A DNA stretch of 37,253 nt from a virus. The stretch lies in the IMG/VR virus record IMGVR_UViG_3300021962_000279, positions 1 to 37,253 of that record; one strand, given 5' to 3'. This document shows positions 1 to 37,253 of the stretch, in pieces; within the stretch, counting starts at the first letter, position 1, and each line of letters begins with the position of its first letter. Both the position numbers and the translations under genes were made by a program. Below the pieces are notes generated by a model. The model did not search any database, was not told the DNA's origin, and worked only from the letters and a program-made list of their open reading frames with translations.

Positions 1-34
1 AAAGACCACTATCAGGTGGTAAAATACTTCCGCG

Positions 35-763
35 ATGGTTTCTCTTACTATTGCCACGATTGCTCTAAACCCAAACCAAGAAATGACTGACTTTGATTAC
101 AAAAAGTATTCTCTTGAAAACCTAGAGAATTGGATGAACGATGCGATTTCTTGTGGAGATGCAACTCCTCAGGAGATTTATGATGTTATTGTTGGTGTAG
201 TAAAAGAAACTTATTATCATCATAAAGACCAAGTAAGTCGTGCAGATGAACTTCTTGGACTTTTGAATAGTGGTGGACAGTCATATGAAGATGTTGTGAA
301 AGAAAGAGAATATTATGAACAATCCAATATGACTGAACAAGAACTTTCTCAATATAAAGTTTCTTTGAGTTGTGATAAAGATGACCCATCACCAGAATGT
401 CAAGGTGCTTGGAATGATTTTTGGAAAAATGATCATATTCACTCCAAATACTGGTACGAGTATGATAGAAATGATCCAAATCGAGAAAATTTATCCACTT
501 CTGTTCAACTACCCCCTAATCAGTCTTATACCGGTTGGCAAACTATGAGCGATGATAAGTTTAATCAAGAATTTCCACCAAGAAAAGATAAAGTTGTAAA
601 GTGGCAACTTCCTGTTCAGGTTGATGGACTGACTGGAGACTGTTATATTGAATTGCCTGATGATTTACTTGAAGTTGCTGGACTTAAAGAGGGTGATACT
701 GTAGAATGGATTGATCGCAATGACGGTAGTTTTGAAATGAGGAAAGTAAATGGCGCTGAGTAA
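35..763 (+). CDS. Hypothetical cyanophage protein with AbrB/MazE-like C-terminal tail
   Basis: A 242-aa protein of unknown function. The first ~80 residues are helical and acidic. The middle is rich in Tyr, Asp and Asn. The last ~45 residues (about 193-238: LPVQVD, then CYIELPDDLLEVAGLKEGD and VEWID) read like the swapped-hairpin fold of AbrB/MazE/SpoVT proteins, which usually bind DNA or act as antitoxins. The start is uncertain: ATG 35 follows a TAAAAT -10-like box at 20-25, but ATG 83 (MTDFDYKKYSLENLE) fits my memory of cyanophage homologues better. The 3' end overlaps the next gene by 14 nt, so the two are probably co-translated. DNA binding is inferred from the tail only. Confidence 0.8.
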   Translation: MVSLTIATIALNPNQEMTDFDYKKYSLENLENWMNDAISCGDATPQEIYDVIVGVVKETYYHHKDQVSRADELLGLLNSGGQSYEDVVKEREYYEQSNMTEQELSQYKVSLSCDKDDPSPECQGAWNDFWKNDHIHSKYWYEYDRNDPNRENLSTSVQLPPNQSYTGWQTMSDDKFNQEFPPRKDKVVKWQLPVQVDGLTGDCYIELPDDLLEVAGLKEGDTVEWIDRNDGSFEMRKVNGAE

Positions 764-980
764 GCAAACACTTGATAATCTTTTAGAAGCAGAATCACAT
801 CTTCGTGCTGCAATTAAATCTGCAGCTATTAACGAGAAGGCAACAGTAGTTCAGCAACTCTCTAAAATCTTGTTAAGTATTGAACAATGCAAAAAATTTG
901 AAGAACTGATGGATATGCTAGACACGCGCAATCCAGGGAGTAGGGGTTCTTTTGGTTCTTTCTTTAATGATGAAGATTAA
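750..980 (+). CDS. Conserved hypothetical cyanophage protein (76 aa)
   Basis: Starts 14 nt inside the preceding gene in another frame, which points to translational coupling. The protein is mostly alpha-helical (SKQTLDNLLEAESHLRAAIK) and ends in a short Gly/Ser/Phe segment (RGSFGSFFNDED). From memory it resembles a small cyanomyovirus family that usually lies next to the upstream gene. It has no enzymatic motif, signal peptide or membrane segment. Function unknown. Confidence 0.8.
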   Translation: MALSKQTLDNLLEAESHLRAAIKSAAINEKATVVQQLSKILLSIEQCKKFEELMDMLDTRNPGSRGSFGSFFNDED

Positions 981-1069
981 GAACTGTTAATCAATCCCGA
1001 AGAGATTGTTAAGTGTCTAGATAATTTGTATGGATATGCTAACATATCATAGTATTCGGGAGCAAAATT

Positions 1070-1234
1070 ATGACCCTTCCTTCAAAAGGAAACACAAACC
1101 TGACAGATGAAGAGTTCAGAGAGATGACTGCACTTAAAAATGTAATCAATCAACGTCCCGCTGCTGTAGTTCCTGAGAAGATGGAGCAATTTACGGAGTA
1201 TCTTGTGCGTAGCTTGAGAGAAAAAGGAGGCTGA
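1070..1234 (+). CDS. Small conserved hypothetical protein (54 aa)
   Basis: A 54-aa ORF, MTLPSKGNTNLTDEEFREMT to the C-terminus VRSLREKGG. It is soluble, charged and helical. I recognise it from memory as a short protein family common in T4-like cyanophages; no function is known. It sits alone between the 35-980 pair and the first copy of the 34-bp repeat. The GGGAG just upstream (1058-1062) could serve as its ribosome binding site at about 7 nt. Confidence 0.72.
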   Translation: MTLPSKGNTNLTDEEFREMTALKNVINQRPAAVVPEKMEQFTEYLVRSLREKGG

Positions 1235-1247
1235 TTTTCTCTTAATT

Positions 1248-1281
1248 AAAGTTACTCACCTCCAAAGTGGACCTATAGTGT
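1248..1281 (+). promoter_or_regulatory. 34-bp repeated promoter-like element, copy 1
   Basis: First of 13 copies. The consensus begins AAAGTTACTCACC, continues TCCAAAGTGGACC and ends with TATAGT at offset 27-32, followed by purine-T-purine. This copy matches the consensus and continues TGTAAGCAC. If TATAGT is a -10, transcription would start near 1287, leaving a ~10-nt leader before ATG 1297. There is no recognisable -35; the strictly conserved upstream part takes its place. It heads the 1297-2295 gene group. Confidence 0.75.
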
Positions 1282-1296
1282 AAGCACCACGATCAA

Positions 1297-1713
1297 ATGT
1301 CAACGCGAGCACGAATTGGTCTTGAACTGAAGGATGGTTCTATTCTCTCTGTCTATCATCATTGGGACGGTTATGAAACCTGGTTGGGTCGTATTCTGAA
1401 AACCCACTACAATTCACGTTCTCTTGTTGAAGAACTGATTGATGGTGGCGATATGTCCTGCTGTTGGACTGATGACCGCTGGAATGATAGTAGCGTCAAG
1501 GGTGTTTATGGACCCAACTATTATTCTTATCGTGGTGATGATTGCCCTCCTCGCCTTGATGCTGATCTGTGTGAGTATCTTCTTCCGCATAAGAATGAAG
1601 AGTATGCCTATGTCTTCCGCAACGGTGAATGGGTATGCTATAATATGAATCAATTTGACGATAGCAAACTCCCCGAAATCGTTGAAATCCCCTCTGCTGC
1701 TCTTGCTGTTTGA
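1297..1713 (+). CDS. Conserved phage protein of unknown function (138 aa)
   Basis: A 138-aa soluble protein. Residues 1-55 (MSTRARIGLELKDGS, then SVYHHWDGYETWLGRIL and ELIDGGDMS) are the recognisable part. This STRA-I-G-DGS plus YHHWDGYP/E pattern recurs in hypothetical proteins of many phages of diverse hosts. A Cys/Trp/Asp-rich segment (CCWTDDRWND) and DDCPPR follow. The conserved His, Asp and Cys could bind metal or be catalytic, but I know of no assigned function. First gene after repeat copy 1; followed by small membrane proteins. Confidence 0.85.
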   Translation: MSTRARIGLELKDGSILSVYHHWDGYETWLGRILKTHYNSRSLVEELIDGGDMSCCWTDDRWNDSSVKGVYGPNYYSYRGDDCPPRLDADLCEYLLPHKNEEYAYVFRNGEWVCYNMNQFDDSKLPEIVEIPSAALAV

Positions 1714-1716
1714 TCT

Positions 1717-1908
1717 ATGAAAACTAATACTGCTTTTGGTGTTCTCTTTATTGCCGTTGTTCTTGTAACAGCAAGTCTATTCTTTGAAGCATGGTTGCTT
1801 GGACTTATTCTGTCTTGGTTCAATGTATCTCTAACCTTCTGGCAGAACTTTGCTATCATTGCTCTTGCTAATCTTATCTTCAAACCCACAGGAGTTTCTG
1901 CTAAATGA
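1717..1908 (+). CDS. Small two-helix membrane protein
   Basis: A 63-aa hydrophobic protein beginning 3 nt after the previous stop. Two membrane segments are visible: about residues 7-34 (long and possibly re-entrant) and 40-56 (FWQNFAIIALANLIF). It belongs to a run of three tiny hydrophobic or helical proteins (1717, 1905, 2036) that overlap end to start. Role unknown; small phage inner-membrane proteins often modify host transport or resistance to superinfection, but nothing here shows that. Confidence 0.7.
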   Translation: MKTNTAFGVLFIAVVLVTASLFFEAWLLGLILSWFNVSLTFWQNFAIIALANLIFKPTGVSAK

Positions 1909-2039
1909 ACCGCAAGTATGTCACTGCTGGACTGATTGGTTTCGTTGCTATTCTTGGTTGGAATATCTTTCTAATTCAGCGTGATGATGCGCTATACAAA
2001 GCATACTATCGCCAGCAAGTAATTCAACAAATGAAATGA
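1905..2039 (+). CDS. Small single-pass membrane protein (44 aa)
   Basis: Overlaps the preceding stop in an ATGA arrangement and overlaps the following ATG the same way, which supports coupled translation. Residues 6-24 (VTAGLIGFVAILGWNIFLI) form one membrane helix after a basic MNRKY start. The C-terminal tail is soluble and Gln/Tyr-rich. No known domain. Confidence 0.68.
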   Translation: MNRKYVTAGLIGFVAILGWNIFLIQRDDALYKAYYRQQVIQQMK

Positions 2040-2161
2040 GTATTGGATTTGCTATAGCAATCTATACTGCACTTGTTGCATTTGTATCATCTATTATGAT
2101 ATATTACATTAAGGTAATGTATCCTCTTGAAGAAGCACAACTTAGGGAGAAATCCAAATGA
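2036..2161 (+). CDS. Small single-pass membrane protein (41 aa)
   Basis: ATGA overlap with the gene at 1905 and a 4-nt overlap with the gene at 2158. Residues 2-28 (SIGFAIAIYTALVAFVSSIM and on) form one membrane helix, followed by a short charged tail (EEAQLREKSK). Function not recognisable. Confidence 0.65.
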   Translation: MSIGFAIAIYTALVAFVSSIMIYYIKVMYPLEEAQLREKSK

Positions 2162-2295
2162 TTCCAAAACGACTTCGCGACCTTATTAAACAAGCAGAAA
2201 TGGACAAAGTAGCAGAAGAGTTCTGGAAAGAAGTTGAACGTGAGGCGGCTAAACTTGAGGTCACGGTGGATTATTACTTATCCGAATTTTATTGA
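2158..2295 (+). CDS. Small charged protein ending in a DYYLSEF motif
   Basis: A 45-aa, strongly charged helical protein (MIPKRLRDLIKQAEMDKVAE start) whose C-terminus is TVDYYLSEFY. The protein at 15153 carries a nearly identical TIDYYLSEF, so these may be small paralogues or share a binding motif. Its stop codon region also supplies the -35 of the next promoter (TTGACA from 2292). Confidence 0.7.
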   Translation: MIPKRLRDLIKQAEMDKVAEEFWKEVEREAAKLEVTVDYYLSEFY

Positions 2296-2320
2296 CAAAT
2301 TGTTATCTTAAACTTATACT
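2292..2320 (+). promoter_or_regulatory. Sigma-70-type promoter before 2344
   Basis: TTGACA at 2292-2297, an exact 17-bp spacer and TATACT at 2315-2320: near consensus for a host vegetative promoter. An AGGAG follows at 2323-2327. The -35 overlaps the stop codon of the upstream gene. Confidence 0.75.
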
Positions 2321-2343
2321 AAAGGAGTAATTTAGAAAAACAA

Positions 2344-2586
2344 ATGGCACAAAAGTTTCTTTATCTGGTTGATCATTACGTTCCCTTCCCTTCTAGTGAA
2401 TATGGTGGACTTTGGAATGTAATTGCAGAAGATGATGACGAATGTTTTGATCTGATTGCTGCAGAAGATGATGGAAATTTCTATGAGCAGCATTATACTG
2501 CTCTTCGTGAAAATGTGTTAAGCGCAAGAACTTATGCCCTTGCAGAAGATGTACAATCTGCAGTAGTTGAATCCTTCACCACCTGA
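2344..2586 (+). CDS. Conserved hypothetical cyanophage protein (80 aa)
   Basis: An acidic 80-aa protein. The N-terminus (KFLYLVDHYVPFPSSEYGGL) is, from memory, highly conserved among T4-like cyanophages. Several acidic clusters (AEDDDE, AAEDDG) follow. First gene of the 2344-3528 group, which has its own sigma-70-like promoter. The stop TGA overlaps the next ATG (ATGA type). Function unknown. Confidence 0.8.
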   Translation: MAQKFLYLVDHYVPFPSSEYGGLWNVIAEDDDECFDLIAAEDDGNFYEQHYTALRENVLSARTYALAEDVQSAVVESFTT

Positions 2587-2753
2587 TGACTAACCACGTT
2601 TCTCATACTAATCAAATGTTATCTGATCTAAAACAACAGTATCAGGAAAGAATAGAACAACTGCAAAAGAAAATTGCAGAACAAGAACACGAAATCTCAC
2701 AACTGCAAAAGCAAATTGAGTATATGTCAAAGGACAAGTTCTATGACTGTTGA
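2586..2753 (+). CDS. Small coiled-coil protein (55 aa)
   Basis: Starts on the last base of the preceding stop. Residues ~15-47 form a clear heptad-type coiled coil rich in Gln, Lys and Glu (ERIEQLQKKI, then EISQLQKQIEYM). Likely oligomeric. The 3' end overlaps the next gene (start 2743) by 11 nt. No specific function can be given. Confidence 0.7.
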   Translation: MTNHVSHTNQMLSDLKQQYQERIEQLQKKIAEQEHEISQLQKQIEYMSKDKFYDC

Positions 2754-3033
2754 ACTTCCACCTTTGCCATATTCTCCTCCAGAAGGTTACTATTATGAGT
2801 GCGAAGAGTTCAAGCGAAATGTTGTCAGTATTTGGTTATGCAACACTCGCAAGTTTGTCTATAATGGCGGTGCTCCAACTAGGACCATCCACTCATTCTA
2901 CAACACCAAGACTAGAGAATACTTCGCCCCAATCAATAGTAAGACTATCGGTGCTTGTGTAAATATCAAGGAAACGCGGAACTACACCGCGATGCCAATT
3001 AAACAATCTCCACTAGATGCGTTTTTTGTATGA
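2743..3033 (+). CDS. Conserved phage protein of unknown function (96 aa)
   Basis: I choose ATG 2743 (MTVELPPLPYSPPEGYYYEC) over an in-frame upstream start, because the upstream extension lies in the coiled-coil gene and lacks homologue-like sequence. The C-terminal half (TKTREYFAPINS, then VNIKETRNYTAM and SPLDAFFV) matches a recurring small cyanophage family from memory. It overlaps the next gene by 4 nt (ATGA). Its Cys, Tyr and Trp content suggests a compact beta fold, but the role is unknown. Confidence 0.8.
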   Translation: MTVELPPLPYSPPEGYYYECEEFKRNVVSIWLCNTRKFVYNGGAPTRTIHSFYNTKTREYFAPINSKTIGACVNIKETRNYTAMPIKQSPLDAFFV

Positions 3034-3299
3034 CCTACAATCCACAAGTCAATGATTTTGTTGTATGGAATAATGGTAAAGGTGTTGAAGGATGGGTATA
3101 TTTCAAGTGTGATGAATATATCACCATTGAACACAGTGTTCGTCCTAAAGATGAAATCAACTACCTTGCCTGTTCTATTCACGCAAATGAAAGATTGCTT
3201 GTGATTTGCTACAAAGAACAATGGAAACACTTAGAATACATCAAGTCACGCACATCAATCTATGAAGAAGAGGAAAACTTTTTGGCGATTGCTAGCTAA
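3030..3299 (+). CDS. Conserved phage protein of unknown function (89 aa)
   Basis: ATGA overlap with the previous gene. The N-terminus MTYNPQVNDFVVWNNGKGVE and the strand-rich segment GWVYFKCDEYITIE look like a small beta-barrel or SH3-like fold. Similar proteins occur widely in T4-like cyanophages, often beside the neighbours seen here. It overlaps the next gene by 38 nt. No catalytic motif. Confidence 0.8.
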   Translation: MTYNPQVNDFVVWNNGKGVEGWVYFKCDEYITIEHSVRPKDEINYLACSIHANERLLVICYKEQWKHLEYIKSRTSIYEEEENFLAIAS

Positions 3300-3528
3300 A
3301 TCACTAGGTGAAAAAGCAAGTAAATGTGATAAAGAGGCGGATAAGGTAGCACTTATTCGCCTTATGATGTTTCTGTCTATTTTTATCACCAACTGTTTCA
3401 TTGTGGCAAATGCTGTAAGACATTGGAATGATAAAACAACTGTTGAGGTTGTAATTGATGGTTCTATGTTACCTGATTATCAAACACCACCACCAAGACA
3501 AACAAACAAACCATTTGAGTTTGAATAA
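3262..3528 (+). CDS. Single-pass membrane protein (88 aa)
   Basis: A basic N-terminus (MKKRKTFWRLLAKSLGEKAS) precedes one membrane helix at about residues 31-52 (LIRLMMFLSIFITNCFIVAN). After it comes a short RHWND segment and a Pro-rich tail (PPPRQTNKP). From memory it belongs to a conserved cyanophage family, function unknown. The stop codon TAA is embedded in the late promoter ATAAATA that serves the next gene. Confidence 0.78.
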   Translation: MKKRKTFWRLLAKSLGEKASKCDKEADKVALIRLMMFLSIFITNCFIVANAVRHWNDKTTVEVVIDGSMLPDYQTPPPRQTNKPFEFE

Positions 3529-3531
3529 ATA
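3525..3531 (+). promoter_or_regulatory. T4-type late promoter
   Basis: ATAAATA, 20 nt before ATG 3551. This is the -10 type read by gp55-like late sigma factors. It contains the TAA stop of the upstream gene. Confidence 0.65.
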
Positions 3532-3550
3532 CTCAAAAAGTTCTGCAATA

Positions 3551-3907
3551 ATGAAAACTTTCATTCAATTCTCTGAAGATCTCCAGCAACGAAGACAAGA
3601 ACTTCGCCAGAGACAATTGAAACAAATGGCAGCACATAAAGAGCGTGTTGCTTCACATCAAGCATCTCAAAGAGAGAGACAACAAGCATCAGCAGAAAGA
3701 GAGACATTAAAGAAAGAAATCAAGAGAGAGTTGCAGACAGAACAAACTCCGACAATGGAGCCCAATCTATACAACAAACTAATTGCCAGAAGTCAATTAT
3801 CAAGAAAAAGAGAAAGAGAAAGACATGCTCAGAGAGAAATGGAGCACGAAGCAAGTGCTCAGCAGGCACAAAAAAGGAGAGAGATGAGAGCAATTATGTC
3901 TCGCTAA
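3551..3907 (+). CDS. Gln/Arg/Glu-rich coiled-coil protein, candidate internal virion protein
   Basis: A 118-aa protein; I choose ATG 3551 because the late promoter lies 20 nt upstream and an upstream in-frame start would read through the previous gene. The N-terminus MKTFIQFSEDL resembles the T4 capsid-targeting sequence (IPIII: MKTYQEFIAE), but I see no clean (L/I)-x-E cleavage site of the T4 gp21 type. The rest is an extremely charged helix (QRRQELRQRQLKQ, RERERHAQRE). A late-expressed head or scaffold-associated protein is plausible. Some cyanophage virion proteins share this MKxFxxF start. Confidence 0.75.
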   Translation: MKTFIQFSEDLQQRRQELRQRQLKQMAAHKERVASHQASQRERQQASAERETLKKEIKRELQTEQTPTMEPNLYNKLIARSQLSRKRERERHAQREMEHEASAQQAQKRREMRAIMSR

Positions 3908-3909
3908 TA

Positions 3910-3943
3910 AAAGTTACTCACCTCCAAAGTGGATCTATAATGT
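3910..3943 (+). promoter_or_regulatory. 34-bp repeated promoter-like element, copy 2
   Basis: Two changes from consensus: GGATC for GGACC, and TATAAT for TATAGT. It is thus the only copy with a perfect -10 hexamer. It continues TGTAAGCAAC and precedes ATG 3960. Confidence 0.75.
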
Positions 3944-3959
3944 AAGCAACTCACTTTTT

Positions 3960-4097
3960 ATGGACTGCTTTGATGATCTCCAAATTGAAGAGTTTTCTTC
4001 TTTTGATTTTGTAGAGAAAGTAACTGAAGATCTTTTTGAGGAAGAAGAGAATGATAAATCGTTCAATTCTTATCTTAACTCCAACATTGACTATTGA
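3960..4097 (+). CDS. Small acidic protein (45 aa)
   Basis: MDCFDDLQIEEFSSFDFVEK, then VTEDLFEEEENDKSF. It is very acidic with alternating aromatics, so it might mimic nucleic acid or bind a basic partner, but nothing shows this. It is the only gene between repeat copy 2 and a TTGACA at 4094-4099, which overlaps its stop codon and may be the -35 of the next gene (weak -10 TAAGTC, 17 bp on). Confidence 0.65.
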   Translation: MDCFDDLQIEEFSSFDFVEKVTEDLFEEEENDKSFNSYLNSNIDY

Positions 4098-4157
4098 CAG
4101 TCTCTAAACTGTCCACTAAGTCTCCCACACTGACTACTTTTCCTTTATCATACTCAA

Positions 4158-4358
4158 ATGACCGAACAAATCCCTAACGTGCTTCCTCACATTCGTGATC
4201 TTAAAGATGCTTGGCGGCGGCAGGATTTCACTTTTAGTAAGCAACAACAAGAAGAATACGATCTCTTGCTTGCTACTCGCCGTGAACGTGTGAAGCAATT
4301 CTATGCTGAAGGTCGCGTATTCAAAGGTTCATATAAAGCAAAGGAAGAGGACATCTAA
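4158..4358 (+). CDS. Conserved hypothetical cyanophage protein (66 aa)
   Basis: A helical, charged 66-aa protein. Residues 36-54 (LLLATRRERVKQFYAEGRV) form the recognisable core, which I recall from cyanomyoviruses. No domain of known function. Its TAA stop forms the core of the late promoter CTAAATA (4355-4361). It may be read from a weak promoter with TTGACA at 4094 or by read-through from copy 2. Confidence 0.75.
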   Translation: MTEQIPNVLPHIRDLKDAWRRQDFTFSKQQQEEYDLLLATRRERVKQFYAEGRVFKGSYKAKEEDI

Positions 4359-4361
4359 ATA
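4355..4361 (+). promoter_or_regulatory. T4-type late promoter
   Basis: CTAAATA, 26 nt before ATG 4388 and overlapping the upstream stop codon. CTAAATA is one of the two late core sequences reported for freshwater cyanophage S-CRM01. Confidence 0.65.
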
Positions 4362-4387
4362 CTAAAAAGTAGTGTTTAGATAGAACA

Positions 4388-5089
4388 ATGCGTAGATTTC
4401 AGGAGTTTATGTCTCTTTGTGAAAAAACGGGTATGTTTGGTCATCCCTCTGGTAAATCTGGAGATGCTGCTGGTAAACTAGGTTGGGGTGGTGGTGCAAC
4501 TATCAAAGCTGCACAAGCAGGTGGAAGGATTCGTCCTGAACGCAAAAAGACAGATCCTGAAAAACTTAGAGTAAAAGCAGTTGGTGGCGGCAAGACTGAA
4601 CCAGTTCAGTATAAACCACGCAAGGATATTGGAACTCAACGTCAAGCATCTACAAGAGTTCAACAACCAACACAAGAACGTGGATCTGCTGATGTAAAAG
4701 CAAGAGCAGCAGCAGCGGCAAAAGAAGAAAGAAAGAAAGCAGCACTTGCTAGAATTGCTGCAAAGAAAGCAGGTGCAAAACCTGAAGCAGCAAAACCAAA
4801 AGCAAAGGAAGTTGAGAAGCAAGCATCTAAACTTCTCTCCACAAAGAAACCTGAAGCAGCAAAACCTGCAGCAGCAAAACCACGCAGACAGTGGAAAACT
4901 GAAACTGGTGGTCCTATGACAAGGGCAGAAAGAGATAAAGCAAGAAACAAAGAAAGGGGTGAAGCACTCAAGAAGAGAAAGGCAGAATTGATTAAAGATT
5001 TCACTGAAAAGCATGGTAGAGCACCTAAAGGAACCGAAAGAACTAAACTGCTTGGATTAGCTCATAGCACTGTAAAAGCAGGCGTCTAA
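4388..5089 (+). CDS. Lys/Ala-rich histone-like protein with capsid-targeting-like N-terminus
   Basis: A 233-aa very basic protein. It starts MRRFQEFMSLCEKTG: the first eight residues resemble the T4 internal-protein targeting sequence (MKTYQEFI), and L10-C11-E12 fits the (L/I)-x-E cleavage motif of the gp21 prohead protease. Residues ~95-175 are low-complexity Lys/Ala/Pro (AAAAAKEERKKAALARIAAK, then PEAAKP repeats) like histone H1 tails. The C-terminus is a charged helix. A late promoter precedes it. I infer an internal head protein packaged with DNA; a non-specific DNA-binding late protein is the alternative. The stop codon merges into repeat copy 3. Confidence 0.8.
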   Translation: MRRFQEFMSLCEKTGMFGHPSGKSGDAAGKLGWGGGATIKAAQAGGRIRPERKKTDPEKLRVKAVGGGKTEPVQYKPRKDIGTQRQASTRVQQPTQERGSADVKARAAAAAKEERKKAALARIAAKKAGAKPEAAKPKAKEVEKQASKLLSTKKPEAAKPAAAKPRRQWKTETGGPMTRAERDKARNKERGEALKKRKAELIKDFTEKHGRAPKGTERTKLLGLAHSTVKAGV

Positions 5090-5122
5090 AAGTTACTCAC
5101 CTCCAAAGTGGACCTATAGTAT
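5089..5122 (+). promoter_or_regulatory. 34-bp repeated promoter-like element, copy 3
   Basis: Consensus copy. Its first A is the last base of the upstream TAA stop. It continues ATAGGAACGAC, with ATG 5142 about 20 nt after the repeat. Confidence 0.75.
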
Positions 5123-5141
5123 AGGAACGACACACAACACA

Positions 5142-5297
5142 ATGCTCTGGCAAGATCGTAATGGCAACTGGTTTAGCACTCAATCTCCCATTGATGCTAA
5201 GATCGAACGGGCAATGATTGAAGCAAACGCTAACAAAGTCTGGGAAGAAAAAGAGCGTTCTGGTGATTGGTTGTTTGATGAAATGTTCGGGGGTTGA
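5142..5297 (+). CDS. Small hypothetical protein (51 aa)
   Basis: MLWQDRNGNWFSTQSPIDAK through WLFDEMFGG. A soluble, Trp-rich, charged helix, the only gene between repeat copy 3 and the helicase promoter. I recall short phage proteins with a similar start and a central IERAMIEAN helix, but no function. Confidence 0.65.
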   Translation: MLWQDRNGNWFSTQSPIDAKIERAMIEANANKVWEEKERSGDWLFDEMFGG

Positions 5298-5309
5298 TTA
5301 AACCCCACC

Positions 5310-5345
5310 AGCACGCTTCACAATCGCCTGGAAGCGTGCTATAAT
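5310..5345 (+). promoter_or_regulatory. Sigma-70 promoter with overlapping palindrome (helicase)
   Basis: TTCACA at 5317-5322, a 17-bp spacer and a perfect TATAAT at 5340-5345. A 10-bp perfect inverted repeat, AGCACGCTTC at 5310-5319 and GAAGCGTGCT at 5331-5340, overlaps both boxes. It has no T-tract, so it looks like an operator rather than a terminator. Confidence 0.72.
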
Positions 5346-5386
5346 GCTTTCTAGATACCAAACCACCTGAAACTCTGTAATTCGTA

Positions 5387-6634
5387 ATGTTCTCTGATCT
5401 GATCAAACTTCGCCCTCATCAAGAACGTGGTGTTGCTGCTATGCAACAGCACAACAAGGGTCAAGTCATTGTTCCTACTGGTGGCGGTAAGACGCTGAAG
5501 ATGATCTATGATTGTCTGCGCGAGTTGCAGTCTGAAACCCCCCAGACCATTGTTGTTGTTGCTCCTCGCATCTTGCTTGCTGAGCAACTCTCTTCTGAGT
5601 TCCTGGAGTTTATCACTGACGCTGAAGTTCTGCACGTTCACAGTGGCGAAACTCATCACGTTAGCACTACCAAACCCGCTGACATTGCTGTTCACGCTGG
5701 TATGTGTGCCGCTGCTGGTAAGCATCAACTGATCTTCACTACTTACAACTCTCTTAATCGTCTGCAAGCAGCAGAGATTGATGTGGATACCATTTACTTT
5801 GATGAGGCACATAATTCTGTTCAGCGTCACTTTTTCCCTGCAACTGAGCACTTTGCTGCTAATGCACGTCGCTGCTACTTCTTCACTGCAACTCCCAAAC
5901 ATTCTCTGGCAGTGGGCAAACCTGGCATGAATGATGCTGCTGTTTATGGTCAGGTAATCTGCAAAGTCCCAGCTCCTGAGTTAGTCGAAGGTGGTTACAT
6001 TGTGCCCCCTAAAGTGATCGTCAAGCAACTGGAGATGGTACAGGGCAAGCAGACCAACTTCGACCGCGATGCTGACAATCTGCTGGAAACCATTGATGAC
6101 AATCAAGTCGGCAAGATCCTGATTTGTGCTAAGGCAACCAAGCAAATCGTATCGCTGGTGTCTGAAACTGATTTCTGCACCGAACTAGAGCAACGTGGTT
6201 TCTCTTGGATGTATATCACTGCCAAGACTGGTGCTGTGATTGATGGCAAGAAAGTGAACCGCGAAGTATTCTTCGACACGCTATCTGCCTGGGGTAAGGA
6301 TAACGATAAGAAGTTCGTTGTTCTTCACCACAGTATCCTCGCTGAGGGTATCAATGTGAGCGGTCTGGAAGCAGTGCTGTTCCTGCGTAACATGGACTTC
6401 ATTGGGATTAGTCAGACCATCGGACGTTGCATCCGTCTGCATCACGATGATGCCAAAGGTATGCGCGATGGACGTATCCAACCTGGCAACCTCAGTCAGT
6501 ATAGCAAATCGTTCGGTCTTGTTTGTATCCCTGTGTATTCTAAGGTTGGCATCTCCACCGCCCGTAGTGTGCAAGCAGTTGTTGATACGATCTTCGAGAA
6601 GGGCGAACCTGCCGTGTCGGTGGTTCGCAGGTGA
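5387..6634 (+). CDS. Superfamily 2 DEAH-box helicase (UvsW/HsdR-like)
   Basis: A 415-aa nucleic-acid-dependent ATPase. Visible motifs: a Q-motif-like LRPHQ at 8-12, Walker A PTGGGKT at 30-36, Walker B DEAH at 139-142, motif III TAT at 167-169, motif V LAEGINV at 318-324 and motif VI QTIGRCIR at 343-350 with the arginine finger. It is shorter than T4 UvsW (587 aa) and lacks its N-terminal domain. Likely work: branch migration, R-loop removal or recombination-dependent replication; it could instead act with the nearby nuclease/methylase. It has its own palindrome-overlapped promoter and a visibly higher GC content than the structural genes. Confidence 0.93.
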   Translation: MFSDLIKLRPHQERGVAAMQQHNKGQVIVPTGGGKTLKMIYDCLRELQSETPQTIVVVAPRILLAEQLSSEFLEFITDAEVLHVHSGETHHVSTTKPADIAVHAGMCAAAGKHQLIFTTYNSLNRLQAAEIDVDTIYFDEAHNSVQRHFFPATEHFAANARRCYFFTATPKHSLAVGKPGMNDAAVYGQVICKVPAPELVEGGYIVPPKVIVKQLEMVQGKQTNFDRDADNLLETIDDNQVGKILICAKATKQIVSLVSETDFCTELEQRGFSWMYITAKTGAVIDGKKVNREVFFDTLSAWGKDNDKKFVVLHHSILAEGINVSGLEAVLFLRNMDFIGISQTIGRCIRLHHDDAKGMRDGRIQPGNLSQYSKSFGLVCIPVYSKVGISTARSVQAVVDTIFEKGEPAVSVVRR

Positions 6635-6645
6635 GACCCACCGAG

Positions 6646-6666
6646 ACCCTAGTGGTGGCCTAGGGT
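6646..6666 (+). other. Stem-loop after the helicase gene
   Basis: ACCCTAG at 6646-6652 pairs with CTAGGGT at 6660-6666 around a 7-nt loop. A short T-run occurs only at 6676-6680, 10 nt beyond, so this is at best an imperfect terminator or an mRNA-stabilising hairpin. Confidence 0.4.
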
Positions 6667-6760
6667 CAAAACCCAATTTTTCTGCAATTCTACCGCAGAC
6701 GACCTAGAACCCATCCACCGCAAGGAAATCACTGATTTTTCCCAAAGTATAATCCAGGGC

Positions 6761-6789
6761 TTGACATCCCTACCCAAAGATGTTAAACT
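6761..6789 (+). promoter_or_regulatory. Sigma-70-type promoter before 6840
   Basis: TTGACA at 6761-6766, a 17-bp spacer and TAAACT at 6784-6789. It lies between the helicase gene and the 349-aa gene and overlaps the first in-frame ATG (6780), which is why I place the start at 6840. Confidence 0.68.
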
Positions 6790-6839
6790 TAACCTGCTCA
6801 ATCATTATGATGGGCACACTGTTCACTCGTTTTATTAAA

Positions 6840-7889
6840 ATGAAAAAAGTTAAAGTAACGTCCGACACTAAGATCTCGGAACTGATCGAAGTATCTCAAG
6901 AAGATGGACCTAACTACCCACTACTTTCCTTTAAAGGATTTGGCGTAAGGGTTCCTGACAAAATTATTCCCACAAAAGCAAACTATCCCCGAAAAACAGA
7001 AAGTTCTAAAGGCAATGTTGATGTTTTGATTGCCTCAACTGCTGGGGGTTGGGCTACAAAGTCTTGGCCAATGAGTGTCTTTGTTGGTGAAAGCAAAGAT
7101 GAAGAACTCTTTGACCGCAGGCACACATTAAAGGCAATCAAAGAGAATAAGTATCCTCTTGCTCCAGTTGCTCTCTACGAAAGGAAAAAGACTGGTAATG
7201 TCATCCTTGACAATCTTAAGGAAAGTTCTGTCCTTACCCTGAGTGGATTGTATGCAAATGGAACTGATGGGACTGTCAACTCTGTACAAAACGATTATAT
7301 TAACGCAGTCAAACTTGTAATCGAAGAGAACAACCTTCCTCAAACAAAAGAAGTTGTTGATGAACTTTTGTCCGTAACTGGAGTTGATGAGCGTTATTCT
7401 TATCGCCCAACAATCACATCCATTGTGAATGCTATTCTGGATAAGAAAACAAAATCCACTAAAGTTTTTAACACAACAAAAGAGGAACAAAAAGATTGGA
7501 TTACTTCAAATCCTTTCTTTGGTAACAACAACTACTCGTCTGTAGATGGAGTTGCTGTCAGGAGCAAAGTTCTTGATGGACAGTTCACCTATCGTTACGC
7601 TGGTGACATTCTGAAATGGGCATTTCAAGCGTGGGCTAAGAGTGAGAAAGTTCGTGTCCTAGTTTATAGCAACGCAGAGCACGAAAGTCAAATCGAATCT
7701 GAACGCTCTGAGATTGTAAAAGTGATGGAAGAAATCTTTGTTGGTCCTATCAACTTCTTCAGTCAAAAAATCAGTTCTGTTTTTGGTGGAATGATTACAC
7801 TACCAAAAGTTTCGATCTCTGATCTTCCTCTTGAGATCTGGTCGATGCCTCAAATTGAAGGTGAAACTGAAGCAACCCAGTTGGTATGA
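6840..7889 (+). CDS. Unknown 349-aa protein with a ParB-like FDRRH segment
   Basis: I choose ATG 6840 (MKKVKVTSDTKISELI) because earlier in-frame ATGs lie in the promoter or its immediate leader. I do not recognise the family. Residues 79-113 (SVFVGESKD, then LFDRRHTLKAIKENKY and PVALYE) resemble the DGxHRxxAL plus P-V pattern of ParB/sulfiredoxin-fold proteins, weakly. The C-terminal half is rich in Lys, Ser and aromatics with no catalytic motif I can name. It sits between an SF2 helicase and a nuclease/methylase pair, so a role in DNA metabolism or defence is possible but unproven. ATGA overlap with the next gene. Confidence 0.82.
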   Translation: MKKVKVTSDTKISELIEVSQEDGPNYPLLSFKGFGVRVPDKIIPTKANYPRKTESSKGNVDVLIASTAGGWATKSWPMSVFVGESKDEELFDRRHTLKAIKENKYPLAPVALYERKKTGNVILDNLKESSVLTLSGLYANGTDGTVNSVQNDYINAVKLVIEENNLPQTKEVVDELLSVTGVDERYSYRPTITSIVNAILDKKTKSTKVFNTTKEEQKDWITSNPFFGNNNYSSVDGVAVRSKVLDGQFTYRYAGDILKWAFQAWAKSEKVRVLVYSNAEHESQIESERSEIVKVMEEIFVGPINFFSQKISSVFGGMITLPKVSISDLPLEIWSMPQIEGETEATQLV

Positions 7890-8062
7890 TGGAAGGATTT
7901 ATTGTCGGTAAGGGTAACTATGCTGCCATTCCTTATGGTAAGCAACTGATGGTCATTCACAACGGAGAGCAACTCAAAGTGTGTAGGACTGAAGCATCAG
8001 CTAGAAAGTTCATTGATGCCCACAAAAAGGGTAAATCACTGGGCAAACTTCCTATCAATTAA
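7886..8062 (+). CDS. Small conserved hypothetical protein (58 aa)
   Basis: ATGA overlap with the 349-aa gene. The sequence GFIVGKGNYAAIPYGKQLMV, then IHNGEQLKVCRTEASARKF, ends with a basic helix (HKKGKSLGK). Two beta hairpins followed by a helix is the likely fold. From memory it belongs to a small cyanophage family of unknown function. Its TAA stop overlaps the first bases of repeat copy 4. Confidence 0.72.
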   Translation: MMEGFIVGKGNYAAIPYGKQLMVIHNGEQLKVCRTEASARKFIDAHKKGKSLGKLPIN

Positions 8063-8094
8063 AGTTACTCACCTCTAAAGTGGACCTATAGTAC
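8061..8094 (+). promoter_or_regulatory. 34-bp repeated promoter-like element, copy 4
   Basis: One internal change (CCTCTAAAG for CCTCCAAAG), and GTAC after the -10-like TATA. Its first bases complete the upstream TAA stop. ATG 8109 lies 14 nt after the repeat. Confidence 0.72.
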
Positions 8095-8108
8095 AGCAAC
8101 CAATCAAA

Positions 8109-8669
8109 ATGACCTACCTAGAAGAAAACCTACTGCCGCTGGTTCTGTCTATCAAACCAAAGCAGACCGAATCTTACATTCTTCAGGCACTTGGTCTTGA
8201 TGATCGTGTTTCTCCTCAGTCGATTTTGATTGCTTTCGGTGAGAGAATTGAGCAGTTCTGGAACACTGTTATCAGTGACAGTCTGGCGGCACAAAATCTC
8301 ATCGAAGAAAGCAATCTGATTGATGTGAATGGTCGCACACGTCAGATTGATCATTTGTTCAGAATTGATGAGACTTGGTATCTCGAAAGCAAGTGCAATC
8401 TCAACTTTGATAGTGAGAAAGTTCGTGCATCTAATGACAAGATCAATGACATTACCAGCGTTCTTGGTGTAAATGTCAAGTCTGGATATTTTGTCCCTGT
8501 TGTTGCAGAAGTTAGCAAGAAAGAGAAAACCAAGTATAACAACAAAGGCGTGGAAGTTTATGGTGTGAATTGGATGATTGAGACCATTCAAGCACCTTTC
8601 ACCGCTGAAGAATACTTCACCTTCCTCCGCGAGGTTGTTGCTCCGATCCTTGAAGAAATGGGTCTTTGA
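8109..8669 (+). CDS. Candidate PD-(D/E)XK restriction-type endonuclease
   Basis: A 186-aa soluble protein. The central segment RQIDHLFRIDETWYLESKCN places D81, E93 and K95 as a D-x11-E-x-K catalytic set, typical of the PD-(D/E)XK fold. A helix with E45 and E49 precedes it, as in many type II enzymes. A strand (SGYFVPVV) and a C-terminal helix follow. Its direct neighbour is a Dam-type adenine methylase, which suggests the nuclease half of a type II restriction-modification pair. An orphan phage nuclease is the alternative. No helicase or target-recognition domain is attached. It is headed by repeat copy 4. Confidence 0.72.
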   Translation: MTYLEENLLPLVLSIKPKQTESYILQALGLDDRVSPQSILIAFGERIEQFWNTVISDSLAAQNLIEESNLIDVNGRTRQIDHLFRIDETWYLESKCNLNFDSEKVRASNDKINDITSVLGVNVKSGYFVPVVAEVSKKEKTKYNNKGVEVYGVNWMIETIQAPFTAEEYFTFLREVVAPILEEMGL

Positions 8670-8678
8670 TGGTATAAT
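8650..8678 (+). promoter_or_regulatory. Extended -10 promoter for the methyltransferase, inside the nuclease gene
   Basis: TTGAAG at 8650-8655, a 17-bp spacer, then TGG and TATAAT at 8673-8678 (extended -10). It overlaps the 3' end of the nuclease gene and is 22 nt from ATG 8700. Confidence 0.65.
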
Positions 8679-8699
8679 TAAGAGAAAGATTGAGTACCT

Positions 8700-9524
8700 A
8701 TGAAACCAATCATCTGTCTAAAACCTGTTGTAAAATATATGGGTGGCAAGAGTAAAGAATTGCCACTCATCAAACAAATGCTACCATCACAGTTTTCAAG
8801 GGTTGTAGAACCCTTCTGTGGTGGTGCTGCAGTATCATTTGGGTTGGGTTATCCTGCTCTGATGAGTGACATCAATCGCGATGTCATTAACTTATACTCC
8901 GTGGTCGCAAATGAGGATCTTTATCCTCAACTACAAGTAAAGGTTGATTGTATCAAAGGACTGGAGCATGATGATCTTCAGAAAGAGTTTTATGCTGCGC
9001 GAGAAGCAATCAATCAATCATGGGATTGTGTAGATCAACTCCAGAGAGCATTGTCATACATTATTGTACGACAGTTGTGTTTCTCTGGAATGGAAAGATA
9101 CAATGCCAAAGGTGAGTTTAATGTACCCTTCGGTCACTATAAACGATTTTCGTGCAATTTGACCCCAGATCATCACAATTTCCTGAAGAAGCAATGTGTA
9201 TTCCGATATGGGTCATTTGTGGATCTGTTTGGTGAAATCAATGCAGATGACTTTGTGTTCATTGATCCTCCCTATCTTGAGCGACTAGGATACACTGAGG
9301 GTGATGGTGGTTCAAGACTACATGAAGACCTTTTAGGTTGTCTGAAAGCAACAAAGGGTAAATGGATGATTGTTCACTCTGACCATGAGTTCTATCGAGA
9401 GAGTTACAAAGACTTCAATATTATCGAGAAGGACTTTGCTTATGCTCAACGATTTGGTAAGGGAAAGGATCACTCTGGAGCTAAAGTAAAGCACCTTTAT
9501 ATCACAAACTACGAAACAAATTAA
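8700..9524 (+). CDS. dam: DNA adenine N6-methyltransferase (Dam / D12 class)
   Basis: A 274-aa S-adenosylmethionine-dependent adenine methylase. Motif X-like KYMGGKSKEL at 12-21, SAM-binding EPFCGGAA at 37-44, SDINRDVINLY at 56-66, the class-typical RYNAKGEFNVPFGHYK at 133-148 and catalytic DPPY at 189-192 are all present, in the order of the alpha-class D12 family (Dam, DpnM, EcoRV methylase). Length fits the family. The target is probably GATC or a related site, but specificity cannot be read from sequence. It may protect phage DNA from host enzymes or from the nuclease encoded just upstream. Own promoter at 8650-8678; the TAA stop runs into repeat copy 5. Confidence 0.93.
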   Translation: MKPIICLKPVVKYMGGKSKELPLIKQMLPSQFSRVVEPFCGGAAVSFGLGYPALMSDINRDVINLYSVVANEDLYPQLQVKVDCIKGLEHDDLQKEFYAAREAINQSWDCVDQLQRALSYIIVRQLCFSGMERYNAKGEFNVPFGHYKRFSCNLTPDHHNFLKKQCVFRYGSFVDLFGEINADDFVFIDPPYLERLGYTEGDGGSRLHEDLLGCLKATKGKWMIVHSDHEFYRESYKDFNIIEKDFAYAQRFGKGKDHSGAKVKHLYITNYETN

Positions 9525-9556
9525 AGTTACTCACCTCCAAAGTGGACCTATAGTGT
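9523..9556 (+). promoter_or_regulatory. 34-bp repeated promoter-like element, copy 5
   Basis: Consensus copy. Its first bases complete the TAA stop of dam. A GC-rich hairpin, GTGGGGA and TCCCCAC around TCGC (9555-9572), follows TATAGT immediately. Confidence 0.75.
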
Positions 9557-9592
9557 GGGGATCGCTCCCCACCGCAGTTTCTAACCCAAACT

Positions 9593-9859
9593 ATGACTTT
9601 TTACTGGACTTTCGTTGATACTCTTGTCAAGAACGTTGCTACCATCTCTGCCATCTTTGTTGGCGTAGTTCAGTTCTTCATTCGTTCATTCAATGAGAAC
9701 GATGGTGCAAACAAAGTTCGCAAGTTTGTAAATCAAACTCTGTTTGTTATGAATCGTTTCACTGCATTTGTTTATGAGGTTGTCAATGCAAATGTGTTGC
9801 CTCCTGTTGATACTCAAGCAGTGAAAGTTACCAAAACCAGCAAGCGTCGTTCCGCTTGA
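9593..9859 (+). CDS. Small membrane-associated protein (88 aa)
   Basis: A hydrophobic stretch at residues ~13-31 (VKNVATISAIFVGVVQFFIR) looks like one membrane helix. A soluble part with aromatics and a strongly basic C-terminus (KTSKRRSA) follow. First gene after repeat copy 5; the leader is GC-rich and structured. No family function known. Confidence 0.7.
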   Translation: MTFYWTFVDTLVKNVATISAIFVGVVQFFIRSFNENDGANKVRKFVNQTLFVMNRFTAFVYEVVNANVLPPVDTQAVKVTKTSKRRSA

Positions 9860-9870
9860 TAAACTGCCAC

Positions 9871-9900
9871 AGGAGCACTTGCTTTTATGCTTGTGCTCCT
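9871..9900 (+). terminator. Possible weak terminator
   Basis: AGGAGCAC at 9871-9878 pairs with GTGCTCCT at 9893-9900, with an inner GC/GC pairing in the loop. The T-tract is poor (TTTATTGT), so termination is likely partial. It lies between 9593 and 9929. Confidence 0.4.
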
Positions 9901-9928
9901 TTATTGTACCTTTGTTCCTGAAACTCCA

Positions 9929-10132
9929 ATGATCTTCGTTACTTCTGCCAACCACGGTTGTGTTTATACTCTGTCGCAAGAAGATGGAGATGAGCTATAC
10001 TATGCTCCCATCTATTCCGATGGTAGTGTAAATCTTGAAGAGTTTGCTCCTGTAGATTTTGATGCTGTAGATATGGATGATATGGAACTCTTTGATATTC
10101 GCAATCGTCTACAGAAACTGATGGAAGTTTGA
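9929..10132 (+). CDS. Conserved hypothetical cyanophage protein (67 aa)
   Basis: Start chosen at ATG 9929 (MIFVTSANHGCVYTLSQEDG); an upstream in-frame ATG would run through the hairpin at 9871-9900 and adds no homologue-like sequence. The protein is a beta-rich N-terminus followed by an extremely acidic segment (VDFDAVDMDDMELFD). I recall similar short proteins in many T4-like cyanophages. Function unknown; acidity could reflect DNA mimicry, which is speculative. Confidence 0.75.
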   Translation: MIFVTSANHGCVYTLSQEDGDELYYAPIYSDGSVNLEEFAPVDFDAVDMDDMELFDIRNRLQKLMEV

Positions 10133-10139
10133 GGCAATA

Positions 10140-10173
10140 AAAGTTACTCACCTTCAAAGTGGACCTATAGTAT
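10140..10173 (+). promoter_or_regulatory. 34-bp repeated promoter-like element, copy 6
   Basis: One change (CCTTCAAAG). The ATG of the next gene begins directly after TATAGT (10172), inside the repeat. Confidence 0.75.
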
Positions 10174-11068
10174 GAAGAACACTCACCTAGAACACCCTGA
10201 AGATCAGATCCTCACGGGTGATCTTTCTGTACTTGATTGGTTCAGTGCTGATTCTACTATCAGTGTCAAGATTGATGGTGCTCCTGCTATTGTTTGGGGT
10301 CGCAATCCTGCCAATGGTAAGTTCTTCGTTGGCACTAAATCTGTCTTCAACAAAGTAAAGATCAAGATCAATCATTCACACGATGAAATTGATGCGAACC
10401 ATGAAGGTAAAGTTGCGTCTATTCTTCATGCTTGCCTTGATTATCTTCCTCGCACAGATTATATCTTTCAAGGGGATTTTATTGGTTTTGGCGGTTCTGA
10501 TACTTTTCGCCCCAATACGATCACTTACAAGTTCCCTGAGGTAGTAGATCAAGAGATCATTATTGCTCCTCATACATTCTACATTGCAGAGAATGATCTG
10601 AGGGATGCTGTTGCGTATCCGATGAACTTTATCATCACGGATACTCATTATGTCAAGTTTGTGTCTCCTAAGGCATCTATTTGCCCTCATCGTGAGGACA
10701 TCGAAGACATCTGCAAGTTTGCTAAGCAAATGAGCACTCTTTGTGAGTTTGTAAGCAACAAACAAGCAACAGAACTCAAAAAAATCATCAATTCCTACAT
10801 CCGTGAGGGTAAGGAGGTGGATGAACATGAAATTGCAGAAAATTATGATGTTGACATCAACCTGCTGCGTTTGTGGAAGTTAATGTATTCAATCAAGGTA
10901 GATTTGTTCTTCTTCATTCACACTGATGATAGCATTTCGTGCAAGATTGGTGATGATGAGAGTGATCACGAAGGTTATGTTATGTCAAACGATTATGGCA
11001 CAATGAAGATTGTTGATCGCTACCAATTCAGTCGCGCAAACTTCAATATGGCAAAGAATTGGGCTTGA
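10172..11068 (+). CDS. Nucleotidyltransferase / ATP-dependent ligase-like protein
   Basis: A 298-aa protein with hallmarks of the covalent nucleotidyltransferase superfamily (DNA/RNA ligases, capping enzymes). Motif I is K33-I-D35-G36 in SVKIDGAPAIVWG, with K33 as the predicted nucleotidyl-accepting lysine. A motif III-like IFQGDFIGFG sits at 98-107, motif IV-like EGYV at 267-270 and a motif V-like lysine K279 in TMKIVDRY. The segment FFVGTKSVFNK at 51-61 is shared with a phage family I recall as DUF6267. The substrate, RNA or DNA, is unknown. The only usable start lies directly after TATAGT of repeat copy 6, inside the element. Confidence 0.82.
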   Translation: MKNTHLEHPEDQILTGDLSVLDWFSADSTISVKIDGAPAIVWGRNPANGKFFVGTKSVFNKVKIKINHSHDEIDANHEGKVASILHACLDYLPRTDYIFQGDFIGFGGSDTFRPNTITYKFPEVVDQEIIIAPHTFYIAENDLRDAVAYPMNFIITDTHYVKFVSPKASICPHREDIEDICKFAKQMSTLCEFVSNKQATELKKIINSYIREGKEVDEHEIAENYDVDINLLRLWKLMYSIKVDLFFFIHTDDSISCKIGDDESDHEGYVMSNDYGTMKIVDRYQFSRANFNMAKNWA

Positions 11069-11070
11069 TT

Positions 11071-11104
11071 AAAGTTACTCACCTCCAAAGTGGACCTATA
11101 GTAT
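11071..11104 (+). promoter_or_regulatory. 34-bp repeated promoter-like element, copy 7
   Basis: Consensus copy, preceded by TGATT from the upstream stop. ATG 11103 follows TATAGT directly. Confidence 0.75.
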
Positions 11105-11537
11105 GAGCACTCTTACAATGCAAGCACAAGCACAACAAACCATTGCAGAGAATGTGTATAAGAACACTCTGCTGCTGATTGAAGCATTGAAAGACAATTA
11201 TCGTCAGTATTCTATTCGTGGACACCAACGTTCTGCTGAAAGGTTTGATGCAATTCCTGGTTATCATCAGCAGAAGATTGAAGAACTCAAGTCTGGCAAG
11301 TGTGACATTGATTATCAGGTAGAAACTGGTAAAAAGTATCACAAAGTCATTCTCGTGAATGGTGGTGGATCGCGTAGTGTTCATTGCTTCATTGATAAGC
11401 AAACTGGCGAAGTGTATAAGTCTGCCACTTGGAGATCTCCTGCGAAAGGTGTTCGCTATGATCTGCGATTGATCAAAGATCGTGAGTATCTGCTGGAAAA
11501 TGCAGATTGGAGCGGGGGGTATTTGTACGCCAAATGA
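11103..11537 (+). CDS. Conserved phage protein of unknown function (144 aa)
   Basis: Residues 74-115 (VETGKKYHKVILVNGGG, then SRSVHCFIDKQTGEVYK and ATWRSPAKGVRYDL) form a recognisable family found in many phages: a beta-sheet domain with a conserved SVH-F-D--TG-V-K pattern. The N-terminal ~55 residues are helical. Function is not known. ATG 11103 is part of repeat copy 7; if TATAGT is a true -10, the mRNA would begin near 11109 and Met6 (11118) would be the first usable start. ATGA overlap with the next gene. Confidence 0.82.
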   Translation: MSTLTMQAQAQQTIAENVYKNTLLLIEALKDNYRQYSIRGHQRSAERFDAIPGYHQQKIEELKSGKCDIDYQVETGKKYHKVILVNGGGSRSVHCFIDKQTGEVYKSATWRSPAKGVRYDLRLIKDREYLLENADWSGGYLYAK

Positions 11538-11710
11538 ACTATCTTTGTTTTGTTGATGGTTTGCTAGAATATGCTAGCACCAGTCCCTCAAACTTCGCAC
11601 ATTATCAGTTAATGTATGCTGAAGAGCATAGAAATGCTGATGTTCAGTATCTTACTCTGACTGATGAAGAATACGACGAAATGTTCCCTTATGAAGAGGA
11701 TGAAGAGTGA
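11534..11710 (+). CDS. Small acidic protein (58 aa)
   Basis: Start ATG 11534 overlaps the previous TGA (ATGA). MNYLCFVDGLLEYASTSPSN leads to a strongly acidic C-terminus (TDEEYDEMFPYEEDEE). Soluble, no motif recognised. Overlaps the next gene in a GTGA arrangement. Confidence 0.68.
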   Translation: MNYLCFVDGLLEYASTSPSNFAHYQLMYAEEHRNADVQYLTLTDEEYDEMFPYEEDEE

Positions 11711-11964
11711 GCACAAAACCTGACACTGAAATGACTTACGATGAACAAATTAAAGAAATGACTGTCACAAAGTCTCTCAAACTTCTGCGTGATGGGTTCA
11801 AGAATGAACTTGCCACTGCTTTATTCGCAGATGAGCGCACAACTGAACTCTTTGCTCAACTGATTAGTGAGTTTGTAGAGGCAAACATTCCTGTGGTTGA
11901 TGATGAGAACCAGATGGAACTTTCGATGATGTTGTTGGAAACTCTGGACATTGTAGCACGATGA
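11707..11964 (+). CDS. Conserved hypothetical helical protein (85 aa)
   Basis: I accept the GTG start at 11707 because GTGA overlaps the upstream stop; ATG 11731 is the alternative. Core residues 17-63 (MTVTKSLKLLRDGFKNELAT, then FAQLISEFVEANIPVVDDEN) are fully helical and match, from memory, a small cyanophage family. Function unknown. ATGA overlap with the gene at 11961. Confidence 0.75.
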   Translation: MSTKPDTEMTYDEQIKEMTVTKSLKLLRDGFKNELATALFADERTTELFAQLISEFVEANIPVVDDENQMELSMMLLETLDIVAR

Positions 11965-12215
11965 CTTACTCTAACCTCTCAAAGATAAAGCCCAAACTGA
12001 GAACAACTGGGCGTGTGTCTGGTAACTTTGGTAAATCGAAAGTTGTTGCAGGTTCATCACTCAATGAGATCGGTGGAAATGGTAACATTGGTGCAACACA
12101 AGATGAATACCTAAACCGATTATATTATGCTTTTGATAACACTACCGAACCTAAACTTCGTCAGTTTCTTTATCAAGAGATCCGTAAAATCCACGTCCAG
12201 AGAGGCACTTGGTAA
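11961..12215 (+). CDS. Small hypothetical protein (84 aa)
   Basis: ATGA overlap with the previous gene; last of the four-gene group behind repeat copy 7. The N-terminal half is basic and Gly/Ser-rich, probably disordered (RVSGNFGKSKVVAGSS). The C-terminal half is a helix (QDEYLNRLYYAFDN, RQFLYQEIRKIHVQ). No known domain. Confidence 0.7.
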   Translation: MTYSNLSKIKPKLRTTGRVSGNFGKSKVVAGSSLNEIGGNGNIGATQDEYLNRLYYAFDNTTEPKLRQFLYQEIRKIHVQRGTW

Positions 12216-12224
12216 CAGGGAATA

Positions 12225-12258
12225 AAAGTTACTCACCTCCAAAGTGGACCTATAGTAT
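12225..12258 (+). promoter_or_regulatory. 34-bp repeated promoter-like element, copy 8
   Basis: Consensus copy. ATG 12257 follows TATAGT directly. Confidence 0.75.
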
Positions 12259-12499
12259 GAGCACAACCACTGAAATGGATCAAGTCTTTCACTATGTCAC
12301 AAACTGGAAAGAAGGTAAAGTGATGCAAATGTTCATTCAACAAATCACTCCCGAGTATCAAGAATGTGACCACAAATACGTTGCTATTGCTCTCAATCCT
12401 GTAACTAACAAGAGCATGGTAATGTCTAATCCTCGCAGTCATTATGACACTTTGCAGTGGGTTCGTAAGTTCTGCGGTTCTTTCTCTCTTCTGTACTGA
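12257..12499 (+). CDS. Small hypothetical protein (80 aa)
   Basis: The start at 12257 is inside repeat copy 8; an in-frame start at 12209 would read through the repeat and is rejected. If the repeat is a promoter, Met7 (12275, MDQVFHYVTNWKEGKV) is an alternative start. The body has alternating strands (MQMFIQQITPEYQ, YVAIALNPVTNKSMVM). Function unknown. Confidence 0.7.
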   Translation: MSTTTEMDQVFHYVTNWKEGKVMQMFIQQITPEYQECDHKYVAIALNPVTNKSMVMSNPRSHYDTLQWVRKFCGSFSLLY

Positions 12500-12501
12500 T
12501 T

Positions 12502-12669
12502 ATGAACAACTATCGTCTCTTGATTGAGTATTGGGTTCCTGATGAAGATGAGAACCTTTATGAGGAAAAGTTGATTCAATCGCGTTCATCTTGTGGTAAA
12601 ATCGCTGATGATTACCTAGCACAAGATCGCACAAATCTTATCCGTTCTGTTGAAGTTTTTCCTGTTTGA
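12502..12669 (+). CDS. Small hypothetical protein (55 aa)
   Basis: Begins 2 nt after the previous stop. MNNYRLLIEYWVPDEDENLY followed by a helix (GKIADDYLAQDR) and a strand. Compact alpha/beta, soluble. Not recognised. Confidence 0.68.
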   Translation: MNNYRLLIEYWVPDEDENLYEEKLIQSRSSCGKIADDYLAQDRTNLIRSVEVFPV

Positions 12670-12671
12670 TT

Positions 12672-12863
12672 ATGACTGACGGTTACACTTTCACTCGCGT
12701 TGACTTCACTCCAAACGAAGAGACTTGCATCCTTAAGTTTCTTGTTGAAGCACAAAATCGTGACCTAATTAAAGATAAAGAATGGCAACCTGTAATCACT
12801 TCCATTCTGCAAAAGTTTTTCAATTCTAACATCAAAGAAGCACAGGAGTTTCAAACACTATGA
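12672..12863 (+). CDS. Small hypothetical protein (63 aa)
   Basis: ATG 12672 (MTDGYTFTRVDFTPNEETCI) chosen over a TTG two codons upstream. Mainly helical after residue 20 (LKFLVEAQNRDLIKDKEW). It overlaps the next ATG in the ATGA manner. Function unknown. Confidence 0.68.
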   Translation: MTDGYTFTRVDFTPNEETCILKFLVEAQNRDLIKDKEWQPVITSILQKFFNSNIKEAQEFQTL

Positions 12864-13003
12864 AATACGAAGTTCAACTCTACGTCGGTGGCAAAGTCTT
12901 CAAAGAGGAAGTATATGCTAACTCTCCAAAAGATGCCCGTGAGACAGCACAAATCAGAAACCCGACTGCTAAAATTGTTGGAGTGAATGTATCGTTCAAA
13001 TGA
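12860..13003 (+). CDS. Small conserved cyanophage protein (47 aa)
   Basis: MKYEVQLYVGGKVFKEEVYA, then NSPKDARETAQIRNP and AKIVGVNVSFK: a beta-beta-alpha-beta unit that, from memory, is nearly invariant among T4-like cyanophages. This suggests a selected but unknown function. Last of the group behind repeat copy 8. Its TGA stop touches an ATAAATA motif (13003-13009). Confidence 0.75.
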   Translation: MKYEVQLYVGGKVFKEEVYANSPKDARETAQIRNPTAKIVGVNVSFK

Positions 13004-13041
13004 TAAATAATGGTGCTTATGTTTGGTCGCACAAGCACATT

Positions 13042-13066
13042 AGAGGGGCAGAAATGTCCCTCTTTT
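13042..13066 (+). terminator. Intrinsic terminator candidate
   Basis: AGAGGG at 13042-13047 and CCCTCT at 13058-13063 around a 10-nt loop, ending in TTTT. It would end the copy-8 operon just before the late promoter. Confidence 0.55.
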
Positions 13067-13068
13067 GA

Positions 13069-13076
13069 TATAAATA
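13069..13076 (+). promoter_or_regulatory. T4-type late promoter (full TATAAATA)
   Basis: Exact T4 late consensus TATAAATA, 24 nt before ATG 13101. A second ATAAATA lies at 13003-13009 on the preceding stop codon. Confidence 0.62.
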
Positions 13077-13100
13077 ATAAAGACCAAACATAAAGCAGTT

Positions 13101-13556
13101 ATGAATAAAGTAAGCGTTCAATCGTTGAACGAATGTTTCAACGTATCTGGCATAGATTACATTGAGATGCCAGATGGATGGGAGAAAATGTATGATGATT
13201 GTACTTTTGAATTGCAGAGCAGAGCGGGGAGAATAGGAGGAAAGATTGGCGGCCCAAAAGGTGCAAGAACACAGATAGAAAATAAGATTGGAATGTATGC
13301 AAGAAGTAAAGAACAGTTGAGCATTGATAATGCTAAAGGTGGAAAAATAATGGGAGAAAGACATTATCAAAACAAAACTGGTTTGTTTGGTATGAGTGAG
13401 GAAGATAAGAAAAAAGCACAAACAAATGGCGGTAAAGTTGTTGGCAATCAACGATGGAAATGTTTAATCACAGGAAAGATTTCTAACGCAGGAGCATTGA
13501 CAAGTTATCAAAGAGTAAGAGGAATTGATATATCGCAGAGGGTAAGAATTGATTGA
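13101..13556 (+). CDS. NUMOD-like DNA-binding protein, homing-endonuclease relative
   Basis: A 151-aa basic protein. Residues ~43-115 carry repeated GG-x2-GG-type units (GRIGGKIGGPKGARTQ, NAKGGKIMGERHYQNKTGLF, TNGGKVVGNQRWKCL) with NK-G-(M/L)F spacers. The C-terminus is CLITGKISNAGALTSYQRVR plus GID, a tail I recall from phage HNH/GIY-YIG-associated modular DNA-binding proteins. I see no HNH, GIY-YIG or LAGLIDADG catalytic motif, so it is either a free-standing binding protein or a homing endonuclease that lost its nuclease half. Unlike its neighbours, it has its own late promoter and terminator. Confidence 0.75.
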   Translation: MNKVSVQSLNECFNVSGIDYIEMPDGWEKMYDDCTFELQSRAGRIGGKIGGPKGARTQIENKIGMYARSKEQLSIDNAKGGKIMGERHYQNKTGLFGMSEEDKKKAQTNGGKVVGNQRWKCLITGKISNAGALTSYQRVRGIDISQRVRID

Positions 13557-13559
13557 ATA

Positions 13560-13593
13560 AAAGTTACTCACCTCCAAAGTGGACCTATAGTAT
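13560..13593 (+). promoter_or_regulatory. 34-bp repeated promoter-like element, copy 9
   Basis: Consensus copy, 4 nt after the upstream stop; continues ATAGGACAC. ATG 13618 lies 25 nt beyond the repeat. Confidence 0.75.
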
Positions 13594-13617
13594 AGGACAC
13601 AAACGAAAAACGACTAA

Positions 13618-13953
13618 ATGACTGCTCACTTCGCAAATCTCTTCGCTCAGAATACTGATCTCACTGCTAAGTTTGTAACTGATTTCAAGCGTACTTTCAA
13701 GAGCAATACTTTCGATAAGTACACGCGAAATGACGGAAAAGTTTACATCAAGCACAGTGTAGATCGTGATACGAAAGATGATGTATTCTCTGTCGAAGCA
13801 ATGATTTATGAGTACAAAGGTTGCTGGTCTGGTAGTCAGAAATCCTTTGGCAGTTTTAATAACTTTGCTGATGCAATCTCTTGTGCTCGTAATGTGCAAC
13901 TGTCTGAAGATAGCATCAGCGAGGATGAAGCACTTTCTCTGATGCGTAACTGA
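13618..13953 (+). CDS. Hypothetical protein (111 aa)
   Basis: The only gene behind repeat copy 9. It has a helical N-terminus (LFAQNTDLTAKFVTDFKR) and a beta-rich middle (GKVYIKHSVDRD, FSVEAMIYEYKGCWSGSQ). The C-terminus is acidic (SEDSISEDEALSLMRN). No signal peptide or catalytic motif. Not recognised. Confidence 0.75.
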   Translation: MTAHFANLFAQNTDLTAKFVTDFKRTFKSNTFDKYTRNDGKVYIKHSVDRDTKDDVFSVEAMIYEYKGCWSGSQKSFGSFNNFADAISCARNVQLSEDSISEDEALSLMRN

Positions 13954-13968
13954 AACTCTCCGTCAATT

Positions 13969-14002
13969 AAAGTTACTCACCTCCAAAGTGGACCTATAGT
14001 AT
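13969..14002 (+). promoter_or_regulatory. 34-bp repeated promoter-like element, copy 10
   Basis: Consensus copy. ATG 14001 follows TATAGT directly. Confidence 0.75.
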
Positions 14003-14270
14003 GACCAACACTCAAACCGCGATGATCGAGTTTCCTACTCTCCAGTCTAAAGATGGCACAATGATCGTCGGTTTCTATCCCATTGAGGATTGTTCCAACT
14101 ATACTCTCAAGGTTCTCTCTTGGAAGGGTATTGATACGATCTCTCAAAAGTGTCTGACCAAAAAAGATGCACAACGCGAGATCAATGATCGCCTGGCACT
14201 TGAATATGTGATCACTGGTGATAACATTGGTCTGGTGCAAGAATACAACTTCATGGCAGGTGCAGTTTGA
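14001..14270 (+). CDS. Small hypothetical protein (89 aa)
   Basis: The ATG at 14001 is inside repeat copy 10. Met8 (14022, MIEFPTLQSKDGTMIVGFYP) could be the true start if transcription begins about 7 nt after TATAGT. The body has strands (MIVGFYPIEDCSNYTLKVLS) and a helix with a KKDAQREINDR segment. Function unknown. The stop overlaps the next ATG. Confidence 0.74.
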   Translation: MTNTQTAMIEFPTLQSKDGTMIVGFYPIEDCSNYTLKVLSWKGIDTISQKCLTKKDAQREINDRLALEYVITGDNIGLVQEYNFMAGAV

Positions 14271-14440
14271 TGACAAAAACCACTCTTACTTTTGAAGAGA
14301 TTGATGCACTTCTCAAGTTCATTGAGTTTCATACTGATAACTTCGTAAGTGATGAAGATGCTGATGAATTAAATGAGTTAGTCGGCACAGATGTCGATGC
14401 ACTCTATAACAAACTTTCCGAAATGCAAGACGAAGTATGA
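14270..14440 (+). CDS. Small acidic helical protein (56 aa)
   Basis: ATG overlaps the last A of the preceding TGA. All-helical and acidic (LTFEEIDALLKFIEFHTDNF, then DADELNELVGTDVDAL). Followed by another ATGA overlap. It resembles small cyanophage proteins of unknown role. Confidence 0.68.
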   Translation: MTKTTLTFEEIDALLKFIEFHTDNFVSDEDADELNELVGTDVDALYNKLSEMQDEV

Positions 14441-14601
14441 AACATTCAAACACAGTTCGTATCATTGACAAACTGGGATTGTTTCCTGAGACAAGAGGAA
14501 AAGCACGTTATATTTCAGTCAAGACATACAATCATGCAATGGAGATTGTAGACGAACAAAATCAGTTAGGTAACATTGCAACACTGATTAACTGGGAATA
14601 A
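14437..14601 (+). CDS. Small basic hypothetical protein (54 aa)
   Basis: ATGA overlap upstream. MKHSNTVRIIDKLGLFPETR, then GKARYISVKTYNHAMEIV: a small alpha/beta protein. Its TAA stop ends on the first base of repeat copy 11. Confidence 0.68.
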   Translation: MKHSNTVRIIDKLGLFPETRGKARYISVKTYNHAMEIVDEQNQLGNIATLINWE

Positions 14602-14634
14602 AAGTTACTCACCTCCAAAGTGGACCTATAGTAT
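14601..14634 (+). promoter_or_regulatory. 34-bp repeated promoter-like element, copy 11
   Basis: Consensus copy. It holds both the end of the upstream TAA stop and the downstream ATG (14633): the most compact gene junction of the set. Confidence 0.75.
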
Positions 14635-14815
14635 GAGCAACACTTCAATCGACTTTCAAACCGACATTACTCCTGCACTTCTGGAGTTTATGTGCAACAA
14701 TCACACAGATCTGAATGATTGTGTAGACTTTGTTTGCTGTCTTTTCGATCTTGATGCAACTGATGAATTGATTGATTATGTTGCAGAAGAGTTCGATACT
14801 TTCTTTGGTAACTGA
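14633..14815 (+). CDS. Small acidic protein (60 aa)
   Basis: Start ATG 14633 lies in repeat copy 11; the next in-frame Met is residue 20 (14690), preceded by GGAG. Very acidic and helical with several Cys (DCVDFVCCLFDLDATDELID). Not recognised. The next gene starts 4 nt after the stop. Confidence 0.68.
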   Translation: MSNTSIDFQTDITPALLEFMCNNHTDLNDCVDFVCCLFDLDATDELIDYVAEEFDTFFGN

Positions 14816-14819
14816 TACA

Positions 14820-15014
14820 ATGGTTTATTACAAAGTCACTGAAATTGAGTTTGATTTTGATGATGAAGATCTCACAGATGATGAACAAAAAGAGATCATC
14901 GAAGATGCCACATCTTGTCTCTGGACATCACCAACTGAAGAGGATTTAGTCAACACAATCACCGACAATATGGGTTGGTGCATTAAGTCTCTTTCTTACA
15001 ATACCATTCAATGA
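14820..15014 (+). CDS. Conserved hypothetical cyanophage protein (64 aa)
   Basis: ATG 14820 (MVYYKVTEIEFDFDDEDLTD) chosen over an upstream in-frame start inside the previous gene. The ending DNMGWCIKSLSYNTIQ is a signature I recall from a cyanomyovirus family that begins YYKVTEI and ends GWCIKSIDY. Acidic helix in between. Function unknown. ATGA overlap with the next gene. Confidence 0.78.
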   Translation: MVYYKVTEIEFDFDDEDLTDDEQKEIIEDATSCLWTSPTEEDLVNTITDNMGWCIKSLSYNTIQ

Positions 15015-15160
15015 TTGAACTTCTTCTTGCATCTGTGATCATCGGTTCTACTGAAATTGCACCGAATGTTTTACAGATTGACTACCTTACTCCAACAAAT
15101 CAAGTTGTAACTATTCTTGATAATGTTGAACTTAAAGGAGGACAAATCGACAATGATTGA
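15011..15160 (+). CDS. Small hypothetical protein (49 aa)
   Basis: ATGA overlap upstream. A short hydrophobic N-terminus (MIELLLASVIIGSTEIAP) could be a signal or weak membrane segment. The rest is beta-like (NQVVTILDNVELKGGQ). A GGAGG inside its 3' end (15137-15141) is the ribosome binding site of the next gene, 11 nt before ATG 15153. Confidence 0.6.
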   Translation: MIELLLASVIIGSTEIAPNVLQIDYLTPTNQVVTILDNVELKGGQIDND

Positions 15161-15293
15161 GACTAATTTCTATATTCTGACACAAGAACAATACCAAGAA
15201 AATCTACAGTATGCTGATGAGTTAGGTATCACAATCGATTATTATTTGTCTGAGTTTTGTGATGTTCAAGGCCCCCTAATCACCATCGAATAA
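15153..15293 (+). CDS. Small protein with DYYLSEF motif (46 aa)
   Basis: Overlaps the previous gene by 8 nt and has a clear GGAGG at 15137-15141. MIETNFYILTQEQYQENLQY, then ITIDYYLSEFCDVQGPLI. The DYYLSEF segment also ends the 45-aa protein at 2158. The TAA stop falls on the first base of repeat copy 12. Confidence 0.7.
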   Translation: MIETNFYILTQEQYQENLQYADELGITIDYYLSEFCDVQGPLITIE

Positions 15294-15326
15294 AAGTTAC
15301 TCACCTCCAAAGTGGACCTATAGTAT
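15293..15326 (+). promoter_or_regulatory. 34-bp repeated promoter-like element, copy 12
   Basis: Consensus copy, starting on the last base of the upstream stop and continuing ATAAGCAC. ATG 15347 lies 21 nt beyond. Confidence 0.75.
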
Positions 15327-15346
15327 AAGCACACTTCAAACCACAA

Positions 15347-15664
15347 ATGCGTAAGATCGAAAAGCAAATGAATGAGGCAATCATTCAAGAGATTGATTGG
15401 AAACTAAAGAACACCAAAGTGATTAACAACGAAGGTGTATCTGAAGTCTATTTGCATGACAATCTGATTGCTAAGATTGGTGATACTTGGATGCAACTGT
15501 TCGATGGTGGTTGGCAATCAAACACCACAAAGTCGCGTCTTAATGCACTTCTTCACGCTCATGGAATTGGTAACGAATGTGTATTCCAAAAGAACTATGT
15601 TTGGAAGTTTCAAATGTCTGATGGTAGCACAATTCCTTTCTTCTCTGGTATGCGTCTGAACTGA
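15347..15664 (+). CDS. Conserved phage protein of unknown function (105 aa)
   Basis: The sequence MRKIEKQMNEAIIQEIDWKL, then EVYLHDNLIAKIG and QLFDGGWQSNTTKSRLNALL, belongs to a family widespread in phages of many hosts. The invariant part is DGGWQ-TTKSRLNALL. It is a small alpha/beta protein with no catalytic residues that I can assign. First gene behind repeat copy 12. Confidence 0.84.
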   Translation: MRKIEKQMNEAIIQEIDWKLKNTKVINNEGVSEVYLHDNLIAKIGDTWMQLFDGGWQSNTTKSRLNALLHAHGIGNECVFQKNYVWKFQMSDGSTIPFFSGMRLN

Positions 15665-15703
15665 ACTTTTCTTCTTAAGTAACACTCACTCTTCATTCTT
15701 AAA

Positions 15704-15832
15704 ATGTTCAAGATCCGTTACTTTACTCCCTATCAGCAACAGTGGAGAACACAGTCATTCTCTACATTAGATGAAGCAAAGAGGATGGTTCAATTCTATC
15801 TCTCATGTGGAAGTCCTGCTGAATTGGTGTAA
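15704..15832 (+). CDS. Small hypothetical protein (42 aa)
   Basis: MFKIRYFTPYQQQWRTQSFS, then TLDEAKRMVQFYLSC: a beta-hairpin followed by a helix. The leader contains AAGTAACACTCACTC, also seen after 17167. The last base of its stop is the first base of the next ATG. Confidence 0.65.
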   Translation: MFKIRYFTPYQQQWRTQSFSTLDEAKRMVQFYLSCGSPAELV

Positions 15833-15957
15833 TGTCAAAGTTCCTGATAGGTGTAGTCATTGGTATCATACTTTCAACAGTAGGGTTCAATGGGATAGCA
15901 AATCTAGGTAATAGAGCTATCAACGGGATCGAATCTTTTGCTACTGATAATCAATGA
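15832..15957 (+). CDS. Small single-pass membrane protein (41 aa)
   Basis: Starts on the last base of the previous TAA. Residues 3-20 (KFLIGVVIGIILSTVGFNGI) form one membrane or signal-like helix; the rest is soluble. Related short proteins with KFLIGVVIGI starts are, from memory, found in cyanophages. A strong terminator follows directly. Confidence 0.68.
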   Translation: MSKFLIGVVIGIILSTVGFNGIANLGNRAINGIESFATDNQ

Positions 15958-15985
15958 AGAGAGGATATGTTTCCTCTCTTTTTTT
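15958..15985 (+). terminator. Strong intrinsic terminator
   Basis: AGAGAGGA at 15958-15965 pairs perfectly with TCCTCTCT at 15972-15979 around a 6-nt loop, followed by six more T. It ends the copy-12 operon. Confidence 0.85.
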
Positions 15986-16279
15986 ATGTCTAAAAACGTT
16001 ATTTTATGCTTTAAATGTGTTGAAATCAATAAAAAATGTATTTTTAAATGTATATAAGCGTTTTAAATCGTTATTGATAATCATTCTCAATAAGGTGATT
16101 AAAGGCATTTAAATGTCTCTGTGTGTGGCATTTATAGTCATTTAAATGTGCTCAGGTCTTGTGATCTTTAACGTCGTTCTATCACACTCTGCGCAAAATG
16201 TCAAGCACCCCCGCGTCACAAAATCCCCACAATCGCACTCATAAAATCTCCCAGACCCTCATAAATATCCCCACAGACC
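15986..16279. other. Non-coding AT-rich control region
   Basis: Together with the flanking terminator and promoter this is the only stretch over 300 nt without a gene. 15986-16148 is AT-rich and holds five TTTAAAT motifs (16010, 16043, 16062, 16108, 16141), two of them as the palindrome CATTTAAATG (16106-16115, 16139-16148). It also holds a Fur-box-like 19-mer (16070-16088). 16150-16279 is C-rich and could encode only an N-terminal extension of the next ORF, which I reject. An ATAAATA at 16261 is too far from a start to be convincing. It may be a regulatory hub or a replication start site. Confidence 0.55.
16070..16088 (+). promoter_or_regulatory. Fur-box-like sequence
   Basis: GTTATTGATAATCATTCTC matches the classical Fur box (GATAATGATAATCATTATC) at 16 of 19 positions by direct comparison. 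It lies in the non-coding region about 190 nt upstream of the -35 at 16280. Confidence 0.35.
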
Positions 16280-16308
16280 TTGACAGAAACGCCTCAGCAT
16301 CTTACAAT
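16280..16308 (+). promoter_or_regulatory. Sigma-70-type promoter before 16336
   Basis: TTGACA at 16280-16285, a 17-bp spacer and TACAAT at 16303-16308, then AAGGAG at 16323-16328 and ATG at 16336. A textbook arrangement that fixes the start of the next gene. Confidence 0.78.
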
Positions 16309-16335
16309 ACTTTCAGTAACACAAGGAGCGTACTT

Positions 16336-16509
16336 ATGTCAGTAGCATACAGTCAAGCACAGAAGGTTCGTTATCGTATCACTCTAGACATCTCTGCGTT
16401 TCCTGACTTTGACCCACATCAAATTGACTGGGAGAAGTTATTCAAGTTGGAACCTGCAGAAAAGTGTGATGCTTACGTTGAGGACTTAAGTACACCCGAC
16501 CGTTGGTGA
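16336..16509 (+). CDS. Small hypothetical protein (57 aa)
   Basis: Start fixed by a near-consensus promoter (16280-16308) and AAGGAG; the in-frame ATG at 16198 lies upstream of the promoter. MSVAYSQAQKVRYRITLDIS, then AFPDFDPHQIDWEKLF and an acidic tail. One beta strand plus helix; I recall similar RYR-L-I/V-FP-FDP small proteins in cyanophages. Function unknown. Confidence 0.75.
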   Translation: MSVAYSQAQKVRYRITLDISAFPDFDPHQIDWEKLFKLEPAEKCDAYVEDLSTPDRW

Positions 16510-16522
16510 TTATCAGGGCTCC

Positions 16523-16556
16523 AAAATTACTCACCTCCAAAGTGGACCTATAGTGT
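16523..16556 (+). promoter_or_regulatory. 34-bp repeated promoter-like element, copy 13
   Basis: Last copy; one change near its start (AAAATTACTC). It continues AGGGGGGC, forming GGGGGG/CCCCCC (16558-16579) right after TATAGT. ATG 16602 lies 45 nt beyond. Confidence 0.72.
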
Positions 16557-16601
16557 AGGGGGGCAACAAACGACCCCCCGCTAACACTTAAGACTCACAC
16601 A

Positions 16602-16850
16602 ATGGCAGTCACTTATCAGACCAACATTCAGGACACCACCTATAATGGGTGGAGCAATTATGAGACCTGGAATGTTGCACTCTGGATCCAGAATGATGAG
16701 GGTCTATATAACATCGCCCGTGAGGCAGGTGATTATCAGTCTTTCGTCCAATCTATCAGTGAGTTTATGACACAAACTCTTGATGGTGTAAGGTTCGATG
16801 ACCCCGCTGTAAATGTGATCCAGATCAATAGCGATGTGTTCGACTTCTGA
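16602..16850 (+). CDS. DUF7249-like conserved phage protein (82 aa)
   Basis: The segment YNGWSNYETWNVALWIQNDE at residues 14-33 is the hallmark of a small protein family found in many phages and some bacteria (DUF7249 as I recall). It is followed by a helix, then LDGVRFDDPAVNV. Aromatic-rich, soluble and compact; no known activity. The leader contains TAACACTTAAGAC (16582-16594), repeated before the next gene. Confidence 0.85.
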   Translation: MAVTYQTNIQDTTYNGWSNYETWNVALWIQNDEGLYNIAREAGDYQSFVQSISEFMTQTLDGVRFDDPAVNVIQINSDVFDF

Positions 16851-16887
16851 TTAACACTTAAGACCGATACACTTCACTACACTTTTC

Positions 16888-17169
16888 ATGCTGAACTTCA
16901 TCCCCTACGCTGTTCGTCGTCCGTTCTACTATGTGTTCGACCTGATCGCATGTTCTGATTTTCGTCGTGAAGAATTGGACCGCATCTTCAACGTTGAAGG
17001 TTATGACCAAAGTATGCAAATCCTGGGGTTCATTAACTACTTGGGTATGACAGGTCAGTTAGATCTACCTGAGAACTTTCACCTGTTTGCTGATGTTGAA
17101 ACTCTAGAGCAAGCAGTAGAGAAGTGGCGTGATTATCAAGACCTGATGAACACTTCCACTCTCGCCTAA
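16888..17169 (+). CDS. Hypothetical protein (93 aa)
   Basis: An all-helical protein: MLNFIPYAVRRPFYYVFDLI, then DFRREELDRIFNVEGYDQSM and LGFINYLGMTGQLDLPENF. The N-terminal aromatic stretch could be membrane-associated but is too polar for a clear helix. The leader repeats TAACACTTAAGAC (16852-16864). Not recognised. Confidence 0.74.
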   Translation: MLNFIPYAVRRPFYYVFDLIACSDFRREELDRIFNVEGYDQSMQILGFINYLGMTGQLDLPENFHLFADVETLEQAVEKWRDYQDLMNTSTLA

Positions 17170-17294
17170 GTAACACTCACTCCTGTCGCATGAGTATAAA
17201 CTAGGCACGTTCCAGGAAGTAGCACAACTGCTACAATGAGAGGACTAGGGACACTCTCACTCAACACACACTAACTAACACTCAAGAACACAAA

Positions 17295-17465
17295 ATGTCT
17301 AAGACCGTGATGCTTTCTCTGCTGGCACAAGGTAACACTGGCAGTGAGATTATGTCCATCCTGGATGCAATCGCCACTGATAATGTTGCTGGTTTCGATT
17401 ATATCGAAGGGCAACAGATTGAGAGTGCCCTTGGTATTCCTACTCTGGAAGAGATTGCGTTCTGA
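17295..17465 (+). CDS. Small conserved cyanophage protein (56 aa)
   Basis: MSKTVMLSLLAQGNTGSEIM, then SILDAIATDNVAGFDYIEG and LEEIAF. From memory the MLSLLAQGNTG-EIL-ILD pattern is widespread in cyanomyoviruses. Helical, soluble, function unknown. A TACAAT at 17232-17237 could be a -10 but has no good -35. The leader again has a TAACACTCAAGAAC variant (17276-17289). Confidence 0.75.
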   Translation: MSKTVMLSLLAQGNTGSEIMSILDAIATDNVAGFDYIEGQQIESALGIPTLEEIAF

Positions 17466-17490
17466 TGTAGTCTAACTGTGCGCTCCCTGG

Positions 17491-17519
17491 TTGACACTGG
17501 GGGGCGCTTATGTTATGCT
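17491..17519 (+). promoter_or_regulatory. Sigma-70-type promoter
   Basis: TTGACA at 17491-17496, a 17-bp spacer and TATGCT at 17514-17519. Downstream are a possible 24-aa ORF (17548) and the membrane protein gene at 17681. Confidence 0.55.
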
Positions 17520-17547
17520 TGGTGATATCAGTGATCCGGCAGTGTTT

Positions 17548-17622
17548 ATGCGCGGTTCTTATAGGCGTGGCGGCGGCGTTGTCCCGATGCCCCCCCGTTA
17601 TAAAAAAAGCAAACTACCCTAA
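17548..17622 (+). CDS. Possible micro-ORF (24 aa)
   Basis: MRGSYRRGGGVVPMPPRYKK and four more residues, strongly basic and Gly/Pro-rich. It follows the 17491-17519 promoter at a suitable distance but has no clear ribosome binding site. It may be only a leader. In frame with an ATG inside the -10 (17515). Confidence 0.22.
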   Translation: MRGSYRRGGGVVPMPPRYKKSKLP

Positions 17623-17646
17623 CCTACAGAGGTGACAAATCGACCT

Positions 17647-17653
17647 CTAAATA
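17647..17653 (+). promoter_or_regulatory. T4-type late promoter
   Basis: CTAAATA, 28 nt before ATG 17681. Confidence 0.5.
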
Positions 17654-17680
17654 TCAATCTCATAAAAATTTTCCGGAAGT

Positions 17681-17842
17681 ATGATAAGTCTTCGAAACCC
17701 CCGCAGAAGATCCCCCTATTGGAATTTCTGGAAGGTAGTCTTTGCGGGATGGTTAATAAGATATCCACGGCAGTGCTTTACGATTATCGGAGTGCCCCTT
17801 GGATTTTTGATTGTTCTGATATATAATGCGGTAACAAAATAA
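17681..17842 (+). CDS. Small membrane protein (53 aa)
   Basis: A GGAAG lies just before the ATG and a late promoter at 17647. The protein starts with a basic cluster (MISLRNPRRRSPYWNF). It continues with the amphipathic WKVVFAGWLIRYPRQ and then a clear membrane helix at ~33-50 (FTIIGVPLGFLIVLIYNAVT). I prefer it to the overlapping 64-aa GTG-start frame (17632-17826), because this frame has a sensible positive-inside membrane topology and better signals. Proteins with a similar RYPR-TxxGxP pattern occur in cyanophages from memory. Confidence 0.62.
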   Translation: MISLRNPRRRSPYWNFWKVVFAGWLIRYPRQCFTIIGVPLGFLIVLIYNAVTK

Positions 17843-17873
17843 AAAGTACTGAAAAAATTCCGGAAATATTTTT

Positions 17874-18068
17874 ATGACTGAAAAGGTTTATCACATTTAT
17901 GCAAAGGATCGGTGCATCTATCACAACTTATCAGAGAGTAAATTCTCTGAGACCTGGGAGATGATTCACAGAATGATTGATCTTCTTGATTTAGATCTTA
18001 CAAAAGAAGATTTAACTTATGAGGAGCTTTATGTGAGTAAGGAAGTATTACTGAATTCTTCCCATTGA
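17874..18068 (+). CDS. Conserved hypothetical cyanophage protein (64 aa)
   Basis: MTEKVYHIYAKDRCIYHNLS, then ending DLTYEELYVSKEVLLNSSH. From memory this is a well-conserved small family of T4-like cyanophages, found close to the structural module. Start supported by GGAAAT 8-13 nt upstream. Helical with a conserved C-terminal NSSH. Function unknown. Confidence 0.82.
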   Translation: MTEKVYHIYAKDRCIYHNLSESKFSETWEMIHRMIDLLDLDLTKEDLTYEELYVSKEVLLNSSH

Positions 18069-18074
18069 GGTGAT

Positions 18075-18103
18075 TTGACAAATACTAAATAGGACGATAA
18101 AAT
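18075..18103 (+). promoter_or_regulatory. Overlapping sigma-70 and late promoters
   Basis: TTGACA at 18075-18080, a 17-bp spacer and TAAAAT at 18098-18103. The late core CTAAATA (18085-18091) lies inside the spacer. Both point to the gene at 18127, allowing early and late expression. Confidence 0.6.
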
Positions 18104-18126
18104 TGATCTGAAGGTTCATTTAACTT

Positions 18127-18894
18127 ATGGCAAAAGGATTTACAGTAAAAGCAACAGCACCTAGTCCCAAAGCACAAGAATGGGATTATGATGCAATTAA
18201 AGAACGAATGAAAGGTAAGTCGATTGTCTTCTGTCTTCCTGGTAGAGGATGTTCATTTATCTTTCTAAAAGCATTTGTACAACTTTGTTTTGATCTTGTA
18301 CAAAATGGAATGAGTATTCAAATCTCTCAAGATTACTCATCAATGGTAAACTTTGCACGTTGTAAAGTTCTTGGAGCAAATGTACTTCGTGGTCCGAAGC
18401 AAATTCCTTGGGATGGTAAACTAGAATATGATTATCAACTTTGGATTGACTCGGATATTGTCTTTAACACAGAAAAATTCTGGCAACTCTGTGATGTTGC
18501 ACTGAATGAAGAAGGTGAAGAGAAAGAAGTCGTTGCTGGTTGGTATGCCACAGAAGATGGTCACACAACCTCAGTAGCACACTGGTTAGAAGAAGATGAC
18601 TTCCGTAAGAACGGTGGTGTAATGAATCACGAAACCGTTGATTCAATCTCAAAGCGCAGAAAGCCTTTCACAGTTGATTATACTGGATTTGGTTGGGTTC
18701 TGATTAAGAAGGGTGTCTTTGAGAATCTTGAATATCCTTGGTTTGCTCCTAAGATGCAAGTCTTTGAATCCGGAGCTGTTCAGGATATGTGTGGTGAGGA
18801 TGTTTCATTCTGTCTTGATGCAAAAGATGCTGGTTTTGAAATCTGGTGCGATCCTCGTATTAGAGTTGGACATGAAAAAACTCGCGTAATCTAA
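18127..18894 (+). CDS. GT-A-type glycosyltransferase-like protein
   Basis: A 255-aa protein. Residues 31-40 (KSIVFCLPGR) and 62-82 (a QISQDY-SSMVNFAR pattern) are the nucleotide-sugar side. WIDSDIVF has a D108-S-D110 DxD motif that would coordinate the metal and UDP-sugar. Later segments VVAGWYATEDG and GFGWVLIKKGVFE, and the acidic CGEDVSFCLDAKDAGFEIW, fit acceptor-side conservation of family-2-like glycosyltransferases. The family is common in T4-like cyanophages, position near the tail genes. It could glycosylate virion proteins, modify DNA bases or act on host surface sugars; the substrate is unknown. Preceded by overlapping early and late promoters. Confidence 0.85.
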   Translation: MAKGFTVKATAPSPKAQEWDYDAIKERMKGKSIVFCLPGRGCSFIFLKAFVQLCFDLVQNGMSIQISQDYSSMVNFARCKVLGANVLRGPKQIPWDGKLEYDYQLWIDSDIVFNTEKFWQLCDVALNEEGEEKEVVAGWYATEDGHTTSVAHWLEEDDFRKNGGVMNHETVDSISKRRKPFTVDYTGFGWVLIKKGVFENLEYPWFAPKMQVFESGAVQDMCGEDVSFCLDAKDAGFEIWCDPRIRVGHEKTRVI

Positions 18895-19055
18895 TGAGTA
18901 CACTTTACAATCTTTTATACAAAGGGCGTAAAATTTATACTAATCTCACTATGGAAGACTGTAGTGAGATTTTACAAGACTTCTCAGAGCGTTTTTACTC
19001 GGGAGAAGATATTGATCCTAATGAATTAGAAATGGAGGAAATTACAAATGGCTAA
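18894..19055 (+). CDS. Small hypothetical protein (53 aa)
   Basis: ATG begins on the last A of the glycosyltransferase stop. MSTLYNLLYKGRKIYTNLTM, then EDCSEILQDFSERFYSG and an acidic tail. The YKGRKIYTNLT-ED-xEILQDF pattern is a small cyanophage family from memory. Overlaps the next gene by 8 nt; a GGAGG at 19034-19038 serves that gene. Confidence 0.75.
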   Translation: MSTLYNLLYKGRKIYTNLTMEDCSEILQDFSERFYSGEDIDPNELEMEEITNG

Positions 19056-19188
19056 AGGTGGATCGAATAAGACTATTTTTGAACCAGGAGCACCAAAGAA
19101 GACACGTCAAGGACGTTCTGCTCGTACACTACTCAGTGCGACATCTCGTAATGGACGTAAAAAAAGATATCGCGGTCAAGGCAAATAA
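19048..19188 (+). CDS. Small basic conserved protein (46 aa)
   Basis: MAKGGSNKTIFEPGAPKKTR, then QGRSARTLLSATSRNGRKKR and YRGQGK. Highly basic, probably disordered or nucleic-acid binding. It closely resembles a tiny protein found beside the baseplate genes of most T4-like cyanophages. GGAGG 10 nt upstream. Followed by a terminator. Function unknown. Confidence 0.82.
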   Translation: MAKGGSNKTIFEPGAPKKTRQGRSARTLLSATSRNGRKKRYRGQGK

Positions 19189-19194
19189 TATTTG

Positions 19195-19227
19195 GAGTGC
19201 TTAAATAGAATTAAGCACTCTTTTTTT
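19195..19227 (+). terminator. Strong intrinsic terminator
   Basis: GAGTGCTTAA at 19195-19204 pairs with TTAAGCACTC at 19211-19220, followed by seven T. The ascending arm and loop contain TTAAATA, which resembles the late-promoter core. Confidence 0.85.
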
Positions 19228-19749
19228 ATGTCTGAAAAAGAACAGTACATTTTTAAGTGGATACATGAAGTATCCAAAGTTAGAAAAGAATTGAATGGAT
19301 TTGCAATTTGTCCGTTTGCAGCAAGATCCAAATATAAGGTCGTAGAGTGCCCTGCAAGCGCCATAGAGGTGGTTGTAGGACTTGATGTGATCATATATGT
19401 CATTGAAGACCATTTTAATCTTGAGGAGGTTCAAGAGTGGGTTGAAATATGCAACTCAAAATATCAAGATTGGAAATTTTTTGAGGATTGTGGAACCTAT
19501 GATACCTTCATTAATGGTATTCAAACTAATAATGGTAAGTATAATCTAATACTAGGTCAACCAAAACAAAAACTTCGTAAATTTAGAGAGACTTTAGCAA
19601 AAACTGACTATTATAATATGTGGGATGACTCTTACTTGAAGGAAATTCTAGAAGATGACTATGATATAATTGAAAAACGGGATAGCAACCCCGTAAAAAG
19701 TTCTGATTTTAACGAATCAGGAGCAAACAATGACCAAAAAAGTCGATAA
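19228..19749 (+). CDS. Conserved hypothetical protein with CPFA motif (173 aa)
   Basis: I choose ATG 19228 (MSEKEQYIFKWIHEVSKVRK); an ATG-like start at 19192 would translate through the terminator hairpin. Residues 22-33 (LNGFAICPFAAR) contain a CPFA motif resembling bacterial DUF1415-type proteins. These are short proteins of unknown activity with a conserved cysteine that may be redox-active or metal-binding. The middle is alpha/beta (VVVGLDVIIYVIED). The C-terminal ~40 residues are acidic and then disordered. It lies next to gp25 in an arrangement I recall from cyanophages. Overlaps the next gene by 20 nt. Confidence 0.78.
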   Translation: MSEKEQYIFKWIHEVSKVRKELNGFAICPFAARSKYKVVECPASAIEVVVGLDVIIYVIEDHFNLEEVQEWVEICNSKYQDWKFFEDCGTYDTFINGIQTNNGKYNLILGQPKQKLRKFRETLAKTDYYNMWDDSYLKEILEDDYDIIEKRDSNPVKSSDFNESGANNDQKSR

Positions 19750-19987
19750 AGATCAAAATTTCATGAAAAATGAGTGGGGAACTCAATATTTGGCTAGTGA
19801 ATACGGTTGGGAAAGTCAAATTCAGAAGCAAAAAATGCTTCGTGAGATTGCAAATGATGAATTAACTCCCAAAAAACACGATTTTTACCATCAAAACGAA
19901 ATTCACTCAAAAATTCGCAATGATGAGGACTATGATGACTGGGATTATGGAACCGAACCCCTTTATGAATACAAAAAACCCGAATAA
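19730..19987 (+). CDS. Conserved hypothetical protein before gp25 (85 aa)
   Basis: Overlaps the previous gene by 20 nt; AGGAGC lies at 19719-19724, 5 nt before ATG 19730. Charged and mostly helical (MTKKVDKDQNFMKNEWGTQY, YGWESQIQKQKMLREI). The C-terminal third is acidic and aromatic (DEDYDDWDYGTEPLYEYKKPE). The TAA stop forms part of the late promoter ATAAATA for gp25. Function unknown. Confidence 0.75.
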   Translation: MTKKVDKDQNFMKNEWGTQYLASEYGWESQIQKQKMLREIANDELTPKKHDFYHQNEIHSKIRNDEDYDDWDYGTEPLYEYKKPE

Positions 19988-19990
19988 ATA
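19984..19990 (+). promoter_or_regulatory. T4-type late promoter of the baseplate block
   Basis: ATAAATA, 20 nt before gp25 (20011), embedding the upstream stop TAA (19985-19987). Confidence 0.7.
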
Positions 19991-20010
19991 ATACAGATTT
20001 TATACTTTTT

Positions 20011-20412
20011 ATGCCTCTAGAGCGGGTCAGCAAAGGATTTAAGGACCTGAGTATGACCTTTCAGGTCAATCCAGTTAATTATGACTTAATTGCTCTGAAA
20101 AATGAGACTGCTATTTCTCGCTCTGTTCGAAATTTAGTATTAACGTATCCAGGAGAACGCTTTTTTAACGAAAATTTAGGTTCAAAAGTAAGTCGTTCTC
20201 TTTTTGAAAATATTGATGAGATCTCTGCATCAGTAATCAAGGATGAAATTGAAAATACTATTAGAAATTATGAACCAAGGGTGAATTTAATATCAATTAA
20301 TGTTGATCCAAACTATGACAATAATGAATTCAATGTAACTATAAATTATAAAATTGTAGGCATTGATGTTTTACCTCAACAATTATCATTTGCTCTTCAG
20401 CCAACACGATAA
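20011..20412 (+). CDS. gp25: Baseplate wedge subunit gp25
   Basis: A 133-aa protein, the same size as T4 gp25 (132 aa). Family signs are NETAISRSVRNLVLTYPGER followed by FFNENLGSKVSRSLFENID, then VIKDEIENTIRNYEPRV and INYKIVGIDVLPQQ. This is the gpW/gp25 fold, which joins the wedge to the sheath and central hub and starts sheath assembly. Expressed from its own late promoter. The gp6 ATG directly follows its stop, with no gap. Confidence 0.93.
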   Translation: MPLERVSKGFKDLSMTFQVNPVNYDLIALKNETAISRSVRNLVLTYPGERFFNENLGSKVSRSLFENIDEISASVIKDEIENTIRNYEPRVNLISINVDPNYDNNEFNVTINYKIVGIDVLPQQLSFALQPTR

Positions 20413-22323
20413 ATGGCATTAGTTAATTTTACTAACTTAGACTTCGATCAAATAAAAAGTTCAATTCGCGAGTATCTAAGAGCGAATTCGAATTTTACTG
20501 ATTATGATTTTGAAGGATCAAACCTTTCAACATTAGTTGATGTTTTAGCGTATAATACATATATTTCCTCATATAATGCTAATATGATTAGCAATGAGGT
20601 TTTTATTGATAGTGCAACACTCAGAGAAAATGTAGTTTCTCTTGCAAGGAATATTGGATATGTTCCACACTCTCGTTCAGCAGCAAAGGCAAATATTTCC
20701 TTTTTTGTGGATACAACAGGATTCACAACAAATCCACTCACTTTAACATTAAAGAGTGGCGTAGTCTGTACATCAAATACTTCTTTTGGTAATCAAAGTT
20801 TTTCTTTTATTATACCCCAAGACATTACAGTTCCAGTAGTTAATGGAATTGCTTTATTTGAAAATGTTAATGTCTATGAAGGGACATACGTTATTAACAG
20901 TTTCACAGTTGATGCTAACAATCCAAATCAAAAATTTATTTTAGATAATGCAAATATTGATATGGATTCAATTAGTGTTTTTGTACGAGATACTCAAGCA
21001 AGCACAGTTAGAAGCACATATAAACTATCAAAAAACTTTTTTGAAGTTACTTCAGAATCAAGAGTTTTCTTTATTCAAGAAATTGAAGATCAAAGATATG
21101 AATTAATTTTTGGTGATGGGGTATTTGGTAAAAAATTATCAAACTTGAATTATATTGAAGTCTCTTATAACATTACAAATGGCGAAAGTGGAAATGGAGT
21201 TTCTTCTTTTAATTTTAATGGGCGTATTGTAGATAATAACAATAGAGTAGTTACAACGGGTATTTCTTTAATTACAACTAATTCTCCATCACAAAATGGA
21301 AGAGAAATTGAATCTGTTGAATCAATTAAAAAGTACGCACCAAGAAAATATTCTTCACAAAATCGTGCGGTTACTGCAACTGATTATGAAACTATTATTC
21401 CCACAATTTATTCTGAAGCAGAATCCATATCAGTTTTTGGTGGAGAAGATTTAACACCTCCACAATATGGAAGGGTTTTTATTAGTATAAAACCAATCAA
21501 TGGTCCATTTGTTTCAAGTCAAGTTAAAGACAATATTGAAAGAGAACTAAGAAGATATGCAGTTGCTGGAATAGTTCCAGAAATTATTGATCTTAAATAT
21601 CTTTATCTGGAAACTGACATTACTGCTTATTATAACTCAAATGCAACAAATGATCCAAATTATTTGAAAGATATTATTTTCAATAATATTAAAAATTATG
21701 CAAATTCGAAAGAAATGAACAAATATGGGGCAAGATTTAAGTATAGTAAATATCTTAAAATAATCGACGATTCAAATTCTGCTGTTACATCCAATATTAC
21801 TAAAGTCGTAATGAGACGTGATTTGAAAGTTGAGGTTAATAAATTTGCCGACTATGAGATCTGTTACGGAAATCAGTTTCATATTAAAAATATTAATGGG
21901 TATAATATTAAATCTTCAGGATTCCGCATCTCCGGAATAAATGAAACCCTTTATATGGCAGATCTTCCAGATTCCAACGGTCTAACTGGAAGTATATTCT
22001 TTTTTAAATTGGATTCCTCAACTCAACCAATAGTTGTAAGGAAAAATGTCGGTATAATTGATTATGTAAAGGGTGAAATAAAACTATATCCAGTGAATAT
22101 ATCTGCAACTTCAAAAATATCATTCTCGCAACCAATCATTCAAATTTCAGTGGTTCCAAAATCCAATGATGTGATTGGATTACAGGATTTGTATTTGCAA
22201 CTAGATATTAATAATACAACATTAAATATGTTATCTGATGAAATTTCTTCTGGTTCAGATATATCTGGATCAACATACAAAGTTACATCAAGCTACACTA
22301 ACGGAGACCTCGTAAGAATATAA
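20413..22323 (+). CDS. gp6: Baseplate wedge subunit gp6
   Basis: A 636-aa protein, close to T4 gp6 (660 aa). The N-terminus LDFDQIKSSIREYLR and the strongly conserved LSTLVDVLAYNTYISSYNAN plus LARNIGYVPHSRSAAK are family hallmarks. The middle (YELIFGDGVFGKKLS; RAVTATDYETIIPTIYSEAE) matches the gpJ-like core that forms the (gp6)2 trimerisation and ring contacts of the wedge. It forms the inner baseplate ring that expands when the sheath contracts. Position between gp25 and the giant protein fits the T4 order. AT-rich codon use. Confidence 0.93.
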   Translation: MALVNFTNLDFDQIKSSIREYLRANSNFTDYDFEGSNLSTLVDVLAYNTYISSYNANMISNEVFIDSATLRENVVSLARNIGYVPHSRSAAKANISFFVDTTGFTTNPLTLTLKSGVVCTSNTSFGNQSFSFIIPQDITVPVVNGIALFENVNVYEGTYVINSFTVDANNPNQKFILDNANIDMDSISVFVRDTQASTVRSTYKLSKNFFEVTSESRVFFIQEIEDQRYELIFGDGVFGKKLSNLNYIEVSYNITNGESGNGVSSFNFNGRIVDNNNRVVTTGISLITTNSPSQNGREIESVESIKKYAPRKYSSQNRAVTATDYETIIPTIYSEAESISVFGGEDLTPPQYGRVFISIKPINGPFVSSQVKDNIERELRRYAVAGIVPEIIDLKYLYLETDITAYYNSNATNDPNYLKDIIFNNIKNYANSKEMNKYGARFKYSKYLKIIDDSNSAVTSNITKVVMRRDLKVEVNKFADYEICYGNQFHIKNINGYNIKSSGFRISGINETLYMADLPDSNGLTGSIFFFKLDSSTQPIVVRKNVGIIDYVKGEIKLYPVNISATSKISFSQPIIQISVVPKSNDVIGLQDLYLQLDINNTTLNMLSDEISSGSDISGSTYKVTSSYTNGDLVRI

Positions 22324-22327
22324 TAAA

Positions 22328-25300
22328 ATGACAGAAACCAGAATCAAAATCAGTTCAATAGTTGAAAATCAACTACCTCAGTTTGTTTTAGAAGAATTTC
22401 CTCTTGTTTCCGAATTTTTATCGCAATATTACACTTCCTTAGAAAGTCAAGGAAATGTAAGCGATATACTTCAGAATGTTGATCAATATGTTAAGGTAGA
22501 TCAACTTACAAATTTAACAGATTCTACAACTTTAACATCAGATGTAACTTTTTTCGATTCAACAATAAATGTAACTTCCACTGCTGGATTTCCAAATTCT
22601 TACGGCCTTCTATTAATTGATTCTGAAATCATTACGTATACTTCAAAAACTTCCACAAGTTTTGAGGGATGTGTACGTGGATTTAATGGTGTAACTTCTT
22701 ACAAAACAAAGGATCAACTAATATTCACAGAAACAGAAGCACAAGAACATAGTGCGTTTACAACTGTATCTAATTTAAGTATTCTTTTCCTAAAAGAATT
22801 TTTAATTAAGGTTAAAAAACAAGTAACTCCTGGTTTTGAAGATAGAGAACTTTATTCCGAATTAAATGAAAATCTTTTCATTAAGCAATCAATAGATTTT
22901 TATTCCTCAAAAGGAACTGATAATTCATTTAAAATTTTGTTCGGTGCTTTATATGGACAAAATGTTGAGGTTATTAAACCAAGAGATTATCTAATTGAAC
23001 CATCAGATGCACAATATAGAATTAATTCCGATTTAGTCGTTGAAGAAATCGAAGGAAACCCAGAAGATTTAATAAATGAAACTCTTTATCAAAGAGATTC
23101 CAATAATGAGATAATTGCACAAGGAACAGTAACTAAAGTAGAAAAAATTAAAAGGGGATCGAAAGATTATTATGTTATAAGTTTAGATTCTGGTTATAGT
23201 AGGGATATTGGTGCAGAAGGAACTGTATATGGCAATTTCACAGTTCAGTCTAAAACAAAAACAGTTTTAAATATTGCTTTAGGATCAAATACATTAGAGG
23301 TTGATTCTACCGTAGGATTTCCAACGACAAATGGAAATATTGTTGTAGATCTTGAAAATGGAACCTCATTAAATATTACTTATAAGAAAAAAACACTAAA
23401 CCAGTTCTTGGAATGTGATGGGATAACTCAAGATATTCCAGAATCTACAGAAATAAAAACAAATGAATTTGCATCTTCGAATGATGAAAAAATAAAAATT
23501 AGAATAATGGGCGTATTGTCTGGATTAAATTTACCAGATAATACTCGTTTTTATTCAAATAAAGACTCAATAAAAATAAAGACCCTAGGTATAGATCTCA
23601 AGGACTACAAATCAAACAACTGGTTTTTTAATATTCCAGTAAAATATGATGTAAAATCAATAGAATTGTTAGATAGTTCCGATAAAACATATAGAGTTAA
23701 TCTTAATGACGAGCATTTCTTTAGAATAGGAAATTCAGTAACACTTTTATCTTCAAGTGGTGTAGAATACACAGGTTTTGTTGTATCTTTTATTAATGAA
23801 AAATCTTTTAGTGTTCAATTGGGTTCAGAAAGTTCTTTATTAAATACCAATATTACATATATTGTTAAAAAGAATTTATCCAAAGTATCATCTGAAAATT
23901 ATCCTCTAGTAGACCAATATACATCAAACGTACAAAATGTTTATTATGAAAATCAGGACACATTATACGTTTCCTCACCATCACTGCCTTCATATCTAAA
24001 TCAGACTTTAAAAATAAATGATCGCTCAGTAACTTTTAGTGGATCTTTTAGTGGTACAGTTTTAGATATTGGTCAACATGGACTTTATACTGGAGATTCG
24101 ATTGTTTATAAACCAAATGAAAATTCTAATTTGGGAATAGCAACTGGTGTTTACTTTATTAAAAAAGTAAATGAAACGCAGATAAAGTTAGCAAAAAGTA
24201 AAGCAAATATTTTCACAGAAAATTTTGTTTCTGTAGGAGGAACTGCTATTGATGCTAAATTTGAACTTACTGAATTTACTTATAGAGATTTAACAACTCA
24301 ACTCTTAGAATCTCAAAAATTAATTAGAAAAATTTCATCTCCAGAAAATGATGAAAATTCTTATGAAACAGATCCAGGTCTAACTGGTATTTTTATAAAT
24401 GGAGTTGAAGTTCTTAACTATAAGTCGAAAGATAATGTTTATTATGGTCCTATTGAAAAAATTATACCAATAGCATCTGGATCTGATTATGATATTATCA
24501 ATCCTCCTATATTAACAATTTCCGATCCAATTGGATTTGGTGCTACTGCATATTGTTCTGTTATTGGTGGATTGGAAAGAATTGATATTATCGATTATGG
24601 ATTTGATTACTTAGAGGAACCAAAAATTGACATTGTAGGTGGAAATGGAAATGGTGCTTCCGCAACTGCAAATTTAGTCAGCTTTGACCACTTTGTTTCT
24701 TTTAATTCCCAGGGATCTGCTGATTTAGTTAAATTAAATCCAACAAATAAAATTGGATTTTCCAGTCATCATAAATTTAGAGATGCTGAAGAGGTTGTTT
24801 ATATAACTGATGGGCAAGGTTCAATTGGAGGTTTATCTACAAATTCATCCTATTATGTTTCAGTTCAAGATGCATATAACGTAAAATTACATAATTCTTT
24901 TCTAGATGCAGTATCGGGAATTAATACAATACAATTAACTTCCTATGGCATTGGAAATCATTCATTCAAGTCAAGAAACAAAAAGAAAAAAATAGGATCA
25001 ATTACCGTAGATAGTAGTGGTGTAGGATATCAAAATAAACTAGTAACCACAAGTACAAGTGGGATCAATACCTCTTCAAATGTTATCAAGATAAATGATC
25101 ATGGATACAATAGCGGAGAAATAATTGTATATAACGCTTTAGAAACTCCTATCGGGGGATTATCTTCTGCAACATCATATTATGTTACTAAAGTAGATGA
25201 TAATCAATTTAAACTATCACAAATTGGAATTAGTACTTTAGGAATTGCTACATCTTTTTATTATGATACCAAACAATACATTGATTTAACATCTGCTGGA

Positions 25301-28300
25301 AGTGGAGTTCATAAATTCAACTACCCAGAAATTAAAGTAAGAATAAAAGGAAAAATCGGAGTTTCCACTCTTACTGATCAAGATTTTAGTGCAATTGTTC
25401 AACCAATTTTTCGAGGTGAGGTGCAGTCAGTATTTGTCCATTCTGGAGGACAAGGTTATGGGTCTGAGGAAATTATTAATTATAATCGTCAGCCATTATT
25501 TGAATTTAATTCAGGATCGGGAATTCAACTAACTCCTGTAATATCAAATGGACAAATTGTAAATGTTATAATTAATAGTCCAGGTGGAGGATATAATTCA
25601 CCACCAACTCTTCAAATTAATGGCACTGGTTTTGGTGCTTTATTAACTCCCATCCTTTCTAATGGGTCTTTGTCTGAGGTTAAAGTTATAAATGGTGGTG
25701 GTGGATATAGTTCATCAAGCACATCTATTGATGTTATACCCGCAGGATCTGGTGCAAAACTAGAATCTCAAATAAAATCTTGGAAAATCAATCTAGTCGA
25801 AAGATTAACACAAAATTCTCAAATAACCGATGATGATGGTATATTAAATGCCGGATTAAATACAAACTATGGATTGGAATATACTCATGCGTATGCTCCT
25901 AGGTATTTGAGATCTTCTACCCAAGCATCAAGATTTAGGGATGGAAAAAGGGTATATGTTCAAGATTTGCAAATATTAGATAGCAAAGAAATTGTTTCAT
26001 CAGCACATTCTCCTATACTTGGTTGGGCTTATGATGGAAATCCAATTTATGGACCATATGGATATTCATCAAAAACAGGGGGAGCAGTAAAGTGTTTAGT
26101 CTCCGGATACAAAAAGAAAACAAATATAAGTAATGATTTAACCAGACCAAAAACTTCAATTTATCCAGAAGGATTCTTTATAGAAGACTATGTGTATGAC
26201 GGAAATGGTGATCTAGATGAAAACAACGGTCGATTTGCAGTTACCCCAGAATATCCAAATGGAATATATGCATATTTTACTACCATTAATGATGGATTAG
26301 TTGAATCTTCTGGTTTATTTGCAAATTACAAAAAACCCGTTTTTCCTTACATTATAGGTCCTAGTTATAAATCAAAACCAATTGATTTTAACTTCGAAAG
26401 CGCATCAAATCAAGATAATATTGATATAAACAAAACCGGATGGAGAAGAAATATAAGTCCATACAATATTTCTTTGTATGATTATGTTTTAAATCCAAAT
26501 ACTATTAAATCTCAAAATGCTGCAGTTAAATCGGTATCTACAGGATCTGTCGATTCGATAGGAATTGAAACTGGAGGGCAAAATTATAAAATTGGAGATA
26601 TAGTTGCCTTTAGTGGGACTTCTGTACAAAGAGCAAAAGCAAAAGTTTCTTCACTAAAAGGTAAATTAGTAAATCAAATTAGTGTTGCTACTTCATCTTT
26701 TGATGATGTTAAATTCTATCCATATGGTCAAGAGTTTGTTGGATTTACTTCAGTACCACATAACTATTTAAATAGAGACTTAGTTACCTTTACTGGCAAA
26801 TATGATTATAAAAAATCAGGTAGTATAACAGTTAATACAAACATTTTAACACTAACTGCTGGAGTTGGGTCAGCCCAATATACGGGAATAGTTACTTATT
26901 TTAATATATCTGGAAATTTAAATTATCCAAATATTAAAGAAAATGATATTTACCGAATTGCAAATGAAGAAATTAAAATATTAAATATCGATCTCCAGTC
27001 ATCCAGAGTTAGAGTTGAACGTAATCAAAATGGCACTATTGGAGTGTCATCTTATTCTGCGGGAATTGCTTTAACAGAAAAATCAAGAAAGTTTAAACTT
27101 AATTTTGGAATTTCCACTTCATACAATTTTGACATTGATAAAGAATTTTATTTTGATCCTAAAGAAACGGTTGGACTGGGGACAACCTCCGGTGTGGGAA
27201 TAGTAAGCACACTTTATTTTTCAAATCCAGGTGTTGGAATTACACAACTAACAATTCCAACTCAATCAATTTATATTAAAGATCATAATTTAAACACAGG
27301 AGATTCCTTAATTTATTCTTCAAATGGTGGAACTAGAATATCCGTTTCTACTAATGGATCTTCTTCTTTTGTATTAGGAGAAAAATCAATTGTTTACGTT
27401 GCAAAAATATCCAATGATTTAATTGGTATTTCAACTGTTAAAGTTGGACTTGGATCAACTGGTACTTTTGTTGCTGTAGGATCGTCAATTGCAGATGGTA
27501 TTTTATACTTTACATCTGTAGGAACGGGAAATACTCATAGTTTTAAAACAAATTATTCAAATACTTTATCTGGACAAATTACCAAAAATGTGGTTACTGT
27601 TTCTACCGCAGAGACACATGGATTATCTTTATATGATAATATAACAATTAATGTAAGACCTGGAGTTTCTACTACCTTTATAGTTAAATATAATGACTAT
27701 AATAGAAGATTAGTAATAAATCCAAGAACTTTTTCTTCTATTGATACAACAAATAGCATCATCACAATCAATAACCACAATTATTATTCTGGAGAAAAAG
27801 TAATTTATACTAGTACGACTCCAGCATCTGGATTGGTAAATGAAGGAATTTACTACGTTGTAGTTATTGATTCAAATAAAATTAAATTATCCAACAGCTA
27901 TTATCAGGCAACAAAATCTGTTCCTGAAGTGATTACCATTTCATCCTCTCAACCAGGAACTATTTCTCCAATAAATCCACCATTATCTCTTGTAAAAAAT
28001 AAAACGGTAATTTTTGATCTTTCTGACCCATCTCTTTCTTTTGTTGGGGCAGGCATTACTTATTCTGCGTTTGATTTTAAAATTTACGAAGATAATCAAT
28101 TTAAAACAGAATTTGAGACTACAAAATCTTCATCAATTTTTGAAGTATCAAAAACTGGAAACATTGGAATAGATTCAACTGCAAAGGTCACATTAACTCT
28201 TAATGATAACGTTCCAGTTAACTTATATTATAATCTAACTCCTATTAATATTAATTTAAACTCTCAAACTAAGAAAGAGATCATAGTTGACACTGAAATA

Positions 28301-31300
28301 CGTGCAAATAATCAAATTAATTTGATTGAAAGTGGATATAATGGAAATTATAGTGTAGTAGGCATTTCTTCTACTTCATTTAAGTACAATATTTTAGAAA
28401 TTCCAGAATCTTATTCTTACTCAACAGGAATAGAATACTATACTGATTCGAGTTCAGTGCTTGGGGAAATTCAAAAAATCTCCATACAAAGTGGCGGAAG
28501 TGGTTATAGTGTTTTACCTGGAATTACTTCTGTTATTTCAAAAACTGGTACTGGTGCAATTTTAAATCCAGATAGTACTTCTATTGGAAAAATTACATCA
28601 ACAGAAATTGAAGATATTGGATTTGAATATCCATCGGATTATAGCATAAGACCAACAACAAAACTTCCAGAAATATTAATTTTAGATTCTTTATCTACTT
28701 TTGATTATATTGGCATTTCTTCTTTTGGTAGAAATTACAATTCTATTCCAAGTTTGATAGTTATTGATGGACTAACTAATAAAATTATTAAAGATGTAGA
28801 CTTAACTTATAAATTTGGAGATTCTAAAGTTACTATTCTAAAAAATAGTACAGAAATAAGTAAAGTAACTCCAAAAATAATACCAACAAACAATTCAAAT
28901 GGTATTAAGATTCAAAATATAGTATTTAATACTAATACAAAAGACGTTACCATTACCTTAGGATCTAGTTTTAGTGATCCGGAGGACTTTCCATTTTTTG
29001 TTGGAGAAAAAGTTTTAATAGAAGGAACTAATGTTGGAATAACAACAACAGGAAAAGGATTTAATTCAGCAAATTATGATTATGCATTGTTTACTATTAC
29101 ATCATTAGATGCAAATATTGGTGGAATTGGTGCTACAGTTTCTTATAGTTTATCAAATTATCTTCTTGATGGAGAAGATCCAGGAACTTTCAATAGTTTT
29201 TATTCTTCTGGAAGAATAATACCACAATCGCATTTTCCCATTTTTAATCCCGTTCTTAAACAAAATAATTTTTATGAAGGTGAAATTGTTTATTCATCAG
29301 ATGCATCAGGAAGTGTACAGTCTTGGGATTCAATTAACCAATATCTAAAAGTATCTACTACCCAAGATTTTAAAGAAAATGAACTTTTGAGAGGGAAAAC
29401 CTCAGGTTCTACTGCTTCAATAAAGAAAATAATAAGTTTAGATTCAAATTATAATGTAGACTCCTATTCTATAGTTAAAAAGGGATGGAATACTGAAACT
29501 GGATTTTTAAACAATAATTTTCAGAGAGTTCATGATAGTGATTATTATCAATATTTTTCATATGATATAAAATCACAGAAAGATCTAAACACTTGGGATA
29601 ATGCAGTAAGTAGTTTAAACCATACTGCAGGATTTAAAAAATTTGGCAATTTAATAATTGAATCAAACTCAAATAGTTTAGGAATTTCTACAGATCAAAA
29701 TCAGGGTGATTTTTCTGGAGTCGCAGATCTATCACGATTTATTGATCTAAACTGCGTATTTGATTTTGATCTTGCAAGAGAAAATAATTTAACTATTGAT
29801 GGAAATATTTTATCAGATGAAATAATATTTAATTCAAGAATATTGCAAGATTATATCGAATCAATTGGTAATAAAGTCTTAATGATTGACGATATTTCTG
29901 ACGAATTTAATAGCAATCCAAGAGTAACCACTTTTGGTGTTGTTGATTCATTTATTCTTAATGATTTTAGGTCTCAAAAGTATATTGTTTTAGTAAAAGA
30001 TAGAAAATTATCTAATGAAGTTCAAGTTTCTTTGGTATCATTGGTTCATGATGACAGTAATGGTTTCATAAACCAATATGGAATGAATTCGATTGGAGAT
30101 TTGGGATTTTTTGATTTTAACATTTCTGGAAATGAAGGTAATCTCTTATTCTATCCCAACAAATTTAAGTTTAATGATTATTATACTTCTAATTTGTCAT
30201 TCTCTCTAAATGATGTTGTAAGCGGAGTTGGAACTACAAGTCTGGGAACATCCGTTCTTGTTCATACAAATACATCAACAATATCAATAGGAACTAGCAC
30301 AGCAACGACAATAGTTGGTATTGCATCAACATATAGATCATCAAAAGTTTTAGTTCAAATTGGAGCAACAGATTCTTCTTATTATGAATATGATGAAATT
30401 ACATATATTCATAATGGTTCTGAAGTTTTATTCTTAGATTATGGGCAAGTAACAACTAATAGTCTTTCTTCAAAATCTACATCTGGAATAGGAACATATA
30501 ATGCATATCTTTCTGGAAATAATGTAGTAATTGATATAATACCAGATAACACTACATCTATCGATTATACAGTTAATACTTTTAATGTTTCACTTGCCAA
30601 TACAAGTTTGACCGGTGTTGGAACACAAACCATTGGAGGGGCTACTTTAGATTCCTCCTCAGTGTCGATTGCATCTAGTTCTTCTCCAGTATCAAACATA
30701 ATATCAAAATATTCAAATACTCTCAATAATTGTTCGTATTCAATTATTAGTATCGAAGACAAAACTAATTTGCAATATCAGATCTCTGAGTTTTTAACTA
30801 TAACTGATACATCTAGTAATGAGTGCTATATTTTAGAATTTGGAAACTTAAATACATCTTCCTCTTTAGGAATAACAACTGCGGGAATTTCTGGGTCAGA
30901 TACAAATACTTATTTTACACCAATAGAAAATATTGATGTTGATGTTAAGGTTTTCCAAGTTTCACTGTACTTATCAGATGATACTAGCGAAATATCCTTG
31001 ACAAATGGTGGTTTACACTATGACTATGGAACTTATACTGGAACTGAAAATGACATTAAAAAGAAATTTGATTTAAAACATCAAAATTTACCAATTTTCC
31101 AAAGATATTTTGATGGCAGTAATTCATTAATAGTAAACACAAGTGCAGATACTATCACAATTCCAAATCATTTCTTTGTTACTGGAGAAGAAATAAATTA
31201 CTCATATTCTGGCACTGGATCTGGACCTATAGGCATAGCAACAACCTCTATAGCAGGAATAGGGACAACTGATAAACTTCCTTCAACATTATATGTTGTT

Positions 31301-34276
31301 AAAGTTAATGATTTGAACATAAGAGTGGCATCTTCAGCATCCAATGCTTTAAGGTCTGTTCCTACTGTTTTGGATATAAATGCAGTAGGAGCAGGAACTT
31401 CTCACATATTTACTTCCAAAAATCAAAATAAAAAATCTATTATTAGTATTGATAACGTAATTCAATCCCCAATTACATCTACTGCAGTTACCACTGTTTT
31501 ATCGAAAAATGTAAATCTATTCGATTCAGAAATATCTGTTTCAGGAATAAGTTCAATATTTGGTGGAGATTTGATTAAGATTGATAATGAAATTATGCGA
31601 GTTACATCTGTTGGTGTTGGAAGTACAAATGCAATATCTGTTTTGAGACCTTGGTTGGGAACTGGTTTATCAACTCATACATCTTCCTCTCTAGTTGCAA
31701 AAGTTTTAGGAAACTACAACATTGTTGATAATACAATTTATTTTGACGAACCTCCTTATGGAAAAGTTCCCATTTTAAATCCAACAAATAGAGCAGATGA
31801 AGTTGATTATATTGGACTTGAAACGGGATCGACATTTAGTGGAAGAATATTTTTAAGGTCCGGAGAAGAGGATACTTCTATTGAACCTTATACTAAAAAT
31901 TATATCTTTGATAATATATCAAACAATTTCAATGGAATAGATAAAACCTTTACCTTAAAATCAAACGGGGCAAATGTTACCGGAGTATCTACTGATAATG
32001 CTATTGTTTTGATCAATGATATATTCCAAGGTCCAAATGCAACCGGCGTAATTGACAATTATGATTTGGAAGAAAATGCAGGAATTACGACTATTACTTT
32101 TGTGGGGACTGCTAGTTCGACAAATTATGATATAAACACTGCTAGTATTCCTAGAGGTGGAATTATTTTATCGGTTGGTTCTACTCAAGGATTTGCTTAT
32201 CAACCACTTGTAGCAGCAGGTGGAACTGCTATTGTTTCTTCTGCAGGAACAATACAATCTATTAGTATTGGAAATAGTGGATCTGGATATAGAGTTGGAA
32301 TTCAAACTATCGTTAATGTTGGTGTCAAGACGGAAAGCACTGGAATTCCGAATATTAAATTTATAGGAACTGCCACAGTTAGTAATGGGCATATAGTTAG
32401 TGTTGCTATTACCAATCCAGGAACTGGATATACTACAACCAATCCACCAATTGTTGTTTTTGATTCTCCATTATCATACTCAAATCTCCCATTAATTTAT
32501 AGTTCCCAATCACAACCTGGAGTTGGGACAGGTGCTATTGTAGATGTTGTTGTCGGACAAGGTTCTAGTATTATATCTTTTGAATTGAAAAATCTAGGAT
32601 ATGGATACAAACAAAACGATATTTTAACAATTTCTACGGGCGGAATTTCTGGAATCCCAACAAATACCTCATTGAGTTTCTCAGAATTCCAAATTTCAGT
32701 AGATAAAATTCAATCTGATAAGTTTTCTGCTTGGTCTGTAGGTAGAATTCAAGTAATAGATCCATTTGATGTCTTATTTGATGGAAACAGAAAATCATTC
32801 CCAATTCGTATCAATGGCAATCAAACTACAATTAGGTCTAAAAAAGGATCAAACATTGATGTCCAAGCAACTTTATTAGTTTTTATTAATGATGTATTAC
32901 AAGTTCCAGGTAAAGGTTATGTGTTTACTGGTGGAAGTATTATAAGGTTTACAGAAGCTCCAAAAGAGGGTGATACTTCGAGGATATTATTCTACAGGGG
33001 AACTGGTGATGTAGACACACAAATTATTGATATTCTTGAAACAATTAAAATTGGAGATGATGTATTGTTAACAGATGATAATATTAATCTATCACAAGAA
33101 GATAGAGTAGTGACGGATATTATTTCATCGGACACACTTAATACTAATTTGTACCCAGGACCTGGAGTATCTTCAAATGAAGACTTAATTAGACCATTAA
33201 CTTGGTGTAGGCAAACCGAAGATCGCGTAGTAAATGGTTTTTATGTAGGAAAAGATAGGTCTATCTATGAACCATATATTCAACCCACTACGAACATCAT
33301 TCAAAATGTTGGTATCGGATCTACTGCAATTTTTGTCGAAAGTGTTAAAGCATTCTTTGACAGTGAAAAAGAATATACTCATGATGGAACTAATGAAAAA
33401 CCACAAAATAAGATTATTATTATCTCTCAAGACAATATAACATCTGCTGCTGCTACTGCCACAGTATCTTCTTCAGGAACTGTTTCTTCAATCGTTATTT
33501 CTGATGGTGGTGTTGGATATTCAACCGCACCCATAGTAACAATTGCAAGTCCAATTGGTTTTGGAACAACCGCAGCACAAAATACTGCAAGATCATCTGC
33601 ATCTATATCTGGTGGGGTTGTAACAGGAATTGCAATAACTGTTCCTGGAATTGGATATTCTTCTAACCAACCTCCTGCGGTTTTAATTGAACCACCCTCA
33701 TTAAAATATGAGGTAATTGACAAAGTTTCTTATGAGGGAGATTTTGGATTAATTACTGGTATCAATACTACATCTGTTGGTGTTGCATCAACCGGAATAG
33801 TGTTTGATTTCTTTATTCCAAATAATTCAATCCTGAGAGATTCCAAAATTGTTAGTGTTGGTATTGCAACAACTGGCATTAGTGGTATTCAGACTGGTTA
33901 TTATTTTGTAGTTTCTAAATCTAATGTAGGTAAGGGACTTACTTCACTTAATTCTTCAAATGGAATTGTTGGAGTAGGAACGACATTTATAGATAACATT
34001 TATCAAGTGGCTGCAGTTTCTGTTGCACAAACTGCAGTACCTGGTGTTGGTATTACTAATGTTGCTAAAGTTACAGTGAGTGTATCCAATTACAATGGAT
34101 TGACCGGACTTGGATTTAGTGGTTTTTATGGCGAATATAGTTGGGGAAGGATTTTAACACCAACTAGAATTGATCCCCAACAATTCACAACTTATGCAAA
34201 TATTGCTGGAATTTCAACTTCACCTATAGTCCAAAGGTATAATAAATTAAAATATATTGGGTATTCAACCTCATAA
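22328..34276 (+). CDS. Giant modular baseplate protein in the gp7 position, with YHYH domain
   Basis: A 3982-aa protein between gp6 and gp8, where T4 has gp7 (1032 aa). The first ~240 residues (QLPQFVLEEFPLVSEFLSQY, then LFGALYGQNVEVIKP) are the conserved wedge-attachment part known in cyanophage homologues. About 1175-1320 is a YHYH domain (GWAYDGNPIYGPYGY near 1232-1246, ending near 1317). The rest is modular: at least six H-x-TGD...YYV-KVD-x-KL...HxF units (near 584, 814, 924, 1653, 1817, 2947), ten or more short G-GY-x-PP strands (e.g. 1082, 3364, 3727, 3772) and GFP--GLI-ID-E-I-Y units (near 86, 318, 3070). I infer a baseplate or short-fibre scaffold of beta domains that could bind receptors. 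No stop or frameshift breaks it. Confidence 0.88.
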   Translation: MTETRIKISSIVENQLPQFVLEEFPLVSEFLSQYYTSLESQGNVSDILQNVDQYVKVDQLTNLTDSTTLTSDVTFFDSTINVTSTAGFPNSYGLLLIDSEIITYTSKTSTSFEGCVRGFNGVTSYKTKDQLIFTETEAQEHSAFTTVSNLSILFLKEFLIKVKKQVTPGFEDRELYSELNENLFIKQSIDFYSSKGTDNSFKILFGALYGQNVEVIKPRDYLIEPSDAQYRINSDLVVEEIEGNPEDLINETLYQRDSNNEIIAQGTVTKVEKIKRGSKDYYVISLDSGYSRDIGAEGTVYGNFTVQSKTKTVLNIALGSNTLEVDSTVGFPTTNGNIVVDLENGTSLNITYKKKTLNQFLECDGITQDIPESTEIKTNEFASSNDEKIKIRIMGVLSGLNLPDNTRFYSNKDSIKIKTLGIDLKDYKSNNWFFNIPVKYDVKSIELLDSSDKTYRVNLNDEHFFRIGNSVTLLSSSGVEYTGFVVSFINEKSFSVQLGSESSLLNTNITYIVKKNLSKVSSENYPLVDQYTSNVQNVYYENQDTLYVSSPSLPSYLNQTLKINDRSVTFSGSFSGTVLDIGQHGLYTGDSIVYKPNENSNLGIATGVYFIKKVNETQIKLAKSKANIFTENFVSVGGTAIDAKFELTEFTYRDLTTQLLESQKLIRKISSPENDENSYETDPGLTGIFINGVEVLNYKSKDNVYYGPIEKIIPIASGSDYDIINPPILTISDPIGFGATAYCSVIGGLERIDIIDYGFDYLEEPKIDIVGGNGNGASATANLVSFDHFVSFNSQGSADLVKLNPTNKIGFSSHHKFRDAEEVVYITDGQGSIGGLSTNSSYYVSVQDAYNVKLHNSFLDAVSGINTIQLTSYGIGNHSFKSRNKKKKIGSITVDSSGVGYQNKLVTTSTSGINTSSNVIKINDHGYNSGEIIVYNALETPIGGLSSATSYYVTKVDDNQFKLSQIGISTLGIATSFYYDTKQYIDLTSAGSGVHKFNYPEIKVRIKGKIGVSTLTDQDFSAIVQPIFRGEVQSVFVHSGGQGYGSEEIINYNRQPLFEFNSGSGIQLTPVISNGQIVNVIINSPGGGYNSPPTLQINGTGFGALLTPILSNGSLSEVKVINGGGGYSSSSTSIDVIPAGSGAKLESQIKSWKINLVERLTQNSQITDDDGILNAGLNTNYGLEYTHAYAPRYLRSSTQASRFRDGKRVYVQDLQILDSKEIVSSAHSPILGWAYDGNPIYGPYGYSSKTGGAVKCLVSGYKKKTNISNDLTRPKTSIYPEGFFIEDYVYDGNGDLDENNGRFAVTPEYPNGIYAYFTTINDGLVESSGLFANYKKPVFPYIIGPSYKSKPIDFNFESASNQDNIDINKTGWRRNISPYNISLYDYVLNPNTIKSQNAAVKSVSTGSVDSIGIETGGQNYKIGDIVAFSGTSVQRAKAKVSSLKGKLVNQISVATSSFDDVKFYPYGQEFVGFTSVPHNYLNRDLVTFTGKYDYKKSGSITVNTNILTLTAGVGSAQYTGIVTYFNISGNLNYPNIKENDIYRIANEEIKILNIDLQSSRVRVERNQNGTIGVSSYSAGIALTEKSRKFKLNFGISTSYNFDIDKEFYFDPKETVGLGTTSGVGIVSTLYFSNPGVGITQLTIPTQSIYIKDHNLNTGDSLIYSSNGGTRISVSTNGSSSFVLGEKSIVYVAKISNDLIGISTVKVGLGSTGTFVAVGSSIADGILYFTSVGTGNTHSFKTNYSNTLSGQITKNVVTVSTAETHGLSLYDNITINVRPGVSTTFIVKYNDYNRRLVINPRTFSSIDTTNSIITINNHNYYSGEKVIYTSTTPASGLVNEGIYYVVVIDSNKIKLSNSYYQATKSVPEVITISSSQPGTISPINPPLSLVKNKTVIFDLSDPSLSFVGAGITYSAFDFKIYEDNQFKTEFETTKSSSIFEVSKTGNIGIDSTAKVTLTLNDNVPVNLYYNLTPININLNSQTKKEIIVDTEIRANNQINLIESGYNGNYSVVGISSTSFKYNILEIPESYSYSTGIEYYTDSSSVLGEIQKISIQSGGSGYSVLPGITSVISKTGTGAILNPDSTSIGKITSTEIEDIGFEYPSDYSIRPTTKLPEILILDSLSTFDYIGISSFGRNYNSIPSLIVIDGLTNKIIKDVDLTYKFGDSKVTILKNSTEISKVTPKIIPTNNSNGIKIQNIVFNTNTKDVTITLGSSFSDPEDFPFFVGEKVLIEGTNVGITTTGKGFNSANYDYALFTITSLDANIGGIGATVSYSLSNYLLDGEDPGTFNSFYSSGRIIPQSHFPIFNPVLKQNNFYEGEIVYSSDASGSVQSWDSINQYLKVSTTQDFKENELLRGKTSGSTASIKKIISLDSNYNVDSYSIVKKGWNTETGFLNNNFQRVHDSDYYQYFSYDIKSQKDLNTWDNAVSSLNHTAGFKKFGNLIIESNSNSLGISTDQNQGDFSGVADLSRFIDLNCVFDFDLARENNLTIDGNILSDEIIFNSRILQDYIESIGNKVLMIDDISDEFNSNPRVTTFGVVDSFILNDFRSQKYIVLVKDRKLSNEVQVSLVSLVHDDSNGFINQYGMNSIGDLGFFDFNISGNEGNLLFYPNKFKFNDYYTSNLSFSLNDVVSGVGTTSLGTSVLVHTNTSTISIGTSTATTIVGIASTYRSSKVLVQIGATDSSYYEYDEITYIHNGSEVLFLDYGQVTTNSLSSKSTSGIGTYNAYLSGNNVVIDIIPDNTTSIDYTVNTFNVSLANTSLTGVGTQTIGGATLDSSSVSIASSSSPVSNIISKYSNTLNNCSYSIISIEDKTNLQYQISEFLTITDTSSNECYILEFGNLNTSSSLGITTAGISGSDTNTYFTPIENIDVDVKVFQVSLYLSDDTSEISLTNGGLHYDYGTYTGTENDIKKKFDLKHQNLPIFQRYFDGSNSLIVNTSADTITIPNHFFVTGEEINYSYSGTGSGPIGIATTSIAGIGTTDKLPSTLYVVKVNDLNIRVASSASNALRSVPTVLDINAVGAGTSHIFTSKNQNKKSIISIDNVIQSPITSTAVTTVLSKNVNLFDSEISVSGISSIFGGDLIKIDNEIMRVTSVGVGSTNAISVLRPWLGTGLSTHTSSSLVAKVLGNYNIVDNTIYFDEPPYGKVPILNPTNRADEVDYIGLETGSTFSGRIFLRSGEEDTSIEPYTKNYIFDNISNNFNGIDKTFTLKSNGANVTGVSTDNAIVLINDIFQGPNATGVIDNYDLEENAGITTITFVGTASSTNYDINTASIPRGGIILSVGSTQGFAYQPLVAAGGTAIVSSAGTIQSISIGNSGSGYRVGIQTIVNVGVKTESTGIPNIKFIGTATVSNGHIVSVAITNPGTGYTTTNPPIVVFDSPLSYSNLPLIYSSQSQPGVGTGAIVDVVVGQGSSIISFELKNLGYGYKQNDILTISTGGISGIPTNTSLSFSEFQISVDKIQSDKFSAWSVGRIQVIDPFDVLFDGNRKSFPIRINGNQTTIRSKKGSNIDVQATLLVFINDVLQVPGKGYVFTGGSIIRFTEAPKEGDTSRILFYRGTGDVDTQIIDILETIKIGDDVLLTDDNINLSQEDRVVTDIISSDTLNTNLYPGPGVSSNEDLIRPLTWCRQTEDRVVNGFYVGKDRSIYEPYIQPTTNIIQNVGIGSTAIFVESVKAFFDSEKEYTHDGTNEKPQNKIIIISQDNITSAAATATVSSSGTVSSIVISDGGVGYSTAPIVTIASPIGFGTTAAQNTARSSASISGGVVTGIAITVPGIGYSSNQPPAVLIEPPSLKYEVIDKVSYEGDFGLITGINTTSVGVASTGIVFDFFIPNNSILRDSKIVSVGIATTGISGIQTGYYFVVSKSNVGKGLTSLNSSNGIVGVGTTFIDNIYQVAAVSVAQTAVPGVGITNVAKVTVSVSNYNGLTGLGFSGFYGEYSWGRILTPTRIDPQQFTTYANIAGISTSPIVQRYNKLKYIGYSTS

Positions 34277-34279
34277 ATA
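34273..34279 (+). promoter_or_regulatory. T4-type late promoter of gp8
   Basis: ATAAATA, 16 nt before ATG 34296, built around the TAA stop of the giant gene (34274-34276). Confidence 0.65.
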
Positions 34280-34295
34280 GATAAAAAACTGTAAA

Positions 34296-35846
34296 ATGTC
34301 TGCAATTATAACTGACCAATTAAGAATTTTGAATGCGAAGAATTTTGTTTCGGCAGCAACTTCTTCGATAAACTCTTATTATGCTTTTGTTGGTTTAACT
34401 AATGCAACTGATTATTCTTCTGGGTGGGAAACTAACCCACCATCACCTAAAGACAGTTTTGAGCAAGAAAATGATTATTGGGATACAATGGTTGCTTTGA
34501 AAAAAATTAAAGCATCTGACGTAAATCAAGTTGTTAGAAAAATAACTTGGTCATCAGGAACAACCTACGATATGTATCGCCATGATATTAGTAGAACAAA
34601 CACCTCAAAACCATCAGGTGCTACCAGTCTCTACTCAGCAAATTATTATGTAATAAACAGCGATTATAGAGTTTATATTTGTCTTCAGAACGGAACAGAT
34701 CCAGAAAATCCTACAGGAAGACCCTCTCTAGATGAACCAACTTTTACCGATTTAGAACCCAAAGCAGCAGGTGATAGTGGTGATGGATATATCTGGAAAT
34801 ATCTTTATACTGTCAAACCAAGTGAGATTGTAAAATTTGATACTGTAAACTTTATACCTGTACCCAAAAATTGGGAAACAGGTACAGAAAATGCAGCAAT
34901 CAGAAATAATGCTGCTGCTACAAACAATCAACTTAAAATAATCACAATTACAAATCGTGGTGTTGGTTTAGGTACAGCAAATAGAACTTATACAAATGTC
35001 CCAATTAAAGGTGATGGAAGCGGAGGAAAAGCAACCATTGTAATTAATAACGATTCTAAAGTAGAATCTATTACAGTTTCTTCTGGTGGAGATGGATATA
35101 CTTTTGGAACCATTGATTTGGTTGGAGGAAATGTTCCGACTGGGACAGTAACGCCAACTTTTGATGTCATAATTCCCCCAAAAGGAGGACATGGAGCAGA
35201 TGTTTATAGAGAACTTGGTGCATATAATGTTTTAATTTATTCAAGAATAGAAAATGACATAGAAAATCCAGACTTTGTAACTGGTAATAAAATTGCTAGG
35301 GTTGGAATTGTAGAAAATCCTCTGGCTTATAGTTCAACCTCACTTTTAGATATTGAAAAAGCGAGCGCAGTATATGCATTAAGACTTGCTGGAATTGGTT
35401 ATAGTAGTGCCACTTTTACTGCAAATTCTAGATTTACTCAAACAATAAGCACAGGAACCACTGCAGTAGGTAGAGTTGTTTCCTATGATCAAACTACAGG
35501 TGTTTTAAAGTACTGGCAAGATAAAAGCCTTGCTGGATTTAACACAGATGGATCTCAAAATAATTCTCCAACTTACGGAATTAATTTAAATAGATTTACC
35601 GATTCTGTTGGTGCAGGGGGAACAATATTCATAACTGATACGAATTTGTACATCGATACAACATTTACAGGTGTTTCAACTACACTAAATAATAGAAGAT
35701 ATAATCTTGGACAGTCTTTTATTAATGGTGTAGCAAATCCAGAGGTTAAAAAATACTCAGGAAATATCATCTACATTGATAACAGACCTTCGATTACAAG
35801 ATCCTCAAATCAAAAAGAAGATATCAAAGTTATTTTGCAATTCTAA
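34296..35846 (+). CDS. gp8: Baseplate wedge subunit gp8
   Basis: A 516-aa protein. The N-terminus ITDQLRILNAKNFVSAATSS, the WDTMVALKKIKASDVNQVVR segment and WSSGTTYDMYRHDI with YSANYYVINSDYRVYICLQN are typical of cyanophage gp8. T4 gp8 is 334 aa; the extra ~180 residues here include G-GY strand repeats like those in the giant protein (SVESITVSSGGDGYTFG-type, near 250-270). gp8 dimerises and joins gp10, gp7 and gp6 in the wedge. Own late promoter. Followed 5 nt later by the next gene. Confidence 0.9.
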   Translation: MSAIITDQLRILNAKNFVSAATSSINSYYAFVGLTNATDYSSGWETNPPSPKDSFEQENDYWDTMVALKKIKASDVNQVVRKITWSSGTTYDMYRHDISRTNTSKPSGATSLYSANYYVINSDYRVYICLQNGTDPENPTGRPSLDEPTFTDLEPKAAGDSGDGYIWKYLYTVKPSEIVKFDTVNFIPVPKNWETGTENAAIRNNAAATNNQLKIITITNRGVGLGTANRTYTNVPIKGDGSGGKATIVINNDSKVESITVSSGGDGYTFGTIDLVGGNVPTGTVTPTFDVIIPPKGGHGADVYRELGAYNVLIYSRIENDIENPDFVTGNKIARVGIVENPLAYSSTSLLDIEKASAVYALRLAGIGYSSATFTANSRFTQTISTGTTAVGRVVSYDQTTGVLKYWQDKSLAGFNTDGSQNNSPTYGINLNRFTDSVGAGGTIFITDTNLYIDTTFTGVSTTLNNRRYNLGQSFINGVANPEVKKYSGNIIYIDNRPSITRSSNQKEDIKVILQF

Positions 35847-35851
35847 GAATT

Positions 35852-37253
35852 ATGGCACAAAAGACCAACCTCAACGTATCTCCATATTTCGATGATTTTG
35901 ATAGCGATAAAAATTACTATAAAGTTTTGTTTAAACCTGGATACCCTATTCAGGCAAGAGAGTTAACAACTCAACAATCAATACTACAAAATCAAATTGA
36001 ACAATTTGGGAATCACATCTTTAAAGATGGGTCTGTTGTTGTTCCAGGAAACTTAAAATACGAAAATCCAGTTTATGCAGTAGAAATAGAATCTACTTTT
36101 GGTGGAATACCTGTTTCTTTATATTTTGATGAACTTAATGGAAAAAAGATAAGAGGTCAATCTAGTAATGTTTTAGGAGAAGTATTTTATATACTAAAAA
36201 ATACAGAGTCTGAAAGAGGAAATTATACTTTATATGTAAAATTTTTAGAAAGTGGTGGAGAAAATTTTGATATCAGAACATTTTTTGATTCAGAAACTTT
36301 ACTATTAGAAGAATCGATATCATTTGGAAATTCTACTATACAATCTGGGCAAGGTTTTTGTAATACAATATCTTCTAATTCAGTATCATTAGCATCTTAT
36401 GTATCCCTATCTCCGGGTATTTACTTTGTTCGTGGGATATTTGCAAAGGTACAAGCACAAAGTTTACTTTTAGATCAATATGGTGTAGAACCATCATACA
36501 AAGTTGGATTTGAAATAGAAGAAAAAATTGTAAATTCGTTTGAAGATGGATCCTTGAATGATAATGCACAAGGATTTTCAAACTATGCAGCTCCTGGAGC
36601 TGATAGATTTCAGTTAAATTTAATTTTAACAAAAAAACTTTTAGATGATGTTGATACTGAAAATTTTGTAGAGATATTTAGAGTCAGTTTTGGTATTCCA
36701 ACATATACATCTTCAGAAAATGCTCAATATAGCCTAATACGAGATGAATTGGCAAGAAGAACTTTTGATGAATCTGGAGATTACATCGTAAGTCCCTTTA
36801 GTGTATTTGCAAGAGAAACATTAAACGATAGATATTCAATTGATGGATTATATTATCCAGAACAAACAACTTCAAATGGAAATGTGCCATCTGAAGATTT
36901 GATGACCTATCAAATTGGTCCAGGAAAAGCCTATGTAAAAGGTTACGATGTAGAATCAATATCATCAACTTTAATAGATGTTCCTAAACCCAGAACAACA
37001 GGAACTGTCAGCAATCTATCGGTAAACTTTGGTGCAGGGACATTATTTGTAGTTAATAATTCATATGGTTCTGCTCCTATAGGGGTTGGGACAACTGTAG
37101 TAATTGATTTGATGAGTTCGAGACTGGGTTCAAATCCATCAGTTTCTTCTGGCACCACCATAGGACAAGCAAGAGTTTATGATTATGTTCCCGAATCTTC
37201 ATATCAAGATGACACAAGTAGAATGCACTTGCGTTTATTTGATATTAATACAT
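35852..37253 (+). CDS. DUF4815-type baseplate or fibre protein (partial, runs off the window)
   Basis: Open from ATG 35852 to the window edge, at least 467 aa, with no stop. The N-terminus (MAQKTNLNVSPYFDDFDSDK, then NYYKVLFKPGYPIQARELTT and QSILQNQIEQFGNHIFKDGS) matches the DUF4815 family found in T4-like phages at the gp9/gp10 position. Later segments DRYSIDGLYYPEQ and YQIGPGKAYVKGYDVE are also typical. It probably connects the wedge to long fibres or forms a fibre itself. The rest lies beyond the window. Confidence 0.85.
   Translation, partial: MAQKTNLNVSPYFDDFDSDKNYYKVLFKPGYPIQARELTTQQSILQNQIEQFGNHIFKDGSVVVPGNLKYENPVYAVEIESTFGGIPVSLYFDELNGKKIRGQSSNVLGEVFYILKNTESERGNYTLYVKFLESGGENFDIRTFFDSETLLLEESISFGNSTIQSGQGFCNTISSNSVSLASYVSLSPGIYFVRGIFAKVQAQSLLLDQYGVEPSYKVGFEIEEKIVNSFEDGSLNDNAQGFSNYAAPGADRFQLNLILTKKLLDDVDTENFVEIFRVSFGIPTYTSSENAQYSLIRDELARRTFDESGDYIVSPFSVFARETLNDRYSIDGLYYPEQTTSNGNVPSEDLMTYQIGPGKAYVKGYDVESISSTLIDVPKPRTTGTVSNLSVNFGAGTLFVVNNSYGSAPIGVGTTVVIDLMSSRLGSNPSVSSGTTIGQARVYDYVPESSYQDDTSRMHLRLFDINT

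Follow-up and report, generated by a model that had tools for sequence, protein, structure and literature searches.

The stretch of DNA analysed here (the window) is a virus record of 37,253 bases, which was assigned to a T4-like cyanophage because of its relatives and its baseplate-type genes; the likeness of its genes to those of phage S-SZBM1 was judged by eye. The original prediction had placed an internal head protein at 4388-5089, and its coordinates, reading frame and N-terminus all agree with the translation, which begins MRRFQEFMSLCEK. The features at the locus are listed below, a slash marking a predicted or equivalent cleavage site here and throughout.

4388..5089, plus strand: gene of a basic protein of 233 amino acids tagged with a capsid-targeting sequence (CTS), the predicted precursor of an internal head protein
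4388..4423, plus strand: predicted capsid-targeting propeptide MRRFQEFMSLCE, followed by K, with F4 and F7 and a predicted cut after E12 (L-C-E/K13)
4424..5086, plus strand: predicted mature protein of 221 amino acids, pI 10.7, consisting in order of a variable spacer, a conserved basic core, a helical stretch and an exchangeable C-terminal module
4355..4361, plus strand: late-promoter motif CTAAATA, ending 26 nt before the ATG of 4388-5089
4353..4381, plus strand: RNA hairpin of 12 pairs with a 5-nt loop, its 5' arm containing the late promoter
3551..3907, plus strand: second gene with a CTS-like start, 118 amino acids, MKTFIQFSEDLQQRR..., with an unrelated charged body
3525..3531, plus strand: late-promoter motif ATAAATA of the second gene, ending 19 nt before its ATG

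The predicted mature protein contains 17% K, 17% A, 11% G, 9% R and 6% P, and is basic, as are the T4-type internal head proteins. It had been described as almost wholly Lys/Ala/Pro-rich, which is correct in that the protein is very basic and rich in Lys and Ala, and overstated in that K, A and P together account for 40% of it. Its likeness to histones holds for charge and composition and does not extend to family or fold. Pfam yielded no match to the window protein and, among 61 family members, four stray matches of one member each; the best match of the protein among PDB sequences had an E-value of 0.72, and a Foldseek search with its model gave no fold match at E 0.001. The AlphaFold model, built with 55 sequences, was poor overall (mean pLDDT 66.8, pTM 0.31), and fold matches are therefore uninformative. 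Helices were placed at residues 4-13 (low confidence), 100-127 (a long helix), 179-209 and 216-232, with residues 15-44 at low confidence; the C-terminal helical hairpin formed by the last two helices was the only part predicted confidently. A histone fold or family was rejected for want of a usable match in Pfam, PHROGs, PDB sequences or Foldseek.

Homologues of the window protein are present in 10 of 50,697 phage records (tblastn, E 1e-3) and 110 relatives were found in IMG/VR, the best 80 of which were used. The resulting 84 rows were reduced to 76 distinct proteins after exclusion of two rows open at the left; in 6 of the 84 a downstream ATG that fits the motif was taken as the start in place of the first one. 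One of the six search probes was the N-terminal octamer, which is common to few homologues. The family has a median pI of 10.6 (range 10.2-11.1, n=75) and shares a core at about residues 45-100, GGRIGAERKKTxPExRRMKAVGGGKxEPVxxYKPRKDIGTQRQASTR, on either side of which the spacer (about residues 13-40) and the C-terminal module swap freely among homologues.

It had been proposed that cyanophage homologues with the same kind of N-terminus be sought, and the start M-x(1-3)-[FYL]-x-x-[FY] was found in all 76 distinct homologues, 66 of which have the strict form M[KR]x[FY]xxF. Substitution is free in the C-terminus and just behind the tag, but positions 4 and 7 are retained: in a 61-row alignment F7 is invariant and F4 is present in at least 90% of rows, the count of 76 also admitting Leu at position 4. 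The tag was retained in isolates whose tblastn match began only at residue 39-45, and the homologues of S-B05, S-SM2 and SynMITS9220M01 start MKTLRDFLSEA, MKTLGQFLAEA and MKTFAQFVNEV, respectively. P-TIM68 is a further isolate with a homologue. The spacing is specific. Of the 3559 ATG starts that open at least 60 amino acids, 85 fit M[KR]x[FY]xxF, compared with 0-8 for seven altered versions of the pattern, and a late promoter precedes 81 of the 85.

A hydrophobic-x-E triplet follows immediately after the motif in 76 of 76 homologues, with L or I at the hydrophobic position in 58; elsewhere in the same proteins such a triplet occurs in 180 of 14,157 eight-residue windows (1.3%). The closing glutamate is residue 12 in 38 homologues, 10 in 33, 9 in 4 and 13 in 1. 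The residue after the predicted cut is Ala in 43, Val in 16, Glu in 9, Ile in 3, Asp in 2, and Lys, Gly or Ser in 1 each. In the window protein the tag is closed by L-C-E at residues 10-12, a site of the gp21 type, and the Lys that follows is found in this protein alone (1/76), among the rarest choices.

The N-terminus had been likened to the tag of T4 internal protein III. In the T4 record IPII and IPIII start MKTYQEFIAEA and IPI starts MKTFKEF, and the window protein shares their aromatic residues at positions 4 and 7, the critical positions, which are kept throughout its family; the comparison is therefore sound. As summarised in a review of Lindsay Black's work (PMC9026906), ten residues of the T4 CTS are enough for packaging, with residues 4 and 7 serving targeting and residues 8 and 10 processing, and cleavage by gp21 occurs after L/I-x-E. 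According to the same review, the T4 internal proteins are basic, present at about 300 copies each and injected, and other T-even phages have additional basic proteins with CTS-like starts. T4 gp61.1, a hypothetical protein of 54 residues (T4 18966-19130, minus strand; L114 1467-1631), also has a CTS-like start, MKTFKEFIKED.

The cleavage specificity to be expected in cyanophages can be judged from their major capsid proteins. The gp23 propeptide of T4, 65 residues long (PMC9026906), ends FLTE/A in the T4 record, and the equivalent sites are LLTE/A in S-CREM2, ILTE/A in S-SZBM1 and FLAE/A in S-SCSM1. Loci from eight further relatives were compared, one of them without a gp23 start; the other seven have FLTEA, MIAEQ, MLSEQ, MLSEQ, LMEA, LMES and LMES, all of the LxE or IxE type. 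Because of these sites it is plausible that cyanophage gp21 has a hydrophobic-x-E specificity with a loose requirement for the next residue.

The late promoter that had been noted 26 nt upstream of the gene is indeed present as CTAAATA at 4355-4361, a near variant of the S-PM2 late motif given as NATAAATA in PMC2984593. The initial 13 kb of the window has just two [AC]TAAATA sites, at 3525 and 4355, each a short way before one of the two genes whose products have a CTS-like N-terminus. Either form of the motif is found upstream of nearly all homologues: 73 of the 75 whose upstream sequence is long enough have it at 15-32 nt, compared with 47 of 766 other ORFs of the same loci (Fisher p about 5e-70, for sequences that are related and hence not independent). 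The motif suggests that 4388-5089 would be expressed late, in time for head assembly. As the N-terminal motif and the hydrophobic-x-E triplet are each present in 76 of 76 homologues and the late promoter in 73 of 75, the resemblance of the tag to that of T4 is not due to chance.

The hairpin that includes the promoter has a predicted energy of -11.6 kcal/mol (z -4.33), which none of 200 shuffles equalled, and the energy drops to -1.6 when most of the 5' arm is removed (from 4364 on). Values of z below -2 were obtained for 30 of 69 distinct promoter-bearing leaders of the family, compared with 6 of 43 controls, which were non-tagged late-promoter leaders of S-CREM2 and S-SZBM1 (p 0.0008). The arm sequences vary from one subfamily to another, and some family members have only a weak hairpin. 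The late start at 4388-5089 presumably lies in or near the hairpin loop, where it was placed by T4 practice. A hairpin across the late promoter probably blocks early expression of the gene. A precedent is T4 gene e, whose long early transcripts are described as adopting an inhibitory structure, with late promoters in its 5'-strand region (PMC3014915). Sequestering of a Shine-Dalgarno sequence was considered as the means of the block and is unsupported: no clear Shine-Dalgarno was seen in the 3' arm, and some homologues have a weak hairpin. In four loci (L009, L027, L032 and L035) the late promoter lies within a near-perfect hairpin followed by a T-run, resembling an intrinsic terminator upstream of the family gene; early transcripts might stop there where late ones start.

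The second gene, 3551-3907 (MKTFIQFSEDLQQRRQEL...), has 13 IMG/VR relatives, several of them adjoining a homologue of 4388-5089, and its promoter motif at 3525-3531 also sits in a hairpin (z -2.16). Other tagged genes were seen among the relatives. One phage record (L215 1067-3156, minus strand) has a run of four CTS-like genes, and a tagged protein of L216, which begins MKTYQEFISEA, weakly matches phrog_2667, 'internal head protein', at its N-terminus (E 0.0085). GNAT acetyltransferase domains stand behind a CTS-like start at L204 4526-4915 (Pfam E 5.6e-9) and, with a weaker match, at L215 2779-3156 (minus strand); it is possible that these are injected acetyltransferases.

The relation between the tag and virion content was investigated in three phages with a readable proteome. 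None of the S-CREM2, S-SZBM1 and S-SCSM1 genomes encodes a homologue of the window protein (tblastn, E 1e-3); the comparison concerns other tagged proteins. The S-CREM2 virion contains 52 proteins according to a table in PMC10665884, whose authors allow for co-purification; a term search of that paper gave no mention of a capsid-targeting sequence. Five of its virion proteins, labelled by the authors as non-structural or unknown, have tagged N-termini: a SAM hydrolase (MKDFDSFLEE; Pfam S-AdoMet lyase), a kinase-like protein (MKRFDAFLTEE), a cytidylyltransferase (MKNFSSFLTEA), ORF13 (MKDLHSFLTE) and ORF136 (MQTFSMFFSE). The pattern M..[FYL]..F.{1,4}E matches 6 of the 219 CDS of S-CREM2 and 5 of the 6 are among the 52 detected (p 0.003), a test that is not blind because the pattern was set only after the detected N-termini had been viewed. 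The Cas9-like virion protein ORF12 (L089 7704-10313, minus strand) was not counted; its RFASFMAEA begins only at residue 18, and the tag may be internal or the annotated start may lie too early.

In S-SZBM1 (218 CDS, 30 virion proteins according to Table 1 of PMC9146016) the strict pattern gave 0 of 1 detected and the broad pattern 1 of 3, namely the cytidylyltransferase. In S-SCSM1, 48 of the 282 CDS are marked 'virion protein' in GenBank (the paper gives 45), and a test specified in advance gave 1 of 2 detected for the strict pattern (the NMNAT) and 3 of 5 for the broad one (p 0.036), the latter including the portal protein, which is surely a chance match. Pooling the three phages gave 4 of 6 (strict) and 10 of 19 (broad) detected, compared with 130 of 719 CDS, a result driven by S-CREM2; without that phage the figures are 1 of 3 and 4 of 8. 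The proteome tests are thus mixed, strong in S-CREM2 and weak or null in the other two, and the tag is a fair but imperfect predictor of virion detection.

The cleanest case of a tagged enzyme is the NMNAT-like cytidylyltransferase. All 81 rows, 80 of them obtained with six internal probes and one otherwise (no N-terminal probes were used), start MK[SNH][FL]xxF with glutamate at residue 10; of the 69 distinct proteins, 64 have the strict form and 65 a late promoter. The enzyme was detected in virions of all three phages and, as reported in PMC10665884, also in those of S-CBWM1. A less favourable case is a family like phrog_1742 (S-SZBM1 ORF191, S-SCSM1 ORF30 and members in L208, L213, L219 and L221), which starts MKSFKxFxSESVN, has the late promoter in none of 6 and was undetected in S-SZBM1 and S-SCSM1 virions. 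Tagged proteins across 221 cyanophage loci fall into 17 clusters, two of which look spurious (one on the minus strand of L004, and S-CREM2 ORF51); a shifted control in this survey gave 71 matches, mostly from the NMNAT family, in which residue 5 is often also F.

From these observations we hold it probable that the product of 4388-5089 is an internal head protein that would be targeted by a CTS, packaged and processed by gp21. The conservation of the T4-critical positions across the family, the late promoter and the LxE-type sites of the cyanophage major capsid proteins all favour the CTS reading of the N-terminus, as does the fact that cyanophage virions were found by others to contain enzymes with this tag. 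Weighing against it are the window's own site, with a Lys after the cut that is unique in the family and its glutamate at 12 rather than 10, the absence of a homologue from the three phages with a readable proteome, and the weakness of the tag as a predictor outside S-CREM2. The tag and its setting are established here, and we infer binding, cleavage, packaging and ejection from T4 and from the tagged enzymes in other cyanophage virions.

The pathway would run as follows. Late in infection the gene would be transcribed from its own gp55-type promoter; in read-through early transcripts the hairpin around the promoter would stop translation, as in T4 gene e, and late transcripts, beginning inside the hairpin, would thereby escape the block. 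The first ~12 residues would act as the CTS, F4 and F7 binding the prohead core, so that the protein would be enclosed during head assembly. The prohead protease gp21 would then cut after L-C-E12, and the freed, strongly basic protein of 221 residues would remain with the packaged DNA and exit with it into the next cell. Injection of the product is somewhat better than an even prospect. A role against variable host factors, like that of T4 IPI against a restriction enzyme, is the best fit because the ends swap fast, and is offered tentatively.

The same N-terminus could instead be a conserved amphipathic helix that binds another partner, in a late DNA-binding or condensing protein that never enters the virion. 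A pI of 10.7 and a long basic helix would suit such a protein, as would the absence of the family from the three phages with readable proteomes and the failure to detect some tagged proteins in virions. The occurrence of this N-terminus on unrelated enzymes that were detected in virions, together with the F4/F7 spacing and LxE site of the T4 internal protein type, makes this explanation unlikely. It is similarly improbable that the protein is mainly a core or scaffold helper that shapes the prohead and is dispensable after injection: a core-binding tag would suit this function equally, and T4 IPIII is credited with an unsolved role of that sort (PMC9026906), but cyanophages do not generally have the family (10 of 50,697 phage records, against 526 with the cytidylyltransferase), and its freely exchanged ends are unlike those of a structural part. 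Low-complexity flanks and module exchange are common in the family, and a frozen N-terminus spread among genes by recombination might resemble a CTS by chance or by functionless descent. That the tag is kept in 76 of 76 homologues while the residues right behind it are replaced, and that a tag of such specific spacing is found on about fifteen unrelated clusters, renders this origin very improbable indeed.

If the product of 4388-5089 is a CTS-targeted internal head protein, it may be one of many. On balance we favour the view that the T4-type CTS is a general, portable address label in T4-like cyanophages, by which a variable set of unrelated late proteins would be loaded, trimmed by gp21 and injected. 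Candidate cargo would include the basic family, its neighbour, the NMNAT, the SAM lyase, the kinase-like protein and the GNAT acetyltransferases, among others. A general label is more interesting than a single internal head protein. Enzymes have been found in cyanophage particles (NMNAT, SAM hydrolase, kinases, a Cas9-like protein) by several groups that were unable to tell cargo from contamination; a general label, if real, would account for these puzzling reports and make the injected proteome readable from sequence. With a tag that is legible in the sequence, cargo versus contamination becomes a testable question, and one can predict which proteins accompany the DNA into the cells infected by these abundant phages; cyanophage heads would also become accessible to the protein-loading methods established with T4. 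No description of the tag was found in the open-access literature on capsid targeting and internal head proteins in cyanophages; subscription papers lay outside this search and priority is unproven.

Several known systems offer a comparison. The window protein is Lys/Ala-rich and very basic like histone H1 and histone-like proteins, but has no family or fold match with them. Its leader resembles that of T4 gene e in having a late promoter in the 5' arm of a hairpin that a start within it eliminates; it differs in that the 3' arm has no clear Shine-Dalgarno, and in that the hairpin and T-run of some homologues resemble a terminator. The tagged virion enzymes of cyanophages (NMNAT, SAM lyase, kinase-like protein) would be the counterparts of Alt and the further enzymes that T4-like heads contain, whereas the window protein has no recognisable enzyme domain. 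The closest comparison is with T4 IPI, IPII and IPIII. The body of the window protein belongs to a different, modular family with no relation to them found beyond the tag (61 members had no PHROG match at 1e-3), and in about half of that family, known here from sequence, the glutamate is at 12. Like the T4 proteins, however, it is basic, is encoded away from the head genes and has an N-terminal tag of ~10-12 residues, with aromatics at 4 and 7 and a hydrophobic-x-E end.

What the first reader, a model, noticed from the sequence alone, without database searches (positions are those of the whole stretch)
8109..9524. Candidate phage-encoded type II restriction-modification pair
A 186-aa protein with a D81-x11-E93-x-K95 PD-(D/E)XK signature lies directly before a D12-class adenine methylase with all its motifs. 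Phages often carry orphan methylases; a compact nuclease plus methylase next to each other is much rarer. It could attack host DNA or a competing phage while protecting its own.
Basis: partly seen in the sequence, partly recalled or inferred. Interest (0 to 1): 0.68.

Follow-up and report, generated by a model that had tools for sequence, protein, structure and literature searches.

The report
Cyanophage-encoded restriction-modification gene pair
A virus of marine cyanobacteria carries, side by side, a predicted DNA-cutting enzyme and the DNA-marking enzyme that would shield the virus's own DNA, a pairing kept together across dozens of related viruses and rarely reported in phages.

Summary
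ORF 8109-8669 (186 aa) belongs to a phage-only family of unknown function (phrog_26553). D81, E93 and K95, plus E48, Q79, D101 and K104, are invariant down to about 36% identity. Its confident AlphaFold model matches PD-(D/E)XK nucleases, including the type II enzyme EcoO109I. Divergent members hit a type II REase profile and, weakly, the HinfI family. ORF 8700-9524 is an intact D12 (Dam/DpnII-class) adenine methylase.

The pairing is conserved. In 46 of 59 evaluable unique loci the nuclease adjoins the D12 methylase: 37 in this order, 9 reversed, many with start-stop overlap. Partners also change: one family member sits between two N6_N4 methylases, and homologous D12 methylases elsewhere follow other nuclease-like genes, including in T-even phages near ndd.

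Best reading: a type II-like restriction-modification pair that probably cuts unmethylated host (or rival) DNA while methylation shields the phage. Activity, target site (GATC is my guess) and role are untested. Type II REases are stated to be rare on phages, and cyanomyoviruses lack T4's denA, denB and ndd, so the pair is a testable candidate for their missing host-DNA-degradation route.

The parts
8109..8669 (+). Candidate restriction endonuclease, 186 aa, phrog_26553; PD-(D/E)XK fold
   Evidence: dN/dS about 0.05
8250..8252 (+). E48 codon, invariant glutamate on the first long helix
8349..8351 (+). D81 codon, predicted catalytic aspartate (RQID)
   Evidence: Invariant in 25 of 25
8385..8393 (+). 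E93-S-K95 codons, predicted catalytic E-x-K on the strand after D81
   Evidence: E93 and K95 invariant in 25 of 25; strand 89-94 in the model
8700..9524 (+). D12-class N6-adenine DNA methylase, 274 aa (true start possibly near 8718)
   Evidence: PF02086 1.1e-40; TIGR00571 1.5e-50; 2dpm M1.DpnII 6.5e-30; alignment A2
9264..9275 (+). DPPY catalytic motif of the methylase (residues 189-192)
   Evidence: Invariant in 21 sequences
8061..8092 (+). Promoter-like 32-nt repeat upstream of the nuclease gene (one mismatch to the common form)
   Evidence: promoter role is inferred
9523..9554 (+). Next copy of the 32-nt repeat, overlapping the methylase stop codon; suggests the two genes form one transcription unit
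   Evidence: inference

Best explanation
The two genes are a phage-encoded type II-like restriction-modification pair. The 186-aa protein is a PD-(D/E)XK endonuclease, probably a homodimer, that cuts a short palindromic site when the site is unmethylated. The D12 methylase puts N6-methyladenine on that site in phage DNA. The most likely benefit is degrading the host chromosome, for nucleotide salvage and shutdown of host transcription, while phage DNA stays intact, as chloroviruses are believed to do. Shown here: predicted fold, invariant catalytic residues, purifying selection, conserved linkage and partner exchange. Inferred: cleavage, site specificity, methylation of the same site, and the biological role. 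The confidence given is for the R-M pair itself; I put about 0.5 on host DNA as the main target.
For: AlphaFold model pLDDT 88.5, pTM 0.84; Foldseek matches to PD-(D/E)XK nucleases Card1, Cdn1, EndoMS, XisH, EcoO109I, N.BspD6I. D81/E93/K95/E48/Q79/D101/K104 invariant in 25 sequences. 6 of 25 divergent members match a PADLOC type II REase profile, best 6e-5; L082 member matches the HinfI family, 1e-3. 46 of 59 evaluable unique loci adjoin a D12 methylase in two gene orders. L082 member lies between two N6_N4 methylases. Homologous methylases elsewhere follow other nuclease-like genes. dN/dS about 0.05. Host-degradation role: cyanomyoviruses lack denA, denB and ndd (PMC2984593); chlorovirus precedent (PMC7019647); T-even analogue near ndd.
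Against: No activity data. PDB matches have modest TM-scores (0.34-0.49) and the top ones are not type II REases. The HinfI-family hit is far below its cut-off (18 vs 175 bits). 12 unique D12 methylase loci and 13 nuclease loci lack the partner next door, though many records are fragments. Site avoidance gave no support for GATC.
Confidence: 0.85

Rival explanations
1. The pair is a restriction-modification system whose main target is competing or superinfecting phages and plasmids, not the host chromosome.
For: Same gene evidence as the best explanation; the changing nuclease partners would fit an arms race between phages.
Against: In chloroviruses the REases were found not responsible for mutual exclusion (PMC7019647). 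In T-even phages the analogous pair lies near ndd, a host nucleoid-disruption gene. Relatives sharing the same methylase would be immune.
Confidence: 0.28
2. The nuclease is a recombination or repair enzyme (structure-specific, like Hjc or EndoMS) that merely neighbours a methylase.
For: Foldseek also matches EndoMS and XisH; the UvsW-like helicase gene lies nearby at 5387-6634.
Against: Linkage is to DNA methylases of two unrelated classes and persists when gene order flips. Divergent members match type II REase profiles. The family is sporadic, found in only 6 records of 50,697 phages, all cyanophage, unlike core repair genes.
Confidence: 0.1
3. The methylase is an orphan that protects against host restriction and the upstream gene is an inactive or unrelated remnant.
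For: Orphan-type DNA adenine methylases are common in cyanophages: 55 of 153 genomes annotated with one (PMC10452541). 12 unique methylase loci lack this nuclease.
Against: The nuclease evolves under strong purifying selection, dN/dS about 0.05 against about 0.10 for the methylase; no internal stops in the first 31 loci; catalytic residues invariant.
Confidence: 0.05

Closest known systems
Chlorovirus type II R-M systems (e.g. CviAII of PBCV-1)
   Same: Virus-encoded REase and methylase genes adjacent to one another; REases thought to degrade host DNA while methylation protects the virus (PMC7019647)
   Different: Viruses of eukaryotic algae; some REases are packaged in the virion (unknown here); no sequence relationship tested
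DpnII/Dam-type D12 methylases (M1.DpnII, E. coli Dam)
   Same: P0002 is a clear homologue: 2dpm 6.5e-30, TIGR00571 1.5e-50
   Different: Partner nuclease has no detected sequence similarity to any PDB chain; GATC specificity untested
HinfI-family type II REases (NF045831 / PADLOC PDLC03491)
   Same: Divergent members match the profile over the active site (6e-5 PADLOC, 1e-3 NCBIfam); the L082 member sits with two N6_N4 methylases
   Different: Far below the family's cut-off; the window's own protein does not match; 186 aa against 264 profile positions; partner is a D12 methylase
T4 host-DNA degradation genes (denA, denB, ndd)
   Same: Proposed purpose: destroy host DNA and spare modified phage DNA; T-even analogue of the pair lies near ndd
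   Different: T4 protects with modified cytosine (own knowledge), not adenine methylation; cyanomyoviruses lack these genes (PMC2984593)

Membership tests
PD-(D/E)XK nuclease superfamily | alpha-beta-beta-beta-alpha-beta core | tested here: met
   Model pTM 0.84 with H36-57, strands 70-73/76-79/82-85/89-94, H102-119, E123-128; PDB matches are superfamily members
PD-(D/E)XK nuclease superfamily | Conserved D...(D/E)-x-K residues | tested here: met
   D81, E93, K95 invariant in 25 sequences
PD-(D/E)XK nuclease superfamily | Metal-dependent DNA cleavage | not testable with these tools
   Needs biochemistry
D12-class N6-adenine DNA methylase | Family profile plus motif I and DPPY | tested here: met
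D12-class N6-adenine DNA methylase | Recognition of GATC, as in Dam and DpnII | tested here: inconclusive
   Closest structures are GATC enzymes, but GATC frequency was uninformative
Type II restriction-modification system | REase and cognate methylase genes linked | tested here: met
   46 of 59 evaluable unique loci, two gene orders
Type II restriction-modification system | Nuclease cuts a specific unmethylated site | not testable with these tools
   Needs biochemistry
Type II restriction-modification system | Methylase protects the same site | not testable with these tools
   Needs biochemistry or methylome data
HinfI-family REase (NF045831) | Score above the curated cut-off (175 bits) | tested here: not met
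   Best member 18.3 bits; the window's protein does not match

The most novel reading that the evidence does not exclude
A D12-methylase cassette with interchangeable nuclease partners serves lytic T4-like phages (cyanomyoviruses and some T-evens) as a methylation-guided system for destroying the host genome, filling the place of denA and denB in cyanophages. Lytic phages would then use restriction-modification offensively, with a restriction-enzyme family of their own.
Probability: 0.45. Interest if true: 0.78.

Novelty: new variant of a known kind. Interest (0 to 1): 0.62.

Why it matters
Type II restriction enzymes are described as rarely occurring on bacteriophages (PMC4081073), and how cyanomyoviruses degrade host DNA without denA, denB and ndd is stated as open (PMC2984593). 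Here is a nuclease family seen only in phages, present in several dozen viral contigs and in two cultured cyanophages (S-CAM8, S-WAM2), kept beside a protective methylase. If active, it offers a directly testable route for host genome breakdown in cyanophages, a source of new restriction enzymes, and a function for phrog_26553.

Tried and rejected
Motif alone as evidence: rejected, since 58% of shuffles contain a generic PD-(D/E)XK-like spacing. Recognition site from site avoidance: GATC is not avoided in loci with or without a methylase; AGCT and CATG are depleted in many but do not follow presence of the methylase. Cellular origin: two scans of 84,980 prokaryote species genomes and two plasmid searches found no relative, though the genome scans rely on short conserved peptides and could miss remote ones. 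Sequence hits to solved structures: none meaningful for the nuclease. Profile comparison A3 vs A5 was discarded as circular because A5 contained family members; the clean comparison is.

Full report
The window is a 37,253-base virus record, most likely from a T4-like marine cyanophage; that assignment is inferred from the relatives S-CAM8 and S-WAM2, both Kyanoviridae, and from a DNA helicase gene at 5387 (phrog_16) that I take to be UvsW-like. ORF 8109-8669 and ORF 8700-9524 lie on the + strand, 30 nt apart. A 32-nt promoter-like repeat lies just upstream of the first (8061-8092) and another overlaps the stop of the second (9523-9554); 13 such copies occur in the window. The two genes therefore look like one transcription unit.

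The downstream gene is a D12-class N6-adenine methylase: PF02086 1.1e-40, Dam subfamily TIGR00571 1.5e-50 above cut-off, closest solved structures M1.DpnII 2dpm and E. coli Dam, with motif I and DPPY intact in 21 sequences.

The upstream protein has no meaningful Pfam, NCBIfam, PADLOC or PDB sequence hit and belongs to phrog_26553, unknown function. The D-x11-E-x-K pattern alone means little (5% of shuffles have the exact spacing, 58% a generic one). Three lines of evidence make it a nuclease. First, relatives from viral contigs keep D81, E93, K95, E48, Q79, D101 and K104 without exception in a 25-sequence alignment that spans the family and two type C relatives described below. Second, AlphaFold gives a confident model (pLDDT 88.5, pTM 0.84) whose best solved-structure matches are PD-(D/E)XK enzymes: Card1, Cdn1, EndoMS, XisH, EcoO109I, N.BspD6I. 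The TM-scores are modest, as is usual in this divergent superfamily. Third, 6 of 25 sequences match a PADLOC type II REase profile (best 6e-5) and one matches the HinfI-family profile across the active site (1e-3, far below its cut-off). Five close relatives show pairwise dN/dS of 0.01-0.11, so the protein is under strong purifying selection.

Linkage. Among 63 distinct nuclease sequences, 59 have enough flank to judge; 46 adjoin a D12 methylase, 37 with the nuclease first and 9 with the methylase first, often with 4- or 5-nt overlaps. These sequences share ancestry, so this is not 46 independent events, but the two gene orders and the partner changes below are separate events. Of the loci without an adjacent D12 methylase, one (L082, 43-44% identity) lies between two PF01555 N6_N4 methylases, and two (L016, and L073, the longer relative of L072) have a D12 methylase elsewhere in the same record. 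Most of the others are incomplete records and stay undecided.

Partner exchange seen from the methylase side. A scan with the methylase alignment gave 37 distinct loci with this nuclease upstream and 12 without. In several loci lacking this nuclease the same slot holds another nuclease-like gene. Type C (L198, L199, L206) keeps Q-x-D and E-x-K and is a remote relative of our family (hhalign probability 92%, E 6e-7 on clean profiles). Type B (L175, L220, L227) is not related to ours by profile, shows weak similarity to BanI and UpaP162 restriction enzymes, and its moderate-confidence model (pLDDT 73, pTM 0.64) resembles XisH, EcoT38I and BstEII; its D/E position reads N (INSK), so its activity is less certain. 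In the T-even phages KP179 and STML-198 a methylase 47-49% identical to ours directly follows a 205-210-aa PD-(D/E)XK-like protein (weak Hjc, Cas4 and DruK hits), close to ndd. Whether that protein and cyanophage type B share ancestry is unclear (19-24% identity).

Mechanism. The simplest account is a type II-like R-M pair: the nuclease cuts a short unmethylated site and the methylase protects the phage genome. The target site is not established. Kinship to DpnII and Dam suggests GATC, but GATC is common in the window (165 copies, observed/expected 0.83) and its frequency does not separate loci with and without a nearby methylase. The likely victim is the host chromosome: chloroviruses are believed to use packaged REases this way, and their REases do not explain virus exclusion (PMC7019647); cyanomyoviruses lack denA, denB and ndd, and an undescribed route of host DNA degradation has been suggested (PMC2984593). 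This role is inference.

Novelty. Type II REases are said to be rare on bacteriophages (PMC4081073). The nuclease family appears restricted to phages (no relative in scans of prokaryote genomes or plasmids) and is annotated 'hypothetical protein' in S-CAM8 and S-WAM2, next to 'DNA adenine methylase'. My searches of the open-access library brought up no paper describing the pair; I read only passages of a few papers, and subscription journals are mostly not covered. I rate it a new variant of a known kind.

Noticed in passing
window 1248-16554, 13 copies: A near-identical 32-nt element AAAGTTACTCACCTCCAAAGTGGACCTATAGT, all on the + strand, mostly just upstream of ORFs and only in the first 17 kb; it has a TATAGT box and an inner inverted repeat TCCA-AAG-TGGA. 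Probably a phage promoter with an operator. Among fetched loci its exact core occurs only in near-identical contigs.
   Followed up: partly
window 1-37253 and most related loci: AGCT (18 seen, 73 expected) and CATG (33 seen, 112 expected) are strongly depleted in the window; AGCT is depleted in most related loci too. The cause is unknown; it could reflect host restriction.
   Followed up: partly
L023 1256-2749: The ORF just upstream of the nuclease gene contains a second nuclease-like start (MNYLNETLLPLIEGIKP), so this contig seems to carry two tandem copies.
   Followed up: no
L092 1885-3337 and L093 1887-3346: In T-even phages KP179 and STML-198 an unannotated PD-(D/E)XK-like gene directly precedes a D12 methylase, close to ndd: a second candidate phage R-M pair.
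   Followed up: partly
L235 4220-4768: A 183-aa ORF with a D...E-x-K pattern (DFEWEDKKIELKMGK) follows a methylase and helicase in a contig lacking the nuclease family; no Pfam hit.
   Followed up: no
L198 82-1418: An N6_N4 methylase (PF01555, 5e-30) and a 205-aa ORF with no Pfam hit lie upstream of a type C nuclease plus D12 methylase, possibly a second R-M pair in the same contig.
   Followed up: no
window 22328-34276: A single ORF of 3982 aa following shorter structural-looking ORFs, rich in repeated segments; probably a giant structural protein.
   Followed up: no
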